Positions 1 to 64,000 are shown, counted from the first letter of the stretch. The stretch is DNA of 64,000 nucleotides from Pricia mediterranea (GCF_032248455.1 NZ_JAVTTP010000001.1:1920501-1984500); one strand, 5' to 3'. Program-made: numbers and translations. Notes: generated by a model from the sequence alone, not told the origin.

Positions 1-1
1 T

Positions 2-175
2 GGACTAGGTGCCCGAACAGCGACTTTAGACGAGGCTGTCCGGCTGATCGGAGTGCGGGCGCCCATGCCGAGCGGAGACAAAATGCTAGTCCCGACGAAT
101 CGAACGAACCGCCATTTTGCGGTAACCTATCCGCTAGTGATAAACTGGATAAAATTCATTAAACAGCCAAAATAA
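2..175 (+). CDS. C-terminal end of an unrecognised protein (partial, enters from left edge)
   Basis: An open frame entering from the left edge encodes 57 residues and stops at TAA 173-175, 16 bases before the next start codon. It has coding character: a mixed-charge segment followed by a hydrophobic/aromatic patch (FAVTYPLVINWIKF) and a basic end (IKQPK). I do not recognise the family. Same strand and tight spacing to the ketosynthase suggest it belongs to the same pigment operon. The other two forward frames are less protein-like, but a short edge fragment cannot be assigned further. Confidence 0.55.
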   Translation, partial: GLGARTATLDEAVRLIGVRAPMPSGDKMLVPTNRTNRHFAVTYPLVINWIKFIKQPK

Positions 176-191
176 TTTCCTGAATCCAATA

Positions 192-1529
192 ATGATAAAC
201 GGAGTTGCAATAACGGGCATGGGTATCATTTCCGCCATTGGAAACAATGTGGCGGAAAACTATGCGTCACTTGTTGCGGGCAATAAGGGGATTACTAGGA
301 TATCACAGATCGAGACTATCCATAAGGATGAGATTATGGTCGGGGAAATTGCCGATACCAATCCCGAATTGGAAAAGCGACTGGGCTTTGCTGAAAATGA
401 GGTTTCCCGCACCGTGTTAATAGGATGCACTGCAGCAGCAGAGGCCGTCTCCCATGCAGGAATCACGGATATCAACGATTTGCGTACCGGGCTGATCTCT
501 GGTACAACCGTTGGGGGAATGGACAAATCGGAGCAGTATTTCTACGATTATTTTAACCGGCCCGAAGTAAGGCAGCATATTACCGGCCTGCACGCGGGCG
601 ATTCCACAAAAAAAATAGCGGCGCATTTGGGTCTCGAAGAGAGCTTTGTGACCACGATCAGCACCGCCTGCTCCTCGGCGGCCAATGCCATCATGTTAGG
701 GGCGCGGATGATACGCTCCGGCCAACTCGATCGGGCCATTGTAGGCGGTACCGACTGCCTTTCAAAATTCACCATTAACGGCTTTAAGACCCTCCTGATC
801 TTGTCCGATACCTATAGTGCCCCTTTTGACGAAGAACGGAAAGGCCTGAACTTGGGAGAGGCCGCGGCCTACCTGGTGTTGGAGTCCGAAGCGCTTGTCA
901 AAAAAAGGGATGCATCGGTACTCGGCTATGTGACTGGCTATGGCAATGCCAACGATGCCTACCATCAAACGGCCTCTTCCGAACACGGCGACGGCGCGGT
1001 ACTTGCTATGGAAAAAGCCCTGAAAACAGGGGGACTTCGGGCCTCCGATATCGACTACGTCAACGCACACGGCACGGCAACCCCCAACAATGATCTGTCG
1101 GAGGGACGGGCGCTGATACGGGTTTTTGGCGAGAAAGGAAACGCTAACGGCAATGCTGGCGAGGGCGGTACTGACGGTCGGGGCAACGCTGGCCGCGACA
1201 AAGGGGACAAGCACCTTCATGACAAACTGCGAGGTCTCGGAAAAGGGCCAGGCAATGGCAGCAAGTTCAAAAAAGTTCCCGATTTCAGCTCTACCAAAGC
1301 CTTTACCGGGCACACCTTGGCCGCGGCCGGAGGGGTAGAAGCGGTCTATTCCATATTGGCGCTGCAACACAACACCATTTTTCCGAACCTCAACTATAAA
1401 ACCCCGATGAAAGAATTTGACCTCTCCCCCGTTACCGAGGTCACCAGAAGACCATTACAGCACGTACTTTCGAATTCCTTTGGATTCGGGGGCAATTGTT
1501 CGACCTTGATATTTTCTAAGGAAGTGTGA
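192..1529 (+). CDS. Beta-ketoacyl-ACP synthase (KAS II / polyene ketosynthase) with Gly-rich insertion
   Basis: Condensing enzyme of the FabF type, expected to extend an ACP-bound polyene or alkyl chain. The thiolase-fold triad is visible: Cys160 in TACSS, His293 in NAHGTATPNND and His374 in FTGHTLAAAG; the C-terminal signature NSFGFGGNCS is also intact. At 445 residues it is longer than the usual 400-410; the excess is a Gly/Asn/Lys-rich stretch at residues 314-361 between the second and third catalytic segments. It heads a run of co-directional genes, followed closely by a partner lacking the active-site Cys (1779-2846), the KS/CLF pairing known from aryl polyene and flexirubin clusters. 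The product class is inferred from this context. Confidence 0.93.
   Translation: MINGVAITGMGIISAIGNNVAENYASLVAGNKGITRISQIETIHKDEIMVGEIADTNPELEKRLGFAENEVSRTVLIGCTAAAEAVSHAGITDINDLRTGLISGTTVGGMDKSEQYFYDYFNRPEVRQHITGLHAGDSTKKIAAHLGLEESFVTTISTACSSAANAIMLGARMIRSGQLDRAIVGGTDCLSKFTINGFKTLLILSDTYSAPFDEERKGLNLGEAAAYLVLESEALVKKRDASVLGYVTGYGNANDAYHQTASSEHGDGAVLAMEKALKTGGLRASDIDYVNAHGTATPNNDLSEGRALIRVFGEKGNANGNAGEGGTDGRGNAGRDKGDKHLHDKLRGLGKGPGNGSKFKKVPDFSSTKAFTGHTLAAAGGVEAVYSILALQHNTIFPNLNYKTPMKEFDLSPVTEVTRRPLQHVLSNSFGFGGNCSTLIFSKEV
1131..1274 (+). other. In-frame low-complexity insertion in the ketosynthase
   Basis: This 144-base stretch encodes 48 residues dominated by Gly, Asn, Lys and Asp. Conserved ketosynthase sequence stops at RALIRVFG just before it and resumes at VPDFSSTKAFTGH just after it. 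The DNA shows degenerate reiterations of a GGCAAcGcTGGc-like unit, consistent with expansion of a short repeat. It should form a disordered surface loop; the frame is preserved on both sides. Confidence 0.75.
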
Positions 1530-1538
1530 CAGGAAGAC

Positions 1539-1762
1539 ATGAAGATCAACAAAGAAAATAAAACGTATTTCGAGCTGACTATTTTAACTACGGTAGCTGA
1601 TACCGACGAGGCTTATTTTCTCAGCAAAAACAACTATTCGGGTGTGGGATTCCGGCCCACCGGTACACGTCCACTTTATGCAAGTTTTCAAACAAAAGGT
1701 TCTGGTAGATGCACAAGCTAAAAACCCCACAATTGCACAGGCAAAACTCCTAAATCTATAAA
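1539..1762 (+). pseudogene. Small ORF, possibly a collapsed or frameshifted gene
   Basis: An ATG frame at 1539 encodes 60 residues and stops at 1721. From about 1650 a second frame reads in continuation (FMQVFKQKVLVDAQAKNP...) and stops at TAA 1760-1762, 16 bases before the next gene. The N-terminal part (DTDEAYFLSKNNYSGVGF) and the tail of the second frame both look protein-like, while the end of the first frame (QTKGSGRCTS) does not. This fits a gene reduced by internal deletion or frameshift, but a real 60-residue protein cannot be excluded. Family not recognised. Confidence 0.35.
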
Positions 1763-1778
1763 TTAATAAACCAAAGTA

Positions 1779-2846
1779 ATGCCCGTTTACATCAACAGCA
1801 CAGGATCTGTTTCCGCTCAGAAGACCTTTGATAGTGCGCTATTTCTGGAGGAAATCGTTCGACATAACGAGACTGTGCTGAACGTCATCGCACCCAATTA
1901 CAAGGAATATATACCTCCTGCGGCGGCACGAAGGATGGCGGAGGGCATCAAGATGAGCACGGTGGCCGCCAAAACGGCAATGACCGAAGCTGCCATGAAA
2001 GAAGACGAAATCGATGCCATCATCGTGGGCACCGGTCTGGGCTGCATCGGCGATTCGGAAAAATTCGTCAGCGATATCATCAACAACGACGAGCAGTTTC
2101 TGACCCCTACGCGCTTTATCCAGTCCTCCCACAATACCGTGGCCGGCCAGATTGCTTTGGGCATAGGCTGTAAAGGCCATAATTTCACCTACGTACATTC
2201 CGCCATCTCTTTCGAATCGGCATTGTTGGATGCAAAAATGCAATTGGATATCGGGGAGGCATCGCATATTCTGGTCGGCGGGGTCGATGAACTGGTCGAT
2301 CATCATGTGGACACCCATCGGTTGATCGGACACATCAAGCAAGAGCCGGTAGAAACCATGTCTCTTTTAGAATCGGGTACAGAAGGTGCCGTCTTTTCCG
2401 AGGGTGCCCATTTTTTTACGCTTTCCAATGAAAAACGGGACTCTTGTAATGCCGAACTGGTGGCGGTCAAGACGTACAATACTTTGGCGGAAGACCAGGT
2501 GGCAGAAAAAACAGCGTCATTTTTATCCGAAAACGGGATGGATCCGGATGCCATAGATGTAATCGTTCTCGGCTATAACGGGGATGTGGAATTCGACGGT
2601 TACTACGATGCACTCAGAGAAGGCTTGTTCGAAAATACTGCCCAGACCTACTTCAAACATTTATCAGGTGAGTACGATACCGTCTCGGGATTCGGTTTTT
2701 GGCTCGCCAACAAAATCCTGAAAAGACAATCCATCCCCCAAGCGGTCCGCCTGAATATGGGGGATGCAAAATCTCCCGAGACCATACTGATCTACAATCA
2801 ATACCGTGGCGAAAACCACAGCTTTACCTTACTTCGAAAATGTTGA
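1779..2846 (+). CDS. Ketosynthase-like chain-length factor (no active-site Cys)
   Basis: 355-residue thiolase-fold protein of the beta-ketoacyl synthase family. At the position where the upstream enzyme has TACSS this one reads VHSAISFES, with no cysteine, and the two catalytic His motifs are not recognisable. Such inactive partners form heterodimers with an active ketosynthase and set chain length in type II polyketide and aryl polyene systems. The end overlaps the next start by 7 bases (ATGTTGA), implying translational coupling. The role as partner of the 192-1529 product is inferred from adjacency. Confidence 0.85.
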   Translation: MPVYINSTGSVSAQKTFDSALFLEEIVRHNETVLNVIAPNYKEYIPPAAARRMAEGIKMSTVAAKTAMTEAAMKEDEIDAIIVGTGLGCIGDSEKFVSDIINNDEQFLTPTRFIQSSHNTVAGQIALGIGCKGHNFTYVHSAISFESALLDAKMQLDIGEASHILVGGVDELVDHHVDTHRLIGHIKQEPVETMSLLESGTEGAVFSEGAHFFTLSNEKRDSCNAELVAVKTYNTLAEDQVAEKTASFLSENGMDPDAIDVIVLGYNGDVEFDGYYDALREGLFENTAQTYFKHLSGEYDTVSGFGFWLANKILKRQSIPQAVRLNMGDAKSPETILIYNQYRGENHSFTLLRKC

Positions 2847-3628
2847 GGCGCAGGGTAATCAATCCTATGGCACTGATTTTAACCTCGAGCTTGGCCGTTA
2901 TGGCCTTTTTTGTGCCAATCCCGTGGTGGGCTTTCGCGTTACTTGTTCTCGCTTGGTTGATCATAACCGCCATGGGTTCTTTTTTCGTGGGATGGGACTA
3001 CCATTTAAAATCCTTGCACCACAACCCGGATACGGGCGAGAATTGGGTGTCCCTTACTTTTGACGACGGCCCTAACCCGGAATTTACGCCAAGAGTCCTG
3101 AAACTATTGAAGAAGCATGGCGCCACAGCCACTTTTTTCTGTATCGGAAAGCAAATCGAAAGGCATCCGGAAATTTTAAAGCAAATTCTTGAAGAAGGAC
3201 ATTCGATAGGAAACCATACCTATTCCCATTCCCGCACCTTCGGATTTTTTACCTCCAAGAAGGTAAAGTCCGAATTATTGGCTACAAAATCCGTTGTTGA
3301 ACAATTAACGGGACTCAAAATGAACCTCTACCGTCCGGCCTTTGGGGTTACGAATCCCCAGATCGAAAAAGCGATAAAAAGCTTGGGACTGCTATCCGTC
3401 GGATGGAGCGTACGCTCATTGGATACTACCCCCCGGTCCGAGGATAGAATATATCTTCGAATCACGCGGCGGGTCGCTAAGGGCGATATCATCCTTTTGC
3501 ATGACACCAGTGAAAAGACCCTCGCTGTTTTGGAACGGTTATTGGTATTTTTGCGGAAGAAAAACCTAGAGTCCGTTCCCGCGAATAGACTTCTGGAAAT
3601 TGAGGCCTATGAGCAACTTGAAAGTTAA
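2840..3628 (+). CDS. Polysaccharide deacetylase family protein, membrane-anchored
   Basis: 262 residues from the ATG at 2840, which overlaps the stop of the preceding gene; an upstream in-frame start at 2699 would lie wholly inside that gene and adds a non-conserved leader. Two hydrophobic segments (roughly residues 10-50) anchor the protein. The NodB-type fold is shown by TFDDGPNPEFTP (catalytic Asp pair), the metal motif HTYSHS, RPAFG and LLHDT. NodB-family enzymes remove N-acetyl groups from amino sugars; this member recurs in flexirubin-type clusters with unknown substrate. Confidence 0.88.
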   Translation: MLRRRVINPMALILTSSLAVMAFFVPIPWWAFALLVLAWLIITAMGSFFVGWDYHLKSLHHNPDTGENWVSLTFDDGPNPEFTPRVLKLLKKHGATATFFCIGKQIERHPEILKQILEEGHSIGNHTYSHSRTFGFFTSKKVKSELLATKSVVEQLTGLKMNLYRPAFGVTNPQIEKAIKSLGLLSVGWSVRSLDTTPRSEDRIYLRITRRVAKGDIILLHDTSEKTLAVLERLLVFLRKKNLESVPANRLLEIEAYEQLES

Positions 3629-3770
3629 GATACTTTATCAGTTCCCCGCAACCTTGTCCGCCACATCCAAGTCGGGACTAGCAATTCAGAAGTGTATGTA
3701 TCCGCCGACCGCAAGTGATTCGAACCATCCGGTAACCAAGACCATCTCTAGCGGTGTGCCCGCTCCCGAG

Positions 3771-4397
3771 ATGTTTTGGAGCGGCGCGCTCTTTCTTTTG
3801 TTTCTTTTGTTCTCCACTACAGTTTTTGCCCAGACCCCAATGTCCGCTGCCGAGGCGAAGGCCCTACGGACGACGGTAAAAAAACAGGCCGATACCACAA
3901 CGACAATTACCAGCGATTTCATCCAATACAAGCACCTCGATTTTCTCTCCGAGGACATCGAATCGAAGGGTCGATTGGCTTTCAAGGCACCGGATAGGGT
4001 CAAATGGGAATATGTAACCCCTTTTTCCTACGCCATCATCTTCAAAGACCAAAGACTGTATATCAACGACGCCGGCAACAAAAGCGATCTGGACATCGGT
4101 GGAAACAAGATTTTCGAACAGCTAAGTCAACTGATAACGGCAAGCATTCGCGGCAATCTGTTCGACGAGCAACAATTCGATATCTCCTATTTTAAAAAAG
4201 AAGGCCATAGTCTGGTGCATCTCATACCAAAGGATGCCCAATTTTCGGAGTTTATCAAGGCATTTCATATGACATTTAATCCGTCGGGCGAAGTGACCGA
4301 GGTGAAAATGATCGAACCATCCGACGATTATACCCGGATCGTCTTTAGCAATCGAAAGACCAATCAACCCCTATCGGATGCGGATTTTGATCAGTAG
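3771..4397 (+). CDS. LolA-like outer-membrane lipoprotein carrier
   Basis: 208 residues from ATG 3771, chosen because a clean signal peptide follows immediately (FWSGALFLLFLLFSTTVFAQ). The frame is open upstream to ATG 3609, but that leader is polar and unlike an export signal. The mature part (TITSDFIQYKHLDFLSEDIESKG, then FKAPDRVKWEY and later beta-strands) matches the LolA/LolB half-barrel seen in polyene clusters, where it is thought to carry lipid-like product across the periplasm. The C-terminus overlaps the next gene by 20 bases. Confidence 0.85.
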   Translation: MFWSGALFLLFLLFSTTVFAQTPMSAAEAKALRTTVKKQADTTTTITSDFIQYKHLDFLSEDIESKGRLAFKAPDRVKWEYVTPFSYAIIFKDQRLYINDAGNKSDLDIGGNKIFEQLSQLITASIRGNLFDEQQFDISYFKKEGHSLVHLIPKDAQFSEFIKAFHMTFNPSGEVTEVKMIEPSDDYTRIVFSNRKTNQPLSDADFDQ

Positions 4398-4989
4398 TCT
4401 TATCGCCTTTGCCTGTATCGCCTGTGCCTCTTACCCCAAGAAAAACGGCTTCGAAGCGGTGGAGAACATCGCAATAAAAGTTCTGAATCCTTATTTTTCG
4501 GATAGGGCCAAAGATTATGTTTACAAGGCCAAGGTCGAAGCCTTCGACAAAACCTTTGGGGGACTGCTCATCCTGAAAAAACTGGGTATAAACCATCACC
4601 GCATCGTTTTTACGACCGAAATGGGGAACACGTTGTTCGATTTCAGCTTCCAAAACGGTGGGTTTAGGGTAAACCGAATTGTAAAGGAAATGGACCGCAA
4701 AATACTGATCAGCATCCTAAAAAAGGATTTCGCGGCCCTCATTGTCGAACAGCCGCCCGTGTTGCAAACATTCATCGATAATGACAATAGGGTGTATGCC
4801 ACCGATATCCTATCCAAAAAACACTATTTTTACCGTTCGGAAGGGCAATTGGACAAAATTGTACGGGTAAAAAACGCTAAGGAAAAAGTAGTTTTCCTGT
4901 TTTCGGAAACGGAAGTACATCGGGCCGGCAAAATCGAGATTTTACACTCCGGGTTTCCATTGGCCATCACCTTAATCGGGATTTATTGA
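4378..4989 (+). CDS. Lipoprotein of the polyene cluster
   Basis: 203 residues beginning with a lipoprotein signal (RILISSLIAFACIACAS; lipobox Cys about residue 16). The body is beta-rich with no catalytic motif that I recognise. It starts inside the 3' end of the LolA-like gene and ends 7 bases before the hotdog-protein gene, so it is certainly operonic. Pairing of a LolA-like carrier with a small outer-membrane lipoprotein is suggestive of a LolB-like receiver role, which is inference only. Confidence 0.75.
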   Translation: MRILISSLIAFACIACASYPKKNGFEAVENIAIKVLNPYFSDRAKDYVYKAKVEAFDKTFGGLLILKKLGINHHRIVFTTEMGNTLFDFSFQNGGFRVNRIVKEMDRKILISILKKDFAALIVEQPPVLQTFIDNDNRVYATDILSKKHYFYRSEGQLDKIVRVKNAKEKVVFLFSETEVHRAGKIEILHSGFPLAITLIGIY

Positions 4990-4996
4990 AGATAGT

Positions 4997-5383
4997 ATGT
5001 TGATACAAAATTTATATAGCATTCAAAGCTTTACCGCGAACGGGGAATCGGTATCTGCTTCGGTGAAACTGAACAAGGACCACGAAGTATTCAAGGGCCA
5101 TTTCCCCGGAAATCCCATTATGCCAGGCGTCTGTACCATTCAACTGGTCAAGGAATTGACGGAAAAGGCCCTGAAAAAAGAGCTCTTTTTATCTGTTGTG
5201 TCCAACGTAAAATTTATGGCCATTATCAATCCCGAAAAAAACGACACGATACAGGTAAGCCTGCACATCTCACAGGAGGAAGGAAACATAAAAGTAAAAA
5301 ATAGCGTGTCTTTCGACGATACCTTGGCACTAAAATCGAACGCACGGTTTCGGCCAATGGAGATTCATAAGGGCAAGGATTAA
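4997..5383 (+). CDS. FabZ-like 3-hydroxyacyl-ACP dehydratase (hotdog fold)
   Basis: 128-residue single hotdog domain. The catalytic-helix motif GHFPGNPIMPGV is intact, including the active-site His. In FabZ the next turn supplies a catalytic Glu (VLQIEA-type); here the aligned segment is VCTIQLVKEL, with Gln at that position. Similar sequences occur in flexirubin clusters, so it may be a subfamily trait. Expected role: dehydration of 3-hydroxyacyl-ACP to build conjugated double bonds. It lies between the lipoprotein and an exported protein of the same operon. Confidence 0.87.
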   Translation: MLIQNLYSIQSFTANGESVSASVKLNKDHEVFKGHFPGNPIMPGVCTIQLVKELTEKALKKELFLSVVSNVKFMAIINPEKNDTIQVSLHISQEEGNIKVKNSVSFDDTLALKSNARFRPMEIHKGKD

Positions 5384-5436
5384 GAAATTTCTTCTAAAGC
5401 TTAGGCCAAAACCATGACCAAGATAAAAATACCGCA

Positions 5437-5997
5437 ATGAAACTATCCTTGGTACTATTTTTTATAGGATGGGCGACAGGCTTTATCGGCCCTATGGAAC
5501 CGACGTCGGCGAAAATGGACCCAACCGGTAATGCATTCATTTACCGCCCCTTAGACACCATCGACCTCGCCACCGTCAGGGAGGAGTATCGCGAAGCCTC
5601 ACAAAACGAGGAAGCGACCAAAGCGCTGTATCAGGCTTTAACGGGCGTAGGAAAAGACGACAACACGGTCTTGGTAGCCTACAGGGGAGCGGTCACCACC
5701 ATGATGGCGGATTACGCGCAGGGCATCAAAGACAAAAAAACTTTATTTAAGGAGGGTCGGGAGCTTTTGGAACATGCCATAGAAACCGAGCCTGACAACG
5801 TAGAAATCCGGTGCATCCGTCTCAGCGTACAGGAAAATGTGCCCAAAATTACGGGATACCACAAAGAGATAGAGGCAGACAAACAGTTTATTCTCGAAAA
5901 TTGTGCCTCAATGACCGATAAAGGCGCGAAGGCCTTTGTCAAGAGATATGTCTCCCAGTCCGAAGCCTTTACCGAGGCCGAAAAACGAATGATCTAG
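5437..5997 (+). CDS. Exported helical protein of unknown function
   Basis: 186 residues with an N-terminal hydrophobic signal (KLSLVLFFIGWATGFIG). The remainder is largely helical and charged (EEYREASQNEEATKALYQAL; EGRELLEHAIETEPDNVEIR) with TPR-like spacing but no clear repeat. No catalytic residues are recognisable. It sits in the pigment operon 53 bases after the hotdog gene and before an internal promoter. The family appears to travel with such clusters; function unknown. Confidence 0.75.
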   Translation: MKLSLVLFFIGWATGFIGPMEPTSAKMDPTGNAFIYRPLDTIDLATVREEYREASQNEEATKALYQALTGVGKDDNTVLVAYRGAVTTMMADYAQGIKDKKTLFKEGRELLEHAIETEPDNVEIRCIRLSVQENVPKITGYHKEIEADKQFILENCASMTDKGAKAFVKRYVSQSEAFTEAEKRMI

Positions 5998-6085
5998 AAG
6001 CGGGAACGAAATAGGCTGGCAAAGCTACCTTCCGGCCGCTAACTATGAAAATCGGACCTAGAAGAACAACTCAAGACGAGTTCAT

Positions 6086-6093
6086 TATCTTTG
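6086..6093 (+). promoter_or_regulatory. Bacteroidota -7 promoter element inside the pigment cluster
   Basis: TATCTTTG is an exact match to TAnnTTTG. Transcription would start near 6100, about 45 bases before ATG 6145. It argues against a TTG start at 6091 for the following gene and suggests the glycosyltransferase and downstream genes can be transcribed separately. I see no clear -33 TTTG. Confidence 0.55.
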
Positions 6094-6144
6094 CCGTGTA
6101 AAAAACGTCCTGTGCCGACCCTTGTCCCATACGTACAAAACACC

Positions 6145-7314
6145 ATGCAACGGCTTAAATGCTGCGTGCTGGTGCCCACCTACAACAATGCCCGCACCTT
6201 GGGCAGGGTGTTGGACGGGGTGCTACGGCAAACCCGAAACATCATCGTAGTCAATGACGGTGCTACGGATGGCACTGCGGAAATCCTTAGGGATTACCCA
6301 CAAATACATCAAGTAAGTTTTCCGAAAAACAAGGGGAAAGGCCATGCGTTGCAGGTCGGGTTTCGAGAGGCTCTCGAACTGGGTTACGACTTCGCCATCA
6401 GCATCGATTCTGACGGACAGCATTTTCCGGAGGATATTCCCGTTTTTTTGGAAGCCCTACAACAGGAAGAAACCGATAACGTGCTCTACATAGGGTCACG
6501 CAATATGAAGCAGCACGACGTGCCCGGGTCCAGTAGTTTTGGTAACAGATTCTCGAATTTCTGGTTCTGGTTCGAAACCGGTACCTGGTTGACCGATACC
6601 CAATGTGGTTATCGGCTTTATCCCCTCAGGGAAACCGAAAAACTGAATCTGTACACCCCGAAATTCGAATTTGAAATCGAGGTCATCGTAAAAGCCGCGT
6701 GGAACGGCACCTTAGTAAAGAACGTTCCCGTAAGAATCTCCTACGACGCCACGGAACGCGTATCCCATTTTAGAAAAGGTCCTGATTTTGCGCGTATTAG
6801 CGCACTGAACACAATGTTCGTTATGATGGCGGTGTTTTACATCAAGCCTAGGGATTTCTTCCGGAAGGTCAAGCAAAAGGGAGTGAAGAAATTCTTGTCC
6901 GAGGATGTCTTAGGCAGCAATGACTCCCCCAGAAAGAAGGCCTTATCCATTGCATTGGGTCTCTTCATCGGCCTGAGTCCGTTTTGGGGACTACACACGC
7001 TCTTGGTACTCGGAATGGCGTTCTTGCTAAAATTAAATAAACCGATCGCCTTTGCCTTTTCGAACATCAGCCTTCCCCCGTTCATCCCATTTATCCTCTA
7101 CGCCAGCGTGCAAACGGGAGCTTGGATCCTGGGAGAGAGGCATTTTTTCGCTTTGGATCATATTGCGGACAACCTATTGGCCCTAAAGGGGTTAAAAACA
7201 TACATTTTAGGAAGTTTTGTACTGGCGACCGTCGTTTCCATACTATCGGGATTGGTCGGCTATCTGGCCCTGAACCAGATGGCCAAACGGAAAATAGCTG
7301 TCGAAAATGGATAA
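6145..7314 (+). CDS. Family 2 glycosyltransferase fused to DUF2062 membrane domain
   Basis: 389 residues from ATG 6145. The N-terminal half is a DPM-like GT-A glycosyltransferase (CCVLVPTYNNARTLGRVLDG, VVNDGATDGT, SIDSDGQHFPED, then DTQCGYRLYP). The C-terminal part, after about residue 250, is a DUF2062 domain with several transmembrane segments (GLFIGLSPFWGLHTLLVLGMA; FAFSNISLPPFIPF). The last 8 bases overlap the exporter gene (ATGGATAA). GT2-DUF2062 proteins are common in polyene and flexirubin clusters; the sugar or lipid acceptor is unknown. Confidence 0.88.
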   Translation: MQRLKCCVLVPTYNNARTLGRVLDGVLRQTRNIIVVNDGATDGTAEILRDYPQIHQVSFPKNKGKGHALQVGFREALELGYDFAISIDSDGQHFPEDIPVFLEALQQEETDNVLYIGSRNMKQHDVPGSSSFGNRFSNFWFWFETGTWLTDTQCGYRLYPLRETEKLNLYTPKFEFEIEVIVKAAWNGTLVKNVPVRISYDATERVSHFRKGPDFARISALNTMFVMMAVFYIKPRDFFRKVKQKGVKKFLSEDVLGSNDSPRKKALSIALGLFIGLSPFWGLHTLLVLGMAFLLKLNKPIAFAFSNISLPPFIPFILYASVQTGAWILGERHFFALDHIADNLLALKGLKTYILGSFVLATVVSILSGLVGYLALNQMAKRKIAVENG

Positions 7315-10300
7315 GTTATTTTTTCGTGCCTACCGCATCATCGGCAAACGACGATGGTTGGCCCTTGTGGGCCTGTTGGTAACCATAGGCGGACTGTTGA
7401 CAATCGTCCGTCATATCAAATTCGACGATGATATTTCTTCCCTGATCCCCGCCACCGAGGAGACGCAACGGGTACAGCAGGTACTGAGATCCATCGCCTT
7501 TACCGATAAGATCGTGGTCAACATCCGAAAGGGGGAAGCCGGCAGCGTAGAAGACCTGACCCGGTATGCCACCGAGTTTCTGGACAGTTTGAGGTCCCGA
7601 CAGGGTAGGTTCATCAAGAACATTCAAGGTCGCGTCGCACAAGACGATGTGCCCAAAACTCTCGATCTGGTCTATGAACACCTTCCGCTTTTTCTGGAGG
7701 ATTCCGATTATAAGGCCATCCAGCTAAAACTATCCCAGGACAGTATTGCGAAAATTACGGCCGAGAACTACCGCACCCTGATATCGCCGACCGGTATCGT
7801 TGCCAAAAAGAATATCGTCAGGGACCCGTTGGGACTTTCCTTTATTGCCCTAAAGAAGTTGCGGCGGTTGGGATTCGAAGAAGGTTTTAAGCTTAGGGAC
7901 GGGTTTCTGCTCAATGAGGAGGAAGAGAATATCCTACTTTTTATCACTCCGAAGTTCAGTTCCGGTGAAACGAACAAAAACCTACCCTTTTCCGAAGCCT
8001 TGTATGCCGTTCAGGATGCCCTCAACGCCAAATACGGTACAAAAGCAACTAGCGAGTATTTCGGGGCGGCGCTTAGTGCGGTCTCGAACGCCAAACAGAT
8101 CGAACAAGACATAAAGTTCACTGTGGGTATTGCGCTGAGCCTGCTTATCGTTTTGCTCATTTTGTTCTATCGCAAACTGATCTTACCGCTGATACTCTTT
8201 GCCCCTACGCTCTTCGGCGGACTGTTGGCCGTCACTTTTTTAAGCCTTATCCGCGACGAGATCTCGGCCCTGTCATTGGGCATAGGCGCAATATTATTGG
8301 GGATTACGTTGGATTATGGGCTACATATCTTGACGCATATCCGGAATGCAGGGCCCGACAGCCATCCAGCCCTTACTCGGTCGGGCGAACGTACCTCATC
8401 AGGCGGGAATGAATCTTTAGGCTTACCAGTCGAGAGGCCAAACCCAAAACAAAAAGGGTATCCCGAGCGCAGCCCAGGGGCCAAATCCCAACAGAAAAAG
8501 GATAGCAACGGGACTGGGGAGCACAGCCTCCGAAATGTCGGGAAACTGTACGATGACGTAGCCCCGGCGGTATTAATGAGCAGCCTGACCACGGCCTGCG
8601 CATTTCTTTGTCTGTTGTTCCTGGATTCCCAGGCCCTGCAGGATCTGGGGATATTCGCGGCCATCAGTGTGCTGGGCGCCTCAGTTTTTGCACTGCTATT
8701 CATCCCCCAAGTGTATAAGGGCAAAAAGTTACCGGCCGCTAAAAAGACAATACTGGACCGATGGGCAGCTTTTGAATGGCATAAAAGCAAATGGACCATC
8801 GCCGCATTGACCGTTCTCTTTATCACCGGAATTTTCACCTACGGCAAAGTTGTATTCGATCAAGATATCACCAAACTCAACTATGAGACCCAAGCGCTTT
8901 TGGATGCCCGAAAGCGCTTGGAGAAACTGACGGATATCGGTTCGAAATCCCTGTACCTCTCTACCTACGGCCAAGATTACCAGCAAGTGCTACAGCGCAA
9001 CGACAGCCTCTATGGTCAACTGGAGCAACTGAAGGAGAGTGGCAAAATCGTAAGTTTCGGGTCCATAGGCGGCTTGGTCAAATCTGACCGGGCGCAGCGC
9101 CAAAAAATCGACGCATGGCAGCGGTTTTGGGATTCCGCCAAGGTCGATTCCGTCAAACAAAACCTGATTGTTAGCGGGTCTGAACTGGGCTTTAAACCCA
9201 GTACTTTCTCCCGGTTCTATTCGCTTTTAGAAACGGATTTCGATCCCATAGCTCTCTCGGAAATCGGGGAAATCCAGTCCTTTTCGGTGGACGACTATGT
9301 AGTCAATGATGAAAACGGGACCACTATCACGTCTATGATCAAGGTGGACGATGCCGACGTATCCGATATTCGAAAACGCTTTGAGGCTATACCGCAAACG
9401 CTGCTGATCGAGCGTCAACATATTAACGAAAGCCTTTTGGGCAACTTAAAAAACGACTTCAACCGGTTGCTGGGCTATTCGTTGATCGCGGTAGTCTTGA
9501 TCTTGCTCCTCTTTTACCGAAGCCTGACCCTGACCCTAATTACTGGTATTCCCATTTTCCTGACCTGGTTTTTGACCGTCGGTATCATGGGGGTCTTTCA
9601 CATCGAGTTCAACATCTTCAACATTATCATCTGTAGTTTTATCTTCGGGTTGGGCGTCGATTACAGTATTTTTATGACGAACGGTCTGCTGGCCGAATAC
9701 CGCACGGGCATTAAGACGCTTGCTACTTACAAGACCTCGATCATACTTTCGGTCATTACGACCATCGCAGCAGTGGGAGTACTGATCTTTGCCAAGCACC
9801 CTGTACTTTATTCCGTCTCCGTGGTATCGCTTATTGGTATCGGATGTGCCCTATTTGTCGCCTTTACCCTACAGCCGCTGTTGTTCCGTCTGTTTCTGGG
9901 GGATAATCGAAAAAGACCTATTCGACCGCGGATTCTGATCCATTCCCTCTTGTCCTTCGCCTATTTTGATTTGGGAGGATTGCTGCTGTCGGCGTATTCT
10001 TGGATTATCCTAACAGTGAATCCGAAGGCCAGCAGGCGGGAACAATTGAACTTACATTGGCTGACATCGAAGTTCATGAAATCAGTGCTGTACACCAATC
10101 CCTTCATATCCAAAAAAATTAGCAACGAACACGATGAGACCTTTGAAAAACCGGCCATGCTTATCGCCAACCATACTTCTTTCCTGGATATCCTGGCCAT
10201 GGGCATGCTGCATCCAAAATGCATCTATCTGGTCAAAGACCACGTGTACTATTCCAAGGTGGTCGGTCCCGCGGCCCGATTGCACGGCGCCTATCCTGTT

Positions 10301-11188
10301 TCAGGAGGCATCGAAGATGGAGAGGCGTACCTGAAAGAAAAGTTGGCCCAAGGTTTCTCTATCATCGCGTTTCCCGAAGGTACCCGCTCGACAACCAACA
10401 AGATCGGCCGCTTTCACAAAGGGGCTTTCTATCTTGCGGAACAGCTAGATCTGGACATACTGCCCGTTTTGATCCACGGCACTTCCGAAGTAGCGCCAAA
10501 AGACAGTTTTATAATTCGGGATGGCAGCATAACACTTGAATTCCTTCCCAGGATAATTCCCGACGACCCCCGATTTTCCATTGCCTATTCCAAACGCGCC
10601 AAAGAAATCGGTCGTTATTTCAGGTCGGAATTCAGACGGCTTCGGAACCAAATCGAAGGACCGGAATATTGGTATGCGATGATTTTGGAGAATTTCCGGC
10701 ACAAGGGGGATGCCCTGTACAAGGCAGTCCGAAGAGACGTGAAGGATAATGCCTCTACCTATAAAGAGATTTTGGATAGCGTGGGCCACGCCGCTACGGT
10801 AGCACATATCTCAAAGGATTTCGGCCAATTGGACCTGCTGCTGGCCTTGGATTCCAACGACCGGAAAATTATCACTTTCTTGGAGGACCAAGAGGCCAGG
10901 GCCATTTTAAGAAACAATTATCTGACCCATAACTACAGTAAGATTACAGTAGCGGATACGGTTGACGAGGTTATGGAACGGTCGGCGCAGGTTCTGATAA
11001 TTGACTCGGCACATTACGGGTTGTCCGCTATCGATATGGAAAAGTGGCAAGAAATTGGTACCTTGATTTTTTTGAAAAAGGCGATGGTTTTAGTCGAAGA
11101 TGCGGCTAAGCTTGGCTTTGAAGTTGAACACAAGAACGACAGATTCACGGTTTTGAAAAACCACATCTTTATTACAAAAGAGCAGTAG
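7307..11188 (+). CDS. Trifunctional MMPL exporter / lysophospholipid-type acyltransferase / methyltransferase-like protein
   Basis: 1293-residue fusion. Residues 1 to about 870 form an RND/MMPL exporter with two sets of transmembrane helices (LGIGAILLGITLDYGLHI and FIFGLGVDYSIFM mark the two cores). Residues about 930-1130 are a PlsC-type acyltransferase with NHTSFLD (His956, Asp961, HX4D) and FPEGTRS. The last 160 residues resemble a class I SAM-methyltransferase fold, although its glycine-rich motif is poor. This three-part arrangement is known from Bacteroidota pigment clusters; it probably acylates or exports the polyene lipid. Residues about 349-409 are an unusual insertion. Confidence 0.92.
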   Translation: MDKLFFRAYRIIGKRRWLALVGLLVTIGGLLTIVRHIKFDDDISSLIPATEETQRVQQVLRSIAFTDKIVVNIRKGEAGSVEDLTRYATEFLDSLRSRQGRFIKNIQGRVAQDDVPKTLDLVYEHLPLFLEDSDYKAIQLKLSQDSIAKITAENYRTLISPTGIVAKKNIVRDPLGLSFIALKKLRRLGFEEGFKLRDGFLLNEEEENILLFITPKFSSGETNKNLPFSEALYAVQDALNAKYGTKATSEYFGAALSAVSNAKQIEQDIKFTVGIALSLLIVLLILFYRKLILPLILFAPTLFGGLLAVTFLSLIRDEISALSLGIGAILLGITLDYGLHILTHIRNAGPDSHPALTRSGERTSSGGNESLGLPVERPNPKQKGYPERSPGAKSQQKKDSNGTGEHSLRNVGKLYDDVAPAVLMSSLTTACAFLCLLFLDSQALQDLGIFAAISVLGASVFALLFIPQVYKGKKLPAAKKTILDRWAAFEWHKSKWTIAALTVLFITGIFTYGKVVFDQDITKLNYETQALLDARKRLEKLTDIGSKSLYLSTYGQDYQQVLQRNDSLYGQLEQLKESGKIVSFGSIGGLVKSDRAQRQKIDAWQRFWDSAKVDSVKQNLIVSGSELGFKPSTFSRFYSLLETDFDPIALSEIGEIQSFSVDDYVVNDENGTTITSMIKVDDADVSDIRKRFEAIPQTLLIERQHINESLLGNLKNDFNRLLGYSLIAVVLILLLFYRSLTLTLITGIPIFLTWFLTVGIMGVFHIEFNIFNIIICSFIFGLGVDYSIFMTNGLLAEYRTGIKTLATYKTSIILSVITTIAAVGVLIFAKHPVLYSVSVVSLIGIGCALFVAFTLQPLLFRLFLGDNRKRPIRPRILIHSLLSFAYFDLGGLLLSAYSWIILTVNPKASRREQLNLHWLTSKFMKSVLYTNPFISKKISNEHDETFEKPAMLIANHTSFLDILAMGMLHPKCIYLVKDHVYYSKVVGPAARLHGAYPVSGGIEDGEAYLKEKLAQGFSIIAFPEGTRSTTNKIGRFHKGAFYLAEQLDLDILPVLIHGTSEVAPKDSFIIRDGSITLEFLPRIIPDDPRFSIAYSKRAKEIGRYFRSEFRRLRNQIEGPEYWYAMILENFRHKGDALYKAVRRDVKDNASTYKEILDSVGHAATVAHISKDFGQLDLLLALDSNDRKIITFLEDQEARAILRNNYLTHNYSKITVADTVDEVMERSAQVLIIDSAHYGLSAIDMEKWQEIGTLIFLKKAMVLVEDAAKLGFEVEHKNDRFTVLKNHIFITKEQ
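8351..8532 (+). repeat. Repeat-like in-frame insertion in the MMPL domain
   Basis: Between the transmembrane segment ending HILTHIRNAG and the conserved DDVAPAVLMSSLTTA lie about 60 hydrophilic residues absent from typical homologues. The DNA contains two related blocks of about 28 bases, beginning GGCCAAACCCAAAACAAAAA and GGCCAAATCCCAACAGAAAA, plus GTCGAGAGG and GAGCGCAG motifs of the sort seen in Flavobacteria intergenic repeats. The frame stays open. Boundaries are approximate. I read it as a repeat element that landed in a permissive cytoplasmic loop. Confidence 0.55.
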
Positions 11189-11237
11189 AAGGAGTGGTTG
11201 GGAAGCACGGAATTTATCTTGATATTCACCAAATATA

Positions 11238-12773
11238 TTGAAAGAGAGCTACGACATAGTAATCATTGGCAGCGGCATGGGCGGCCTGGTCGCGGCCAAT
11301 ATCATGGCACGGGAGGGCAAATCGGTCTGCGTACTGGAAAAAAACAACCAATACGGCGGCAATCTACAGACCTTCGTGCGCGAGAAGACCATTTTCGATA
11401 CTGGAGTGCATTATTTGGGTGGACTTTCCGAAGGTCAGAACCTCCATCGCTATTTTAAGTATCTCGACATTCTCGACGGATTGCACTTAAAAAAACTCGA
11501 TGAAGACGGTTTTGACCGTATCACATTTGACGATGACGATACCGAATACCCGCATGCCCAAGGATTTGGGAATTTTGCAAAGCGCCTGATCAAGGAGTTC
11601 CCCCAAGAGGCGACAGCGATACATAAGTATTGTGACAAATTACGTGAAGTCTGTCAAAAGTTTCCGCTCTACAACCTCGAGGCCGGGAAGCCCTACCACC
11701 AAGATTCCGACCTTTTTGCGCTTGGCGCCAAAGTATATATCGATTCCCTCACGGACAACGAACGCCTAAGTGCCGTATTGGCCGGCTCGAATCTATTGTA
11801 TGCCGGCGAACCCGACAAGACTCCTTTTTACGTGCATGCCCTTTCCGTCAACTCCTTTATCGAAAGCAGTTACCGCTGTGCCGATGGGGGAAGCCAGATT
11901 ACAAAATTGCTCATTCGCCGATTAAAGGAAAACGGTGGTGACGCCTTTAAGCACCAAGAAGTAAACCACATTGCCGTGCAGGATAAAAAAGCAGTATCGG
12001 TGACGACGAAAAAGGGAAAGACCTTTAAGGGAAAGCTGTTCATATCCAACATCGATCCAAAGACTACCCTACGTTTAACGGAAGGCGCCCCGTTCCGAAA
12101 ATCGTTTACCCAGCGTATCGAGGAAATGAAAAGTACAATTTCGGCCTTCAGCGTCCATATTGTGCTAAAACCAAAATCCTTTCCCTACTTAAACCATAAT
12201 TATTATCATTCCAAAGACCTAGATGCTGTTTGGAACGGACACGATTATACCCAAGAGAACTGGCCCCTGAACTATATGGTGTCCATGGGCGTGCGCAAAA
12301 AACAAGGCGAATGGGGCGAACAGCTGACCGCCATCGCCTATATGCGTTTTGAGGAAGTAGTACCATGGGCGAACACTTTTAATACGGTAGCGGACAAAAA
12401 CGACCGCGGCGAGACCTACGCAGAATTCAAAAAGAAGAAAACAGAGGTTTTTTTGAACGAGCTTGAGAAAAAATTCCCGAATATCCGACAGTGCATCCAA
12501 TCTGTCCACACTTCGACCCCCCTGTCCTATCGCGACTATATCGGTTGTCATCGGGGCTCGATGTACGGCTACGTTAAAGACGTAGAGAATCCCTTGAAAT
12601 CGTTTATTTCGCCCCGCACGAAAATCGACAACCTATATTTTACGGGACAAAGCCTGAATATGCACGGTATCCTAGGCGTGACCATAAGCGGAGTCGTCAC
12701 CTGCTCGGAGATTTTGGGAACTCAATATTTGTTGGATAAAATTGTGGCGGGAAGCGGGAGAGTGGGTATGTGA
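11238..12773 (+). CDS. Phytoene-desaturase-like FAD-dependent oxidoreductase
   Basis: 511 residues starting at TTG 11238; the dinucleotide-binding motif begins almost at once (DIVIIGSGMGGLVAANIMA), so no later start is possible. The carotenoid isomerase/desaturase family layout is visible: ENNQ-type FAD contact region, GGNLQTF, TGVHYLGG, and a C-terminal FAD-binding stretch (NLYFTGQSLNMHGILGVTISG). Such enzymes act on polyenes (desaturation, saturation or cis-trans isomerisation). Here it sits directly after the exporter fusion in the pigment operon; its exact reaction is not predictable. Confidence 0.88.
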   Translation: MKESYDIVIIGSGMGGLVAANIMAREGKSVCVLEKNNQYGGNLQTFVREKTIFDTGVHYLGGLSEGQNLHRYFKYLDILDGLHLKKLDEDGFDRITFDDDDTEYPHAQGFGNFAKRLIKEFPQEATAIHKYCDKLREVCQKFPLYNLEAGKPYHQDSDLFALGAKVYIDSLTDNERLSAVLAGSNLLYAGEPDKTPFYVHALSVNSFIESSYRCADGGSQITKLLIRRLKENGGDAFKHQEVNHIAVQDKKAVSVTTKKGKTFKGKLFISNIDPKTTLRLTEGAPFRKSFTQRIEEMKSTISAFSVHIVLKPKSFPYLNHNYYHSKDLDAVWNGHDYTQENWPLNYMVSMGVRKKQGEWGEQLTAIAYMRFEEVVPWANTFNTVADKNDRGETYAEFKKKKTEVFLNELEKKFPNIRQCIQSVHTSTPLSYRDYIGCHRGSMYGYVKDVENPLKSFISPRTKIDNLYFTGQSLNMHGILGVTISGVVTCSEILGTQYLLDKIVAGSGRVGM

Positions 12774-12830
12774 ACAGCCGATAATAAGAATACAGGGTTC
12801 CAAGATGGAAAAACGTGAATTTGAATAAAA

Positions 12831-13697
12831 ATGGGAAAATTCAAGACCACCCCGGTCGAGCGGGTAACTAACATAACCAAGGAAGATTTTATAAAATACT
12901 ATTACAGACCGCAAAAGCCCGTACTGATTACCGGCCTGACCAAAAGCTGGCCCGCTTATGAAAAGTGGAAACTCGATTACATCCAACAACGGGCGGGAGA
13001 TCAGATCGTGCCGCTTTACGACAACGAGCCCGCCAAGGACAAGGAAAGCGTTTACGCCCCCAAGAAAGAGATGAAGCTCTACGACTACATCGAAATCTTA
13101 AAGACCCGACCGACAGATCTTCGGATATTCTTCTATGAAATCCTAAAGAAAATGCCCGAGCTTTTAGACGATTTCGAATACCCTGATATCGGGCTGAAAT
13201 TCTTTAAAAAACTACCCGCCCTATTTTTCGGGGGTGGCGAATCAAAGGTCTTTATGCACTACGATATCGATTTGCCCGACAGTATGCACTTCCATTTTGA
13301 CGGCGATAAGACCGTGACCCTTTTCTCCCCCGAACAGACCAAATATCTATATCGGGTACCGTTTTCGATACATAACCTTGAGGATATCGACATGGACAAC
13401 CCCGATTTCAGGAAATATCCCGCCCTACAGTACGCCCGAGGCATCCGGGCCGAGATGAAACACGGTGACGCACTATTTATGCCTAGCGGCTATTGGCATA
13501 GTATACGCTACCTCAACGGCGGCTTTTCGATGACCCTTCGAGCCCTGCCGAGACATCCGGCACGTTTTGCGAATATGCTGTACAATGTGGTTGTCATGCG
13601 AAACTTCGATAACTTTACCCGAAAATACTGGGGCCAAAAATGGTTGGACTATAAGAATCGGCTAGCGATCAAAAAGACGGAGCGCAATCTAAAGTAA
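12831..13697 (+). CDS. Cupin-like (JmjC/cupin_8) oxygenase-type protein
   Basis: 288 residues with the cupin_8 layout: N-terminal RPQKPVLITGLTKSWPAYEKW, then MHYDIDLPDSMHFHFDG and a late GYWHSIRYL. The HxD pair in MHYD and the distal His in GYWHS fit a 2-oxoglutarate/Fe(II) binding set, so hydroxylation of a protein or small molecule is possible. It is separated by 57 bases from the desaturase-like gene and by 3 bases from the C45 hydrolase gene, so it is part of the operon. No substrate is deducible. Confidence 0.85.
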   Translation: MGKFKTTPVERVTNITKEDFIKYYYRPQKPVLITGLTKSWPAYEKWKLDYIQQRAGDQIVPLYDNEPAKDKESVYAPKKEMKLYDYIEILKTRPTDLRIFFYEILKKMPELLDDFEYPDIGLKFFKKLPALFFGGGESKVFMHYDIDLPDSMHFHFDGDKTVTLFSPEQTKYLYRVPFSIHNLEDIDMDNPDFRKYPALQYARGIRAEMKHGDALFMPSGYWHSIRYLNGGFSMTLRALPRHPARFANMLYNVVVMRNFDNFTRKYWGQKWLDYKNRLAIKKTERNLK

Positions 13698-13700
13698 AGA

Positions 13701-15461
13701 ATGCTTATTAGGAAAACATCTTCTATAATACCCCTGCTGGTAACCCTGGCACTACTACTAACTTCCTGCGGCGTCAAAAAATCACTGCACGACACCCCCG
13801 ACCTGAGCCAATACGAATCCGAAATTCCAGAGCGGACAAAAGTGAACGACTCCACTTTTATTTTGGAGGATAATTTTTTGACCAAGAACCGGCAGGGCCA
13901 ATGGGAGCTCTATGTGAGTGGCGACCCCCTCGAGCTCGGCCTCAAAACAGGCAGTCTTACGCGCGAACTCTTTAACCGGCAGGAAGAAATTTTTGTCGAT
14001 AAAATCGATTCGCTCGTTCCTTCCAAAAGAAAACAGAAATTGCTCCAAAAGTTTCTGGCCTGGTTCAACCGTAAAATGTACCTTAACATTGAGCCTCAAT
14101 ACAAAGCCGAGATTTACGGATTGGCCCAATATGCCTCGGATGAATTCAATTATATCGCGGAGCCTTATCAACGGGTCATGTACTTTCACGGGGCGCATGA
14201 TATCGGGCACGCCCTTCAAGATCTGGCCCTTGTTGGCTGTTCGAGCTTTGCGGCCTGGGACGACAAAACTGAAGATGGTAAAATGATCATCGGCCGTAAT
14301 TTCGATTTTTATGTGGGAGATGAATTTGCGAAAAACAAGATTATCGCCTTTATCAATCCCGATGTGGGGCACAAATTTATGTCCGTAACCTGGGGTGGCT
14401 TTATCGGGGTACTGTCAGGCATGAACGATCAAGGCTTGACAGTGACCATCAATGCCGGGAAATCGGACTTCCCGTTGGTCGCCAAAACTCCCATTTCACT
14501 CGTCACCCGCGAAATTTTACAATATGCTTCCACCATCGAAGAGGCCATCGCCATTGCCAAAAAAAAGGAAGTTTTTGTCTCGGAATCCATCTTCGTGGGT
14601 AGTGCCAAGGACCAGCGGGCCGCGATCATCGAGATCTCTCCGAACAATTTTGGGGTGTACGAAGTTGAAAACTCCGACCAGATGGTCTGTTCCAATCACT
14701 TTCAAAGTGCGGCCTATGCCAACGATAAAAAGAACCGAAGACACATCTTGGAAAGCCATTCGCAATACCGTTACGAGCGTATGGAAGAACTGTTGGAGGA
14801 AAAATCCAAGGTGACACCACAAATCGCGGTAGATATCCTTAGGGATAAAAAAGGATTCGCCGACCGGCCTATCGGCTACGGCAACGAAAAGGCCCTGAAT
14901 CAACTTTTAGCACATCACGGAATCGTTTTTAAGCCTGAGGAATTAAAGGTGTGGATATCGAGCAATCCGTATCAGCTGGGTGAATTCACAGCTTTCGACT
15001 TGAACGAGGTTTTTAGGGAAGTTGCGATTGATCGCATCGTGATATCGACCAACCTGAATGCGAACCGGACTAAATTTAATAAAACGACAGCGGAAAAGCC
15101 GAAGGAGAACGAGACAATCCAGACACCAAAGTCGGTATCCGATCCGAAAGCGAATATTGCGGAAGACCCTTTTTTACGTACCTTGGCCTATCGGCACTAC
15201 CAACGCTACCGAAAACTTCGAACCAAGATTATGCAGGCAATTTCTTCGGACGGATATGTGGAACAAAAGAGGTTAGAGGAATTCATTCTACTCAACCCCG
15301 AATTTTGGGAAGCCCACTATTTAGTGGGAAAATATAACTATATAAAAGGATACGACCGATTGGCTCTAAGAGCTTTTATAGAGGCGGAGAGCAAAGAAAT
15401 TACAACGGTTCCCGACAGAGAAGAAGTGGAACGCTATATTCGCAAACTGAGACGACGATAA
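13701..15461 (+). CDS. C45-family autoproteolytic NTN hydrolase/acyltransferase (lipoprotein)
   Basis: 586 residues. A lipoprotein signal (LLVTLALLLTSCGVKKS) leads into a pro-segment of about 150 residues; the C45/acyl-CoA:6-aminopenicillanate-acyltransferase-like core starts at the presumed self-cleavage nucleophile Cys180 (LVGCSSFAAW), followed by GRNFDFY and GLTVTINAGKSD. Cleavage before Cys180 would free an N-terminal nucleophile able to transfer or hydrolyse acyl groups. About 110 extra C-terminal residues are helical. Position at the end of a polyene/resorcinol cluster suggests ester formation or release of the product; this is inference. Confidence 0.87.
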   Translation: MLIRKTSSIIPLLVTLALLLTSCGVKKSLHDTPDLSQYESEIPERTKVNDSTFILEDNFLTKNRQGQWELYVSGDPLELGLKTGSLTRELFNRQEEIFVDKIDSLVPSKRKQKLLQKFLAWFNRKMYLNIEPQYKAEIYGLAQYASDEFNYIAEPYQRVMYFHGAHDIGHALQDLALVGCSSFAAWDDKTEDGKMIIGRNFDFYVGDEFAKNKIIAFINPDVGHKFMSVTWGGFIGVLSGMNDQGLTVTINAGKSDFPLVAKTPISLVTREILQYASTIEEAIAIAKKKEVFVSESIFVGSAKDQRAAIIEISPNNFGVYEVENSDQMVCSNHFQSAAYANDKKNRRHILESHSQYRYERMEELLEEKSKVTPQIAVDILRDKKGFADRPIGYGNEKALNQLLAHHGIVFKPEELKVWISSNPYQLGEFTAFDLNEVFREVAIDRIVISTNLNANRTKFNKTTAEKPKENETIQTPKSVSDPKANIAEDPFLRTLAYRHYQRYRKLRTKIMQAISSDGYVEQKRLEEFILLNPEFWEAHYLVGKYNYIKGYDRLALRAFIEAESKEITTVPDREEVERYIRKLRRR

Positions 15462-15534
15462 AATGACCGGTATAGTTTTCTTTCGACCCTTAATTGCGCC
15501 AGCAACAGGCTGATATTAAATCTTAGCTTTAAAC

Positions 15535-16821
15535 ATGTTTCCAAAAATCGAAAAAGCATCCCCAGAACGCATCAGGGCGTTCCAAGAAAAAAGACTAAGA
15601 GAACTCTTCGAGTATCTAAACGCCAACTCGTCATATTATCGTCGGATCTTCCGTAAACACGGGATTACCATCTCTGACGTACAAACACTAGAAGGCCTAT
15701 CCCGAATTCCCACCACCTCCAAGGAAGATCTACAAACATTCAACGACGATTTTTTATGTGTGCCCAAAAATAAAATCGTCGATTTTGTGACCACTTCCGG
15801 AACACTCGGGGAGCCTGTAACTATTGGGTTGACGGATGCCGACCTCGACAGGTTGGCCTATAACGAGGCCATCTCATTTGCGTGTGCGGGGGTAACGGAA
15901 GACGACATCCTACAGCTGACCACCACCATCGACCGACGTTTTATGGCGGGGCTTGCCTATTTTCTTGGCGCCCGGAAGCTAGGGGCCGGTATCATCCGGG
16001 TAGGCGCCGGCATCCCGGAACTGCAATGGGACACGATTCAAAAGTTCAAGCCCAGCTACTTGATCGTTGTACCCTCGTTTCTTCTAAAATTGATAGAATA
16101 TGCCCAACAGCATGATATCAATGTTAATGCCTCGGGAATAAAGGGAGCCATTTGCATCGGGGAATCGCTCCGTAATCAAGATTTCTCGCTCAACGTACTG
16201 GCGGAAAAAATCAGATCCGCCTGGAACATCGAACTGTATTCCACCTACGCCTCTACCGAAATGAGCACCGCGTTTACTGAATGTTCGGAACAGCAGGGCG
16301 GTCATCAACATCCTGAACTGATCATCACGGAAATTCTTGATGAGAAAGGAAACCCCGTTCCCGCAGGCACCGAAGGCGAACTAGTCGTCACCACCCTGGG
16401 CGTCGAGGCCATGCCCCTGTTACGGTTTAGGACCGGTGATATGGTAGTCGCGCATGACTCGCCCTGTGATTGCGGAAGAAACACGCCGCGCCTGGGACCG
16501 GTAGTGGGACGTAAAAAGCAAATGGTCAAGTACAAAGGCACCACGTTGTATCCTCCCGCAATGGACAATTTGCTCAACGACTTCGCGGAGGTAAATAATT
16601 ATATCATCGAAATTTATCGCAACGACATCGGGACGGACGAAATCCGGATCAAAATCGCAGCTACCTCCGAATCGCATCAACTGATGCAGGAGATTAAGGA
16701 CCGATTTCGGTCCAAACTTCGTGTATCGCCAAAAATCGAATTTTGTATGACCAAAGAAATTCAGAAGCTCCGAATGTCAAAGTTGGGGCGGAAACCGGTA
16801 AGCGTATTCGACAAAAGATGA
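15535..16821 (+). CDS. Phenylacetate-CoA ligase-like adenylating enzyme
   Basis: 428-residue member of the PaaK/CapK branch of adenylate-forming enzymes. Visible motifs are VTTSGTLGEPVTIGL (phosphate-binding loop), YASTEMSTAF (A5-like), TEGELVVTTLGVEAMPLLRFRTGD and a zinc-like CDCGRNTPR segment; the small C-terminal domain starts about residue 330. It activates carboxylic acids, probably an aryl acid starter in this pathway. Last gene of the pigment cluster, 73 bases after the C45 gene; the next gene is on the opposite strand. Confidence 0.88.
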   Translation: MFPKIEKASPERIRAFQEKRLRELFEYLNANSSYYRRIFRKHGITISDVQTLEGLSRIPTTSKEDLQTFNDDFLCVPKNKIVDFVTTSGTLGEPVTIGLTDADLDRLAYNEAISFACAGVTEDDILQLTTTIDRRFMAGLAYFLGARKLGAGIIRVGAGIPELQWDTIQKFKPSYLIVVPSFLLKLIEYAQQHDINVNASGIKGAICIGESLRNQDFSLNVLAEKIRSAWNIELYSTYASTEMSTAFTECSEQQGGHQHPELIITEILDEKGNPVPAGTEGELVVTTLGVEAMPLLRFRTGDMVVAHDSPCDCGRNTPRLGPVVGRKKQMVKYKGTTLYPPAMDNLLNDFAEVNNYIIEIYRNDIGTDEIRIKIAATSESHQLMQEIKDRFRSKLRVSPKIEFCMTKEIQKLRMSKLGRKPVSVFDKR

Positions 16822-16855
16822 AGGTTTGAGGTTTCTTTTTGAAAGCTTCCTTGCC

Positions 16856-17200
16856 CTAAGCCCGATTGGAACGTCGAGGAACACATCGTTTGTTTAATAG
16901 AAACAACCCCATCTTGATTTTTTCATAGGACAGTTTTTCATCAAAAAAATCAAAATAAGGTCTTAATCCCTCGGGGTTTCCTAGCTCGAATTTCGCTTTG
17001 TTCAGGCCTTCAATTTCCTTTTGAGAAACAAATTGCCGCAGGTCGATGGACTTTCCCTCTTCGGCTAGCCTTAGAAAATGGCTGTGCACGGTGGATTCCG
17101 CAATGCCTCTTTTTCTGGCTATTTCTTTGACAGAATGCCCTTCTTCCAAAAGCTTGTGCGATAGGCCATGAGCCGGTAAGTCTTTGGATCCCAAGCGCCT
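16856..17200 (-). pseudogene. recQ: Detached C-terminal helix-turn-helix tail of RecQ
   Basis: In the same frame as recQ and directly after its TAA stop, the sequence stays open for about 114 codons. It encodes an HTH_40-type domain (GHSVKEIARKRGIAESTVHSH, then EEGKSIDL) of the kind normally fused to the end of Bacteroidota RecQ helicases. The only candidate start is TTG 17194. I interpret it as the RecQ tail separated by one nonsense codon; independent translation or stop read-through cannot be excluded. Confidence 0.65.
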
Positions 17201-18979
17201 TTAATGACGGTTGATTTCCTTGAGGAAGACATCGGCATATTTTTCGAGCTTGGCCTGCCCTACTCCTGATACTTCTAGAAAACTGGCCTCATCGTAGGGC
17301 ATCTTTTCTTCCATATCCCTTAGACTGGCATCGCTAAAGACTACATAGGCGGGCACGTTCGCTTCCGTAGCGAGTCGCTGTCGCAGCAGCCGGAGCTTTT
17401 CGAAGAGCCCCGACGGCTTTGTTTTGGCCGTAAGCTCTTTTTTAGACTTGGATTTTTCCTTTTCCAAAACGGCCAAACGGATTTTTTTGCTCTCGAAAAG
17501 CACTTGTTTCGCCGACGGGGTAAGCGCAATTCGGGAACCTTCCCGAAAATTGATTTCCAGAATTCCCTGATTGAGCAATTGAATGACATATTGCTGCAAA
17601 TCGAGCCACGACACATCACTTATAGCGCCATAGGTCTTTATATTCTGATACCCCTTATCAAAGACCTGGGCGTTCCGGGCACCGCGCAGTACATCGACCA
17701 CCATGTTCATAGGCTCATTTTCTAGGAGACGGGTAACAGCGGAACAGATTTTCTGGGTCAATACGGTCCCGTCAAAATAGCGGGGCGGACGTTTGCAGAT
17801 ATCGCAGTTTCCGCAATCCTCATAAACCGGCTCGCCAAAATAATTCAGTAGGGCGATTCGTCGACAGCTAAGGGCCTCGGCGTATTGCTGCATCCGTTGG
17901 AGTTTAGCGTACTCGACCTCGGCATTGTCGTTTTCGGCGATAAAGCGGCGCAGTTGCATGATATCTCCATAGCTATAGAACAAGAGGGCGTGCGCAGGCA
18001 AGCCGTCCCGCCCGCTCCGGCCGATTTCCTGATAGTAGCCCTCCACATTTTTCGGAAGGTTGTGATGGATCACAAAGCGAACATTGCTCTTGTCGATACC
18101 CATTCCGAATGCGATGGTCGCCACGATAATCGGTACCCGGTCAGTAATAAAATCCTCCTGCACGGCGGACCGCTCTTCCGAGGACAGACCGGCATGATAA
18201 GCTTTGGCCAGAAAGCCGGAGTTCCGCAGCCGTTCGGCGATTTTTTCAGTGTTCTTACGGCTTAGGCAGTAGATGATACCACTTTCATCGGGGCGTTCGG
18301 TTAAAAAGTCGACAATTTTTTTAATACGGTCTTGGGCGGGGCGCACCTCTAAGAACAAGTTCGGCCGATCGAAAGAGGCCAAATGCCGGTTGGCATTGGG
18401 AATACTCAACTGGTCCACGATATCATCTTGGGTAGTCTTGTCCGCCGTGGCGGTAAGCGCCATCATCGGGACATCGGGGAAACGGGATTTCAGGTTTCCT
18501 AATTGGGTATAGGCCGGGCGAAAATCGTGTCCCCACGACGAAATACAGTGCGCCTCATCCACAGCGAACAGGCTGATTCGGATATCCTGAAAAACGGCAT
18601 CGAACTGATGGAGGCTTTCGGGAGCCACATAGAACAGTTTCAGTTCCCCGTTCCGCAGCGATTGCAGGGTTTCCTGTTGCACCTCGTACGCTTGGGAACT
18701 GTTGTAATAAGCCGCGGCCACCCCGTTAGCACGGAGCGCATCGACCTGATCTTTCATCAGGGCGATCAAGGGAGAAATCACCACCGCCGTACCTTCGGTC
18801 GCCAGGGCGGGCAATTGAAAACAGAGCGATTTTCCACCGCCTGTCGGCATAATGGCCATGACATCTTTTTTGGAGAGGATATCCGTCATTACGTCCAACT
18901 GGTTGGGTCGAAAGGCATGGTAACCGAAATGGGCTTTTAATAAAGGAAGGAGTTCTTCTTGTGCCGTGGTAGTTGTCAT
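17201..18979 (-). CDS. recQ: ATP-dependent DNA helicase RecQ (tail truncated)
   Basis: 592 residues. Superfamily 2 helicase motifs are all visible: [16 protein letters not shown] (Walker A), [19 protein letters not shown] (Walker B and aromatic loop), MALTATA, and motif [11 protein letters not shown] zinc-binding Cys set (SCRR..CGNCDIC) precedes the RQC winged helix, and an HRDC-like domain closes the protein ([20 protein letters not shown]). It unwinds DNA in recombination and repair. The frame ends at TAA 17201-17203, and a helix-turn-helix tail continues in frame beyond it, so the protein is probably shorter than its ancestor. Confidence 0.95.
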
Positions 18980-19081
18980 AGTCGTAAAAATAAGGATTGC
19001 TCTAAAATTTCTATGCGGATGTCCATGGAGTTTTTCGCCTCCGTAGTCCTATCCCAACTACGTTTGGTAATGGAAATGGCT

Positions 19082-19607
19082 TCATTCCGATTTATAGCCC
19101 ATTCGTTTTCTTGGCACTTGGTTTTCGTTCTTTTTGAGAAGTTCATCCAGATAGTGATAAACTAGTCCAATGTCCTTGCCTTGACCCGAGAGACTCTTTT
19201 TGATTTCCTCGATTTCGAGTTTTATTGTTCGCGTATCCTCTGAAATCTGTCGTATTTTTGGTAAATACTCCAATTATTTGGATATTCACCTTGATAGCCT
19301 TTGGACTATTAAGTACGCTCGAAAGCATGGCAACGCCTTGTTCCATAAAAGCCATAGGTGCATGTCGTGTTCCTCCCCATCTTGAGGTGCCAATTTGGCT
19401 CCTCAAGATTTCATGTTCATTACTCTCCATTTCATACATAAAGTCTAGATAAAACCTTTCTAGGTTTCTACGAACCTGTCGCTTTAATTGTTTGATTTCT
19501 ACGCCGTATAGTTCAGCAAGGTCTTTGTCCAGCATAATTTTTTGTCCTCGAATCCAATAAATTTTACCCAAAATGACTTTCACAGGAATTTCAAGGTCCT
19601 CTTTCAT
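19082..19607 (-). pseudogene. ORF6N domain protein, frameshifted
   Basis: From ATG 19607 the frame encodes an ORF6N (KilA-N-related, phage-type DNA-binding) domain: KVILGKIYWIRGQKIMLDKDLAELYGV, RFYLDFMYEMES, AFMEQGVAMLSSVLNS. The family's usual coiled C-terminus (KIRQISEDTRTIKLEIEEIKK ... KRMGYKSE) is present in another frame and ends at 19082. The two frames join at a run of five T on the + strand (19255-19259); one base fewer restores the usual FTKIRQ junction. Either a real frameshift or a homopolymer sequencing error. Confidence 0.75.
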
Positions 19608-19712
19608 TTTATAGAGAATAGCTATGTAGCAGCGGCACCAGTTCTTACAGTATTGAATACATAGATTGCGGGCCACCTCGAAATTGGAGGTGGCCGCAAA
19701 ACTACATTCATC

Positions 19713-20045
19713 CTACTTCCCCAACATCAAAAGTTCGTTGCATTTGATTTCTGTGAAGTATCTCTTTTCACCTTCCTTGGTCTCGTAGGTGCGATGCATC
19801 AATTTTCCCTCGATCGCCACCTGCTTGCCCTTGGTGAGATAGCTTTCGACGATTTCGGCGGTCTTGCCCCAAGCGACAATGTTGTGCCATTGGGTATCCT
19901 CTACTTTTTCGCCTTTCGCGTTTTTGTAGTAGTCACTTGTAGCGATGGAAAACTTGGCCAGCTTGCTGCCATTTTCCAGGTCCATGATTTCCGGGTCCTG
20001 GCCCAGGTTGCCGATCAACTGTACTCTGTTCTTAATTGCGTTCAT
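19713..20045 (-). CDS. ssb: Single-stranded DNA-binding protein (short form)
   Basis: 110-residue OB-fold SSB: NRVQLIGNLGQDPEI, LAKFSIATSD, TQWHNIVAWGKTAE and KQVAIEGKL are typical core segments. It ends shortly after the fold (CNELLMLGK), lacking the long linker and acidic DDDIPF-type tip used by housekeeping SSB to recruit partners. It may be a second, specialised SSB. The gene is monocistronic with its own promoter and an upstream array of phased GTTTG repeats. Confidence 0.92.
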   Translation of the reverse strand: MNAIKNRVQLIGNLGQDPEIMDLENGSKLAKFSIATSDYYKNAKGEKVEDTQWHNIVAWGKTAEIVESYLTKGKQVAIEGKLMHRTYETKEGEKRYFTEIKCNELLMLGK

Positions 20046-20122
20046 AATAAACTGCTTTTATATCTGCCATGCAGCAGACGGGTTAGACATTCAAGCTATC
20101 AAACGTCTTTCGTTCGACAGGA

Positions 20123-20130
20123 CAAACATA
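20123..20130 (-). promoter_or_regulatory. Bacteroidota -7 promoter element of ssb
   Basis: On the minus strand TATGTTTG matches TAnnTTTG exactly, 78 bases upstream of the ssb start, giving a predicted transcript start near 20116. No convincing -33 TTTG is seen at the usual distance. Confidence 0.5.
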
Positions 20131-20173
20131 GAACCCCCTCCAACTTTTATTCGGTCGAGAAATAATTACTTTC

Positions 20174-20208
20174 GTTTGTAAATGTTTGTATGTGTTTGAA
20201 AACGTTTA
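20174..20208. promoter_or_regulatory. Phased GTTTG repeat array in the ssb upstream region
   Basis: GTTTG occurs at 20174, 20184 and 20194, followed by GTTTA at 20204: four copies with an exact 10-base period, i.e. on one face of the helix. The 343-base gap between ssb and the next gene otherwise contains an AT-rich stretch and a likely + strand -7 box (TATCTTAG, 20297-20304) for the M28 peptidase. The array is a plausible operator or bend sequence. Confidence 0.4.
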
Positions 20209-20388
20209 TATATCTAATTATCAATTATCTATCATAATACAGTATTGGTCGGGATGAAATAAAAGAAAACCAATCTGTCGAAAATTTATTTATTCCTATC
20301 TTAGTTCACAATTCTTTGATGACGCAAAATAGGGTTCAAACAAGCGACCATCCATCTTCATTTTTAATTTTCCAATGAATATACTATC

Positions 20389-21945
20389 ATGAAAAAACAT
20401 CTTTTCCACTGCCTCTTAACGCTTTTTATCTGCACCTCTTTTCTATCCGCCCAAACCTCCGACGAGGTAGTGGCGGCCATCCAAAAAGAAGCCACCGAAA
20501 ATTCCCAATTGGAACGGCTCGCCCATGAGTTGATGGATGTTATCGGACCGCGATTGGTGGGCACCCCGCAAATGGACCATGCCCATGAATGGGCCGTAGA
20601 AACGTTCCAGAAATGGGGCATTGAAGCCGAAAATGAGGAGTGGGGCAAATGGCGCGGCTGGAAAAGAGGCATTAGCCACATCGATATGCTCGAACCCCGG
20701 CTGGTCACACTAGACGGCATGCAATTGGCGTGGAGCCCCAGTACCGGTAAAAAAGGGGTTACGGCAAACCTGGTGACCCTGCCCTCGGTGTCCGATTCGT
20801 TGGAATTCGTTAAGTGGATGCCCTCCGTAAAAGGAAAATTTGTGATGGTCTCAATGGAACAGCCAACGGGAAGACCCGACGAAAACTGGAAAGAATACGC
20901 CACAGAGGAATCCTTTGAAAAAATGAAGGAGCAGCGTCAAGAAAAGGTGGATGCATGGCGGCAGAATTATAGGAACATGGGCTATACTCCCAGAAACATC
21001 AACAAGGCTTTAGAAGAGGCCGGCGCGGTCGGGATAATCCAATCCCGCTGGTCCGAAGGCTTCGGGGCGAACAAGATATTTGGCGCCAATACCAAAAAGA
21101 TTCCCGTTATTGACCTGTCCCTCGAAGATTACGGGATGCTTTATCGAATGGTGGAACACGGGACGGACCCTAAACTAAAAGTGGTCGCAGAATCAGAGGA
21201 ACTGGGCGAGGTGCCGACCTTCAACACCATCGCCACCATCCCCGGAACGGAGCTTCCCGATGAGTACATCATCCTTTCGGCGCATTTCGACTCCTGGGAC
21301 GGGGCCACCGGGGCGACCGATAACGGCACCGGAGCAATCACCATGCTCGAAGCGGCACGCATCCTGAAAAAGGTATATCCCAATCCGAAGCGGACCATCA
21401 TAGTGGGACTCTGGGGCAGTGAGGAACAGGGGCTCAACGGCTCCCGGGCCTATGTCGAAGACCATCCCGAAGTGGTGGACAATCTGCAAGCGCTTTTTAA
21501 TCAGGACAACGGTACCGGAAGGGTCGTCAGTATCACCGGTCAAGGCTTTTTGAACGCTTACGACTATATCGGACGTTGGCTTCAAACCGTTCCCGAAGAC
21601 ATCACCCAGCATATCGAAAGCTCGTTCCCGGGGTCTCCCGCCCGTGGAGGTTCGGATTACGCCTCCTTTGTAGCAGCCGGCGCACCGGCGTTCTCCCTGA
21701 GTTCGTTAAGCTGGGATTATTGGAACTATACTTGGCACACGAATTTGGACACCTACGACAAGATTGTTTTTGACGATGTGCGCAACAACGCCATCTTAAC
21801 CGCTATTTTGGCCTATCAGGCGAGCGAAGACCCCGAAAGGACATCGCGGGAAAAAGCCGTTCTAGGCGTGGATTCCAGAACAGGCGAGCAACAAACTTGG
21901 CCCGAAGTAAGGTCGCCCGAACGGGCAGGGATGCTGGAAGACTAG
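20389..21945 (+). CDS. Secreted M28 family metallopeptidase with PA-like region
   Basis: 518 residues with a signal peptide (HLFHCLLTLFICTSFLSAQ). After a protease-associated-like region (about 130-280) comes the M28 core: SAHFDSWDGATGATDNGTGA supplies zinc-ligand His/Asp, WGSEEQGLNGS the catalytic Glu pair, and a late WHTNLDTYDK a further His. The layout fits carboxypeptidase Q/aminopeptidase-type enzymes that trim peptides in the periplasm or outside the cell. A -7-like TATCTTAG lies at 20297-20304; the gene appears monocistronic. Confidence 0.9.
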   Translation: MKKHLFHCLLTLFICTSFLSAQTSDEVVAAIQKEATENSQLERLAHELMDVIGPRLVGTPQMDHAHEWAVETFQKWGIEAENEEWGKWRGWKRGISHIDMLEPRLVTLDGMQLAWSPSTGKKGVTANLVTLPSVSDSLEFVKWMPSVKGKFVMVSMEQPTGRPDENWKEYATEESFEKMKEQRQEKVDAWRQNYRNMGYTPRNINKALEEAGAVGIIQSRWSEGFGANKIFGANTKKIPVIDLSLEDYGMLYRMVEHGTDPKLKVVAESEELGEVPTFNTIATIPGTELPDEYIILSAHFDSWDGATGATDNGTGAITMLEAARILKKVYPNPKRTIIVGLWGSEEQGLNGSRAYVEDHPEVVDNLQALFNQDNGTGRVVSITGQGFLNAYDYIGRWLQTVPEDITQHIESSFPGSPARGGSDYASFVAAGAPAFSLSSLSWDYWNYTWHTNLDTYDKIVFDDVRNNAILTAILAYQASEDPERTSREKAVLGVDSRTGEQQTWPEVRSPERAGMLED

Positions 21946-22168
21946 TTCAAGGTGGATGCTAAACGGTCAAAACCGACCCCTTATCGAGTAAAATTCCGTT
22001 TATAAACGTTTAGGCAGTACTTTGGGGGAAACCTGGGAGAAAAATGTCATGACCAAAGGCTTTACCCCGCTGCCGGTCTGTCGGGATGTGACCAAAACGA
22101 GCGGGTCGTTCTAGAGAGGCCCAAGGCGACGGCGACCATCAGTGCAAAACCTACCAAATAGTATACCC

Positions 22169-22519
22169 GTGAAAAAAAAGTGCGAGGAATGCGGTATTGA
22201 AATCCGGGGCCGGGCGGACAAGAAGTTCTGCTCCGATCATTGCCGTAACGCCTACCACAACAAGGTCAACAAAAACAGCAAGAATTTAATCCGTAACGTT
22301 AACAACAAGCTTCGCAAGAACTATCGTATCTTGGACGGTTTTTCGCTAAGGGACGGCAAGACCCGGACCACGCGTAAAAAACTCTGGGACAAAGGCTTCG
22401 ACTTCGAGTTCGTCACCAACCTTTACACCACAAAGAAAGGAACAATCTATTATTTCGTCTATGATTTGGGCTATCTGCCGTTGGACAACGATTATTATAT
22501 GATTGTAAAACGGGAGTAA
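22169..22519 (+). CDS. Small zinc-ribbon protein
   Basis: 116 residues from GTG 22169, so that the protein begins MKKKCEECG; an earlier GTG at 22142 adds only a non-conserved leader. Four Cys (CEECG ... FCSDHC) form a zinc ribbon, followed by RNAYHNKVNK, a basic helix (VNNKLRKNYRILDG) and a beta-rich end (GTIYYFVYDLGYLPLDNDYY). This small protein is widespread in Flavobacteria; RNA or DNA binding is plausible, the function unknown. It ends ahead of a strong bidirectional terminator. Confidence 0.82.
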   Translation: MKKKCEECGIEIRGRADKKFCSDHCRNAYHNKVNKNSKNLIRNVNNKLRKNYRILDGFSLRDGKTRTTRKKLWDKGFDFEFVTNLYTTKKGTIYYFVYDLGYLPLDNDYYMIVKRE

Positions 22520-22585
22520 TGCCTCGCCACAACCGCCACAAAAAAGAATCATATTCGTCCAGAAAATAAAATCCCCTTCACCCAT

Positions 22586-22619
22586 AAAAAAATGCTTTCC
22601 GTGCGGAAAGCATTTTTTT
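22586..22619. terminator. Bidirectional rho-independent terminator
   Basis: A perfect inverted repeat (AAAAAAATGCTTTCC / GGAAAGCATTTTTTT) with loop GTGC. The A and T tracts on both sides let it serve the zinc-ribbon gene on + and the CBS gene on -. Confidence 0.9.
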
Positions 22620-22658
22620 ATGGTTTATGACGCAATTCACAATTTGAAAGCAAGTCAA

Positions 22659-23126
22659 TTACCAATTTTGTCCGCTTAGCTTGAGTGCTGCAATCACGAC
22701 ATCTTTTCTACTGATTTGGCCAATTATGAGTCCGTCTTGCATAACGGGAAGTCTTCTTCGATTGTGTGCGTCAAATACATTGGCCGCATCGAATATGCTC
22801 ATATCATGCGGGATGGTCTCCACTTCCTTGGTCATAAATTTTTTTACTTCCGAATCCAAAATAGGCTGATTGAAATACCGGCTTTCGGAAATGGTCTTCA
22901 TACAATCGGCTTCCGAGATGATACCCACCAAGAATCCGCTATCGTCCAATACCGGACCTCCGGAAATGTTATGTTTCAAAAAGAGTTCCATGACCTCCAG
23001 AATACACTGATCCGGTCTAAAGGTTACCAGGTTTCGGGTCATGTAATCGGTTACCAAAATCGGGGCCTTGTACTCTTTCTTCGTGGTTGTCTTGGCCCTC
23101 GGCCCCATAAAGCTCTTGATTCCCAT
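22659..23126 (-). CDS. Two-CBS-domain protein
   Basis: 155 residues containing two CBS domains: DYMTRNLVTFRPDQCILEVM...GGPVLDDSGFLVGIISEAD, and KFMTKEVETIPHDMSIFDAA...RRLPVMQDGLIIGQISRKDV. CBS pairs bind adenosine nucleotides and sense energy state; as a stand-alone protein it is likely a regulator of an unknown partner. Monocistronic, with a -7-like TATCTTTA (minus strand, 23153-23160) upstream and the shared terminator downstream. Confidence 0.92.
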   Translation of the reverse strand: MGIKSFMGPRAKTTTKKEYKAPILVTDYMTRNLVTFRPDQCILEVMELFLKHNISGGPVLDDSGFLVGIISEADCMKTISESRYFNQPILDSEVKKFMTKEVETIPHDMSIFDAANVFDAHNRRRLPVMQDGLIIGQISRKDVVIAALKLSGQNW

Positions 23127-23152
23127 ATCGATTTGGTTTTTGCGTTAATCAC

Positions 23153-23160
23153 TAAAGATA
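23153..23160 (-). promoter_or_regulatory. -7 promoter element of the CBS gene
   Basis: Minus-strand TATCTTTA matches TAnnTTTG at 7 of 8 positions, 26 bases upstream of the ATG at 23126. Confidence 0.4.
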
Positions 23161-23177
23161 GGTAAAATTTCGACAGG

Positions 23178-23211
23178 TTTGGTAAAAAACCATTTCCCTA
23201 TTGTAAATTTG
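23178..23211 (+). promoter_or_regulatory. Bacteroidota promoter of the membrane M28 peptidase
   Basis: TTTG at 23178-23181 and TAAATTTG at 23204-23211 match the -33 and -7 consensus with 22 bases between. Transcription near 23217 leaves a leader of about 40 bases to ATG 23257 and excludes a start at 23179. Confidence 0.65.
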
Positions 23212-23256
23212 TTAACCTACCTTTCTATTGTAACCAACCAAGACGTATCATCTCCG

Positions 23257-25539
23257 ATGAAAAAATTCGCTTCCGTTGTATCGCTTCTCCTTATTGTATC
23301 GGCCGTTTTCTGGAGTTTTCATTCCGCCATGCCCGTTTACAACAGCGACGCGGACGTTGCCGATACCCTATTTTCTACGGACAGGGCCTTGACACATGTG
23401 AAAATGATATCCCAAAAGCCCCATGCGGTGGGCTTTCCGGCCCACGAACAGGTGCGGGACTACATTGTTTCCGAATTAGAGAAAATGGGACTGAAAATCC
23501 GCGTACAAAAGGGATATACGGCCGGCGACTGGGCCAATTTGAGCAAGGTGGAGAATATTTTGGCCAGAATCGAGGGAAGCGGCGATGGCAAGGCCCTACT
23601 TTTACTTTCGCATTACGACAGCAATCCACATTCATCCTTGGGCGCCAGTGATGCCGGCAGCGGGGTCGCTACTATCTTGGAAAGTGTTCGGGCGTTTCTT
23701 TCAACGGGCAAAAAATCGAAGAACGATATTATCATCCTTATTTCCGATGCGGAGGAATTGGGACTCAACGGTGCGCAGCTCTTCGTCGATGAACACCAAT
23801 GGGCAGAGGAAGTCGGACTCGTACTGAATTTTGAGGCCCGGGGAAGCGGCGGGCCCAGTTACGCTTTCATTGAAACGAACCGGGGCAACCAAAATTTGTT
23901 GAGGGAGTTTATAGCGGCGAATCCCGAGTACCCGATGGCCAATTCACTGTATTACAGTATCTACAAGATGTTGCCGAACGATACCGACCTGACCGTTTTT
24001 AGAAAGGATCGGGATATCGACGGCTTCAACTTTGCCTTTATCGATGACCACTTCGATTACCATACGGCCCAGGACACCTATGAACGGCTAGACCGAAATA
24101 CCTTGGCGCATCAGGGCAGCTACCTAATGCCGCTGCTCCACCATTTTAGCGATGCCGGCCTGGACCATCTTAAAAGTCTGAACGATTTCGTGTATTTCAA
24201 CATCCCTTTTTTTGGAATGGTCTCTTATCCCTTCGAGTGGATCTGGCCGATGACCGTCATTGCCGTCGTTCTCTTTATAGCGCTGACCATCTATGGCTTC
24301 CGTCGAAAGCGCTTACGATTTCGCGGGATTGCGGTCGGTTTTCTTCCCTTGCCGCTCAGCCTTGCCATCAACGGACTGGTCGGTTTCTACGCCTGGCCCG
24401 GGTTGAAGTGGCTCTATCCCGGGTATCAAGACATGCTGCACGGCTTTCCCTATAACGGGCACACCTACATTATCGCTTTTGTACTGTTTGCCGTGGCGGT
24501 CTGTTTCGGCATATACTATAAATTTCGAAAAGTCGCAGTGGCCGACCTGCTGTTCGCCCCCCTAGCCCTTTGGCTATTATTGTGCGGTGTGTTGGCGGCC
24601 TACCTTCAGGGGGCGAGTTTCGTTATCGTACCCGTATTCGCTTTGCTGGCTGCTTGGTACGTTGCCTTGAACCAGGAGCGACCGAACCCGTACTTGATGG
24701 TGTTTTTAGCACTTCCGGCCATTTGGCTGTTCAGTCCGTTAACCGAGGGATTTGTAGTGGGATTGGGACTAAAAATGCTGGTGGCCTCTACCCTATTGAC
24801 CACGCTTACTTTTTTTCTTCTGCTTCCGGTTTTTGGCTTTTACGGAAACAAGAAGTCCCTCGCTTATCTGGCTTTGGTTCTTTTCTTCGGATGTATGGTT
24901 TCCGCCCACTTCGACTCGGGTTTCGATGCCGATAATGCCAAACCCAGCAGTTTGGTCTATGTGCTGGATGAGGATAAAAACTCCGCCCAATGGGCGACTT
25001 ACGACCATGTACTGATCGATTGGAACGAAACTTTTTTGGCCTCGGAGAAACTGGCTGTCGAAGCAGGAAACTATCCTATCCTGAACAGCAAGTATGGATT
25101 GGGCTTCAGCTATGTGGCCGGGGCGCCGATCAGGGAAATAAAAGGCCCATCCATAAAAAAGACCAGCGACACCATAATCGGAAACAAGCGGCTGCTTGAA
25201 ATAGAGATTGTCCCACAACGCCATGTCAATCGGCTCGAAATATTTACCAACGCGGCAGATATCGTGTCCGCCACGGTGAACGGCATACCCCTCTCCCCCT
25301 ATTTCCTGGCCGAGCGGACAACCGATAGACTGGTCACCCACTACATCAGCGACAACGATTCGACGAAGCTGCAACTGACCCTCCCAAAAAACGAACGATT
25401 GAAGCTTACGTTTTACGAGGCATCCAACGACCTTTTGGAAAGCCCGCTTTTTCAGGTTCCCAAGCGGCCGGAGAACAGTATTCCGATGCCGTTTGTGCTG
25501 AACGATGCAATCGTTACGGTTCGGACAATAGGATTTTAG
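23257..25539 (+). CDS. Membrane M28 metallopeptidase (endoplasmic aminopeptidase-like)
   Basis: 760 residues from ATG 23257. An N-terminal anchor (FASVVSLLLIVSAVFWSF) precedes the M28 domain: LLLSHYDSNPHSSLGASDAGSGVA, ISDAEELGLNGAQLF with the Glu pair, and DDHFDYHTAQDTYERL with the late His. From about residue 330 six to eight transmembrane helices follow, then a beta-rich C-terminal domain. This M28-plus-membrane architecture resembles ERMP1/Fxna-type enzymes. It probably degrades peptides at the cell surface or periplasm. Monocistronic. Confidence 0.9.
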   Translation: MKKFASVVSLLLIVSAVFWSFHSAMPVYNSDADVADTLFSTDRALTHVKMISQKPHAVGFPAHEQVRDYIVSELEKMGLKIRVQKGYTAGDWANLSKVENILARIEGSGDGKALLLLSHYDSNPHSSLGASDAGSGVATILESVRAFLSTGKKSKNDIIILISDAEELGLNGAQLFVDEHQWAEEVGLVLNFEARGSGGPSYAFIETNRGNQNLLREFIAANPEYPMANSLYYSIYKMLPNDTDLTVFRKDRDIDGFNFAFIDDHFDYHTAQDTYERLDRNTLAHQGSYLMPLLHHFSDAGLDHLKSLNDFVYFNIPFFGMVSYPFEWIWPMTVIAVVLFIALTIYGFRRKRLRFRGIAVGFLPLPLSLAINGLVGFYAWPGLKWLYPGYQDMLHGFPYNGHTYIIAFVLFAVAVCFGIYYKFRKVAVADLLFAPLALWLLLCGVLAAYLQGASFVIVPVFALLAAWYVALNQERPNPYLMVFLALPAIWLFSPLTEGFVVGLGLKMLVASTLLTTLTFFLLLPVFGFYGNKKSLAYLALVLFFGCMVSAHFDSGFDADNAKPSSLVYVLDEDKNSAQWATYDHVLIDWNETFLASEKLAVEAGNYPILNSKYGLGFSYVAGAPIREIKGPSIKKTSDTIIGNKRLLEIEIVPQRHVNRLEIFTNAADIVSATVNGIPLSPYFLAERTTDRLVTHYISDNDSTKLQLTLPKNERLKLTFYEASNDLLESPLFQVPKRPENSIPMPFVLNDAIVTVRTIGF

Positions 25540-25660
25540 GAGGTTCTTACCTACTCTCCATCCTACAGTCGCGTCAAGGCCCTATCTCTTCCTTGAACAG
25601 AAAAGAAAAGTGAGACTGGCCAAAGAATCAAAAAACAAATCAATAAATTTGACCTTAAGC

Positions 25661-25677
25661 CCGAAGACTTCGGTTTT
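25661..25677 (+). terminator. Weak terminator-like hairpin
   Basis: CCGAAGACTTCGG folds back on itself and is followed by TTTT, 122 bases after the M28 gene. An exact TAAATTTG lies just upstream at 25644-25651. The 211-base gap holds nothing else I recognise. Confidence 0.3.
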
Positions 25678-25750
25678 CAAAATCGACTGACTATCATTAA
25701 ATTGAAGTTAGTCAAGATTTGAGAAACAGCAGTAAAAATCAAACTATCTA

Positions 25751-26257
25751 ATGATTGAAAACTGGATTACCATAATTCTATCGAGTGCTATAGTTTCTGC
25801 AATAACTTCAGGATTAATTACATACTATATAGAGAAAAGAAAGTATAGTCAAGAATATTGGAAAATAACAATTGGTAAAAGGTTGGAAACATATGATATG
25901 ATAGAAAAAGTATTGACCTATTTTCAATCGACTCACTTTGTCGACAAACATCCTTGCCATTTAGCTTTCCTAAATTTGGACACATTTAATAGTGCTCAAA
26001 CTGAGATTGCAACAGTTAGCTGGAAAAGAAACTGGATTTCCTCAAGATTGTACAAAAAAATAATTGACTTAAATCGACTTTTATATGACTTTGATCTATC
26101 TGAGGAAAATTCAGAAACATATAATATTTCCAAGTTTGGTGTAAAAAACTATTCTAAAATCGCTGAAATAAGAGATGAAATGATAAAAATAATGGCTGAA
26201 GATTATAAAGACATGCCAGAAGTGAAAAGCTTTTTTAAAAGTAAAATAAAGGGATAA
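25751..26257 (+). CDS. Low-GC membrane-anchored protein of unknown function
   Basis: 168 residues: one N-terminal transmembrane helix (WITIILSSAIVSAITSGLITY), then a cytosolic helical part rich in Lys, Tyr and Ile. Base composition is strikingly AT-rich compared with neighbours on either side, and codons are A/T-ending, which suggests recent acquisition. No motif recognised. It resembles orphan single-gene cassettes frequent in Flavobacteria accessory DNA. The following 164 bases carry no gene. Confidence 0.7.
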   Translation: MIENWITIILSSAIVSAITSGLITYYIEKRKYSQEYWKITIGKRLETYDMIEKVLTYFQSTHFVDKHPCHLAFLNLDTFNSAQTEIATVSWKRNWISSRLYKKIIDLNRLLYDFDLSEENSETYNISKFGVKNYSKIAEIRDEMIKIMAEDYKDMPEVKSFFKSKIKG

Positions 26258-26421
26258 AAGCTTTGCACAATAACTAAGTATATGACGACCGCTAGGCCAA
26301 CGCTACATAATTCGTTGACTGATCCGGAATTTGCGGCTAAGCGGGAAATCGAGGGTAACCCAGAGCCAACAGCCTGAACTCAATAATCAGTACTAATTAC
26401 CTTGTACCCTTAACAAGCACT

Positions 26422-27222
26422 ATGAAAAACAAAATAGCAATCCTCGGCTGCGGTTGGTTGGGATTTCCGTTGGCGCGGACCTTGATAGCAGATGGATGTA
26501 ACATCAACGGCAGTACGACATCGGAAGAAAAGCTTAAAAAGCTGGAAACGGCGGGAATCCAACCTTTTTTGATACGGTTGTCCGAGGAGGGGATCGAAGG
26601 AGAAGTGCAGCCCTTCCTCACCGATGTGGATGCCCTAATTATCAATGTTCCCCCGAAACTGCGCGGTGGAAACCGGGAAAACTACGTCAAAAAGATGCAG
26701 CTGCTGCATGATTCCATCGAGACATCCACAGTTAAAAAAATCATCTTTGTAAGCAGTACTTCGGTGTACGGCGATATGGGCGGGGAAGTGACCGAAAAGA
26801 CCGTTCCCGAACCGGTCACGGAATCGGGCAAACAGCTCGTCGTCTCAGAGGATATTTTTCGCAACAATAACAATCTCAAGGCAACAATTATCCGCTTCGG
26901 GGGATTGATCGGCCCCGACCGTCACCCAGTACGAATGCTTTCCGGAAGAACGGATATTGCAAAGGGAAACGCCCCCGTCAACCTTATCCACAAAAATGAT
27001 TGTATCGAGATCATCAGGAAAATCCTAATTAAAAACTGGTGGAACGAAACCTTCAATGGAGTTTATCCAAACCATCCTACAAAGCGGGAATACTACACCT
27101 CAAAAGCAATCGAAAAAGGATTACAAGTTCCACATTTTGATACCACAGCCTCAAAAAAAGGAAAAACTGTATCTTCCTACCATCTCAAAACAAGGGGTTT
27201 TGAGTTTACTACCGCGATTTAA
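26422..27222 (+). CDS. NAD(P)-binding SDR/epimerase-like protein
   Basis: 266 residues. An N-terminal Rossmann motif (IAILGCGWLGFPLARTLIADG) and the SDR-like STSVYGD segment identify an extended-SDR fold of the YeeZ type; the usual Tyr-x3-Lys pair is degenerate, so catalysis is uncertain. C-terminal TFNGVYPNHPTKREYY is typical of the sugar-epimerase-like branch. Apparently a single gene. Substrate unknown. Confidence 0.82.
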   Translation: MKNKIAILGCGWLGFPLARTLIADGCNINGSTTSEEKLKKLETAGIQPFLIRLSEEGIEGEVQPFLTDVDALIINVPPKLRGGNRENYVKKMQLLHDSIETSTVKKIIFVSSTSVYGDMGGEVTEKTVPEPVTESGKQLVVSEDIFRNNNNLKATIIRFGGLIGPDRHPVRMLSGRTDIAKGNAPVNLIHKNDCIEIIRKILIKNWWNETFNGVYPNHPTKREYYTSKAIEKGLQVPHFDTTASKKGKTVSSYHLKTRGFEFTTAI

Positions 27223-27307
27223 CTATCGTTCCCCACACATATTCGCGGTTTCACAACAAAACCCGATAATAATTGTTGTCCGCGCCCGTTTTTTACCGAT
27301 TTAACCC

Positions 27308-27372
27308 TAACTTTGATAGCGTAACAACCAAACCAACCTTGGAAAAGGACACCTTCGGGCGTCCTTTTTTTT
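27308..27372 (+). ncRNA. Candidate small RNA: orphan promoter plus terminator
   Basis: An exact -7 element TAACTTTG (27308-27315) is followed 28 bases later by a rho-independent terminator (27343-27372: AAAAGGACACC, TTCG loop, GGCGTCC and eight T). A transcript from about 27321 would be about 50 nt with no start codon in a useful frame, containing CCAAACCAACCTTGG upstream of the hairpin. The terminator could instead serve the SDR gene ending at 27222, but the internal promoter suggests its own transcript. Confidence 0.45.
27343..27372 (+). terminator. Rho-independent terminator with UUCG tetraloop
   Basis: Stem GGACaCC/GGcGTCC, TTCG loop, T8 tract. From here to 27637 (265 bases) I see no gene; the last part carries the -7-like box TATTTTCG ahead of the TPR gene. 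Confidence 0.9.
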
Positions 27373-27637
27373 ATGGCATGCCTTTTTAAGTTTCTGCTTC
27401 CGGCTTTACCCTAAAATTAGGGGTAACGTTGAGATTGATTAAAAGACGAAAGGGAAATGGAACGGGAGTGTCTGAACGTAAAAGAGAGTTTTTAGACATT
27501 GGCCAGCACTTTTTGGTGTTCCGGCAAGTGTTTTCGTAGTGACAGAACCCACTTTTTATAGACTTCATTAACAGGTTCCTATTTAATATTTTGATATTTT
27601 CGCTCTCCAACGAAAAGATTATCCTAAACGAGAGCAA

Positions 27638-28417
27638 ATGAAACAATTGACCACCGCACTTCTTTTGTGTATTGGCCTAGCCGCTACTGCACAAACCAAC
27701 AATCTTCAGGAGCACTACGAGGCATTTTATCAAGAGATGCGCCAGCAGGGCGATGTCGATGGGGTCATCAACGCCCTTACCCATTTAAACGTGCTATCGC
27801 CGTCAAAGGAACGGAAGGACACCTTGGCCTATGTCTATGCCAACAACAACCAGCACTTACAGGCACTGAACACTATCGGTATAGAAAAAGACGCGGCCGA
27901 TTCCGATATGGCGGTCCAAGTCAAGGCAATTTCCCTGAAAGCCCTGAACCAGCCCAAACGTGCCCTCGAACAGTTCGAAGAACTTTTTAAGAGAAATCCC
28001 AACCCTTACCTGGCCTATGAACTTGCCGACCTGAAAATACAGACAGGCGATAACACCGGGGCCGTAACCAATATTGAATACGGTATCGGCAACGCTAAAG
28101 ACGATATGAAATATGCCTTCTACGAACGGCAGCAACCTTACGAGGTGCCCTTGAAAGCCGCTTTTCTACATTTGAAGGCGTTAACACAGTACAACAGGGA
28201 CAAAGACAATGTCGATGCGGCCATCGCCCTGATCGATGAGGCGCTCGCCATCGATCCCAACTTCAACCTTGCCAGTCTCAGCAAGCAGGCCTTGGAATCC
28301 CGTAAAAATCCGCCGGCCGCTACCCCTGCACCGGATTCCGTCGAAACAAAGACCGAAGAGGCCATCATGCCGGAAGAAAAGACCAAGAAAAAAGGCAAGA
28401 AGAAGAACAAGGATTGA
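27638..28417 (+). CDS. Periplasmic TPR-repeat protein with Lys-rich tail
   Basis: 259 residues. Signal peptide (QLTTALLLCIGLAATAQ), then helical TPR-like repeats (for example DVDGVINALTHLNVLSPSKERKD; QPKRALEQFEELFKRNPNPYLAYELADL; AAIALIDEALAIDPNFNLA), a Pro/Ala linker and a very basic end (KTKKKGKKKNKD). Likely a periplasmic scaffold; partner unknown. A -7-like TATTTTCG lies about 40 bases upstream. Confidence 0.82.
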   Translation: MKQLTTALLLCIGLAATAQTNNLQEHYEAFYQEMRQQGDVDGVINALTHLNVLSPSKERKDTLAYVYANNNQHLQALNTIGIEKDAADSDMAVQVKAISLKALNQPKRALEQFEELFKRNPNPYLAYELADLKIQTGDNTGAVTNIEYGIGNAKDDMKYAFYERQQPYEVPLKAAFLHLKALTQYNRDKDNVDAAIALIDEALAIDPNFNLASLSKQALESRKNPPAATPAPDSVETKTEEAIMPEEKTKKKGKKKNKD

Positions 28418-28593
28418 GGAAAGCCACCTAAAAATTCCCGAGGACAAGTGAGACTGGAAGGCGCTTAAAAATCCGCCAAGGAAAGCGTAGGCATCAAACC
28501 TTTCGGAGTGAAAATCTAGATTTACATTTTCACACGGGTCGAACCTAGCCAGTTTTACTTTAAGAATTCAACGATGGCTTTTGGGCAAGTGCT

Positions 28594-29745
28594 TTAACGG
28601 GCATCGGCCACCGCTACCCCGACCATACTATCGGCCGTACCATAGTATAAATACCATTTATTATCAAAATAGACCAAGCCTTCCACAAAGGTGGTCCCGT
28701 CTTTGTATTGACCCGATTTTTCAAAGGGCAGTTCGGGTTTCAGGTAAGGGGTATCGCTTCGGTCGAGCAATTTCCAGGGTTCTTCGGCAGAAAACAAGGC
28801 CTGCCCGCTGGTATAGACGCGGTTGCCCAAATCTTTGACTCCGATGTTCGCCGAGTTGCCCGCATTGTAAAGTACTACGATGCCATCGTCCGTCAGCACC
28901 GGGGGCGGACCGGCCTCCACCAGCCAAGAATCGAAATATCCGGGTCGCGGGTTTAGCACCGGCGCGAGCTTGCCTTGATAATCCTCGACGGGAGTCCAGT
29001 CGATCAAATCTGTAGAGGTTGCCAACCAAATGTGCGGCACCCCGAAATACATATAGTATGTACCATTGATTTTTGCCGCGACCAGCTTCCCATTTTTTAA
29101 TTCGGTAACGATGGCTCCCGACTTGGTTTCCCTATGATGGTACTTCCCCCCTTCATATTCCTCGAATATAGGGCCATGTTTTGTCCAATTTCGAAGATCT
29201 TCGGATGTCGCAAGCGCCAATCGCGGCACATCACCGTTCCATTGGGTATAGGTAAGGATGTATCTTCCCTGTTCATCCTCTACGATACGTGGATCTTCGG
29301 TACCGCCAATCCACTCGTATTGCTTTTGATCATCGTCGTCGGGATAGAAAACAGGTTTTTTTTCAAGTTGGTAATGCACCCCGTCTTCGGAAACGGCCAG
29401 ACCGATTCTGGAAGTATGCCCCCCGATCGAATCGGTGTGAAGGTCTTGCTCGGCCCTGTAAAAAACATGTATCTCACCGTCTCTGACCAAGGCCGCCGGG
29501 TTAAAGGTGGCCTTGGACCGCCAGGCCACTTCCCTACCGCTCATCGGGTCGTCAAAGACGGCAATCGAATCACTTTGGATAATCGGCTTCGAACTTTTGG
29601 GGCGCTCGAACGGGCCCAGCATCCATGGTTTTTCGATAAGATTCTCCGACTTCCCGATTGCGGCGGGCCCTTGGGGGACTTCACGGCAGGCGATGGAAAG
29701 GAGCAGAAAACACAAACCCGTCACTATCACCTTACATCGCTTCAT
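28594..29745 (-). CDS. GH130-like glycosidase/phosphorylase lipoprotein
   Basis: 383 residues: lipoprotein signal (VTGLCFLLLSIACRE), then a five-bladed beta-propeller of the GH130/GH43-like class. Diagnostic stretches are FNPAALVRDGEIHVFYRAEQ, WIGGTEDPRIVEDEQGRYILTYTQW and the ending YLYYGTADSMVGVAVAD. GH130 members act on beta-mannosides by phosphorolysis or hydrolysis; a periplasmic lipoprotein form, with no phosphate pool, fits hydrolysis better (inference). It is alone, with no SusC/SusD pair beside it. Confidence 0.85.
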   Translation of the reverse strand: MKRCKVIVTGLCFLLLSIACREVPQGPAAIGKSENLIEKPWMLGPFERPKSSKPIIQSDSIAVFDDPMSGREVAWRSKATFNPAALVRDGEIHVFYRAEQDLHTDSIGGHTSRIGLAVSEDGVHYQLEKKPVFYPDDDDQKQYEWIGGTEDPRIVEDEQGRYILTYTQWNGDVPRLALATSEDLRNWTKHGPIFEEYEGGKYHHRETKSGAIVTELKNGKLVAAKINGTYYMYFGVPHIWLATSTDLIDWTPVEDYQGKLAPVLNPRPGYFDSWLVEAGPPPVLTDDGIVVLYNAGNSANIGVKDLGNRVYTSGQALFSAEEPWKLLDRSDTPYLKPELPFEKSGQYKDGTTFVEGLVYFDNKWYLYYGTADSMVGVAVADAR

Positions 29746-29821
29746 AGTTTACGGGTCTGTATTAAAATGTTTGAGTTCCGGGTCGGTAATACCGACACCA
29801 AAAATCGGTGCCGACATCCCG

Positions 29822-30316
29822 TTACTCCTCCAATATTAAATCGGTATCCAGCGGATTGTTCGTGATGACATTGAACTGGTTACGAAAAGCATTATAAGCT
29901 TCGATCATCTCTACAACCGATTCTCGGGGGTCGGTACGGTAGAACAGGTCGCCTTTGACTTTCAACATATAGGTCTTGAACACGCGTTGCCTGCTCTTCA
30001 CCTGTGGTTTATTGAAAGTCTCGGGATATTCGGAAGCTTCCAGGGCAATTTGCTTTTCAATGAGGTCTTCGACGGTCAGGCTCAGATCGTCACGGTTCGC
30101 CACGTTATAGAGGGCATCGAAATTCGTATCGAATTCTTGATATTCGCTCCAATCCGCTAAGATTTCCTGGGCCTTGGTATTTACAGTTGTTTTTTTAGGC
30201 CAATTTTCGGTGGATATGTAATAGGTGGACGTTTCGCTCGAAAGCAGCTCGGGCTCTTTTTCCTTACAGGACGCCATCCCTACACATAGAAAAACCAATA
30301 GGATGATTCTTACCAT
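29822..30316 (-). CDS. Hypothetical lipoprotein
   Basis: 164 residues starting with a lipoprotein signal (RIILLVFLCVGMASCKE). The mature part is helical and charged (DWSEYQEFDTNFDALYNVANRDDLSLTVEDLIEKQ). No motif recognised. The -7 element (minus strand TATCTTTG, 30321-30328) ends only four bases before the ATG, so the mRNA may be leaderless. Divergent from the epimerase-like gene at 30400. Confidence 0.75.
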   Translation of the reverse strand: MVRIILLVFLCVGMASCKEKEPELLSSETSTYYISTENWPKKTTVNTKAQEILADWSEYQEFDTNFDALYNVANRDDLSLTVEDLIEKQIALEASEYPETFNKPQVKSRQRVFKTYMLKVKGDLFYRTDPRESVVEMIEAYNAFRNQFNVITNNPLDTDLILEE

Positions 30317-30320
30317 AAAT

Positions 30321-30328
30321 CAAAGATA
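30321..30328 (-). promoter_or_regulatory. -7 element directly before the lipoprotein start (leaderless mRNA candidate)
   Basis: Minus-strand TATCTTTG is an exact TAnnTTTG. Its end lies four bases from the ATG at 30314-30316, placing the predicted transcript start on or beside the start codon. Confidence 0.5.
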
Positions 30329-30345
30329 TGAATTTCAGGAAACGG

Positions 30346-30353
30346 TATCTTTG
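30346..30353 (+). promoter_or_regulatory. -7 promoter element of the threonine-dehydrogenase-like gene
   Basis: TATCTTTG is an exact match, 46 bases before ATG 30400. It lies back to back with the minus-strand element at 30321-30328. Confidence 0.6.
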
Positions 30354-30399
30354 CACTTTTGGACTTATCTCGGGTCCTGTGTTCATTTAACGCGAAATT

Positions 30400-31350
30400 A
30401 TGCAAAAATCTATTTTAATCCTGGGTGCCTGCGGACAGATAGGCACCGAGCTGACCTACGCGCTACGCTCAAAACACGGCAACGAAAACGTCATCGCCAG
30501 CGACATCCGCGAAGGCAGCGAAGAGCTGATGGCCTCCGGCCCCTTTGAAATCCTGGATGCCACCGATTACGATGCGCTGGAAGAGGTAATTGCCTACTAT
30601 GAGATTCACGAGGTCTATCTAATGGCCGCTATGTTGAGCGCCACCGCGGAAAAATTCCCCATGCGGGCCTGGAACCTCAACATGAACTCCCTTTTCAATG
30701 TGCTGACCTTGGGCAAGGAGAAGAAAATAGAAAAGATATTCTGGCCTTCGAGCATTGCGGTATTCGGGACGAACACCCCGAAATCGGATACCCCCCAAAG
30801 CACCATCATGGAACCGGGCACCGTCTACGGCATCAGCAAGCAGTCAGGCGAACGCTGGTGCGATTACTATCACCATAAATTCGGGGTCGATGTACGGAGC
30901 ATCCGCTATCCGGGACTTATTAGCTGGAAAACCATGCCCGGTGGTGGCACTACGGACTACGCCGTGGAAATTTACCATAAGGCCTTGTCCGAAAAGAAAT
31001 ATACTTGCTTTTTAAAGGCCGATACCGCCCTGCCCATGATGTTTATGGACGATGCCATCCGCGCGACCCTGCAGCTTATGGATGCCGACGGCGACAAAAT
31101 CCAGATCCGATCCTCCTATAACCTTTCCGCCATGAGTTTTACCCCGGCCGAAATGACCGAAAGCATCAAACAGTACATCAGTGATTTTAAGATTTCTTAC
31201 GATCCGGACTTTCGACAGGAAATCGCCGCCTCTTGGCCGAGCAGCATCGACGACTCCCGTGCCCGGTCCGACTGGGGATGGAAGGCACGATTCGATTTAA
31301 AACGGACTACCGAAACGATGCTGGAAAATTTAGGTGGTGAAAAAATCTGA
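30400..31350 (+). CDS. L-threonine 3-dehydrogenase (SDR/epimerase type)
   Basis: 316-residue extended SDR. Rossmann motif ILILGACGQIGTELTYALR, catalytic Ser/Tyr/Lys set (WPSSIAVFG, TVYGISKQSGERW) and the signature RYPGLISWKTMPGGGTTDYAVEIYHK, which marks the NAD-epimerase-type threonine dehydrogenases of Bacteroidota. It oxidises threonine to 2-amino-3-oxobutyrate, normally split to glycine and acetyl-CoA by KBL, whose gene is not nearby. Own promoter at 30346. Confidence 0.9.
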   Translation: MQKSILILGACGQIGTELTYALRSKHGNENVIASDIREGSEELMASGPFEILDATDYDALEEVIAYYEIHEVYLMAAMLSATAEKFPMRAWNLNMNSLFNVLTLGKEKKIEKIFWPSSIAVFGTNTPKSDTPQSTIMEPGTVYGISKQSGERWCDYYHHKFGVDVRSIRYPGLISWKTMPGGGTTDYAVEIYHKALSEKKYTCFLKADTALPMMFMDDAIRATLQLMDADGDKIQIRSSYNLSAMSFTPAEMTESIKQYISDFKISYDPDFRQEIAASWPSSIDDSRARSDWGWKARFDLKRTTETMLENLGGEKI

Positions 31351-31356
31351 GTCGCC

Positions 31357-31875
31357 TTACCTCTTTTCCTTGGTATATTTTTCCAAGATCGTTTCCTCGG
31401 AAAACTCGCCAAGAAGACAATGCTGCGAAGGATCTATTAGATAGCGTCCGTTTAAGGCCTCTCGTCCCAAGAGCATCCTGTAGTTCATGGTGTCCCTGCT
31501 GGCGAGGGTCAATTTGACGCTGAAAGTATTTTTCCCCAGAGTCAGCGGCGTGCGTATCATCAATCGTTCTTCCGAAGTGCCCATACTGCTTTTCACCTTT
31601 TTACTTCGCAACAGCTTGGCCTCGCATTTAACGATAATATCGGGGTTGTCTTGAATGGGATCCACTTCGAAACGGACCCATTCCACGCCATTTTTGTCAA
31701 AAATCTCGATATTGGTGGCATGGATGGAAGAGGTCTTTGCCCCGGAATCGACCCGCGCCCTGATGGCGGGAATGCCCAACCTCTTAAAGGCGCACCATTC
31801 ATCGGCGCCAATGATCTTTAAATCGTTCAATCGCTTTGTGGTCTTAGAAGTATTCCCGTCCACCTGTATCTTCAA
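31357..31875 (-). CDS. RimK/LysX-type retropepsin-like ('ATP-dependent zinc protease') domain protein
   Basis: About 172 residues. The aspartic-protease-like core is clear: ARVDSGAKTSSIHA (Asp-Ser-Gly) and NYRMLLGREALNGRYLIDP. The family is annotated as putative zinc protease near RimK; biochemical role uncertain. The frame has only a TTG start at 31875. A better ATG lies one base after the upstream stop but is out of frame by one across an A8 tract, so the annotated start may reflect slippage or a sequence error. It follows the GNAT-nitrilase gene by 23 bases. Confidence 0.8.
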   Translation of the reverse strand: MKIQVDGNTSKTTKRLNDLKIIGADEWCAFKRLGIPAIRARVDSGAKTSSIHATNIEIFDKNGVEWVRFEVDPIQDNPDIIVKCEAKLLRSKKVKSSMGTSEERLMIRTPLTLGKNTFSVKLTLASRDTMNYRMLLGREALNGRYLIDPSQHCLLGEFSEETILEKYTKEKR

Positions 31876-31898
31876 ATTTAGTTTTTTTTCTTTCCATT

Positions 31899-33425
31899 CT
31901 ACTTCCGTCGCAATTCAAAGATATCCTTGCGTCTATCCTTCAGGTTCCGAACGGACCCGAATTGGTTCAGTTCGCGCAGCAGGTCGAGGTCGAGGTCGGC
32001 GATCAGGATCATTTCGGCATTGGGGGTGGCCTCGGCCTTGACCCCGTTTGTCGGAAACGAAAAATCGCAGGGCGTAAAAACCATTGACTGTGCAAATTGT
32101 ATGTCCATATTATGCACCTTGGGCAGGTTGCCAACGCTGCCGGCGATGGCTACATAACATTCATTTTCGATTGCACGGGCCTGCGCACAGTGACGCACCC
32201 TGGAAAATCCGTTTTGGGTATCGGTCAAAAAGGGCACGAAAAGAATATCCATTCCCTCGTCCGCCAAAAGTCGACTCAGTTCCGGAAACTCCACATCGTA
32301 GCAGATGAGCATGCCGATCTTTCCGCAATCCGTATCGAAGGTCCGCAACCCGCTACCGCCCTGCATCCCCCAAATCTTGGCCTCGTCAGGGGTAACATGT
32401 AGCTTTTCAAAACGTTCTACAGAACCATCCCTCTTGCAGATATGCCCTACGTTGTAAAGCCGATCGCCCTTCATCTCGGGCATGCTTCCTGTGATGATAT
32501 TGATATTGTAGGAAACCGAAAATTCGGAGAATTTCTGCACAATGGCATCCGTGTGCTTGGCCAGTTCCCGAATGGCTTCGGCTTCGGGTAGATGGTTGTT
32601 CTCCGCCATCAGCGGGGCGTTGAAGAATTCGGGAAACAGCGCGAAATCGGACCGGTACCCGGAGACGGAATCGATAAAGAACTCCGCTTGGTGCAATAGC
32701 TCGTCGAGATTTTTGTAGGGCCGCATCTGCCATTGGATCAACCCTAACCGTACCACCTTTTTCTTGGCCGCCGCTTTTTTTGATGGTTTCTCGTAGTAAA
32801 TATTATCCCATTCCATCAGCACCGCAAATTCCTTGGAGGCTTTGTCTCCATCGAGGTAGCCTTTAAGAATTTTGGCGGGATGGAAATCGTTGTTGATCTG
32901 AAAACTCAGCACCGGATCGTGAATCTCCTTGCGTTTGACCTTTTCGATATACTTTTTGGGGGTAAGCGTATCAGCGTAGTTGTGGTAATTGGGAATACGG
33001 CCGCCAAAGGCAATACTCTTCAGGTTCAGTTTCTCGCAAAGTTCCTTGCGATAGTCATAGAGGCGACGCCCCAGCCGCAACCCCCGATATTCCGGCTTGA
33101 TAAAAATATCGATGCCGTAGAGCACGTCGCCGTCTTCGGTATGGGTGTTGAAAGTTTCCCTTCCCGTGATTTCTTGAAAGGTATGGTTGTCCTCAAACCG
33201 ATCGTAATCTACGATGATAGAGAGCGAACAGCCGGCCAGATGTCCGTTGACCTTAATGACTACCTGACCTTCAGGAAATTTTTTGATCAATGACTTGATC
33301 TGCCGTTCTTCCCAATAGTTATCGGGAATATTCTTGTAGACCTCCTTCATCGTCGATTTCAGCTCCTGATAATCTTTCAGGTCCAAAAACTTCAATTCTA
33401 CATTTTCTATATCCTTTACGATCAT
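31899..33425 (-). CDS. Bifunctional GNAT acetyltransferase / carbon-nitrogen hydrolase
   Basis: 508 residues. Residues about 1-210 form a GNAT domain (IDIFIKPEYRGLRLGRRLYDYRKELC is the acetyl-CoA loop). Residues about 230-500 form a nitrilase-superfamily domain with its triad: Glu in LFPEFF, Lys in FEKLHVTPDE and Cys in LICYDVEFPE. The fusion is known in Bacteroidota; it probably hydrolyses an amide and handles an amine substrate. Polyamine genes lie just upstream on the same strand, so an amine or amide substrate is plausible. Confidence 0.92.
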   Translation of the reverse strand: MIVKDIENVELKFLDLKDYQELKSTMKEVYKNIPDNYWEERQIKSLIKKFPEGQVVIKVNGHLAGCSLSIIVDYDRFEDNHTFQEITGRETFNTHTEDGDVLYGIDIFIKPEYRGLRLGRRLYDYRKELCEKLNLKSIAFGGRIPNYHNYADTLTPKKYIEKVKRKEIHDPVLSFQINNDFHPAKILKGYLDGDKASKEFAVLMEWDNIYYEKPSKKAAAKKKVVRLGLIQWQMRPYKNLDELLHQAEFFIDSVSGYRSDFALFPEFFNAPLMAENNHLPEAEAIRELAKHTDAIVQKFSEFSVSYNINIITGSMPEMKGDRLYNVGHICKRDGSVERFEKLHVTPDEAKIWGMQGGSGLRTFDTDCGKIGMLICYDVEFPELSRLLADEGMDILFVPFLTDTQNGFSRVRHCAQARAIENECYVAIAGSVGNLPKVHNMDIQFAQSMVFTPCDFSFPTNGVKAEATPNAEMILIADLDLDLLRELNQFGSVRNLKDRRKDIFELRRK

Positions 33426-33549
33426 TGTTTTTCTGGGTTAGTGGACTGGTCGTTTAAGACCCAGAACCATCCGAGCTTTTCAACGTGTACACCTATGGAC
33501 CTACTAGCTTTTTTACTTTTGTTTATTACAGTTTTTTTTACGAAAAATT

Positions 33550-33876
33550 TCAATCCATATCATCGTCCTCCATGGCCTCGGGATCGGGTTCCATGACGGC
33601 ATCGGGATCGTCGTCTTCAAACTCTTCGTAGTCGTCTTCATCGTAGTTCTCCATGGTGTACTCGAGTTTGGCACTGATTTTTATCAAGTACTTGGTATCC
33701 TCGGTAAGGACCTCAACGGCCTCGACCCGTTCTCCCTGGGCATTTTTAAAGGTGATAATATTTCGGTCATCGTAACCATCGGGATAGCTTTCCACCAAAA
33801 GTTTAAGCACTTCGGGCGTCAGTTTTTTGAAATCGACGATTACGCGTTTTAGATTTGGATTATTCTTTTTGTTCAC
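33550..33876 (-). CDS. Small acidic-tailed protein (often misnamed DNA primase)
   Basis: 108 residues from GTG 33876; longer TTG starts add a non-conserved leader. Core: KRVIVDFKKLTPEVLKLLVESYPDGYDDRNIITFKN, then EAVEVLTEDTKYLIKISAKL, then a highly acidic tail (YDEDDYEEFEDDDPDAVMEP). The protein is conserved in Flavobacteria and frequently annotated as DNA primase without primase motifs; I see none here. Located between the polyamine operon and the GNAT-nitrilase gene, same strand. Confidence 0.78.
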   Translation of the reverse strand: MNKKNNPNLKRVIVDFKKLTPEVLKLLVESYPDGYDDRNIITFKNAQGERVEAVEVLTEDTKYLIKISAKLEYTMENYDEDDYEEFEDDDPDAVMEPDPEAMEDDDMD

Positions 33877-34075
33877 TCTGCTAAGTTTATATGCTTCAGT
33901 TATTGTTTTTCGGATTGAGGGAGTAGAAAGAGGAGAGGCACCACTCGGAAACAACTCACAAAATACTCAATGCACTTAACTCATCAATCGCTCTTCTCCG
34001 TATTCTGTTCTTATAAGACCCCTAGGTTTTCGGATGCCATTTTTTCGGATGCCATTTTTTTTGAACGGAAATCGA

Positions 34076-35056
34076 TCACAGTCCCAAAAGATAGGCAAAA
34101 ATTAAGGGTGCAACAATGGTGGCATCACTTTCTATTATAAATTTAGGGGTATTGATATCCAGTTTACCCCAAGTAATTTTTTCGTTGGGCACTGCCCCCG
34201 AATAAGAGCCATAACTGGTGGTGGAATCACTGATCTGGCAAAAATAGTTCCAAAAGGGTGTATCGGTACGCTCCAGATCTTGGTAGAGCATAGGAACGAC
34301 ACAGATGGGAAAATCCCCGGCGATACCGCCCCCGATCTGAAAAAATCCTATCCCGTTCCCAGAATTGTTTGTGTACCAGTTGGCCAAAAAGGTCATGTAT
34401 TCGATTCCGGATTTCATGGTGCTGGCCTTCAGCTCTCCCTTTACCACATAGGAGGCAAAAATATTGCCCATGGTACTATCTTCCCAACCGGGACAAATAA
34501 TAGGAAGGTTTTTTTCGGCCGCGGCGTACATCCAGGAATCTTTGAGGTCGATCTCATAGTGTTCTTCCAGGACACCGGACAAAAGCAATTTATACATGTA
34601 CTCATGCGGCAGATAACGTTCACCGTTTTCTTCGGCATCCTTCCAAATCTTGACGATGTGCTCTTGGATTCTACGGAAAGCTTCCTCTTCGGGAATGCAG
34701 GTATCCGTGACCCTGTTGAGTCCTTTTTCCAACAGCTCCCACTCATCTTGGGGGGTCAGGTCGCGATAATTCGGGACGCGTTTGTAATGGGAGTGCGCCA
34801 CTAGGTTCATAATATCCTCCTCTAGATTGGCACCGGTACAGGAAATGATATGCACCTTATCTTGCCGGATGATTTCCGCAAAAATCTTGCCCAGTTCGGC
34901 GGTTGACATGGCGCCCGCGAGCGATACCAGCATCTTGCCCCCGTTATCGAGCTGCGCTTCATAGCCTTTTGCGGCATCCACCAACGAGGCGGCATTGAAA
35001 TGCAAATAATATTTTTCAATAAATTTTGAAATGTCTCCCTTAGTCTTCGTCATCAT
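34076..35056 (-). CDS. Deoxyhypusine synthase-like enzyme (probable homospermidine synthase)
   Basis: 326 residues from ATG 35056 (35053 also possible), overlapping the end of the agmatinase gene by 17 bases. The DHS fold is shown by GKMLVSLAGAMSTAELGKIF, SCTGANLEEDIMN, GGGIAGDFPICV and the conserved active-site Lys in EKITWGKLDI. Bacteria generally lack eIF5A, and bacterial relatives have been linked to homospermidine formation. Context (arginine decarboxylase, agmatinase) supplies putrescine, supporting that role; the assignment is inference from family and operon. Confidence 0.85.
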   Translation of the reverse strand: MMTKTKGDISKFIEKYYLHFNAASLVDAAKGYEAQLDNGGKMLVSLAGAMSTAELGKIFAEIIRQDKVHIISCTGANLEEDIMNLVAHSHYKRVPNYRDLTPQDEWELLEKGLNRVTDTCIPEEEAFRRIQEHIVKIWKDAEENGERYLPHEYMYKLLLSGVLEEHYEIDLKDSWMYAAAEKNLPIICPGWEDSTMGNIFASYVVKGELKASTMKSGIEYMTFLANWYTNNSGNGIGFFQIGGGIAGDFPICVVPMLYQDLERTDTPFWNYFCQISDSTTSYGSYSGAVPNEKITWGKLDINTPKFIIESDATIVAPLIFAYLLGL

Positions 35057-35981
35057 CGAATTTTGAAAGGTTATTGCCCGAACGATAGTCCACGTCATAT
35101 GTACTATCGTATTCCTCGTCCACGGCCTCGTCCATAAATTTATAGCTTAACATCTTGTAATACAATTTTGCCGCCAAAAAATCGGAGGACCTGTCGTTCG
35201 GATTGGGACAAAGCTCTACAATATCGAAACCGACCACATTCTTCTCCTCGAAAACCCGTTTTAAGAACTCTAAGGTTTCGTACCAGAAAAGTCCGCCCGG
35301 CTCGGGCGTTCCCGTCGACGGCATGATCGAGGGGTCCAACGCATCGAGGTCGAAGGTAATCAAGACATTGTCGGTCATGGCCTCGATTACCTTATCCATC
35401 CAAAACTCGTCGTTGACGGTCTCGTGGGCGAAGAAAGTTTTATCCGCGTCCATGAACGTTTTTTCTATGGCATCCATGGAACGAATGCCAACCTGTATGA
35501 GGTTCGTGGTCTGACTGGCCTCGTGTACAGCGCAAGCGTGATTGTATTTCGTGCCTTCATACGATTCCCGCAGATCGGCATGGGCATCGATCTGCAATAC
35601 GGTCAGATTGTCAAAACATTCATTAAAGGCGCGAATAGTACCGATGGATATGGAATGCTCGCCCCCGAAAACAGTGACGAATTTTTTGCGCTTGATGTGC
35701 TCCTTCACGGTCTTATGCACGGCATTGACCACGGCTTCGGGCGACGTGTTCCCCGTAATGGTCTCGGTCAAATAAATGCCCTGTTCGTAGACCTCGGTGT
35801 CGGTCTCGATATCGTAAAGTTCCATGTTTTCGGAAGCCTCCAAAAATGCCTGCGGCCCTTTATCGGCCCCTTTGCCCCAAGTGCTGGTGCCGTCGTAGGG
35901 CACGGGAACCAAGACTATCTTTGCCGTTTCCGGATGTGCGAATTCGTCGGGGATACCCGCATAATTCCTTGATGTGCTCAT
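35040..35981 (-). CDS. speB: Agmatinase
   Basis: 313-residue ureohydrolase. Binuclear manganese ligands are present: FGGEHSISIG, QIDAHADLRESYEG and TFDLDALDPSIMPSTGTPEPGG. It hydrolyses agmatine to putrescine and urea. An acidic C-terminal extension (DEEYDSTYDVDYRSG...) follows the fold. It lies 61 bases downstream of arginine decarboxylase and overlaps the DHS-like gene, giving a three-step polyamine operon. Confidence 0.93.
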   Translation of the reverse strand: MSTSRNYAGIPDEFAHPETAKIVLVPVPYDGTSTWGKGADKGPQAFLEASENMELYDIETDTEVYEQGIYLTETITGNTSPEAVVNAVHKTVKEHIKRKKFVTVFGGEHSISIGTIRAFNECFDNLTVLQIDAHADLRESYEGTKYNHACAVHEASQTTNLIQVGIRSMDAIEKTFMDADKTFFAHETVNDEFWMDKVIEAMTDNVLITFDLDALDPSIMPSTGTPEPGGLFWYETLEFLKRVFEEKNVVGFDIVELCPNPNDRSSDFLAAKLYYKMLSYKFMDEAVDEEYDSTYDVDYRSGNNLSKFDDDED

Positions 35982-36042
35982 ATGTACGTAATTAGTATCT
36001 GTTGATATTCCATAAGTAAATACTGATCTGCCGTGTGCGCAT

Positions 36043-37515
36043 TCATGCCGTTGTGTCCTTCAAATGCGTGTCCGCCTTGCGGGTTTCATTTACATCCTCT
36101 TCGGACTTTTTATCCCTCCTATCGCTATATCCTAAAATCCCTAAAAAATCCTCGGCGTTCTGTTGTGGACTGAATAGTTCATAAATAAAGTTCCCATTTT
36201 CATCCTTACCGATTAGAACATGCTTGGGCTGTGGAATCAGGCAGTGCTGCAACCCACCGTAACCCCCGATGGTCTCTTGATAGGCGCCCGTATTAAAAAA
36301 CCCGATATACAAAGGTTTGTCCCGTTTATATTTCGGCAAGTAAATGGCATTCATATGTTGCTCGCTGTTGTAATAATCGTCGCTGTCACAAGTAAGTCCG
36401 CCCAGCAATACCCGCTCATATTCATCGTGCCAACGGTTTATCGGCAGCATGATAAAACGCTTGTTAATGGCCCAAGTGTCGGGCAAGGTAGTGATGAAAG
36501 ACGAATCGATCATATTCCATTTTTCCCGGTCGTTCTGTTGCTTTTGATATAAAATCTCATAAATGGCACCGCCGCTTTCCCCGACCGTAAAGCTTCCGAA
36601 TTCGGTAAAGATATGGGGTACCGGAACCTCGGCTTCCCCGCAGGTGCTATTGATCTGGTTGATGATCTCGTCGACCATGTACTGGTAGTCGTATTCAAAA
36701 TGCAGTGAATTTTTAATGGGAAATCCCCCACCGATGTTCAGACTATCCAACGTCGGACATATCTTTTTCAGGCGTACGTACACCTTTAGGCACTTAACGA
36801 GTTCGTTCCAATAATAGGCATTGTCGCGAATACCCGTGTTGATGAAAAAATGCAGCATTTTAAGCTCCACTTTATCGTTATCCTTGATCTGGTTTTCATA
36901 GAACGGCACAATATTTTTATAACCGATGCCTAAACGCGAAGTATAGAACTCGAATTTTGGCTCCTCTTCGGACGCAATACGTATCCCCACCTGAAAATCG
37001 CCGTCAATAGCCTCGGACAACAGGTCGATTTCCTCATAATTGTCGATGATGGGGACGCAATTCTGATGCCCACCGTTAATTAAATTTGCGATATTCTCGA
37101 CATATTTTTCCCGTTTAAACCCGTTACAGATCACATAGGTGTCGTTTTTTATTTTCCCTTGCTCTTTTAGGTTTTCTACGATATTGATATCAATGGCGGA
37201 CGAAGTCTCAATATGGATGTCGTTCTTCAACGCCTCTTGCAGCACATGTTGAAAATGGGAGCTTTTGGTACAGTAACAATAGTGATACCTGCCTTTGTAT
37301 CCGTGTTTTTCCATAGCTCTGGCGAACCAGCTTTTAGCGCGGCCGATATTCTCGGATATCTTGGGTAGATAGTTGAATTTCAGGGGACTGCCATATTTCT
37401 CGACCAGTTCATTTAACGGGATGTCGTGAAATCGAAGGTGTTCGCCATCAAGGCTGAATTCCTCCTGCGGAAAATAATAGGTCTGATCGATCAGGTCAAG
37501 GTATTTTGTATTCAT
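36043..37515 (-). CDS. speA: Arginine decarboxylase (alanine-racemase/ODC fold, Bacteroidota type)
   Basis: 490 residues from ATG 37515, where conserved sequence starts (NTKYLDLIDQTYYFPQEEF). The PLP-dependent TIM-barrel decarboxylase fold is shown by YCYCTKSSHFQHVL (PLP Lys), SRLGIGY, NIGGGFPIKNS and GLTCDSDDYY. It makes agmatine, first step of the operon. A -7-like TATTTTAG (minus strand, 37588-37595) lies about 73 bases upstream. Confidence 0.9.
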   Translation of the reverse strand: MNTKYLDLIDQTYYFPQEEFSLDGEHLRFHDIPLNELVEKYGSPLKFNYLPKISENIGRAKSWFARAMEKHGYKGRYHYCYCTKSSHFQHVLQEALKNDIHIETSSAIDINIVENLKEQGKIKNDTYVICNGFKREKYVENIANLINGGHQNCVPIIDNYEEIDLLSEAIDGDFQVGIRIASEEEPKFEFYTSRLGIGYKNIVPFYENQIKDNDKVELKMLHFFINTGIRDNAYYWNELVKCLKVYVRLKKICPTLDSLNIGGGFPIKNSLHFEYDYQYMVDEIINQINSTCGEAEVPVPHIFTEFGSFTVGESGGAIYEILYQKQQNDREKWNMIDSSFITTLPDTWAINKRFIMLPINRWHDEYERVLLGGLTCDSDDYYNSEQHMNAIYLPKYKRDKPLYIGFFNTGAYQETIGGYGGLQHCLIPQPKHVLIGKDENGNFIYELFSPQQNAEDFLGILGYSDRRDKKSEEDVNETRKADTHLKDTTA

Positions 37516-37587
37516 GGGGTGTTTATAGCGACGATTTTTAAAAAGTATAAAATAGGGGCATCCATTTAACAATAGGTAATTCGATTG

Positions 37588-37595
37588 CTAAAATA
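37588..37595 (-). promoter_or_regulatory. Likely -7 element of the polyamine operon
   Basis: Minus-strand TATTTTAG, 7 of 8 to consensus. The 402-base gap 37516-37917 holds this, a + strand -7-like TATCTTTA at 37879-37886 for the next gene, and otherwise only AT-rich noncoding sequence. Confidence 0.4.
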
Positions 37596-37917
37596 ACTGT
37601 CCCGATACATAAAGATTTAATTGGGCGAAGTTTTCGACGAAATGCCATGCTGCCCTCTTACAACGTGACAAATGAAAACAAAAAATTGCAAACGACAAGG
37701 AATTGAATATATTTTTGGAAGTTTCGGAAAAGTGTGGCCCGCGGTTTTTCCGGGGACGGAATACTTCTATTGGGACTAATTCTTTTATTGGATGGTTTTT
37801 TTTGGATGGATTAATTAAAAGGGTGGCATAGGCTTTCACGAATAGGCTATTGAACTCGTCTTGAGTTTATTAATTTCCTATCTTTAGGATATCTTTTGAA
37901 GGATAAAATAACAGCCC

Positions 37918-38628
37918 ATGAATTTCAGGAAATTTTTTGCCCATGCAGTAGCCGGTTTGCTTTTAGGAAGCAGCACTGCCCTAACTGCCCAAATAGAGCC
38001 CGGAGTCTATATTTCGAATGAGGACGGTGTACGCCACGAACTCAAGATCGGGAAGGACTATTTCATACACTCGGCTTATGGTACCTCGCCCCCAAAGTTC
38101 ATCAAGACCGTAGGTGGATTCCACACCCTGGGCGACGACCTCCTAAAAGTAGATTTGGAATTCAACTCGAACCATGACGAGAACGGTCTTACCGAGTTGG
38201 CAATCCCTATCTTGGTCAAGAACAAGAAGTTGGTCTTGCCAATGGACGGGGAACTGGAGTTCGTAAAGCAGGAGCCCGTAAACCAGGCCCTTGACGGGGC
38301 TTGGCTGTTTGCCACCCGTGGTCCGGACAAAGGCCAGGAACGCCGGGGCGACGAGAACCCCAGAAAGACGTTGAAATGGCTACAGGACGGCCGTTTTCAA
38401 TGGATTGCCTACAATACCGATACCAGGGAGTTCTTTGGAACGGGAGGGGGCTCCTATACTTCGGACAACGGAAAGTACGTCGAGAATATCGACTATTTCT
38501 CCAGGGACGACTCCCGCGTCGGAGCGACCTTGGATTTTGATTATGAACTGAAAAACGGCGATTGGCACCATTCGGGCAAGAACAGCAAGGGCGAGCCGTT
38601 GTACGAGATTTGGGCGCCGAGGAAGTAG
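37918..38628 (+). CDS. Secreted protein of unknown function
   Basis: 236 residues with a signal peptide (FFAHAVAGLLLGSSTALTAQ). The mature part is beta-rich with a lipocalin-like flavour: GVYISNEDGVRHELKIGKDYFIHSAY, then ALDGAWLFATRG, RFQWIAYNTDTREFFGTGGGSY and NGDWHHSGKNSKGEPLYEIW. Such proteins are annotated as 'membrane or secreted protein' in Flavobacteria. Ligand unknown. Monocistronic. Confidence 0.8.
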   Translation: MNFRKFFAHAVAGLLLGSSTALTAQIEPGVYISNEDGVRHELKIGKDYFIHSAYGTSPPKFIKTVGGFHTLGDDLLKVDLEFNSNHDENGLTELAIPILVKNKKLVLPMDGELEFVKQEPVNQALDGAWLFATRGPDKGQERRGDENPRKTLKWLQDGRFQWIAYNTDTREFFGTGGGSYTSDNGKYVENIDYFSRDDSRVGATLDFDYELKNGDWHHSGKNSKGEPLYEIWAPRK

Positions 38629-38680
38629 GCGGTGACTGTAGGCAGTGGCAGTGACAGTTGGCAGTGCCCTGTAGTCGGCA
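38629..38680. repeat. Short degenerate GGCAGTG tandem repeat
   Basis: Immediately after the stop codon, GGCAGTG and variants (GGTGACTGTA, GGCAGTG, GCAGTGACAGTT, GGCAGTG) recur several times. Similar GGCAGT arrays are common intergenic repeats in Flavobacteria. Confidence 0.55.
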
Positions 38681-38755
38681 ATCCGTATTCAGTAGTGAAC
38701 ACCTGGCTGCAAGTTCCCTATATCTATTTTTAAACTATTATCCAAAAGTAGAATA

Positions 38756-39658
38756 TCATTTCACAGGGTTCCGTTTGAAATGAATCACATAAGTAAAGTT
38801 AAATCCAAAATTCAGGTTGGGGCTACGGAAATTGAAATTGTTACGGGTCCCGGTGATAAACGCTTCTTCTACCATATTGACCGCATTGGTCAGCATAAAC
38901 TGCAGCATCACATCGCCCAGCTCCCAGTTGACCCCCACGGCGAAAGGACCATAGGTCTTAGGCGATTCAGGGGGATTGAGCAACCAGTAATACTCCGATA
39001 CGACGGAAACATGATTGCCCAGCTTATAGCGTCCCCCGACGCCCACTGCAAAATGATCCTGGTTGGGCGAACCGTAGTACGACAAACCCTTGTGTACATA
39101 GGTAGGGGCCAGTTGTATCGAAAAATTACGGCTCACCTTTGATGCGATCAGGGCTTGGGTCGTGAAGGAGAGCCGGTCGTCAAAGGTATCGGCAACGGTG
39201 GAATAAACATTTCCCCCACTGTAATAGCTGGCATTTTGTAAGAGGGTAACACTGACCGGCGAGCCTTGTTTGCCCGCTGTTTGCCGGATTAGGCGATATT
39301 TCAGGTAAGCGTCGAATAGACCATCCCAAGTGGTGCCCCCGACTCCTGTAGAAATCCGATCGGAAATGGCGTATTCCAGGGCGAATCGGGTACTCAACCG
39401 ATCGGCCACAAAACTCTGTGACCGTGGAGCGGGACTGTCCCAAAATCGGTTGGCGGTAAAGATTTCGAGAATACCCTTTTTTCGGGTCTCTATCGAATGC
39501 CCATAGGCGATACGCGTGGTCTTGAACGTGGCTTCAACATAGCTTTGCCGCTCGGGACGCTCCTCGTTCAATAACTGAAGTAGATCTTGGGCACTGCCCG
39601 ATACACCTGCACACAGCAGCAAAAAGACCAGTACAATATTATTCTTTATAGGGCTCAT
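38756..39658 (-). CDS. DUF5777-like outer-membrane beta-barrel protein (copy 2)
   Basis: 300 residues from ATG 39658, overlapping the YceI-like gene by 20 bases; an in-frame TTG at 39664 is less likely. Signal peptide (VLVFLLLCAGVSGSAQ), then alternating amphipathic strands ending in FGFNFTYVIHFKRN: LEYAISDRISTGVGGTTWDG, LKYRLIRQTAGKQGSPVSV, IASKVSRNFSIQLAPTYVHKG. It aligns by eye over its length with the 42212-43060 product. Third gene of the second module. Confidence 0.83.
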   Translation of the reverse strand: MSPIKNNIVLVFLLLCAGVSGSAQDLLQLLNEERPERQSYVEATFKTTRIAYGHSIETRKKGILEIFTANRFWDSPAPRSQSFVADRLSTRFALEYAISDRISTGVGGTTWDGLFDAYLKYRLIRQTAGKQGSPVSVTLLQNASYYSGGNVYSTVADTFDDRLSFTTQALIASKVSRNFSIQLAPTYVHKGLSYYGSPNQDHFAVGVGGRYKLGNHVSVVSEYYWLLNPPESPKTYGPFAVGVNWELGDVMLQFMLTNAVNMVEEAFITGTRNNFNFRSPNLNFGFNFTYVIHFKRNPVK

Positions 39659-40181
39659 ATTCAAATCTAAAATCTACTGATATAACTTTAGCGATATTTC
39701 CTGCCAAAAGCGGTGGAATCTTAATTTCGTAATCTTCGACCATGGCCTCAAAACTGCCGCTCAGCACATAATTGCCATCAATTTTGTTGATTTTGGCCTT
39801 TATTTCGAGAGCTTTCGTAACCCCGCGCATGGTGAAGTCTCCTTCGATTATCCGGGTCCGCTCCCCCTCTAGAGGGTCAAAATCCACAATCGTCCCTTCG
39901 AATGTTGCTTCAGGATAGATATCGGATTCTACATAACTTTCGTTAAAATGTTCGCGCATCAAGGCTTTTTCAAAGACGAAGGCATTCATGAGCATGCTCA
40001 CTGCGATACGCCCGTCGGAAAGATCGACAATGCTCAGCACCTGGTTGTTCTCGGCCTTGATGTTCTCGACAGGGGTATAGGAAAAAAAGGCGACGCGTCC
40101 CTGCCGGGCAATCACATTTTGCGCCGCGAGATGCCCACCTGTCGCTAGAATAAAGCACGTTAAAACAATGAACCTATTCAT
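39639..40181 (-). CDS. YceI-like periplasmic protein (copy 2)
   Basis: 180 residues: signal peptide (RFIVLTCFILATGGHLAAQ), then a YceI-type lipid-binding beta barrel: GRVAFFSYTPVENIKAENNQ, LMREHFNESYVESDIYPEATFEG, GDFTMRGVTKALEI. YceI proteins bind isoprenoid-type lipids such as quinones. Its paralogue is 43466-44044 (shared EHFNENYIESDLYPKA-type core). It overlaps both neighbours by a few bases, so the three genes are translated as one unit. Confidence 0.87.
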   Translation of the reverse strand: MNRFIVLTCFILATGGHLAAQNVIARQGRVAFFSYTPVENIKAENNQVLSIVDLSDGRIAVSMLMNAFVFEKALMREHFNESYVESDIYPEATFEGTIVDFDPLEGERTRIIEGDFTMRGVTKALEIKAKINKIDGNYVLSGSFEAMVEDYEIKIPPLLAGNIAKVISVDFRFEYEPYKE

Positions 40182-40611
40182 GGAGGTTATAGTGGGTTAT
40201 CTTGCAATGTAAGAAAACGGCATCTTTTAAATATCCCTTGAAAACACCTTTAACCTTTACGGTGTCGTTTTCCCTGAGCTGTTCCAATTCTTTTTCCTGC
40301 CCTGTTTGCATATCGCAAATAGCATAGGGCGAAGCGTCTTCACTGCCTTTGAGCAGAATGGTATTTCTATGGTTATGGGCATTGATTTCCTTGATGCGCC
40401 CCTCTATTTCGACCAGATGTTCGGGTTCTAGGGGACCGATTTCGGTATTTGGTTTGAAATAGTTTCCAATACTATCGATGCTGATTGATAGAAAAGGGCG
40501 GTCATTGCTATATCCATAATCATCGGGCCTGTCGACATACCACCAAACGAATAGCCCCGCCACGCCGGCCAAGAGTACCCCAATTCCGTATCTTGTTGTT
40601 ATCTTTTTCAC
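40174..40611 (-). CDS. Membrane-anchored OB-fold (tRNA_anti-like) protein (copy 2)
   Basis: 145 residues from GTG 40611. One N-terminal transmembrane helix (GIGVLLAGVAGLFVWWY), then an OB-fold: EHLVEIEGRIKEINAHNHRNTILLKG and NDTVKVKGVFKGYLKDAVFLHCKI. This small domain is assigned to the tRNA_anti-like family, but here it is membrane-bound and probably periplasmic, so nucleic-acid binding is unlikely. Paralogue at 43084-43479. Ends in an 8-base overlap with the YceI-like gene. Confidence 0.78.
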   Translation of the reverse strand: MKKITTRYGIGVLLAGVAGLFVWWYVDRPDDYGYSNDRPFLSISIDSIGNYFKPNTEIGPLEPEHLVEIEGRIKEINAHNHRNTILLKGSEDASPYAICDMQTGQEKELEQLRENDTVKVKGVFKGYLKDAVFLHCKITHYNLHE

Positions 40612-40658
40612 GAATCGGTCTGCCAGTTCATCGAATCGTCGTTTAGTTGACGATCAAT

Positions 40659-40690
40659 AAAAAAAACCAGGATGCCCATTGGGTACCCTG
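40659..40690 (-). terminator. Rho-independent terminator / attenuator
   Basis: Minus strand: CAGGGTACCC-AAT-GGGCATCCTG hairpin (one mismatch, one wobble) followed by eight T (A8 at 40659-40666 on +). It follows the cupredoxin/secreted-repeat gene and precedes the OB-YceI-DUF5777 module, which has no obvious promoter of its own, so partial read-through may set its expression. Confidence 0.85.
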
Positions 40691-40732
40691 ATCTTAAAAG
40701 TAGCAATTTAAGTACAATCCTCTTTTTCAATT

Positions 40733-41953
40733 TCAATCTACGATGTTGAGCGTTCCCGTCATAGGACTATGAAACTCGCATGCGTAGTATAAGGTATCCG
40801 GCGCATCCATGGGCACAGTAAAGGTCACCTTCCCGTCAGTTGCACCGTTATCGTCGACTCCATCTTCATAGGTTTCGTCAGTACCGGTACTTTGCACGGA
40901 CTTAATAAGGAAGGGGTGCCCGGGCGCATTCACATCGAACTCGTACGTTTGCCCCCGGGTAAGGGTGAAGTCCGGATTCACGGCATCCGTCAGTCCATTT
41001 CCATTAAAAATATAGGATACCGCCCCATCATTGGTTATGCTATAGACCACGTTCTCAGATTCAGGCTCGGGTGCCGTTTCGGTATTTGGATTCACGATCG
41101 GCCAAATTCCCGGTGCCGGAAAGCCGACGCCATAGTTATCACCTCGCGACTCATCCTGGCCGAAGTGGTACAGGGGCCATCCCTTGAAGGTCAATTGCTG
41201 TCTGCCGAACACATCGATACTGCCAAAATCGGCAGCATCCAATACGCTCGGAACGGCTTCCAGCTCCTCCTCGAAAATGGGCCATAGGGCATTGTTGGAA
41301 AAATCTTCATCCGTATAGTTGTTGACCCCATTGGTATCATTGATAAAAGCGTATAAGGTATTGCCGAACGCATCGGTCATATAGAACGTATCGCCATCCC
41401 CGGGCTCATACTCTTCGGTAAGGTTGGTCTCCACACCATCGGGGTCTCGGCCTACCAGTTGCGCCCGTGCCATCATCACCGAATAATCCGGTTTGGCGAC
41501 GAACCAGACCGAGCCTACCCCGTCTCCGGTAACATCGCCTTCGGCACTGTCGTTGGCATAATAGTACAGCGGCCACCCCTTATAGGTAGTCTGCATATCG
41601 CCGTCGTTTCGGGTTATCGACCCAAAGTTATCGGCATCGAGACCTTCATCCAAAGTGAGGTCGGCTTGGTAAAAAACGGGCCAATTATCGAGACAACCAT
41701 CGGTACAGTTCGAATTTCCTTTGGCGTCGGGGGAGAAATAATAAAGCGACATCCCTTCGGAATCCGTCAGCATGTTGCCAAACGTACCGTCGTCGCGCAA
41801 ACGCACCGCATTGGCTTCCGGTTCCGGCTCAGGTTCAGGTTCAGGTTCTTCGGTATCGGGATCCGTATCAGGAGGGGTGGGCGCAATCCCGTCATCGGTC
41901 GAACAGTTCAACAAAAACAAGGTAGAAAACAATACAATCAATGGCTTTTTCAT
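40733..41953 (-). CDS. Lipoprotein with two 'secreted repeat' domains and a C-terminal cupredoxin-like domain
   Basis: 406 residues: lipoprotein signal (LIVLFSTLFLLNCSTDD), an acidic Glu-Pro linker, then two copies of the Lipoprotein_15 'secreted repeat' (GMSLYYFSPDAKGNSNCTDGCLDNWPVF...TTYKGWPLYYYAND; GNTLYAFINDTNGVNNYT...LTFKGWPLYHFGQD). The last 100 residues look like a type 1 copper domain: GHPFLIKS and YYACEFHSPMTG supply the His-Cys-His-Met set. A surface electron carrier is a reasonable inference. An exact -7 box lies 41 bases upstream. Confidence 0.88.
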   Translation of the reverse strand: MKKPLIVLFSTLFLLNCSTDDGIAPTPPDTDPDTEEPEPEPEPEPEANAVRLRDDGTFGNMLTDSEGMSLYYFSPDAKGNSNCTDGCLDNWPVFYQADLTLDEGLDADNFGSITRNDGDMQTTYKGWPLYYYANDSAEGDVTGDGVGSVWFVAKPDYSVMMARAQLVGRDPDGVETNLTEEYEPGDGDTFYMTDAFGNTLYAFINDTNGVNNYTDEDFSNNALWPIFEEELEAVPSVLDAADFGSIDVFGRQQLTFKGWPLYHFGQDESRGDNYGVGFPAPGIWPIVNPNTETAPEPESENVVYSITNDGAVSYIFNGNGLTDAVNPDFTLTRGQTYEFDVNAPGHPFLIKSVQSTGTDETYEDGVDDNGATDGKVTFTVPMDAPDTLYYACEFHSPMTGTLNIVD

Positions 41954-41993
41954 CTGTTTAACATTTTATAATCGGTTAAAAAAGAAGTAATCA

Positions 41994-42001
41994 CAAAATT
42001 A
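41994..42001 (-). promoter_or_regulatory. -7 promoter element of the cupredoxin/secreted-repeat gene
   Basis: Minus-strand TAATTTTG is an exact TAnnTTTG, 41 bases upstream of the ATG at 41953. Confidence 0.55.
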
Positions 42002-42156
42002 TAAACAGATGTAACCACTTCGTTTTCGCATAAACTTATTTTAATCGTATCGGTAAGGTATGCTCAAAAAAGTTTATGCTCATTTCATATTCTTAATTTT
42101 TAGGTCGTCAACATCAAATGAAGTTCAAATACAGTTCATGTTAAAATTAATTTTCC

Positions 42157-42184
42157 TCAAAAGGAATATCGTCCGTTGAAAGGG
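42157..42184. promoter_or_regulatory. Candidate LytTR operator 1 (direct repeat)
   Basis: TCAAAAGG (42157-42164), 12-base spacer, TGAAAGGG (42177-42184). Half-sites repeat at 20 bases, two helical turns, as for LytTR regulators. A matching site lies at 44511-44538 next to the LytTR gene. It is about 155 bases upstream of the -7 box of the 40733-41953 gene. Confidence 0.5.
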
Positions 42185-42211
42185 AAATTCGGGACTTAAG
42201 AAAAGTGACCC

Positions 42212-43060
42212 TTAGAAAACCCTTATAATATTGAAGCCGAAATAAATATCCCCGCTTCCCCAATCACCGGTAGCTTCCCCCAAAAAGTTATTGATGTTCA
42301 TGGGCTGCGCATTGGTAAAATGCAATTGAAATACGTGGCCTCCGGTCTCTATATCCAATCCGACCGAAAACGGGTTTACAAAGGGGGAATTTTCGGCGCG
42401 GTTCAGATGCAGTCCATAATCCAGGTTGATCGCGCAGCGTTTTGAAAATTTAAATCGCCCTCCTAGCCCGAGCGCCAATTGTGAATTATCCTGTCCTGCC
42501 AACGGCACCAGGTTATCGTGAAAATAGGTGGGTGCCAGTTCAAGGGATATATTTCTGGATATTTTTCGCGAAACCAGCAGTTGACTGGCATACCCCAAGC
42601 GGTGCTTGAATTCAAGGCCCGGCAGCTCTTCATCGTCCAGCAGTCCGTTGAACTGTACACTGTTGAACCACACCAGGGTCACCGGAGACCCCGTAGTGGC
42701 CTGGCGTACCAATCGAAGTTTCAGGGACGCTTCATAGGTTTTTTGAAATGAACTTCTTGACACCCCAATGTTTATACGGTCGGATATACCGTAGATAAAA
42801 TTTAACCGAGTGACTGCCTGGTCTAGGCCGAAAAAATCTTCAATACCGGTCTTGACCGAGCCAAAACGGTGGGAAACCACAAAAAAGAACTGCTTTTGCG
42901 GCACCATTTTGGTCGTTTCTATATTTATGAGTTTCAACCCCTTGAACGCTGCAATTTCATAGCTCTCGGAAACAGCATCAGTATCTATTTCGGCAAGAAG
43001 GTCGTCTTGACTCCAGGTCAACAGGGGCCATAACAGCAGAATACCAATTATTTTATTCAT
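42212..43060 (-). CDS. DUF5777-like outer-membrane beta-barrel protein (copy 1)
   Basis: 282 residues: signal peptide (IIGILLLWPLLTWSQ), then a predicted barrel with LNFIYGISDRINIGVSRSSFQKTYE, LKLRLVRQATTGSPVTLVWFNS, VSRKISRNISLELAPTYFHDN and a closing aromatic strand (IYFGFNIIRVF). Motif order is the same as in the 38756-39658 protein. Last gene of the cytochrome-led operon. Function of DUF5777 barrels is unknown. Confidence 0.85.
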   Translation of the reverse strand: MNKIIGILLLWPLLTWSQDDLLAEIDTDAVSESYEIAAFKGLKLINIETTKMVPQKQFFFVVSHRFGSVKTGIEDFFGLDQAVTRLNFIYGISDRINIGVSRSSFQKTYEASLKLRLVRQATTGSPVTLVWFNSVQFNGLLDDEELPGLEFKHRLGYASQLLVSRKISRNISLELAPTYFHDNLVPLAGQDNSQLALGLGGRFKFSKRCAINLDYGLHLNRAENSPFVNPFSVGLDIETGGHVFQLHFTNAQPMNINNFLGEATGDWGSGDIYFGFNIIRVF

Positions 43061-43083
43061 ATTCGATACGATTTACTTTCGAT

Positions 43084-43479
43084 TCAAAGGGGTTCTATCA
43101 ACATCGCCTGATCTACCTTCACCCGCTGCAGCAGATCGTCATAACCCACACAGCGACCCTTTACCGTGACTTCCATGCCGATATCAATACTAGGGGGCAA
43201 CTTTTGCGCAAAGCTTACCTCGACCTTTTTGTCGAGAGTAACCGATTTTTCGTCCAGTGCCGTAATCTTTCCTTTGGTCTCGATGACCTGGTCGGCTATT
43301 TTCGACGTCGCTCCGGACCTTCCAAAACTATCTACCAGTTCAGCCGTAGTAACCGTAAAACGGGCTTCTTCCTCGGCAATATTCCTATGTGATCGATTTA
43401 AATAGAGGTATCCACCGAGTATTAATAGAATCAGTAGTCCTAGAAGGCCGGGATACAGGTATTTTCTATTCGTTTTCAT
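43084..43479 (-). CDS. Membrane-anchored OB-fold (tRNA_anti-like) protein (copy 1)
   Basis: 131 residues: N-terminal helix (YPGLLGLLILLILGGYLYL) then a small OB-fold (DQVIETKGKITALDEKSVTLD ... IDIGMEVTVKGRCVGYDDLLQRVKVDQAMLIE). Counterpart of 40174-40611. It overlaps the YceI-like gene by 14 bases and precedes the barrel gene by 23 bases. Confidence 0.78.
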   Translation of the reverse strand: MKTNRKYLYPGLLGLLILLILGGYLYLNRSHRNIAEEEARFTVTTAELVDSFGRSGATSKIADQVIETKGKITALDEKSVTLDKKVEVSFAQKLPPSIDIGMEVTVKGRCVGYDDLLQRVKVDQAMLIEPL

Positions 43480-44044
43480 TTGCTGCCAGCTTAAAGTCGA
43501 AGCGTACGTTAACCACCTTGGCGATCTTGTTCTCCACTATTTTTGGAATCTGAATGTCAAAATCCTTAGGCCGCACCTCAAATCTGCCCTGTAACGAAAT
43601 CACATTGTCGATCTTTTGTATCTGTACGATAGGCTCGATCGTTTTTTTGCGTTCCCTGATTTCAAGCACTCCTTTGATGGTGTATTCCTTACCGGTACTT
43701 CCGAGTTCATTTATGTCGAAATCAAGGATTTCTCCCCTGAAAATCGCCTTAGGATAGAGATCAGATTCGATATAGTTTTCGTTGAAGTGCTCCTGCATCA
43801 AGGAATTCTTAAACCGAAACCCGCGAATGAGCGCCAAGGAAGCGATCTCGTTTTTGGCAGGATCCAAAATGGCGGTTACCGATTCGCTTTTCGCCTTGAC
43901 CTCCTCAAAAAATTCCTCCGATGCTTCAAAAACGATTGTCCCCTTTTTATCGAGGTAACGCTTTTGGCCATTCAGTAGCTGGCCGTACAGCATAAAGAAA
44001 GCTAGCAGCAAAATAACATAGCAGTGGTGGTATATGTTTTTCAT
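43466..44044 (-). CDS. YceI-like periplasmic protein (copy 1)
   Basis: 192 residues: signal peptide (YVILLLAFFMLYGQLLNGQ), then a YceI-type fold (FKNSLMQEHFNENYIESDLYPKAIFRGEI; EYTIKGVLEIRERKKTIEP; DFDIQIPKIVENKIAKVVNV). Clear paralogue of 39639-40181, sharing the EHFNExYxESDxYPxA core. Second gene of the cytochrome-led operon, 16 bases after the cytochrome gene. Likely binds a quinone-like lipid (family knowledge). Confidence 0.86.
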   Translation of the reverse strand: MKNIYHHCYVILLLAFFMLYGQLLNGQKRYLDKKGTIVFEASEEFFEEVKAKSESVTAILDPAKNEIASLALIRGFRFKNSLMQEHFNENYIESDLYPKAIFRGEILDFDINELGSTGKEYTIKGVLEIRERKKTIEPIVQIQKIDNVISLQGRFEVRPKDFDIQIPKIVENKIAKVVNVRFDFKLAANENE

Positions 44045-44060
44045 GAGATCTGCCCCTCTT

Positions 44061-44420
44061 CTATCGTTCTAAAAATCCCTCGTCGGCCCATTGTTCTATC
44101 AAATCGATGGTGGACTGGGGCAATCTGCCCGCAGGCGGCATCGCGGCCGACTCCCCGGTCTGTCGTTTAATGGCAGCCAATAAATTTCCATTTTCCGTGC
44201 TATTTCTTACCTGATCATAGGTGGTCAAGGCAAAGGGGGCTCCGTTTACGGGTGGTGCACTATGGCAGCCCAAGCAGTTATTGCCGATAATTTGTTTGAT
44301 ATTGGCTTCGTAGGAAATGGGTCCATCGGGATCGGGATCCATGAGGTCGGATTCACTGTCATTGCTACAGGAAACAAACAAGACGCCAATGAGAATGACC
44401 AACGGAATCGCTTTTTTCAT
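44061..44420 (-). CDS. Small c-type cytochrome lipoprotein
   Basis: 119 residues: lipoprotein signal (LVILIGVLFVSCSND), then one haem motif NNCLGCH (Cys49, Cys52, His53) and a candidate axial Met in SAAMPPAGRLP. Typical of small monohaem cytochromes of Flavobacteria. First gene of the operon cytochrome-YceI-OB-DUF5777 and divergent from the LytTR regulator; candidate operator 2 lies about 90 bases upstream of its ATG. Confidence 0.9.
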   Translation of the reverse strand: MKKAIPLVILIGVLFVSCSNDSESDLMDPDPDGPISYEANIKQIIGNNCLGCHSAPPVNGAPFALTTYDQVRNSTENGNLLAAIKRQTGESAAMPPAGRLPQSTIDLIEQWADEGFLER

Positions 44421-44510
44421 AATTCAGTAGTGTTTTGGATCTTATTTCCCAAAACAACAAACTGGGTTTATCAATGACAACAAAAGTTAAGTAAGAGGGA
44501 ATTTTACGCC

Positions 44511-44538
44511 TCAAAAGGGAATATAGCGGATTAAAAGA
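44511..44538. promoter_or_regulatory. Candidate LytTR operator 2 (direct repeat)
   Basis: TCAAAAGG (44511-44518), 12-base spacer beginning GAATAT, TTAAAAGA (44531-44538), in the divergent intergenic region between the cytochrome operon and the LytTR gene. Spacing and first half-site are identical to 42157-42184, which also has AATAT at the start of its spacer. Confidence 0.5.
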
Positions 44539-44636
44539 AGGGGGTTCGATAGCAGGGCATTGGAAAGGAAGCCAATACCTTTAAGTTTCGTAGCAGCGTT
44601 CAAATTAGTATATTCGAAAAAATTGCCCTGCCCATT

Positions 44637-45731
44637 ATGCGTAAGGATAAGCTTTATTTTCTCACCTTTATTTCCGTGACGATCATTTACGTTGTTGTCG
44701 CGTTGATCGCCATCCGGTTCGCCTTACGATCAAGCAGTCTGGAGTTAGTCACTACGCAGCTTGAAATCGGAAAAAAAGAAGCCCGCTCCATGGCTATCCT
44801 CGTAGGGCACGAGTTGAGTGGAGGTGTTGTAAAGGATTCCGTCATCAGCCACTTTCAGGCCAGCATCGACCATACGGATCAGGAATCCATTTTTATCAGT
44901 ATCCTCGATTGGTCAGGACGGATCGTCTGCCATCCCGACGTGAAACAGGTCGGGCAAAAGATAGGCTCAAACGAGTCTTTCGTATCATCGGTGGCCGATG
45001 ACCTAAGTGCCGATGAATTCTATAATCTACTGATGCAGCGAAAGAACAACCGGCCCGAAAATACCGGTGGGCAGGCCGCTGTAAGTTCCGATGTCTTTTT
45101 TATGTTTCCGGTTCAGGGTTCGGATTGGATAGTGGCCTCAAATGCGAACTTAAAGCGCCTGATTTCGCAGTTAAATAGGCTACGAGATCGTTTCTATGTC
45201 ATATTTGCTGTTTTAGGGCTTATCATCATTCCCGCCTTTGTGATTACCGTTCGGTTTATTGGCAGTAAATATGAGAATCGACTTGAACTACAAAAACAAA
45301 AGCTGGAAGATGAAGTACTCAATTTTTCAAAACTGAACCGCGCCTTGGACGAATACCAGCAAAAGGTGAACGAAGATGCCGCGGTCTCGGAAGCGAAAAA
45401 GAGAATTCTGACCCACCGCCATAACGAGTTGTTATCCATTCCTACAGAAGATATTGCCCATATTTATACTGAAAACACCGTTACCTATGTGGTTTGCTTC
45501 GATAGTTCACGGTCAACGACCAATGCAAGTCTTGATGAATTGTATTCCCAGTTGGATGAAAATTATTTTTTTAGGGCCAACCGTCAATACATCATCGCAA
45601 TATCTAGTATTGAAAAAATTGTGAAGTACGGAAACAACCAGCTTAAACTCTTGACTTTCCCAGAAACCAAAACCTCCATTTTGATAAGTAAAAATCGAGC
45701 TGCTGAATTCAAAAATTGGTTGAATCTCTGA
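44637..45731 (+). CDS. Membrane-bound sensor with LytTR DNA-binding domain
   Basis: 364 residues. TM1 about 7-28 (LYFLTFISVTIIYVVVALIAI), an extracytoplasmic Cache-like region to about 175 (ISILDWSGRIVCHPD; PVQGSDWIVASN), TM2 about 183-205, a coiled coil, and a C-terminal LytTR domain (LSIPTEDIAHIYTENTVTYVV; ANRQYIIAISSIEKIVKYGNNQLKL). There is no receiver or kinase domain, so it is a one-component transmembrane regulator. Divergent from the cytochrome operon and probably its regulator; a -7-like TATATTCG precedes it. Confidence 0.9.
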   Translation: MRKDKLYFLTFISVTIIYVVVALIAIRFALRSSSLELVTTQLEIGKKEARSMAILVGHELSGGVVKDSVISHFQASIDHTDQESIFISILDWSGRIVCHPDVKQVGQKIGSNESFVSSVADDLSADEFYNLLMQRKNNRPENTGGQAAVSSDVFFMFPVQGSDWIVASNANLKRLISQLNRLRDRFYVIFAVLGLIIIPAFVITVRFIGSKYENRLELQKQKLEDEVLNFSKLNRALDEYQQKVNEDAAVSEAKKRILTHRHNELLSIPTEDIAHIYTENTVTYVVCFDSSRSTTNASLDELYSQLDENYFFRANRQYIIAISSIEKIVKYGNNQLKLLTFPETKTSILISKNRAAEFKNWLNL

Positions 45732-45923
45732 ATTTCAATTAAAATCAAAAAGTAGCCCATTAGAAATCTAACCAAAAGCTCCGGAAGGATTTTGAAAGAC
45801 GTTTACGTGATTTCGGTAATTCTGATGTCGAACATCCGTACGGTACGTTTTGGGCATGGTGCTAGGGCTAAGTCGCAGTATTGGGACGACAACTTTCTTG
45901 AGGTTCAACGATAGCGTAGCACA

Positions 45924-48605
45924 TTATTGTTCCTTGCTGTCCAAGATACTCTCGATCAAGGCACCATCCTCGGCCCCGTGGTTTTTATCCCCTTCCATAT
46001 CCATGATCAGGTTTGCGATCAGGGCCGTCCATCCGGTCTGGTGCGAGGCTCCCAGTCCTTTGCCAGTGTCCCCGTCAAAGAACTCATAGAAGAGATGCTC
46101 GTTTTTGAAATCTGCATCCTCTGAGAAATTTTTGCCCTTGGTATCGGCATGGTAATGGAACTTCCCTTTTTTATCCCTTTCAAAAAGCCCCATCAAACGC
46201 TTTGTCAACGCATTGGCAATTTCGCGAAGGTTCATCTTGATGCCAGATCCAGTGGGGAATTCATAGACATATTCCGGTCCGTAGTAGGTGTAATACTTGC
46301 GTAGGGACTGAACGATCATATAGTTCAGGGGCATCCAGATAGGGCCGCGCCAGTTCGAATTGCCGCCGAACATGTTCGAATGGCTTTCGCCAGGTTCGTA
46401 TTGTATTTGATGGTGCCCATGGTGCCGGAACACAAAAGGATGTTTTTCGTGGTATTTGGAGAGGGAGCGAATGCCGTAATCGGATAGAAACTCCTCTTCA
46501 TCCAAAAGTCTTTTGAGCACATGTTCCAGGCGAAAGGCACGCATTACCGAAAAAAGATGGTCCCCCTTGCTATTGGTTTCTTCGATCCGGGAAATCAAGG
46601 AGGCCAGCGACGGTCTGCTCTTTATAATTTCCGCTGCCCGCACCTTAAAGTCCTTTAACTCCGCATACAGGTTTTTAGGAATTATCTCCACCGCGAACAG
46701 CGGTATGATCCCCACTAGTGACCGCACTCTCAGTCTATCGGTCATCCCGTTGGACATCTCGACCACGTCGTAATAGAAATTATCAGTATGGTCCCAAAGC
46801 GATATATGCTCTTTACCGATGTGGTGCATGGCCCAGGCAATATTCAAAAAATGTCTGAAGAATTTGGCCGCAATATCTTCATAGTTTTTGTTCGTCTTCG
46901 CCAACTCCAGTGCCATCCGTAGCATATTCAGGGTGAACATGGCCATCCAACTGGTCGCATCGGCCTGCTGCATCCTAGTGATGCCCGGGGGCATGTGGTT
47001 GCGGTCGAACACCCCAATGTTATCGAGACCCAAAAAGCCGCCATCGAACAGGTGGGTGCCGTGCTTATCCTTTTGGTTGACCCACCAGGTAAAGTTGATC
47101 ATCAGTTTTTGAAAGGTCTTTTCCAAAAAATCGGTATCGCCCGTTCCAGTACGTGCCTTGTCCTTTTCAAAGACCGTCCATACCGCCCAGGAATGCACAG
47201 GCGGGTTCACGTCACTAAAATTCCACTCATAGGCGGGAATCTGTCCGTTGGGGTGCATATAGCTCTCGCGAAGCACCAACAACAGCTGCTCTTTGGCAAA
47301 GCACGGGTCGATATCTACGAAAGAGACCATGTGAAAAGCCAAATCCCAAGCGGCATACCACGGGTATTCCCACTTGTCGGGCATCGAAATGACATGCCGG
47401 TTGGTGAGGTGCTGCCAGCCCGCATTTCGAGGATTTACCCGGTAGGGTTGCGCTTCCCCGGGCCCACCGAACAGCCATTTGAAGACATCATAATAATAGA
47501 ACTGCTTGGTCCATAGCAGCCCCGAGAAGGCTTTTTTAGCAATTTCCTGATGTGCCGGGGGCAGATCTTTTTGGATAATATTGCCGTAGAATGCGTCACA
47601 TTCCCGTATCCGCCTGTCGAAAATGGCGTCAAAATCGGCAAAGGGATGCTTCATCTTCTTTTTTCGAAGGCGTACCCGTATCGTTTTTTCTTCCCCGGCC
47701 CTTAGGCTCAGGCTGTGCCAAATGGCCAGCTTCGATCCTTTCTTATCCGGATTTACGGTGGCTTTTCCGTTTACCACATGGTCGTTGATGCCGTCCTTTA
47801 CGTAATCGACCTCGTTCAGCGCGCCATAGATACGTTGGTTGTTGGTCTCGTTCTCACAAAAAAGCTGTTCGCCGTTCTCGTGGTAGAAGTAATACCTGCC
47901 GTTGCGGACACTTCGTGAACGCACACAATCGTCGGCCATGGATTTCATGTGGGGCCGTTCGTATTTTTCGTTGTGCTTCCAAAAATTACGGAACCACAGC
48001 TGGGGCAGCACGTGTAGCTTTGCCTTTCGAGCCCCCCTGTTCACCACGGTCACCTTCATCAGGATGTCTTCTACCCCGGCCTTGGCGTATTCGATAAAAC
48101 AATCAAAATAAGCGTTATTCCTGAACGCATCGGTGTCCAAGAGCTCGAATTCCGGTTCTTCCCGGCTCCGTCTGTTTTTCTTGACCAATTTGGCGTACGG
48201 AAATTTTTTATGCGGATACTTATAGAGATACTTGCAGTAGGAATGTGTGGGCGTGGAGACTTGGTGAAAATAGAGCTCCTTGACGTCTTCCCCGTGGTTG
48301 CCCTGCTCATTGGTGAGTCCGAACAGACGTTCTTTTAAAATCCTGTCCTTCCCGTTCCAAAAGGCCGGTGCCAGACAGAGTATCTCGCGCGAATCACAAA
48401 ATCCGCCGATACCTTCTTCTCCCCAGCGATAGGCATTGCTACGCGCTTTTTCGTGGTCGATAAAATTCCAGGCCTGTCCATGGGCACTATAATCTTCGCG
48501 AACGGTGCCCCATTGTCTTTCGGCCAGGTAAGGCCCCCATTTTTTCCAGTTTTGAAAATGGTCGGGAGCGGCCAGACGTTCGGCCTCGGTATTTTTATTG
48601 GTCAT
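45924..48605 (-). CDS. GH63/MGH1-like glucosidase
   Basis: 893 residues from ATG 48605 (an in-frame TTG at 48629 is less likely). Cytosolic, no signal. An (alpha/alpha)6 barrel of the GH63/mannosylglycerate-hydrolase-like type: EYPWYAAWDLAFHM, DGGFLGLDNIGVFDR, EPGESHSNMFGGNSNWRGPIWMPLNY and the closing GKGLGASHQTGWTALIANLI. Such enzymes hydrolyse alpha-glucosides, e.g. glucosylglycerate-type compatible solutes or glycogen fragments. Single gene, convergent with the LytTR gene across a 192-base gap in which I see nothing. Confidence 0.9.
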   Translation of the reverse strand: MTNKNTEAERLAAPDHFQNWKKWGPYLAERQWGTVREDYSAHGQAWNFIDHEKARSNAYRWGEEGIGGFCDSREILCLAPAFWNGKDRILKERLFGLTNEQGNHGEDVKELYFHQVSTPTHSYCKYLYKYPHKKFPYAKLVKKNRRSREEPEFELLDTDAFRNNAYFDCFIEYAKAGVEDILMKVTVVNRGARKAKLHVLPQLWFRNFWKHNEKYERPHMKSMADDCVRSRSVRNGRYYFYHENGEQLFCENETNNQRIYGALNEVDYVKDGINDHVVNGKATVNPDKKGSKLAIWHSLSLRAGEEKTIRVRLRKKKMKHPFADFDAIFDRRIRECDAFYGNIIQKDLPPAHQEIAKKAFSGLLWTKQFYYYDVFKWLFGGPGEAQPYRVNPRNAGWQHLTNRHVISMPDKWEYPWYAAWDLAFHMVSFVDIDPCFAKEQLLLVLRESYMHPNGQIPAYEWNFSDVNPPVHSWAVWTVFEKDKARTGTGDTDFLEKTFQKLMINFTWWVNQKDKHGTHLFDGGFLGLDNIGVFDRNHMPPGITRMQQADATSWMAMFTLNMLRMALELAKTNKNYEDIAAKFFRHFLNIAWAMHHIGKEHISLWDHTDNFYYDVVEMSNGMTDRLRVRSLVGIIPLFAVEIIPKNLYAELKDFKVRAAEIIKSRPSLASLISRIEETNSKGDHLFSVMRAFRLEHVLKRLLDEEEFLSDYGIRSLSKYHEKHPFVFRHHGHHQIQYEPGESHSNMFGGNSNWRGPIWMPLNYMIVQSLRKYYTYYGPEYVYEFPTGSGIKMNLREIANALTKRLMGLFERDKKGKFHYHADTKGKNFSEDADFKNEHLFYEFFDGDTGKGLGASHQTGWTALIANLIMDMEGDKNHGAEDGALIESILDSKEQ

Positions 48606-48668
48606 CTTTGTACTGGTTCGTTTTAGCAAGTTTGGTTGGGAACGGGCAACAAAAATTTAACGATAATG

Positions 48669-48740
48669 TAGCCCCGGCAAGAATCGAACTTGCATCTAAA
48701 GTTTAGGAAACTTCTATTCTATCCATTGAACTACGGGGCC
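48669..48740 (-). tRNA. tRNA-Arg (CCT anticodon)
   Basis: Minus-strand cloverleaf of 72 nt: acceptor GGCCCCG/CGGGGCT, D-arm GTTCAATGGAT, anticodon stem-loop GAAGT-TTCCTAA-ACTTT with anticodon CCT, T-arm GCAAG-TTCGATT-CTTGC, discriminator A; CCA not encoded. It decodes AGG. The 297 bases from here to the next gene hold nothing recognisable. Confidence 0.93.
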
Positions 48741-49037
48741 GAGAATGCCGATTCCAGATCATCGCTAACGGCGGTTTTATCGGGACGGCAAAAATAAAGG
48801 TTTTTTCGTAAGTCGTAAAATCCTCATAAACTATTTGTCTTTCGTACTGAGAGGGTTAAAAATAGATCCACCATGTACGTGCTGATGGAATTAGAAAGTT
48901 GATAACCAAAAACATAATCCACTTTGCTGTCAGAAATTATTTCGCCCTCCATATTTAACATAAGTTGTATCTTAGGACCTCCTATCCAGCATCCAACACT
49001 ATTGAGGGATGCGTAGCCACCAAACCTGGCCAAACCA

Positions 49038-50801
49038 ATGTTAAACCGATTCAAGCTATATATGCTTGTCGGACTTTGTTCCGCCTTAATAACTAGCTGC
49101 GATCGGTCCGTTGCCGATGGCGGCCTCCAACTTCCAGTGGGATTTGAATCTTCGGTGGTGGTGGATAGCATTTCCGAAACGGCAAGGCATTTGGCCGTAA
49201 ATACCAACGGCGATATCTACGTGAATTTCAAATCTGCCGGTCCCGAAGGGTCCTTGGCCGCTTTGCGCGACAAAGATAACGATGGTAGGGCAGATAGGAT
49301 GAGGAAATTCGGGATTTCGTCCGAAGACCAAAAGAAATGGGGCTATTCCACGGCGGCCCGAATCTATAACGGGTATCTCTATTTTAGCACCGAGCTCGTA
49401 GTCTACCGTTATAAATTGAACCCTGATACCCTGGTGCCAGAAGGTAAAATGGAAACGGTACTGACCGATGATCACCCCCACGGATCTCACGAACATATTG
49501 GCAAGCCGCTAGCATTTGATGATAAGGGATATATGTATGTCCCGTTCGGTGCCCCCTCCAGTGCGTGTCAAGAGCCGAAACGTACGCCCGGCGCTCCAGG
49601 TCTTGACCCCTGTCCGCAATTGGAAGACCATGGCGGCATCTGGCGGTTCGATGCCAACAAATTAAATCAGACCCAAAAAGATGGGTTCAAATATGCCACG
49701 GGCATCAGAAGTGTCGTAGCGATGGATTGGAACTCGGTGGATGGGGAATTGTATGTGGTTATGCACGGTCGCGATGACTTGTTACGACTATGGCCCGATA
49801 AGTATTCGCCTTGGGAAAGTGCCCTTTTGCCATCGGAGGAATTTATGAGAGTAACCGAGGGTTCGGACTTCGGATGGCCGTATTGTTATTACGATCAAAT
49901 AAGGGAGGAAAAAGTACTGGCACCCGAATATGGAGGGGATGGTGAAGTAATTGGCAGATGCGCTGATTTTGAGAACCCCTTCATGGGCTTTCCGGGCCAC
50001 TGGGCACCCAACGACCTGGTCTTCTATACCGGCGACCAGTTTCCTAATCGTTATAAAAATGGGGCGTTTGTCGCCTTTCACGGTTCCACGAATCGTGCAC
50101 CCTATCCGCAATCGGGATATTTTGTGGGTTTTGTGCCATTTGAAGACGGCGAAGCCAAAGGCGAGTGGGAAGTATTTGCGGATGGGTTTGCGGAGGTGGA
50201 TCCTATCGTAAATACCAAGGATGCCCATCATAGGCCTATGGGCATAGCGGTCGGCCCCGATGGATCGCTTTATATTTCGGATTCCGTAAAGGGAAAGATT
50301 TGGAAAATAACCTACAACGGGGATACGGAAAATTTCGGGAAAGAAGAGCTCTTGGTCATGGAAAAACGGAAGCAAATGTCCCACATTCGCACTCCGGATA
50401 AGGAAAAGGACAATCTCATGCCCAAAAATTTAGTGGGCGGAGCGCAGTTATATCAAAAGTATTGCAGTGCCTGCCATCAAATGAACGGTAGGGGCGCATC
50501 GGGCAGATTCCCCCCTCTAACAAATACCGATTGGGTGGCCGGGGATAAGGAAAGACTGATAAAAATCGTACTCAACGGTATGGAGGGCAGTTTAGTTATC
50601 GATGGAGAGGTTTACAACGGGGTAATGCCCCAACACAGCTTTTTGAGCGATAGAGAAATTGCCGAGGTGTTGACGTACATCCGGTCGAGTTTTGGGAATG
50701 AGGCAAGTGAAGTGAAAATGAGCGAGGTACAGAAAGTAAAGTTGACCCAGCAGGAAAGCGGTGGGAAAATCGTTCCGATCAAAGCAGAGGCCGAAATGTA
50801 A
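49038..50801 (+). CDS. PQQ-type sugar/sorbosone dehydrogenase-like propeller fused to cytochrome c (set A)
   Basis: 587 residues: lipoprotein signal (LVGLCSALITSCDRS), a soluble-glucose-dehydrogenase-like beta-propeller (about 30-440: ARHLAVNTNGDIYVNF, VVMHGRDDLLRLWPD, GFPGHWAPNDLVFYTGDQFP, HHRPMGIAVGPDGSLYISDS), then a cytochrome c domain with CSACH (Cys476-His480). It would oxidise a periplasmic alcohol or aldehyde and pass electrons to its own haem. Paralogue at 60185-61972 with the same domain order. First gene of set A. Confidence 0.9.
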   Translation: MLNRFKLYMLVGLCSALITSCDRSVADGGLQLPVGFESSVVVDSISETARHLAVNTNGDIYVNFKSAGPEGSLAALRDKDNDGRADRMRKFGISSEDQKKWGYSTAARIYNGYLYFSTELVVYRYKLNPDTLVPEGKMETVLTDDHPHGSHEHIGKPLAFDDKGYMYVPFGAPSSACQEPKRTPGAPGLDPCPQLEDHGGIWRFDANKLNQTQKDGFKYATGIRSVVAMDWNSVDGELYVVMHGRDDLLRLWPDKYSPWESALLPSEEFMRVTEGSDFGWPYCYYDQIREEKVLAPEYGGDGEVIGRCADFENPFMGFPGHWAPNDLVFYTGDQFPNRYKNGAFVAFHGSTNRAPYPQSGYFVGFVPFEDGEAKGEWEVFADGFAEVDPIVNTKDAHHRPMGIAVGPDGSLYISDSVKGKIWKITYNGDTENFGKEELLVMEKRKQMSHIRTPDKEKDNLMPKNLVGGAQLYQKYCSACHQMNGRGASGRFPPLTNTDWVAGDKERLIKIVLNGMEGSLVIDGEVYNGVMPQHSFLSDREIAEVLTYIRSSFGNEASEVKMSEVQKVKLTQQESGGKIVPIKAEAEM

Positions 50802-50822
50802 AGCAAACTAAAAATCATCCAA

Positions 50823-51083
50823 ATGAAAAAAACATCGGTCATCAGGTCGTTCCGATTTAGTATCGTTTTCTTTCTATTTTTAGCGGTAGCGACTCTTAGA
50901 CCGATCGACCGCAACTCTTACGGCACACAGCCCGATTCGCATCTGAGAGGATTTTCGGCCTTGCCGTCCGATGGGTTCGTCTTTGAATATGGCGAAACTG
51001 CAGTGATCGATGCAGGTGGCGCCGGTTGGGACGGCTTGGCCTATCACCTAAACGGGCTCGCAGCAGCGGAATGGGTCGATTAA
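50823..51083 (+). pseudogene. Amidohydrolase remnant: signal peptide joined to a 45-residue fragment
   Basis: 86 residues. A signal-like N-terminus (FRFSIVFFLFLAVATLRP) runs directly into QPDSHLRGFSALPSDGFVFEYGE..AVIDAGGAGW, which lines up with LPDHYLANSFSALPPDGFTFRVG..TVVDCGDPGW in the intact amidohydrolases of set B. The HxH motif before it and all residues after it, including the Lys and Asp ligands, are gone. It occupies the amidohydrolase slot of set A. Probably an internally deleted gene; a retained small secreted protein is possible. Confidence 0.65.
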
Positions 51084-51153
51084 AATTCGAGATTCGTAGG
51101 TAATAAGAAAAAGTTTAAATGAGTTCATATAGTCATAATTTAAATAAAGCGTC

Positions 51154-52365
51154 ATGTTAAGCAGAAGAAAAGCACTGAAAGCCTTATCTACCTTACCCGT
51201 TATAGGCGGAATGTTGGGACCAAGTGTCCTATCCGCGAAAACCGTAGAAGCGGTGGCCATCCCCGAAGCCCGAAATTTTTTTAAGGAGCTGGGAGTCCGA
51301 ACATTTATTAACGCCGCAGGCACTTATACCTCCATGACGGGATCGTTGATGTCAAAGCCTGTGACCGATGCCATCAATTTCGGAACCACCGAATACGTAA
51401 ATCTTGACGAACTAAATGACAAGGTCGGGGAGCGTATCGCCCAGTTATTGAAATGTGAGTATGCCACAGTATCCTCCGGTGCTTTCGGAGCCATGACGAT
51501 AGGGTTGGCGGGAGTAATGTGCGGTGCGGACGAGGAAAAGGTAAAACAACTGCCCGATACGAGCGGAGTCAGAAATGAGGTGATCCTTCAAGAAGCCCAC
51601 AATATCGGGTACACGCACGCCCTGACCAATACAGGGGCAAAATTGATACGGGTAGCGAACGCCAAGGAACTCGAAAAGGCCATTAACAAAAATACGGCCC
51701 TATTATGGTTTTTAAATGCCAATACCGATCAGGGCGCGATAACCAGGGAGGAATTTGTAGCCTTGGGAAAAAAGCACAACGTCCCGACTTTTATCGATGC
51801 TGCGGCTGACGTGCCGCCTGTCGACAATCTGTTCAAATTTACCAAAATGGGATTTGATCTGGTTGCTTTTTCCGGGGGTAAAGGACTTCGAGGGCCACAA
51901 AGCGCCGGCTTGCTTTTAGGTAGAAAAGATCTGATCAAAGCGGCTCGTATGCACACCCCACCGCGCGGAACGACCATTGCCAGAGGCATGAAAGTCAACA
52001 AAGAAGAGGTATTGGGCATGTTGGTCGCTTTGGAGCTCTATTTGGCCCGAGATCATGAAAAGGAATGGGAACTTTGGGAAAACCAGATCCAAATGATTAG
52101 CGACAGCGCGAAATCCATAAAAGGAGTGGAAACCGAAATCCACGTACCTCCCCATGCCAACCATGTTCCCAGCCTAAAAATCCGATGGGACGAAAATGTG
52201 GTCAAAATTACCAAAGATGCGATGCGAGAGCAGCTGCGCGATGGGCATCCATCCATTGAAACGGTGGGCAACAATGACGAAGTCGGTATCACTACCTGGA
52301 TGATGGAACCAGGGCAAGAACGTATCGTGGCAAAACGAGTTAAAGAAGTACTCGAAAATGCTTAG
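51154..52365 (+). CDS. SelA-like PLP-dependent enzyme with Tat-type signal (set A)
   Basis: 403 residues. N-terminus LSRRKALKALSTLPVIGG is twin-arginine-like. The fold-type I PLP domain follows: NAAGTYTSMTGSLM, DAAADVPPVDNLF (PLP Asp) and FSGGKGLRGPQSAGLL with presumed PLP Lys243. Relatives include D-glucosaminate-6-phosphate ammonia-lyase and uncharacterised SelA-like enzymes found beside amidohydrolases. It likely eliminates water or ammonia from an amino/hydroxy acid. An exported PLP enzyme is unusual. Followed 23 bases later by ridA-like gene; paralogue at 58879-60138. Confidence 0.87.
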   Translation: MLSRRKALKALSTLPVIGGMLGPSVLSAKTVEAVAIPEARNFFKELGVRTFINAAGTYTSMTGSLMSKPVTDAINFGTTEYVNLDELNDKVGERIAQLLKCEYATVSSGAFGAMTIGLAGVMCGADEEKVKQLPDTSGVRNEVILQEAHNIGYTHALTNTGAKLIRVANAKELEKAINKNTALLWFLNANTDQGAITREEFVALGKKHNVPTFIDAAADVPPVDNLFKFTKMGFDLVAFSGGKGLRGPQSAGLLLGRKDLIKAARMHTPPRGTTIARGMKVNKEEVLGMLVALELYLARDHEKEWELWENQIQMISDSAKSIKGVETEIHVPPHANHVPSLKIRWDENVVKITKDAMREQLRDGHPSIETVGNNDEVGITTWMMEPGQERIVAKRVKEVLENA

Positions 52366-52388
52366 TTTCACAACTCCAAAAAAATTAA

Positions 52389-52961
52389 ATGATGAAAACC
52401 TTATTAGTTACTATTGCCTTTTTAGGTCTAATTTCGTGCAATACAGCACAGGAAAACGAGCAACAGAGCGAAGAGCCCGTACAAACGGCGGATCCGAACT
52501 ATGATCCCGAAGCCAAATTGGCCGAATTGGGCATCGAGCTCAGCCCCGCATCCCCGCCGATAGCGAACTTTGTTAATGCGGTACGTACCGGAAACCTGAT
52601 TTTCTTATCGGGCAAAGGCCCAAAAAAAGCGAATGGCGAAAATATTACCGGAAAATTGGGTGACGACCTGAGCATCGAACAGGGCTACGAAGCGGCACGT
52701 ATCACCGGAATCAATCAGCTATCGGTATTGAAGCACGAACTCGGCAACCTCAATAAAGTTATACGTGTCGTTAAAGTGTTGGGCATGGTCAACTGCACCC
52801 CTGATTTCCCTGATCAGCCCAAGGTCGTAAACGGATATTCCGATCTGATGGTCGAGGTGTTCGGAGAGCGCGGAAAGCATGCCCGTGCCGCGGTAGGCAT
52901 GGGTTCTTTGCCAGGAAACATCGCGGTAGAGGTCGAAATGATCGTGGAGGTCGAAGACTAA
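52389..52961 (+). CDS. RidA-family lipoprotein (set A)
   Basis: 190 residues: lipoprotein signal (TLLVTIAFLGLISCNTAQ), Gln/Glu-rich linker, then a YjgF/RidA domain: PASPPIANFVNAVRTGNLIFLSGKGP, GYEAARITGINQLSVLKHELG, GKHARAAVGMGSLPGNIAVEVE with the conserved Arg. RidA proteins hydrolyse enamine/imine intermediates released by PLP dehydratases, which matches the SelA-like gene directly upstream. Outer- or inner-membrane lipoprotein placement implies that the reaction takes place in the periplasm. Confidence 0.9.
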   Translation: MMKTLLVTIAFLGLISCNTAQENEQQSEEPVQTADPNYDPEAKLAELGIELSPASPPIANFVNAVRTGNLIFLSGKGPKKANGENITGKLGDDLSIEQGYEAARITGINQLSVLKHELGNLNKVIRVVKVLGMVNCTPDFPDQPKVVNGYSDLMVEVFGERGKHARAAVGMGSLPGNIAVEVEMIVEVED

Positions 52962-52976
52962 GAAGGGTGAATCATT

Positions 52977-54071
52977 TTAGGATGTTTCCGGATTTTGAGA
53001 CTTAGGAGGTTTTTTGTGCCAGTAGGAGGCCAGAATGGATCCCGTGATGTTCATCAACGGCCCGAAAACGGCCGGCGCAAGACCCATGGTAGCTATCTTT
53101 CCCAGGGAATTCGCGATGCCCGAGGCAAGTCCGCCGTTCTGCATCCCTACTTCGAGGGCAATGGTGCGTGCGTCCTGTTCCGGCATGTTGAAGACCTTGG
53201 CAAAGCCATAGCCCAGACCATACCCGAACAGGTTATGCACCAGTACGAGCAGCATTAGGATGCCTCCGATATCGAGAAGGCTGTCCCTTCCGGCGGCGGT
53301 AATGATCATTATTATAATGCCGATGGCCAACATCGATACCACGGGCATCGCCCTATCGAGCCATTTGGTCTTGAAGAGCCGGTTGAACAACAGTCCCGCA
53401 CCGATGGGGATAATGATCATCTTGGTAATGCTCCACATCATATCGAGAACGTCGATCTGTACGAACTCCCCCGCCAAAAGCTTCATCAACAGGGGGGTCA
53501 GGAAGGGTGCCAACAAGGTAGCTATAGAGGTTATGGTGATCGAGAGTGCCAGGTTCGCATTGGCTAGATAGGCCATCACGTTCGAGGCGACCCCGCTGGG
53601 GGAGCATCCGATCAATACGATGCCGGCCGCGATCTCGGGCGGAAAATTACTGACCTTGGCCAGCCCGTAGCCCACAAACGGCATGATCATCAACTGTGCG
53701 GCAACGCCTATCAGAACCCCCCTAGGGGTCTTGAATACCGCCGCGAAATCCTTCAGGCCCATCTGGGTGCCCATGCCGAACATGATGATCTGGATCAGCG
53801 GGATGATCAAGATCGTCAGCTTGACATTCCCTATTTCGGTAAATAGTCCCGGATAGTACAGTGCCGCCGATACCCCCGCAAAGATCATCGTGGTGAACAC
53901 CATGCCGTTCAGGGATTTATAACCGCTGAACCCCAGCGCCAGGGTCGTAAAGAATAACAGCATATAGGGTCCGGCACTCCCAATATTCCCGGTAAGGACC
54001 ATGCCGAGCACGACAAGTAACAATAGCAGGGCGATGCCCAGGCTTATGGAATATAGGTTGATCTTCTTCAT
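52977..54071 (-). CDS. BASS-family (bile acid:sodium symporter-like) organic anion transporter
   Basis: 364 residues from ATG 54071 (upstream in-frame codons add a polar leader). Nine to ten transmembrane helices; family signatures are IVLIGCSPSGVASNVMAYLANANLALSI and the second half's ALEVGMQNGGLASGIA. BASS members co-transport sodium with organic anions (bile acids, pyruvate, pantothenate). Distal gene of set B; it converges on set A with only 15 bases between the stop codons. I infer that it imports the acid product of the periplasmic pathway. Confidence 0.9.
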   Translation of the reverse strand: MKKINLYSISLGIALLLLLVVLGMVLTGNIGSAGPYMLLFFTTLALGFSGYKSLNGMVFTTMIFAGVSAALYYPGLFTEIGNVKLTILIIPLIQIIMFGMGTQMGLKDFAAVFKTPRGVLIGVAAQLMIMPFVGYGLAKVSNFPPEIAAGIVLIGCSPSGVASNVMAYLANANLALSITITSIATLLAPFLTPLLMKLLAGEFVQIDVLDMMWSITKMIIIPIGAGLLFNRLFKTKWLDRAMPVVSMLAIGIIIMIITAAGRDSLLDIGGILMLLVLVHNLFGYGLGYGFAKVFNMPEQDARTIALEVGMQNGGLASGIANSLGKIATMGLAPAVFGPLMNITGSILASYWHKKPPKSQNPETS

Positions 54072-54102
54072 TATATGTAGTAGTTGGTGGTTGTGCGGTC
54101 GG

Positions 54103-54582
54103 TTATAATTTGTACGCCTGTCTTGCCAGAAGCCGGAGTTTGCCATTCTTCTTCTGAAAGACGAGCATGATCCCGATGTGTACCTCTGCGGGTTCGCCCT
54201 CGTTCGTTCCCTTAGCAGAAAGTACGTGCCTTGCTATGGCGGTACTCCCTGAAATATGGATGCTTTCGTCGGAAGTGTCGATGGACAGAAAATCGAAGGG
54301 GCCGTTCATCAGGTCGTCGATAAACGTTTCCCCATCCTGGATGTTTCCGCTCGAATGCCCGTAGGACAGGTCATCCGCGGCCATACCTTTTAAAACGGTC
54401 CTTTCGGGATCCACCAACGCGGCGTTCAGGGCCGCAACGGCATCTTCGACTTCGCCCCTTTCCAGTGCGGGGTTTTCAACATTGGTCTCGGTCGAAGCCG
54501 GTCCGGCAGGTCTGTTCCCATCTTTGCAGGCCAGGAAAGAGAAGAGAACGAGCGCAAAGAACAAGAGACTTAAATTTTTCAT
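54103..54582 (-). CDS. NTF2-like (SnoaL/DUF4440-type) lipoprotein
   Basis: 159 residues: lipoprotein signal (LSLLFFALVLFSFLACKDG), then an NTF2-like cone fold: EDAVAALNAALVDPERTVLKGMAADDLSYGHSSG, GETFIDDLMNG, SGSTAIARHVLSAKG and KLRLLARQAYKL. These domains bind or isomerise small molecules; His/Asp pocket residues are not assigned. It sits between the transporter and RraA-like genes in set B (gaps 31 and 45 bases). Confidence 0.85.
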   Translation of the reverse strand: MKNLSLLFFALVLFSFLACKDGNRPAGPASTETNVENPALERGEVEDAVAALNAALVDPERTVLKGMAADDLSYGHSSGNIQDGETFIDDLMNGPFDFLSIDTSDESIHISGSTAIARHVLSAKGTNEGEPAEVHIGIMLVFQKKNGKLRLLARQAYKL

Positions 54583-54627
54583 GGATCTGTTGTTTTTAAA
54601 TAGGACCTGTTACTGTTCTGCGGACAT

Positions 54628-55560
54628 CTACCACGTTCGTTCGCTCAATATTCTATCGACCTGTTCCCTGGTCATCTTCCCGAGTTCGGGGTTCTTTTCG
54701 AGCCACTGGATAAAATCGTCCTTGATCTTGTCCGTCCACTTGCTGTCTATCTCGCCGGTAGTATATTGGTTGGATCTGATCATTTCAAAACCAAAGACAT
54801 CCTTTAGGGATACGAACTCCGCCGTACCGACCACCTGCTCGGCCAGATGGGCGGGAATGAACAGGACGCCTTCCCTTTTGGCCAGTACCAGGTCGCCGGG
54901 CAATACCATGGCCTCCCCGATGCGGATCGGTGTATTGAGGCCCATAAGCACTTCTTCCTCAAGAAAGGAGGGGTGGAAGTCCCGTACAAAGGCATTGAAG
55001 CCCTCGATCTCGGCGATGGCCTCAAGGTCTCTTGCACTCCCGTTGAAGACCACCCCGTTCCCGGATTTGCTGAAAATCGACGTCGCCAGGGTGGCGCCCA
55101 TCAGCGTGCCCGCCTTGATCTTGCCAAAGCTGTCGGCCACGTACACATCGCCGGTGGTGAGCTCTTCTATGGGCCAGGAGTTGGTGTTGCCCTTTCTCCC
55201 CTGGGAATTTATACCTCTCTCCTTGATATTTTTCTCGACATCGGGGCGGCTGGGCATGAAAAGGGCGGTAAGGGCCCGACCGACCACGGGCACATCGTCG
55301 TGCACCATTTTCCAATTGCCCTCGAACTGGTTGGTGTACCCCTGGTTCTTCAATACGGTCCATGCGTCGTCGATACCGATCTTTTTGGCACGTTCCAACA
55401 GATCGTCCGGCAGTTTGGGCCTACCGTCATCGAAGCGCTCCCCCTTCCATTCCGAGGTAAGAAATATCAGTTCTTCCTTTGGGATTGTTTGTGCCGATAG
55501 GTTTTGAAGCAGAAAAAAGATGAATATAAAAAATGCCAAAAAATTGAATCTATACCTCAT
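54628..55560 (-). CDS. Secreted RraA-like aldolase/decarboxylase
   Basis: 310 residues from ATG 55560: signal peptide (FLAFFIFIFFLLQNLSAQ), an added N-terminal region, then the RraA/HMG-aldolase-like fold (about 110-250): GDVYVADSFGKIKAGTLMGA, VVFNGSARDLEAI (Arg-Asp motif) and PGDLVLAKREGVLFIP. Characterised relatives split 4-hydroxy-4-methyl-2-oxoglutarate-type substrates or decarboxylate oxaloacetate, others bind RNase E. An exported form argues for a catabolic aldolase or decarboxylase in the periplasm. Gap to the RidA-like gene is 39 bases. Confidence 0.87.
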   Translation of the reverse strand: MRYRFNFLAFFIFIFFLLQNLSAQTIPKEELIFLTSEWKGERFDDGRPKLPDDLLERAKKIGIDDAWTVLKNQGYTNQFEGNWKMVHDDVPVVGRALTALFMPSRPDVEKNIKERGINSQGRKGNTNSWPIEELTTGDVYVADSFGKIKAGTLMGATLATSIFSKSGNGVVFNGSARDLEAIAEIEGFNAFVRDFHPSFLEEEVLMGLNTPIRIGEAMVLPGDLVLAKREGVLFIPAHLAEQVVGTAEFVSLKDVFGFEMIRSNQYTTGEIDSKWTDKIKDDFIQWLEKNPELGKMTREQVDRILSERTW

Positions 55561-55599
55561 TATGATCAAGAGTTGAACCGGTTAAAGAATTATACTGGG

Positions 55600-56076
55600 T
55601 TAGTCCAAGGAAGCTATACAATCCATTTCCACCAAGGAATCTCCCGGTACCCCCCCGTAGGTGGCAACAGTAGTCCTAACGGGAGGATTCTTGCCAAAAC
55701 GTCCCCTAAACACCTCGTTCATTCCCTTGTAATCCGCCAGATCGGCCAGATATACATTGACCTTCAATACTTTTTCCATTGAGGAGCCGTGCTTTTCCAA
55801 CTCTTTTTGAAGTTCTTGCAAAACGATTTCCGTATGGGCCTTAATTTCATAAGGTTCTACATGGGCGCCCTTGCCGGCGATATATAGCGTGTTCCCGTGT
55901 TTTACGCCTCCCGAGAATAATGGTATATCCTGATCGTAGGTAATCTCACCAACGACCTCTTTCTGTGCCCTGACCGGTCTCTTGCCCATGGCATTGACGG
56001 TTCCCACGCCGAAAATCGCCGCCAGGCCCATTCCCATTTTTTTAAATGATGCTCTTCTACTTGTCTTGTCCTTCAT
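55600..56076 (-). CDS. RidA-family protein with Tat-type signal (set B)
   Basis: 158 residues from ATG 56076, chosen because the twin-arginine leader KTSRRASFKKMGMGLAAIFG starts there. The RidA domain follows: YDQDIPLFSGGVKHGNTLYIAGKG, HTEIVLQELQKELEKHGSSMEKVLKVNVYLAD, RTTVATYGGVPGDSLVEMDC. It differs strongly from the lipoprotein RidA of set A. Its Tat signal parallels that of the SelA-like enzyme in this set. A 183-base gap, without recognisable gene, separates it from the amidohydrolase. Confidence 0.88.
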   Translation of the reverse strand: MKDKTSRRASFKKMGMGLAAIFGVGTVNAMGKRPVRAQKEVVGEITYDQDIPLFSGGVKHGNTLYIAGKGAHVEPYEIKAHTEIVLQELQKELEKHGSSMEKVLKVNVYLADLADYKGMNEVFRGRFGKNPPVRTTVATYGGVPGDSLVEMDCIASLD

Positions 56077-56259
56077 TTTTACTGATTTTAGATTAGGAAT
56101 TCTATTCTTGGTCTTAAAATTTATATTGGATGTTTCAGATCGTACCATTCCCGACCTTCCCGCTGTAAACGGCCGTTGCGTCTCTTGAGTCGGAACCTGT
56201 ACTTGGAAATGGGGGCAGGGATTTCACCATCGTTTTTTAACAGCTCAATTTACAGCTTT

Positions 56260-57504
56260 TCACCGTATAACAATGGGGTCTGCGATTCCATTAAGATCGT
56301 ACACGATTTTTCCGTCACGTATGGTGACTTCACATTCCAATTTTTTATCCCCCTCCATTTTATGGCCCGTATAATCAAAAAAACCGAAATGACCTTCCCT
56401 CATCCCTAACAAGGTGACATCCGCAGGCGCACCAACGGATAAGTTCCCCAAATCTTCGCGTTTGATGGCTTTCGCGGGATTCCAGGTGCTCGCCGCGATT
56501 ACCTCCTTGAGATTCATGCCCATCAACATAAACTTTGACATGACGTTCAGCATATCCTTCATGGCGTTGTTCATACTGCCCGTATGCAGATCTGTGCTGA
56601 TGGTATTGGGATAAAAACCTTCTTTCACTGCGGGAATGGCCTGGGAATAGGCAAAGCTGATGCCTCCATAGCCCACGTCGAAGATAATACCCCTTTCCTG
56701 GGCCTTATAAACGAAGGGCTTTACCTTTTTGGTTTGCACATCTACAATCGCTTCCCTGCTGGCCAACTGCCCGAAAGCATGCGTAAAGATATCTCCGGGC
56801 CGAAGGTGTTCCATATACAGTTCTTCGATGGATAACGGGGGGTTACTTCCTCCAAAATCGATGACGACAGGGATATCGGCCATATTGCCCGCTTCTACCG
56901 CACGGTCTACAGGTGTCCACTCGGGTCCGTTGTAATGGGCGACCTTGAACCCAACGATATCCTGGGGATATTGTCTGGCGACCATGGCACTCATTTTTGG
57001 ATCCATATCATGGGTATCCTGTTCATAGACGCCGCCCCGCATCCCTTCGCCCACGATGTTCAAAAAGGCAAGCACCCTGGTCTTGGACCTATCGACGATA
57101 TTCGCCTTGAAGGTGGGGAACGTTTTCCAACCGGGACCGCCACAGTCCACTATCGTCGTTACGCCTACCCGAAAGGTAAAACCGTCCGGGGGCAGTGCGT
57201 TAAAACCGTTGCTGTAGGCATGTCGCGGCTCGGTACCCGCAAAAACATGCCCGTGAATATCGATAAGTCCGGGGGTCACAATCAATCCTTTGGCATCGAC
57301 TACCTGCACGGCCTGTTCCGCACCGATGTTTTTTGCCACCTCGGCAATCTTCCCGTCATTGATGGCCACGTCCATTACGGCATCGATTTCGTTCTTGGCA
57401 TCAATGACATGGCCTCCCTTGATAAGGATGTCATATTCTTGGGCGATAGCGGAATTACCGATGGAGGATAAAATCATCGCGAGCAATAAACAGTAACTTT
57501 TCAT
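56260..57504 (-). CDS. Secreted amidohydrolase/deacetylase family metallohydrolase (set B, copy 1)
   Basis: 414 residues: signal peptide (CLLLAMILSSIGNSAIAQ), then an amidohydrolase TIM barrel: PGLIDIHGHVFAG (HxH), VGFKVAHYNGPEW (Lys likely carboxylated), DIFTHAFG, and TISTDLHTGSMNNA with the catalytic Asp. It belongs to the group near EF_0837-type hydrolases, which deacylate acyl-hydroxy or acyl-amino acids and co-occur with SelA-like PLP genes. Tandem with a close paralogue 39 bases upstream. Confidence 0.9.
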   Translation of the reverse strand: MKSYCLLLAMILSSIGNSAIAQEYDILIKGGHVIDAKNEIDAVMDVAINDGKIAEVAKNIGAEQAVQVVDAKGLIVTPGLIDIHGHVFAGTEPRHAYSNGFNALPPDGFTFRVGVTTIVDCGGPGWKTFPTFKANIVDRSKTRVLAFLNIVGEGMRGGVYEQDTHDMDPKMSAMVARQYPQDIVGFKVAHYNGPEWTPVDRAVEAGNMADIPVVIDFGGSNPPLSIEELYMEHLRPGDIFTHAFGQLASREAIVDVQTKKVKPFVYKAQERGIIFDVGYGGISFAYSQAIPAVKEGFYPNTISTDLHTGSMNNAMKDMLNVMSKFMLMGMNLKEVIAASTWNPAKAIKREDLGNLSVGAPADVTLLGMREGHFGFFDYTGHKMEGDKKLECEVTIRDGKIVYDLNGIADPIVIR

Positions 57505-57543
57505 GGTCTTAGAATTAAATGAGTCCAGTTGATAAAAATAAGA

Positions 57544-58797
57544 TTAGCGAACGACTATGGGCTCTGCAATCCCGTTAAGATCGTAAACGATTTTTCCGTC
57601 CCTTATGGTCATTTCGCATTCGAACTTTTGTTTACCCATCAACTTTTTGCCTTTTCTGTCCCAAAAACCAAAGTCGCCTTGCCTCAAATTGAAAACGGCC
57701 ACATCGGCTGGGGAACCTTCCGAAAGATTACCCAGTTCTTCACGCTTTATGGCCTGTGCGGGCGCCCAGGTACTGGCCTTGATTACTTCGGGAAGAGGCA
57801 TGCCCAAGGCCAAAAACGTACCCATCACATTGAGCATATCCTTCATCGCGCTGTTCATGCTTCCGGTATGGAGATCGGTACTGATCGTAGTAGGGAAAAG
57901 TCCCGCTTCCGTCGCAGGTATGGCCTGCCCGTAATCAAAACTGGCGCCGCCATATCCAACGTCGAAAATGATGCCCCTCTCCCTAGCTTTGGTAACAAAA
58001 GGCTTCAATTGTCGGGATTTTGTATCGACTATCGGATCTCTTCTGTCGAGTTCGGTGTAGGTATGAGTGTAGATGTCCCCGGGACGGAGATGGTCAAAAA
58101 ATAATTCTTCTATGGACAACGGGGGATGTCTATCATCGCCCCCGAAATCAACGATGACCGGAATCCCCCCAGCCAGTTCCCCGGCTTTTACCGCTCGGTC
58201 GACGGGAATCCAGCTTGGGTCCTCAAAATGGGCCACCTTGAACCCCACGATATCGTCCTTAAAACGCTTGGCCACGTTGGCACTTAGTTTGGGGTCCATA
58301 TCACTGGTGTCCTGTTCGTAGGCGCCGCCCCTCATCCCCTCGCCTACGATGTTCAGGAAGGCAAGCACCCGGGTCTTGGACCTATCGATGATATTTTCCT
58401 TAAAAACAGGAAACGTTTTCCATCCGGGATCACCACAATCTACCACTGTGGTTACGCCTACCCGAAATGTAAAACCATCGGGAGGAAGGGCACTAAAGCT
58501 ATTGGCGAGATAGTGGTCGGGAAGGGTTCCCGCAAAGACGTGCGTATGGATATCGATAAGGCCGGGAGTTACATAAAAACCTTCGCCATCGACAACCTGA
58601 ACGGCTTTTTCTGCATCAATATTTTTTGTCACTTTGGCGATTTTACCTTCCTTGATGGCCACATCCAGTAGGGCATCGATGTTGTTTTTGGCATCAATGA
58701 CATGGCCGCCTTTGATTACAATGTCATATTCCTGGGCGGCAACGCGGTTTCCAAAGAATGACATGATCAGAACAAGTATTAGGTAGAGACTTTTCAT
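57544..58797 (-). CDS. Secreted amidohydrolase/deacetylase family metallohydrolase (set B, copy 2)
   Basis: 417 residues, closely similar to the 56260-57504 product throughout: signal peptide (LYLILVLIMSFFGNRVAAQ), PGLIDIHTHVFAGTLPDHYL, VGFKVAHFEDPSW, DIYTHTYTE, TISTDLHTGSMNSA, ending YDLNGIAEPIVVR. Tandem duplication is evident; differences cluster between the Lys and Asp motifs (e.g. VIDFGGSNPPL against VDFGGDDRHPPL), which may alter specificity. It precedes copy 1 by 39 bases and follows the SelA-like gene by 81 bases. Confidence 0.9.
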   Translation of the reverse strand: MKSLYLILVLIMSFFGNRVAAQEYDIVIKGGHVIDAKNNIDALLDVAIKEGKIAKVTKNIDAEKAVQVVDGEGFYVTPGLIDIHTHVFAGTLPDHYLANSFSALPPDGFTFRVGVTTVVDCGDPGWKTFPVFKENIIDRSKTRVLAFLNIVGEGMRGGAYEQDTSDMDPKLSANVAKRFKDDIVGFKVAHFEDPSWIPVDRAVKAGELAGGIPVIVDFGGDDRHPPLSIEELFFDHLRPGDIYTHTYTELDRRDPIVDTKSRQLKPFVTKARERGIIFDVGYGGASFDYGQAIPATEAGLFPTTISTDLHTGSMNSAMKDMLNVMGTFLALGMPLPEVIKASTWAPAQAIKREELGNLSEGSPADVAVFNLRQGDFGFWDRKGKKLMGKQKFECEMTIRDGKIVYDLNGIAEPIVVR

Positions 58798-58878
58798 GGT
58801 TTAATTATTTTGGCCTTAAAATGATTCTTCGTTATATAAACTCCCGCCCGCCCTTAAAAAGAGTGGGGACGCCGCCTT

Positions 58879-60138
58879 TCATCGGACCGCCTGCCGCAAA
58901 ACCTCCTTGAGTCGTTTGGCTACAATGGATACCTGCTCCGGTCTCAGCAGCACAACTCCCACGCTCAATAACTCTTTTCCATCCTTTTGCCCTACACCGC
59001 CACAAACGATACTGGGCGTTCCTCCTTTCAATGCATCATATACTTCTTTGGGAGTGGTCTTAACTCGTTTTTGGTCCCAAGTGACATGAAGGCTGGGGAC
59101 GACATTGGCCGGGCCGTCAGGCACGTGGGTCTCTCCCTTTACACTTGGTATGGTTGCAATTTCCGACCGAATGCTCTCGGCACGGGACAGCCAATCTTGC
59201 CATTCTTTCTTATGATCGCGTTCCAGGTAGGATTTGAGCGCGGCATACATGCCGAACATCTCCTCCTTGTTCACTTTCATCGGACGGCCGATAGGAGCTT
59301 CATGCGGACTATTGTTCAGTTTGGCAGCCTCAATAAGGTCTTTTCTCCCGAAAAGCAATCCCGCACTCTGGGGACCTCGGATCATCTTGCCCCCCGAGAA
59401 GGTGACGAGGTCAAAGCCCATTTTTTGATATTTGAAAAGGTTTTCCACCGGGGGGACATCGGCCGCCGCATCTATAAATGACGGAATTTTGTGTCGTTTG
59501 CAAACGGCTACAAATTCTTCATGATCTATAGAATCCTTAATGCCGTACCATGATATGGCACCGTTAAAGAACAGGGCCATTATCGTATTCTTGTTAATGG
59601 CCTTTTCCATTTCATCCGGCCCCTCTACCTCTATAATTTTTGCTCCGGTTGTGGTTATTGCCTGATCGAATACATAACGATGGCTTTTCTGCATGATGAC
59701 CTCGGGGCGGTCTCCAGCAAGATTGGGCAGCTGTTTTCTTTTATCGGCATCGGTGCCGGTAATGATACCCGCCGTACCCAACACCAATGCGGCAGCGGCC
59801 CCGGAGGTAACCATGGCCGCCTCGCAATGAAGCATTTCGGCAATCTTGGCCCCGACCTTGTCCTGTAGTTCGTACATATCGGCGAAGTCATGCGCTGTGG
59901 CATTGATGGCCGCCAGGGTCTCGGGCATCATTAACGATCCGGACAAAAAGGTCATGGTCGCACCTGCATTGATCACACGGGTGACTCCCAGTTCCCTAAA
60001 ATAATCATGTTTTGGGGGTAAACCTAGCGGATTTTCTTTCGATTTCTCGCTTCTTGCCATGGCCATAGGCCCAAGCCCGACCAAGGCGGTGGTAGAGGCC
60101 ACTATTTTTTTAATTGCCGATCTTCTTTCGGTTTTCAT
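58879..60138 (-). CDS. SelA-like PLP-dependent enzyme with Tat-type signal (set B)
   Basis: 419 residues from ATG 60138, giving the leader KTERRSAIKKIVASTTALVG; ATG 60180 would add 14 basic residues and cannot be excluded. Fold-type I PLP core: NAGATMTFLSGSLM, DAAADVPPVENLF, FSGGKMIRGPQSAGLLFG with presumed PLP Lys251. Paralogue of 51154-52365 (shared motifs in the same order). It follows the PQQ-type dehydrogenase gene immediately (stop at 60185), so the two are co-transcribed. Product probably an enamine/keto acid handled by RidA. Confidence 0.87.
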   Translation of the reverse strand: MKTERRSAIKKIVASTTALVGLGPMAMARSEKSKENPLGLPPKHDYFRELGVTRVINAGATMTFLSGSLMMPETLAAINATAHDFADMYELQDKVGAKIAEMLHCEAAMVTSGAAAALVLGTAGIITGTDADKRKQLPNLAGDRPEVIMQKSHRYVFDQAITTTGAKIIEVEGPDEMEKAINKNTIMALFFNGAISWYGIKDSIDHEEFVAVCKRHKIPSFIDAAADVPPVENLFKYQKMGFDLVTFSGGKMIRGPQSAGLLFGRKDLIEAAKLNNSPHEAPIGRPMKVNKEEMFGMYAALKSYLERDHKKEWQDWLSRAESIRSEIATIPSVKGETHVPDGPANVVPSLHVTWDQKRVKTTPKEVYDALKGGTPSIVCGGVGQKDGKELLSVGVVLLRPEQVSIVAKRLKEVLRQAVR

Positions 60139-60184
60139 CTGTTGTCGTTTCTTTGCTCGGTTCCTTAACATCAAAACCATCTAT

Positions 60185-61972
60185 TTATTTGGCGGTCGCT
60201 TTTCTGACTTTGGCCACTTCATCCGGGTTTATTCCACTCGAACGATTACCAAAATTCTGTCTGATGTACGTTAAAATAAGGGCAATTTCTTCATTCTTTA
60301 GGTGGTCAAGTTTGGGCATCACATTGTTATACGATTTTCCACGTACCATAATTTCTCCCTCAAGACCGTTCAGGATGACGTCGATCAACTTTTCCTTGTC
60401 ACCTATGACCCAATCGGAATAGTTCAAAGGTGGAAAGCGGTCGTTGCCCCGCCCGTTCTTTTGGTGGCATAGCGCGCAATGGGAATTGTATAGTCTAGCA
60501 CCTTCCGCCATGTTTCCCTCCTTTGGGAAAAAACCATCCGCTTCCGTTGCCACGATGTCTTTTACCTCATCAGGAGTTTTTATATTCGGGGCCTGTTTTT
60601 TTCGTTCATCCATTTTTGCCAATTGTGCCTTGCCAAAACCTTCTTTATCGCCTTTGTACATAACGCGCCATATCTTTCCTTTTACCGAATCGGATATGTA
60701 TATCGAACCATCCGGGCCCATCGCAAGACCCATTGGGCGATGTTTGGCGTCACTGGTATTGAGTATGGTATCGACCCCGGCAAAACCATCGGCAAATACT
60801 TCCCATGATCCCGAAGGCGTTCCGTTTTCCATGGGCACAAAGGCGACAAAATAGCCCGCTTGCGGATAGGGGGCTCTGCTTGTAGAGCCGTGAAAGGCCA
60901 TAAAAGCTCCATTTTTATAACGCTCGGGGAATTGATCTCCCGTATAGAACAAAAGATCGTTAGGGGCAAAATGTCCCGGGAAACCCACCAAGGGTCTCTC
61001 CAGCGTATTGACCTTTTCACCCTGCTTTTTTCCGTCCCCTCCATACTCGGGACTGAGAAAATAGTCTTCCTTCATTTGATCGTAATAATAGTATGGCCAA
61101 CCCGCATCGGAACCCTCCTCGAGCTTTAGAAAAACTTCGGAAGGCAGCATGGCACCCTCCCATACCGTAAATTGTTCCGGCCATGTATTGTGCATATGGT
61201 CCCTGCCATGAACAACGGTAAACAGGTTATCGGCTTGGTCGTTCCATTCCAAGGCCACGACACTTCTTAGGCCGGTTGCAAATTTTTCCCCATCTTTTTG
61301 GAGCTGCCCTTTTTTATTGGCATCGAACTTCCATATGCCCCCCCTGTGTTCGAGAATGGGACAGGGATCCATTCCAGGGGACATAAAAACTCTATCATCC
61401 ACTTGACAGGCATCGGAGGGTGCCCCGAAGGGCGTATATAAATTTCCCTTTTTATCGAAAGCTATCGGTTTGGTATCGTGTTGCCGGGGAGGCTGGGTGT
61501 CTCTAACGATCAGTTCCATTTCGGAGTCCGGCACCAATTTATCGGTCAATTTCTGACGGAATATGCGGGTGACGGAACTAAAATAGAGATAGTTGTTATG
61601 AATGCGCATCGCCGTTCCATAACTGCTTTTATCGAGATAATCGCCGAAAGTCTCAATAATATCGGCCTTACCATCGTTGTCGGTATCGCGAAGGGCGGCG
61701 TTACCCCCTACGGAATCGGGAAACCTCAATTTTACGTAGATGTCGCCGTTGTCCTTTACGGCTAGATGTCTGGCACGGCCTTCAAGACTATCGACCACTA
61801 CCAGTGCTTCAAAGCCCTCCGGTAAAAAAAGTCCCCCATTGTCCTCGTCGCCGATGGGCAAATTTGCGGTACATTGAGAAAAGATAATACAGATAAGAAA
61901 GGAAAAAGTAAATATGCTCCAACTTTCACCCGATATTATTTTGATATAAAAAGCACTCGAATTAAATTTCAT
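60185..61972 (-). CDS. PQQ-type dehydrogenase-like propeller fused to cytochrome c (set B)
   Basis: 595 residues: lipoprotein signal (FTFSFLICIIFSQCTANLP), propeller (ARHLAVKDNGDIYVKLRF, VVHGRDHMHNTWPEQF, GFPGHFAPNDLLFYTGDQFP, HRPMGLAMGPDGSIYISDS), then a cytochrome c domain with CALCH (Cys499). Same architecture and motif order as 49038-50801. It leads the eight-gene set B on the minus strand. Its substrate is unknown; the pathway's alcohol or sugar-acid intermediate is a candidate. Confidence 0.9.
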   Translation of the reverse strand: MKFNSSAFYIKIISGESWSIFTFSFLICIIFSQCTANLPIGDEDNGGLFLPEGFEALVVVDSLEGRARHLAVKDNGDIYVKLRFPDSVGGNAALRDTDNDGKADIIETFGDYLDKSSYGTAMRIHNNYLYFSSVTRIFRQKLTDKLVPDSEMELIVRDTQPPRQHDTKPIAFDKKGNLYTPFGAPSDACQVDDRVFMSPGMDPCPILEHRGGIWKFDANKKGQLQKDGEKFATGLRSVVALEWNDQADNLFTVVHGRDHMHNTWPEQFTVWEGAMLPSEVFLKLEEGSDAGWPYYYYDQMKEDYFLSPEYGGDGKKQGEKVNTLERPLVGFPGHFAPNDLLFYTGDQFPERYKNGAFMAFHGSTSRAPYPQAGYFVAFVPMENGTPSGSWEVFADGFAGVDTILNTSDAKHRPMGLAMGPDGSIYISDSVKGKIWRVMYKGDKEGFGKAQLAKMDERKKQAPNIKTPDEVKDIVATEADGFFPKEGNMAEGARLYNSHCALCHQKNGRGNDRFPPLNYSDWVIGDKEKLIDVILNGLEGEIMVRGKSYNNVMPKLDHLKNEEIALILTYIRQNFGNRSSGINPDEVAKVRKATAK

Positions 61973-61988
61973 TTGCGATAGACCTGTA

Positions 61989-62321
61989 TTATTTAATATT
62001 CTGGACGTCTGGCGCTGTGGTTTCGGTTAATTTATCCCACCAGACTTTACGGGTGAATGAATTCCCTTCTCCTGTCTGTCCTCGGCTTCCTTAAAAAAGT
62101 TGACCGCGTTGATGGCACCTACTGAATCGGGCAGTACAAAACGGGTACCGATTTTTCGGCCGGTAAGGTCCCCGGGATATTCACCACATGACCGCCTCCG
62201 CCAATAGCAGATTCATTTCTGCATTCGTCAATATCCGCTTTGGGGAATCACAGGCCAAAATAGTCTCTGAGTGCAGCTCGGACCAGGAGGCAAAATCATC
62301 GGGCCTCCCATAAAAAAATCC
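61989..62321 (-). pseudogene. Decayed SusD/RagB-like gene (C-terminal remnant)
   Basis: On the minus strand three overlapping frames carry successive SusD C-terminal signatures: YGRPDDFASWSEL and KRILTNAEMNLLLAEAV (stop at 62181), then GTRFVLPDSVGAINAVNFF, then NSFTRKVWWDK (stop at 61989). These are the usual order (TPR helix with LLLAEA, Arg-Phe-Pro segment, terminal VWWD) but split by frameshifts. No SusC is visible. The 533-base gap 61973-62505 otherwise holds only AT-rich sequence ahead of the next gene. Confidence 0.7.
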
Positions 62322-62505
62322 TTTTGAGCATCCCTTCTATGAACTAATTAAGAATAAAATTAAATAAATCATAAATATAGGCGATATTAATATTAGAATC
62401 CAAATCAATAAATTCACCGAGAAGTAATCGTACAGAGAAAAGAATATTCATACCAACCCAAAAGATCTTAAATTCCTATCTTGTCAATGTTAAAATCCCA
62501 GAATC

Positions 62506-63912
62506 ATGAGTCAGGAAAAAAAACCGATTACCCACCGATCCGATGTAGGCGATGACGAGAAGAATCCACATGGTCCGAAGTCGGACTCCAGGAGAAACTT
62601 TGTAAAAAAGGGCGCTATGGCTTTCATGGCCGGCGGCATCCTACCTGCTTTTAGCGCTAAAAGCTACGCGAACATCATAGGCGCTAACGAGACTATCAAT
62701 GTTTCTGTGATGGGTGTCAATAGCCGGGGCAACGCCTTGGCGCAGAATTTCGCGTCCCAAAAGAATTCGAAGGTAATCCACGTTTGTGATGTTGATAGTC
62801 GCGCGATTACAAAGTGTATCGCCGCGTTAAAAGAGCGCCAGAACGGGAAAGTGGAATCCTTTACCGATTTCCGAAAATCATTGGAAAGCAAAGATGTGGA
62901 TGCCCTTGTCATTGCGGCTCCGGACCATTGGCACGCCCCCGCATCGCTGATCGCGTTAGAGACCGGCAAACATGTGTACGTTGAAAAACCCGTTAGCCAC
63001 AACCCGCACGAGGGCGAAATCTTGGTCGAAGCGGCCAAAAAATACGGGAAGGTCGTGCAAATGGGCAATCAGCGCCGATCGTGGCCGAACGTGATCGAAG
63101 CGATACAGGCATTAAAAGACGGGGTGATCGGCAGGGTCTATTACGGAAAGGGATGGTACACCAATAACCGCGGCCCGATAGGTGTCGGCAAGGAGGTAGC
63201 CGTTCCGGAATGGCTCGATTGGGACCTATGGCAAGGGCCGGCCCCGAGAAAAGAGTATAAAGATAATATTGTACACTACGACTGGCACTGGCGTTGGCAC
63301 TGGGGCACTGGAGAGGCCCTGAATAACGGCACCCATATGGTTGACCTCTTGCGCTGGGGCATGGAGGCCGATTATCCGACCAAAGTAAGCTCCAACGGGG
63401 GCCGGTACCGTTATGACGATGATTGGGAGACGCCCGACACCCAGATTATCAACCTCGATTTTGACGGTGAAAAAACCATGTCTTGGGAAGGCCGTAGCTG
63501 CAATGGCAAACCAATCGAAGGAACTTCCGTGGGAGTCGTTTTTTACGGGGAGAACGGAAGCCTCCTAATTCCATCAGGAAACAGCTATACCCAGTTCGAC
63601 CTTAAGGGCGAGGTGGTCAAGGAAGTCAAGAACACCGAAGTTATAGATGCCCTGAACAGAAGCAACCCGGCGGAAAAACTGGATGCCCTGCATATCCAAA
63701 ATATGTTCGATGCCATAAAAAATGGCGGGACTTTGCATTCCGATGTCGATTCCGGACACAAAAGCACGCTTTTGGTGCAGTTGGGCAATATTTCCCAACG
63801 GGTGGGCCGTTCTTTGGATATCGACCCTAAAGACGGACACATTATAAAAGATAAGGATGCGCAAAAATTGTGGAGTAGGGAGTATGAAAAGGGATGGGAA
63901 ATGAAGTTGTGA
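62506..63912 (+). CDS. Gfo/Idh/MocA family oxidoreductase with Tat-type signal
   Basis: 468 residues. A polar leader precedes the twin-arginine signal DSRRNFVKKGAMAFMAGGILP, then a Rossmann domain (INVSVMGVNSRGNALAQNF), the family motif YVEKPVSHNPHEG and the substrate-binding domain (HYDWHWRWHWGTGEALNNGTHMVDLLRWG). Exported members of this family act on sugars or cyclitols with tightly bound NAD(P). Own promoter region with a -7-like TATCTTGT at 62477-62484. Relation to the neighbouring catabolic set is suggested by shared Tat export and adjacency. Confidence 0.9.
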   Translation: MSQEKKPITHRSDVGDDEKNPHGPKSDSRRNFVKKGAMAFMAGGILPAFSAKSYANIIGANETINVSVMGVNSRGNALAQNFASQKNSKVIHVCDVDSRAITKCIAALKERQNGKVESFTDFRKSLESKDVDALVIAAPDHWHAPASLIALETGKHVYVEKPVSHNPHEGEILVEAAKKYGKVVQMGNQRRSWPNVIEAIQALKDGVIGRVYYGKGWYTNNRGPIGVGKEVAVPEWLDWDLWQGPAPRKEYKDNIVHYDWHWRWHWGTGEALNNGTHMVDLLRWGMEADYPTKVSSNGGRYRYDDDWETPDTQIINLDFDGEKTMSWEGRSCNGKPIEGTSVGVVFYGENGSLLIPSGNSYTQFDLKGEVVKEVKNTEVIDALNRSNPAEKLDALHIQNMFDAIKNGGTLHSDVDSGHKSTLLVQLGNISQRVGRSLDIDPKDGHIIKDKDAQKLWSREYEKGWEMKL

Positions 63913-63939
63913 AAATTTATCGATTTTGTGCGGTCAAGA

Positions 63940-63993
63940 CAGTCAGACCGAGCTTTTCGACTCCGTTCAAGACAGGCGCAGTCGAGACCTCAT
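63940..63993. repeat. Flavobacteria-type intergenic repeat (edge of window)
   Basis: After the last stop codon, GACCGAGCTTTTCGACTCCG and GCGCAGTCGAGACCTC resemble the GTCGAGA/GAGCGCAG-type dispersed repeats common between Flavobacteria genes. It shares the CAGTCGAGA word with the insertion inside the MMPL gene. Confidence 0.4.
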
Positions 63994-64000
63994 CGGCCGC

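Follow-up and report, generated by a model that had tools for sequence, protein, structure and literature searches.

The locus at positions 49038-61972 of the window, by which we mean the whole 64,000-nucleotide stretch of Pricia mediterranea DNA that was analyzed, raises the question of what could be degraded by a gene set in which nearly every product carries an export leader. Eleven genes, all with intact frames, are located there, three on the + strand convergent with eight on the - strand, and the intergenic gaps are 15-81 bp, except for 183 bp between RidA-T and AMH1 and 352 bp between PQQ1 and SelA1. A PQQ-type sugar dehydrogenase/cytochrome c, a SelA-like PLP enzyme, a RidA protein and an amidohydrolase are present in two sets, and an RraA-like enzyme, a BASS transporter and an NTF2-like lipoprotein in one copy each. 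All of these gene types had been listed in a first-pass annotation, which correctly counted two amidohydrolases but gave too low a number for the PQQ, SelA-like and RidA genes, two of each being present.

On the + strand, PQQ1 (49038-50801) is a GSDH-type beta-propeller sugar dehydrogenase with a C-terminal cytochrome c fusion (Cytochrom_C, 44.7 bits), CSACH at 476 and the lipoprotein leader ITSC. It is followed by SelA1 (51154-52365), with the Tat leader MLSRRKALK and the SGGK lysine, and by RidA-L (52389-52961), a YjgF/RidA protein with the lipoprotein leader LISC. The - strand carries the BASS-type organic anion transporter (52977-54071), a candidate 2-keto-3-deoxy acid importer; the NTF2/DUF4440-like lipoprotein (54103-54582; Pfam DUF4440, 52.6 bits), probably accessory; the RraA-like gene (54628-55560; Pfam RraA-like, 65.5 bits), whose start is read as the ATG 3 bases upstream of the frame used; RidA-T (55600-56076), with the Tat leader MKDKTSRRASFKK; the amidohydrolases/deacetylases AMH1 (56260-57504) and AMH2 (57544-58797); SelA2 (58879-60138), a paralogue with the Tat leader MKTERRSAIKK; and PQQ2 (60185-61972), a second GSDH/cytochrome c fusion (Cytochrom_C, 39.0 bits) with CALCH at 499 and a hydrophobic leader of non-canonical lipobox. 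A Gfo/Idh/MocA oxidoreductase (Pfam) with a Tat leader adjoins on the + strand (62506-63912); it may open a flanking sugar locus, which extends beyond the window end and contains an amidohydrolase, a glucosamine-isomerase family protein, SusC/SusD-like proteins and a GntR-type regulator.

Tat leaders were assigned to SelA1, SelA2 and RidA-T, lipoboxes to PQQ1, RidA-L and the NTF2-like protein, and Sec leaders to the RraA-like protein, AMH1 and AMH2; BASS is the only one of the eleven products without a leader. Across 79 loci, the twin-arginine pair is found in 89 of 90 SelA-like copies. A crude home-made rule, applied after exclusion of one RraA and two PQQ copies truncated at contig ends, called leaders in 89/90 SelA, 68/69 RidA-T, 43/44 RidA-L, 83/86 amidohydrolase, 34/34 RraA and 55/56 PQQ copies, so that the earlier claim of a leader on nearly every enzyme is borne out. 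The same rule flags 3 of 17 cytosolic SelA-like proteins, 1 of 10 cytosolic RidA proteins (none being found in the remaining 14/17 and 9/10 of this wider cytosolic control set) and 457 of 1620 shuffled N-termini; for cytosolic amidohydrolases it flags 1/3 at the annotated start and 2/3 with any start permitted. A Tat-type call is made for 66/69 RidA-T copies vs 0/10 cytosolic RidA and 1/17 cytosolic SelA-like proteins. With a twin-arginine leader, and with TatC encoded in the genome, the SelA-like proteins and RidA-T fit predicted Tat substrates.

The co-occurrence survey proposed in the first-pass annotation was run, and the SelA, RidA and amidohydrolase genes do co-occur. Among 54 loci with full flanks, SelA is present in 54, RidA and the amidohydrolase in 53 each and PQQ-cytochrome c in 42, with BASS (26/54) and RraA (22/54) each below half; the single locus lacking RidA and the amidohydrolase is a leaderless KSB1 locus. 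This SelA-like gene was detected in 8 of 395 Bacteroidota genomes, a RidA-T match (E<1e-30) in exactly those 8, and the amidohydrolase in the 8 and in 4 genomes of one other genus. In the SelA-like tree the sampled exported copies form one group, with the KSB1 copy within it. Over all 79 loci, an SMP-30/gluconolactonase-type ORF occurs in 22, a CBM9 lipoprotein in 36, a GlcNAc-2-epimerase family gene in 6 and a glucosamine-isomerase family gene in 4; the NTF2-like gene is not conserved (0/79, with a single 34% match in one locus).

Both PQQ proteins exceed the GSDH cut-off (PF07995; 45.7 and 32.9 bits vs 25). A structure model of PQQ1 (pLDDT 81) retrieved only AA12/PQQ sugar dehydrogenases at ranks 1-18 of a PDB fold search, so that PQQ1 is most like PQQ sugar (aldose/pyranose) dehydrogenases, with aldose oxidation as the predicted activity. 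This resemblance suggests that the pathway probably begins with sugar oxidation, not with a ready-made acid. Lactonase and CBM9 genes are absent from the window's own cluster; lactonase-family matches are present elsewhere in the same genome. The genome has one GH18 match, and chitin is thus not an obvious source of the sugar.

SelA1 and SelA2 score below the cut-offs of the curated DgaE-type models TIGR01437 (192.7 and 193.5 bits; cut-off 385.3) and NF047797 (162.6 and 140.8 bits; cut-off 600). The closest solved relative, by both sequence and fold, is D-glucosaminate-6-P ammonia-lyase (PDB 7lc0; TM 0.78/0.84), which is also the top fold for the SelA1 model (pLDDT 83.5), and the SelA-like lysine is aligned in 40 of 40 rows. 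In the available text of PMC9529869, the phosphate triad of that lyase is Arg301/332/346. None of 92 SelA-like rows keeps the triad residues in these columns, a loss that would fit an extracellular substrate carrying no phosphate group. The His163 column, corresponding to the proton donor of the known lyase, has no His in the 92 rows either; His is found in 8/92 rows at the His162 column and in 13/92 at the residue-160 column. Loss of His163 as an explanation for RidA was rejected as a rule by counts in relatives: all 9 His-pair-keeping alpha-/betaproteobacterial relatives have RidA nearby, and 5 of 8 cytosolic relatives without the His pair lack it. The family is functionally mixed, since it includes Cap15 (8t7j), an oxygen-dependent PLP enzyme. 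As the relative is specifically of the glucosaminate type, an amino-sugar acid is a likelier substrate than a D-amino acid, and we propose that the SelA-like proteins are putative 2-amino-aldonate ammonia-lyases, which would release ammonia and a 2-keto-3-deoxy acid.

RidA-T and RidA-L pass the Pfam gathering scores (PF01042, 64.6 and 43.5 bits; PF14588, 62.1 bits for RidA-L) and fall below the TIGR00004 cut-off (30.0 and 59.8 bits vs 106.25). Each has an arginine near the C-terminus, Arg158 and Arg166 in frame numbering, that is presumably the RidA catalytic arginine. RidA-L shares 54% and 60% identity with RidA frames located close to two cytosolic SelA-like genes (loci L121 and L124). AMH1 and AMH2, which are 71% identical, exceed the cut-off of NF006689 (PRK09237; 457 and 436.4 bits vs 371), and do not reach that of the EF_0837 subfamily (TIGR03583; 208.3 and 206.2 bits vs 432.15).

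The reading that we favor, and hold to be probable by a modest degree, is that an N-acetylated 2-amino sugar of the N-acetylglucosamine or N-acetylgalactosamine type would be oxidized, deacetylated and deaminated outside the inner membrane to a 2-keto-3-deoxy-aldonate for import. The sequences themselves establish the gene content, the leaders, the co-inheritance, the fold families, the missing 6-phosphate site and the presence of BASS/RraA in Tat-leader dehydratase loci as well; substrate, step order, activities, BASS cargo and true location are what we infer here. The PQQ/cytochrome c protein would oxidize the sugar at C1 to a lactone and deliver electrons to the respiratory chain, and the lactone would open spontaneously or through an SMP-30/gluconolactonase, encoded within the cluster in some relatives. 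The Sec-exported amidohydrolase would then deacetylate the N-acetyl-aldonate, releasing acetate; next, the Tat-exported SelA-like enzyme would dehydrate the 2-amino-aldonate to an enamine/imine, and the exported RidA proteins would hydrolyze this to the 2-keto-3-deoxy-aldonate and ammonia. BASS would bring the keto acid into the cell, where KDG kinase and KDPG aldolase would finish it; the RraA-like enzyme may split part of the keto acid or handle a side form. As a guess, each of the two sets might serve its own epimer of the sugar. Of the earlier proposal, the logic of deacylation, deamination and import of a keto acid is retained, while its ready-made acid start and D-amino acid substrate have become less likely in view of the PQQ sugar dehydrogenase fold and the glucosaminate-type relative of SelA.

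A second locus bears on the fate of the keto acid. The window's BASS protein passes the SBF gathering score (136.9 bits) and scores below TIGR00841 (222.2 bits; cut-off 326.3) and PanS NF047939 (205 bits; cut-off 400). A second BASS, 86% identical to it, lies in the same genome (G000:C1:4.10 Mb) beside two Tat-leader sugar-acid dehydratases, an RraA-like gene, a KDG-kinase-like gene and a KDPG aldolase (373 bits, over the curated cut-off of 275). The dehydratase link is repeated in 12 of 20 other BASS neighborhoods, and in two genomes, G426 and G497, in which the SelA loci that were read lack BASS, the sole BASS match (E<=1e-80) lies inside a dehydratase locus. Neither KDG kinase nor KDPG aldolase was found in the 79 SelA loci.

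In an alternative that follows the first-pass annotation in placing cleavage before uptake, the 2-keto-3-deoxy acid would be split into pyruvate and glyceraldehyde by an RraA-like protein acting outside the membrane, and pyruvate would be the cargo of BASS. We consider this doubtful, although it can hold together with the favored pathway up to the keto acid. Some BASS proteins elsewhere do transport pyruvate, profile model names place 4-hydroxy-2-oxo-acid aldolases in the RraA-like family, and RraA is found near BASS in both SelA and dehydratase loci. All 10 relatives in an alignment conserve the Arg-Asp pair that is a defining mark of HMG/CHA aldolases (R180/D181 in the longest frame), but the score against the HMG/CHA aldolase model NF006731 is far below its cut-off (48.8 vs 179 bits), and 32 of 54 full-flank loci have no RraA. 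Moreover, the KDG-kinase-family gene and KDPG aldolase beside the second BASS/RraA pair would be needless if cleavage preceded import, and their presence argues for import of the uncleaved acid.

An unlikely alternative keeps the exported architecture and changes the substrate to an N-acyl beta-hydroxy D-amino acid, such as N-acyl-D-serine or N-acyl-D-threonine, which would be deacylated and dehydrated, the PQQ protein and lactonase belonging to a neighboring sugar pathway. The available text of PMC9537276 lends it some weight, as D-serine and D-threonine are further substrates of OngC, the cytosolic analogue, and the closest relatives of OngB are D-aminoacylases; rhizobial SelA-like relatives also lie beside ABC transporters, with a dipeptide-type annotation in one record. 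However, the PQQ sugar dehydrogenase accompanies SelA in 42/54 loci and gluconolactonase-type ORFs in 22/79, BASS and RraA are common to sugar-acid-type dehydratase loci, and elsewhere in the same genome a leaderless PLP gene with a serine-dehydratase domain is accompanied by a RidA of its own and by a GntP permease.

Cap15 oxidatively decarboxylates a beta-hydroxy amino acid, and as the second-best solved relative in sequence and fold it raises the very unlikely alternative that the SelA-like protein is a similar oxygen-dependent enzyme placed outside the cell for oxygen access; the ammonia-lyase is closer in sequence (E-value 6e-35 vs 1e-28), Cap15 groups with DGL in the tree on a long branch, apart from the exported group, and a RidA partner suits an enamine product. 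A cytosolic location of these proteins, with misread leaders, is hardly credible in spite of the calls on shuffled N-termini, given the twin-arginine and Tat-type counts, TatC, a lipobox in 32/44 RidA-L copies and a conserved SelA-like domain that begins at about residue 41 here vs residue 4 in DGL.

Beyond the favored pathway, we regard as evenly poised a broader reading in which Bacteroidota would have a modular Entner-Doudoroff front end outside the inner membrane. Interchangeable enzyme sets exported by Tat, with enolase-type dehydratases acting on neutral aldonates and with a deacetylase, a SelA-type ammonia-lyase and a dedicated exported RidA acting on amino-aldonates, would all yield 2-keto-3-deoxy-aldonates, and BASS, sometimes common to several sets, would import only that acid, leaving ammonia and acetate outside. 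If true, the nitrogen and the acetyl group would be stripped before a simple keto acid crosses the inner membrane, and this would be, to our knowledge, the first catabolic route outside the cytoplasm in which PLP-enamine chemistry is guarded by a dedicated RidA.

The Tat-leader dehydratase loci of Bacteroidota, of which no description was found in the open-access literature, have the same transporter and RraA-like families and the same expected product, and differ in having an enolase-superfamily dehydratase in place of deacetylase, ammonia-lyase and RidA. PvdN of Pseudomonas aeruginosa uses PLP. It and PA2531 are aminotransferase-type enzymes with Tat signal peptides, but they are annotated in pyoverdine tailoring or amino-acid metabolism, and the available text mentions neither a RidA partner nor a catabolic cluster (PMC6085387). 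The earlier view that a periplasmic PLP-plus-RidA pathway is undescribed thus needs qualifying: an exported PLP pathway with its own RidA was not found in the open-access literature, whereas Tat-exported enzymes annotated as aminotransferases are known and, in the portion of PMC9537276 available, so is the cytosolic ong route with deacetylase, PLP enzyme and RidA.

The ong cluster of Pseudoalteromonas prydzensis degrades the C1-oxidized chitin monomer GlcNAc1A and likewise combines a deacetylase, a PLP-dependent deaminase and RidA, with 2-keto-3-deoxygluconate as product and KdgK next. In the same text its deacetylase, which is D-aminoacylase-like, and its fold-type III deaminase are predicted to be cytosolic, and an LPMO, not a dehydrogenase, is the source of the sugar acid, which enters intact through an SSS-family transporter (PMC9537276). 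The window cluster was rejected as an ong pathway because SelA-like is not the fold-III OngC, BASS is not the SSS-type OngIT, and leaders are present. In chitin-using natronoarchaea, a predicted GlcNAc route, hypothetical according to its authors, also oxidizes the amino sugar before a DgaE-like lyase acts, with glucose dehydrogenase and the RidA-family RutC in chitinase clusters; as far as the text available describes it, deacetylation comes first, a phosphorylated intermediate is assumed and RutC is read as a repressor (PMC12343721). Two cytosolic dga-type operons have an amidohydrolase of the same family beside the lyase, and one has a lactonase, but their substrate is PTS-phosphorylated, the Arg301/332/346 and His163 residues missing here belong to that system, and no RidA was found in the 9 kb read around the two operons. 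Three alphaproteobacterial clusters (Aureimonas, Martelella and Phyllobacterium) combine amidohydrolase, RidA and SelA-like genes as here, but with an ABC transporter and IclR, and with a SelA-like protein that begins at or near the conserved domain, has no obvious leader and keeps His163 and two of the three phosphate arginines. The closest described pathways were thus found to run inside the cell, and the best reading of the Pricia locus is that of a relocated relative of these cytosolic routes.

Eleven intact genes, as judged from their reading frames and from Pfam and NCBIfam assignments, occupy positions 49038-61972 of the window. The forward strand carries, in this order, PQQ1 (a GSDH propeller fused to cytochrome c), SelA1 and the RidA lipoprotein RidA-L; these converge with the reverse-strand genes which, listed from right to left, are PQQ2, SelA2, AMH2, AMH1 (both amidohydrolases), RidA-T (a RidA with a Tat leader), an RraA-like gene, an NTF2-like lipoprotein gene and a BASS transporter gene. 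The gene types had been named correctly in the first-pass annotation, which had overlooked the pairing of four of the enzyme types. An Rfam scan of 48500-62600 revealed nothing besides one tRNA gene (48669-48740, reverse strand) upstream of PQQ1, which is possibly the left border of the cluster; a glycosidase-type gene is also located upstream of PQQ1. To the right of the cluster lie a Gfo/Idh/MocA oxidoreductase with a Tat leader (62506-63912, Pfam) and, past the window end, a second Tat-leader protein, of oxidoreductase type by eye and with a weak family match (85-1077 of the adjoining stretch L199). These two proteins are a further sign of sugar chemistry placed outside in Pricia mediterranea. 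Also past the window end are an amidohydrolase, an Nramp-family transporter, a gene of the glucosamine-6-phosphate-isomerase family (133.7 bits, under the nagB cut-off of 236.9), SusC/SusD-like genes (by eye) and a GntR/FCD regulator.

Sixteen aligned SelA-like proteins served as the query for a scan of named genomes, and the best 80 of at least 576 relatives (at least 594 stretches) yielded 79 loci, 78 from Bacteroidota and one from candidate division KSB1; they represent the closest relatives and are no sample of the whole SelA-like family. Full flanks of at least 19 kb were available for 54 loci, the remaining 25 being shorter than 19 kb. Among these 54, drawn from the same best 80 of at least 576, any RidA was found in 53 and an amidohydrolase in 53, RidA-T in 42, RidA-L in 32, the PQQ-cytochrome protein in 42, BASS in 26, RraA in 22 and NTF2 in none. 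The one full-flank locus lacking both RidA and amidohydrolase is that of KSB1, whose SelA copy is leaderless. The NTF2-like lipoprotein, absent from all 79 loci (best 80 of at least 576), was dropped from the core as a pathway member.

The set is rare: it was found in 3 of 246 genomes at the order level (DgaE-family model search) and in 8 of 395 at the phylum level (SelA1 protein search), the eight genomes representing four families. A RidA-T search of the 395 phylum genomes returned 28 at E<=1e-12, and those with E<1e-30 are exactly the eight SelA genomes, the next-best genome scoring 7e-17. Chance would give this exact 8-of-8 overlap with a probability of 7e-17, assuming independence, which does not hold. 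At E<=1e-40 the amidohydrolase was detected in the eight SelA genomes and in four others, all of one genus; SelA is absent near this extra amidohydrolase in the two of the four loci that were read. In two stretches of genus g217, family f66 (L193 and L194), amidohydrolases 58-60% close to the exported one occur with no SelA-like gene, and in L193 a 360-aa gene, lactonase-like by eye, adjoins the amidohydrolase. The literature on this amidohydrolase group (Atu3266/cog3964) offered no useful name.

A twin-arginine pair is present in 16 of 16 SelA-like proteins checked first (initial relatives and the window copies), the remainder of the leader being variable, and in 89 of the 90 SelA-like copies of the 79 loci (best 80 of at least 576 relatives). 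Leaders were called with a permissive home-made rule; three copies truncated at contig ends (one of RraA, two of PQQ) were excluded. In loci from the same best 80 of at least 576, this rule found leaders in 89/90 SelA, 68/69 RidA-T, 43/44 RidA-L, 83/86 amidohydrolase, 34/34 RraA and 55/56 PQQ copies. Applied to cytosolic controls, it flagged 3/17 SelA-like proteins, 1/10 RidA proteins, 0/3 sugar-acid enzymes and 1/3 amidohydrolases (2/3 with any start allowed), and it flagged 457 of 1620 shuffled N-termini. The predicted Tat class sets both enzymes clearly apart from their cytosolic homologues, comprising 89/90 cluster copies versus 1/17 homologues for SelA, and 66/69 versus 0/10 for RidA-T (cluster copies again from the best 80 of at least 576). 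Additionally, the SelA-like domain starts at about residue 41 here, versus residue 4 in D-glucosaminate-6-P ammonia-lyase (DGL, PDB 7lc0), the nearest solved relative, and TatC was found once in the genome. Judged from their sequences, the cluster enzymes are very likely exported. Divergent SelA-like paralogues with Tat leaders, about 560-570 aa long and with an extra part C-terminal to the SelA-like domain, were observed at L036:9169-10848 and L028:10735-12456.

In DGL, as described in PMC9529869, Arg301, Arg332 and Arg346 are close to the phosphate, Arg226 is close to the carboxylate and His163 is the proton donor. The corresponding positions were read in an alignment of 92 rows, namely 90 locus copies (best 80 of at least 576 relatives) and the two window copies. 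Arg occupies the three phosphate positions in none of these rows, position 226 is Arg or Lys in 88, and His is found in none at the His163 column (89 gaps), in eight at the His162 column and in 13 at the residue-160 column. The simplest reading is that the SelA-like protein would be a lyase for an unphosphorylated 2-amino-aldonate, a substrate whose lack of phosphate would suit a compartment without ATP.

In a SelA tree of 40 rows with several long branches, 18 leader-bearing copies, including an Acidobacterial one from a Granulicella plasmid, group with the leaderless KSB1 copy (L101:9953-11089); support is weak for all 19 (89/74) and strong for 18 of the 19 (100/99). On the Granulicella tundricola plasmid (NC_015065, L116), RraA (hydrophobic start), SelA (RR), RidA (RR), an amidohydrolase (Sec-like) and a lactonase form one run; a further PLP-dependent transferase on this plasmid has an RR leader too. 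Two haloarchaeal plasmids have leaderless SelA-like genes, close to a gene of polysaccharide lyase family 8 in one (L119) and to genes for heparinase II/III in the other (L118), which hints at amino sugars of glycosaminoglycans.

Since the DGL mutant H163A lets free enamine out (PMC9529869), loss of His163 could make a RidA necessary. This explanation was confronted with 20 plasmid SelA-like genes besides the two solved ones, 19 of them cytosolic, Granulicella being the exception. It was rejected as a rule, because RidA is nearby in 9/9 alpha- and betaproteobacterial relatives that keep His162/His163 (seven by gene table, two by tblastn) and absent from the stretch read for five of the eight relatives without the His pair (two haloarchaeal, three rhizobial). 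Among the other three, two haloarchaeal ones have an adjacent RidA and one has a RidA about 4 kb off (gene table). In the dga-type operons of Klebsiella and C. difficile, the lyase keeps the His pair and is paired with an amidohydrolase, and RidA is absent in the 9 kb read. The loss of His163 is therefore only compatible with being the reason for RidA.

With regard to the substrate, ranks 1-18 of the PDB matches to the PQQ1 model (587 residues, pLDDT 81) are taken up by pyranose dehydrogenases of family AA12 and by PQQ aldose/glucose dehydrogenases. Among the 79 loci (best 80 of at least 576), an SMP-30/gluconolactonase-type gene occurs in 22 by clustering and in 21 by tblastn (Pfam on representatives), and a CBM9 lipoprotein in 36; neither gene is in the window's cluster, the genome's lactonase-family matches lying elsewhere. 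The glucosamine-isomerase family is found in four of these loci and the GlcNAc-2-epimerase family in six, neighbours whose annotations would fit an amino sugar. Recurring clusters recognized by eye in the same 79 loci are SusD (21), SusC (19), sulfatase (12) and TRAP (7). Chitin is not an obvious source, a single GH18 match being present in the genome.

KDG kinase and KDPG aldolase (KDG, 2-keto-3-deoxygluconate) were found in none of the 79 SelA loci, the best 80 of at least 576, with own-genome queries at E<=1e-20, 25 of these loci being shorter than 19 kb. KDG-kinase-like and KDPG aldolase genes are present in a different locus of the same genome, a second exported sugar-acid locus (L197, G000:C1:4100000-4118000). 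Its BASS is 86% identical to that of the window, and it holds two Tat-leader enolase-superfamily dehydratases (galactonate/gluconate-dehydratase-like, under the curated cut-offs), UxuA, two leader-bearing RraA-like genes, a KDPG aldolase scoring above its cut-off and a PfkB kinase that best matches models of KDG-kinase type, at scores below cut-off. Twenty BASS neighbourhoods from 20 genomes were then compared: those of 17 genomes, out of 20 in which BASS has a match and SelA is missing, the second BASS of genome G465 and the sole BASS of G426 and G497. Within 4 kb, a dehydratase of this kind was found in 12, an RraA-like gene in 12, both in 11 and neither in seven; one further BASS neighbourhood (L239) has kinase and aldolase. 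All 18 dehydratases at E<=1e-60, two own ones counted, carry the RR motif; a more distant one outside these 18 (L242:16813-18001, 33%) has no visible leader. In G426 and G497, BASS is absent from the SelA loci read, and the sole BASS at E<=1e-80 is in the dehydratase locus. It is possible that the RraA-like protein cleaves the keto acid and that pyruvate is then imported. The more economical reading is uptake of the intact acid: a dehydratase acting on an aldonate and an ammonia-lyase acting on a 2-amino-aldonate both yield 2-keto-3-deoxy-aldonate, so one BASS transporter type for this acid would be common to both exported routes.

RidA proteins guard PLP enzymes against enamines within the cell. 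The conservation of a Tat-exported PLP lyase with an exported RidA from Flavobacteriaceae to Chitinophagaceae suggests that catabolic steps producing enamines, and the removal of these enamines, can be relocated to the outside. If so, free or oxidised amino sugars would be usable without sugar-phosphorylating uptake, the acetyl group and nitrogen being lost in the envelope, and a single transporter type would serve several pathways. Families that at present have no annotation beyond SelA-like, RidA, amidohydrolase or RraA thereby gain a proposed function, which clearly predicts what enzyme assays should show.

Aminotransferase-type enzymes exported by Tat exist (PMC6085387), and searches of the open-access literature brought up no account of RidA or a SelA-like lyase being exported, nor of this cluster. 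Routes of like logic are, in the available text of their sources, inside the cell or not placed outside: ong, the oxidised-chitin-monomer cluster of Pseudoalteromonas (PMC9537276), dga of Salmonella (PMC9529869) and a predicted GlcNAc route of chitin-using natronoarchaea (PMC12343721). An ong-like pair is also found in the Pricia genome (L198:6438-9492), consisting of a serine-dehydratase-domain PLP enzyme and a leaderless RidA, the third RidA of this genome, together with a GntP permease. Compared with these systems, we take as new the putative placement of an amino-aldonate deamination route on the outer side of the inner membrane, served by RidA proteins of its own and by a type of transporter that a second exported route also has.
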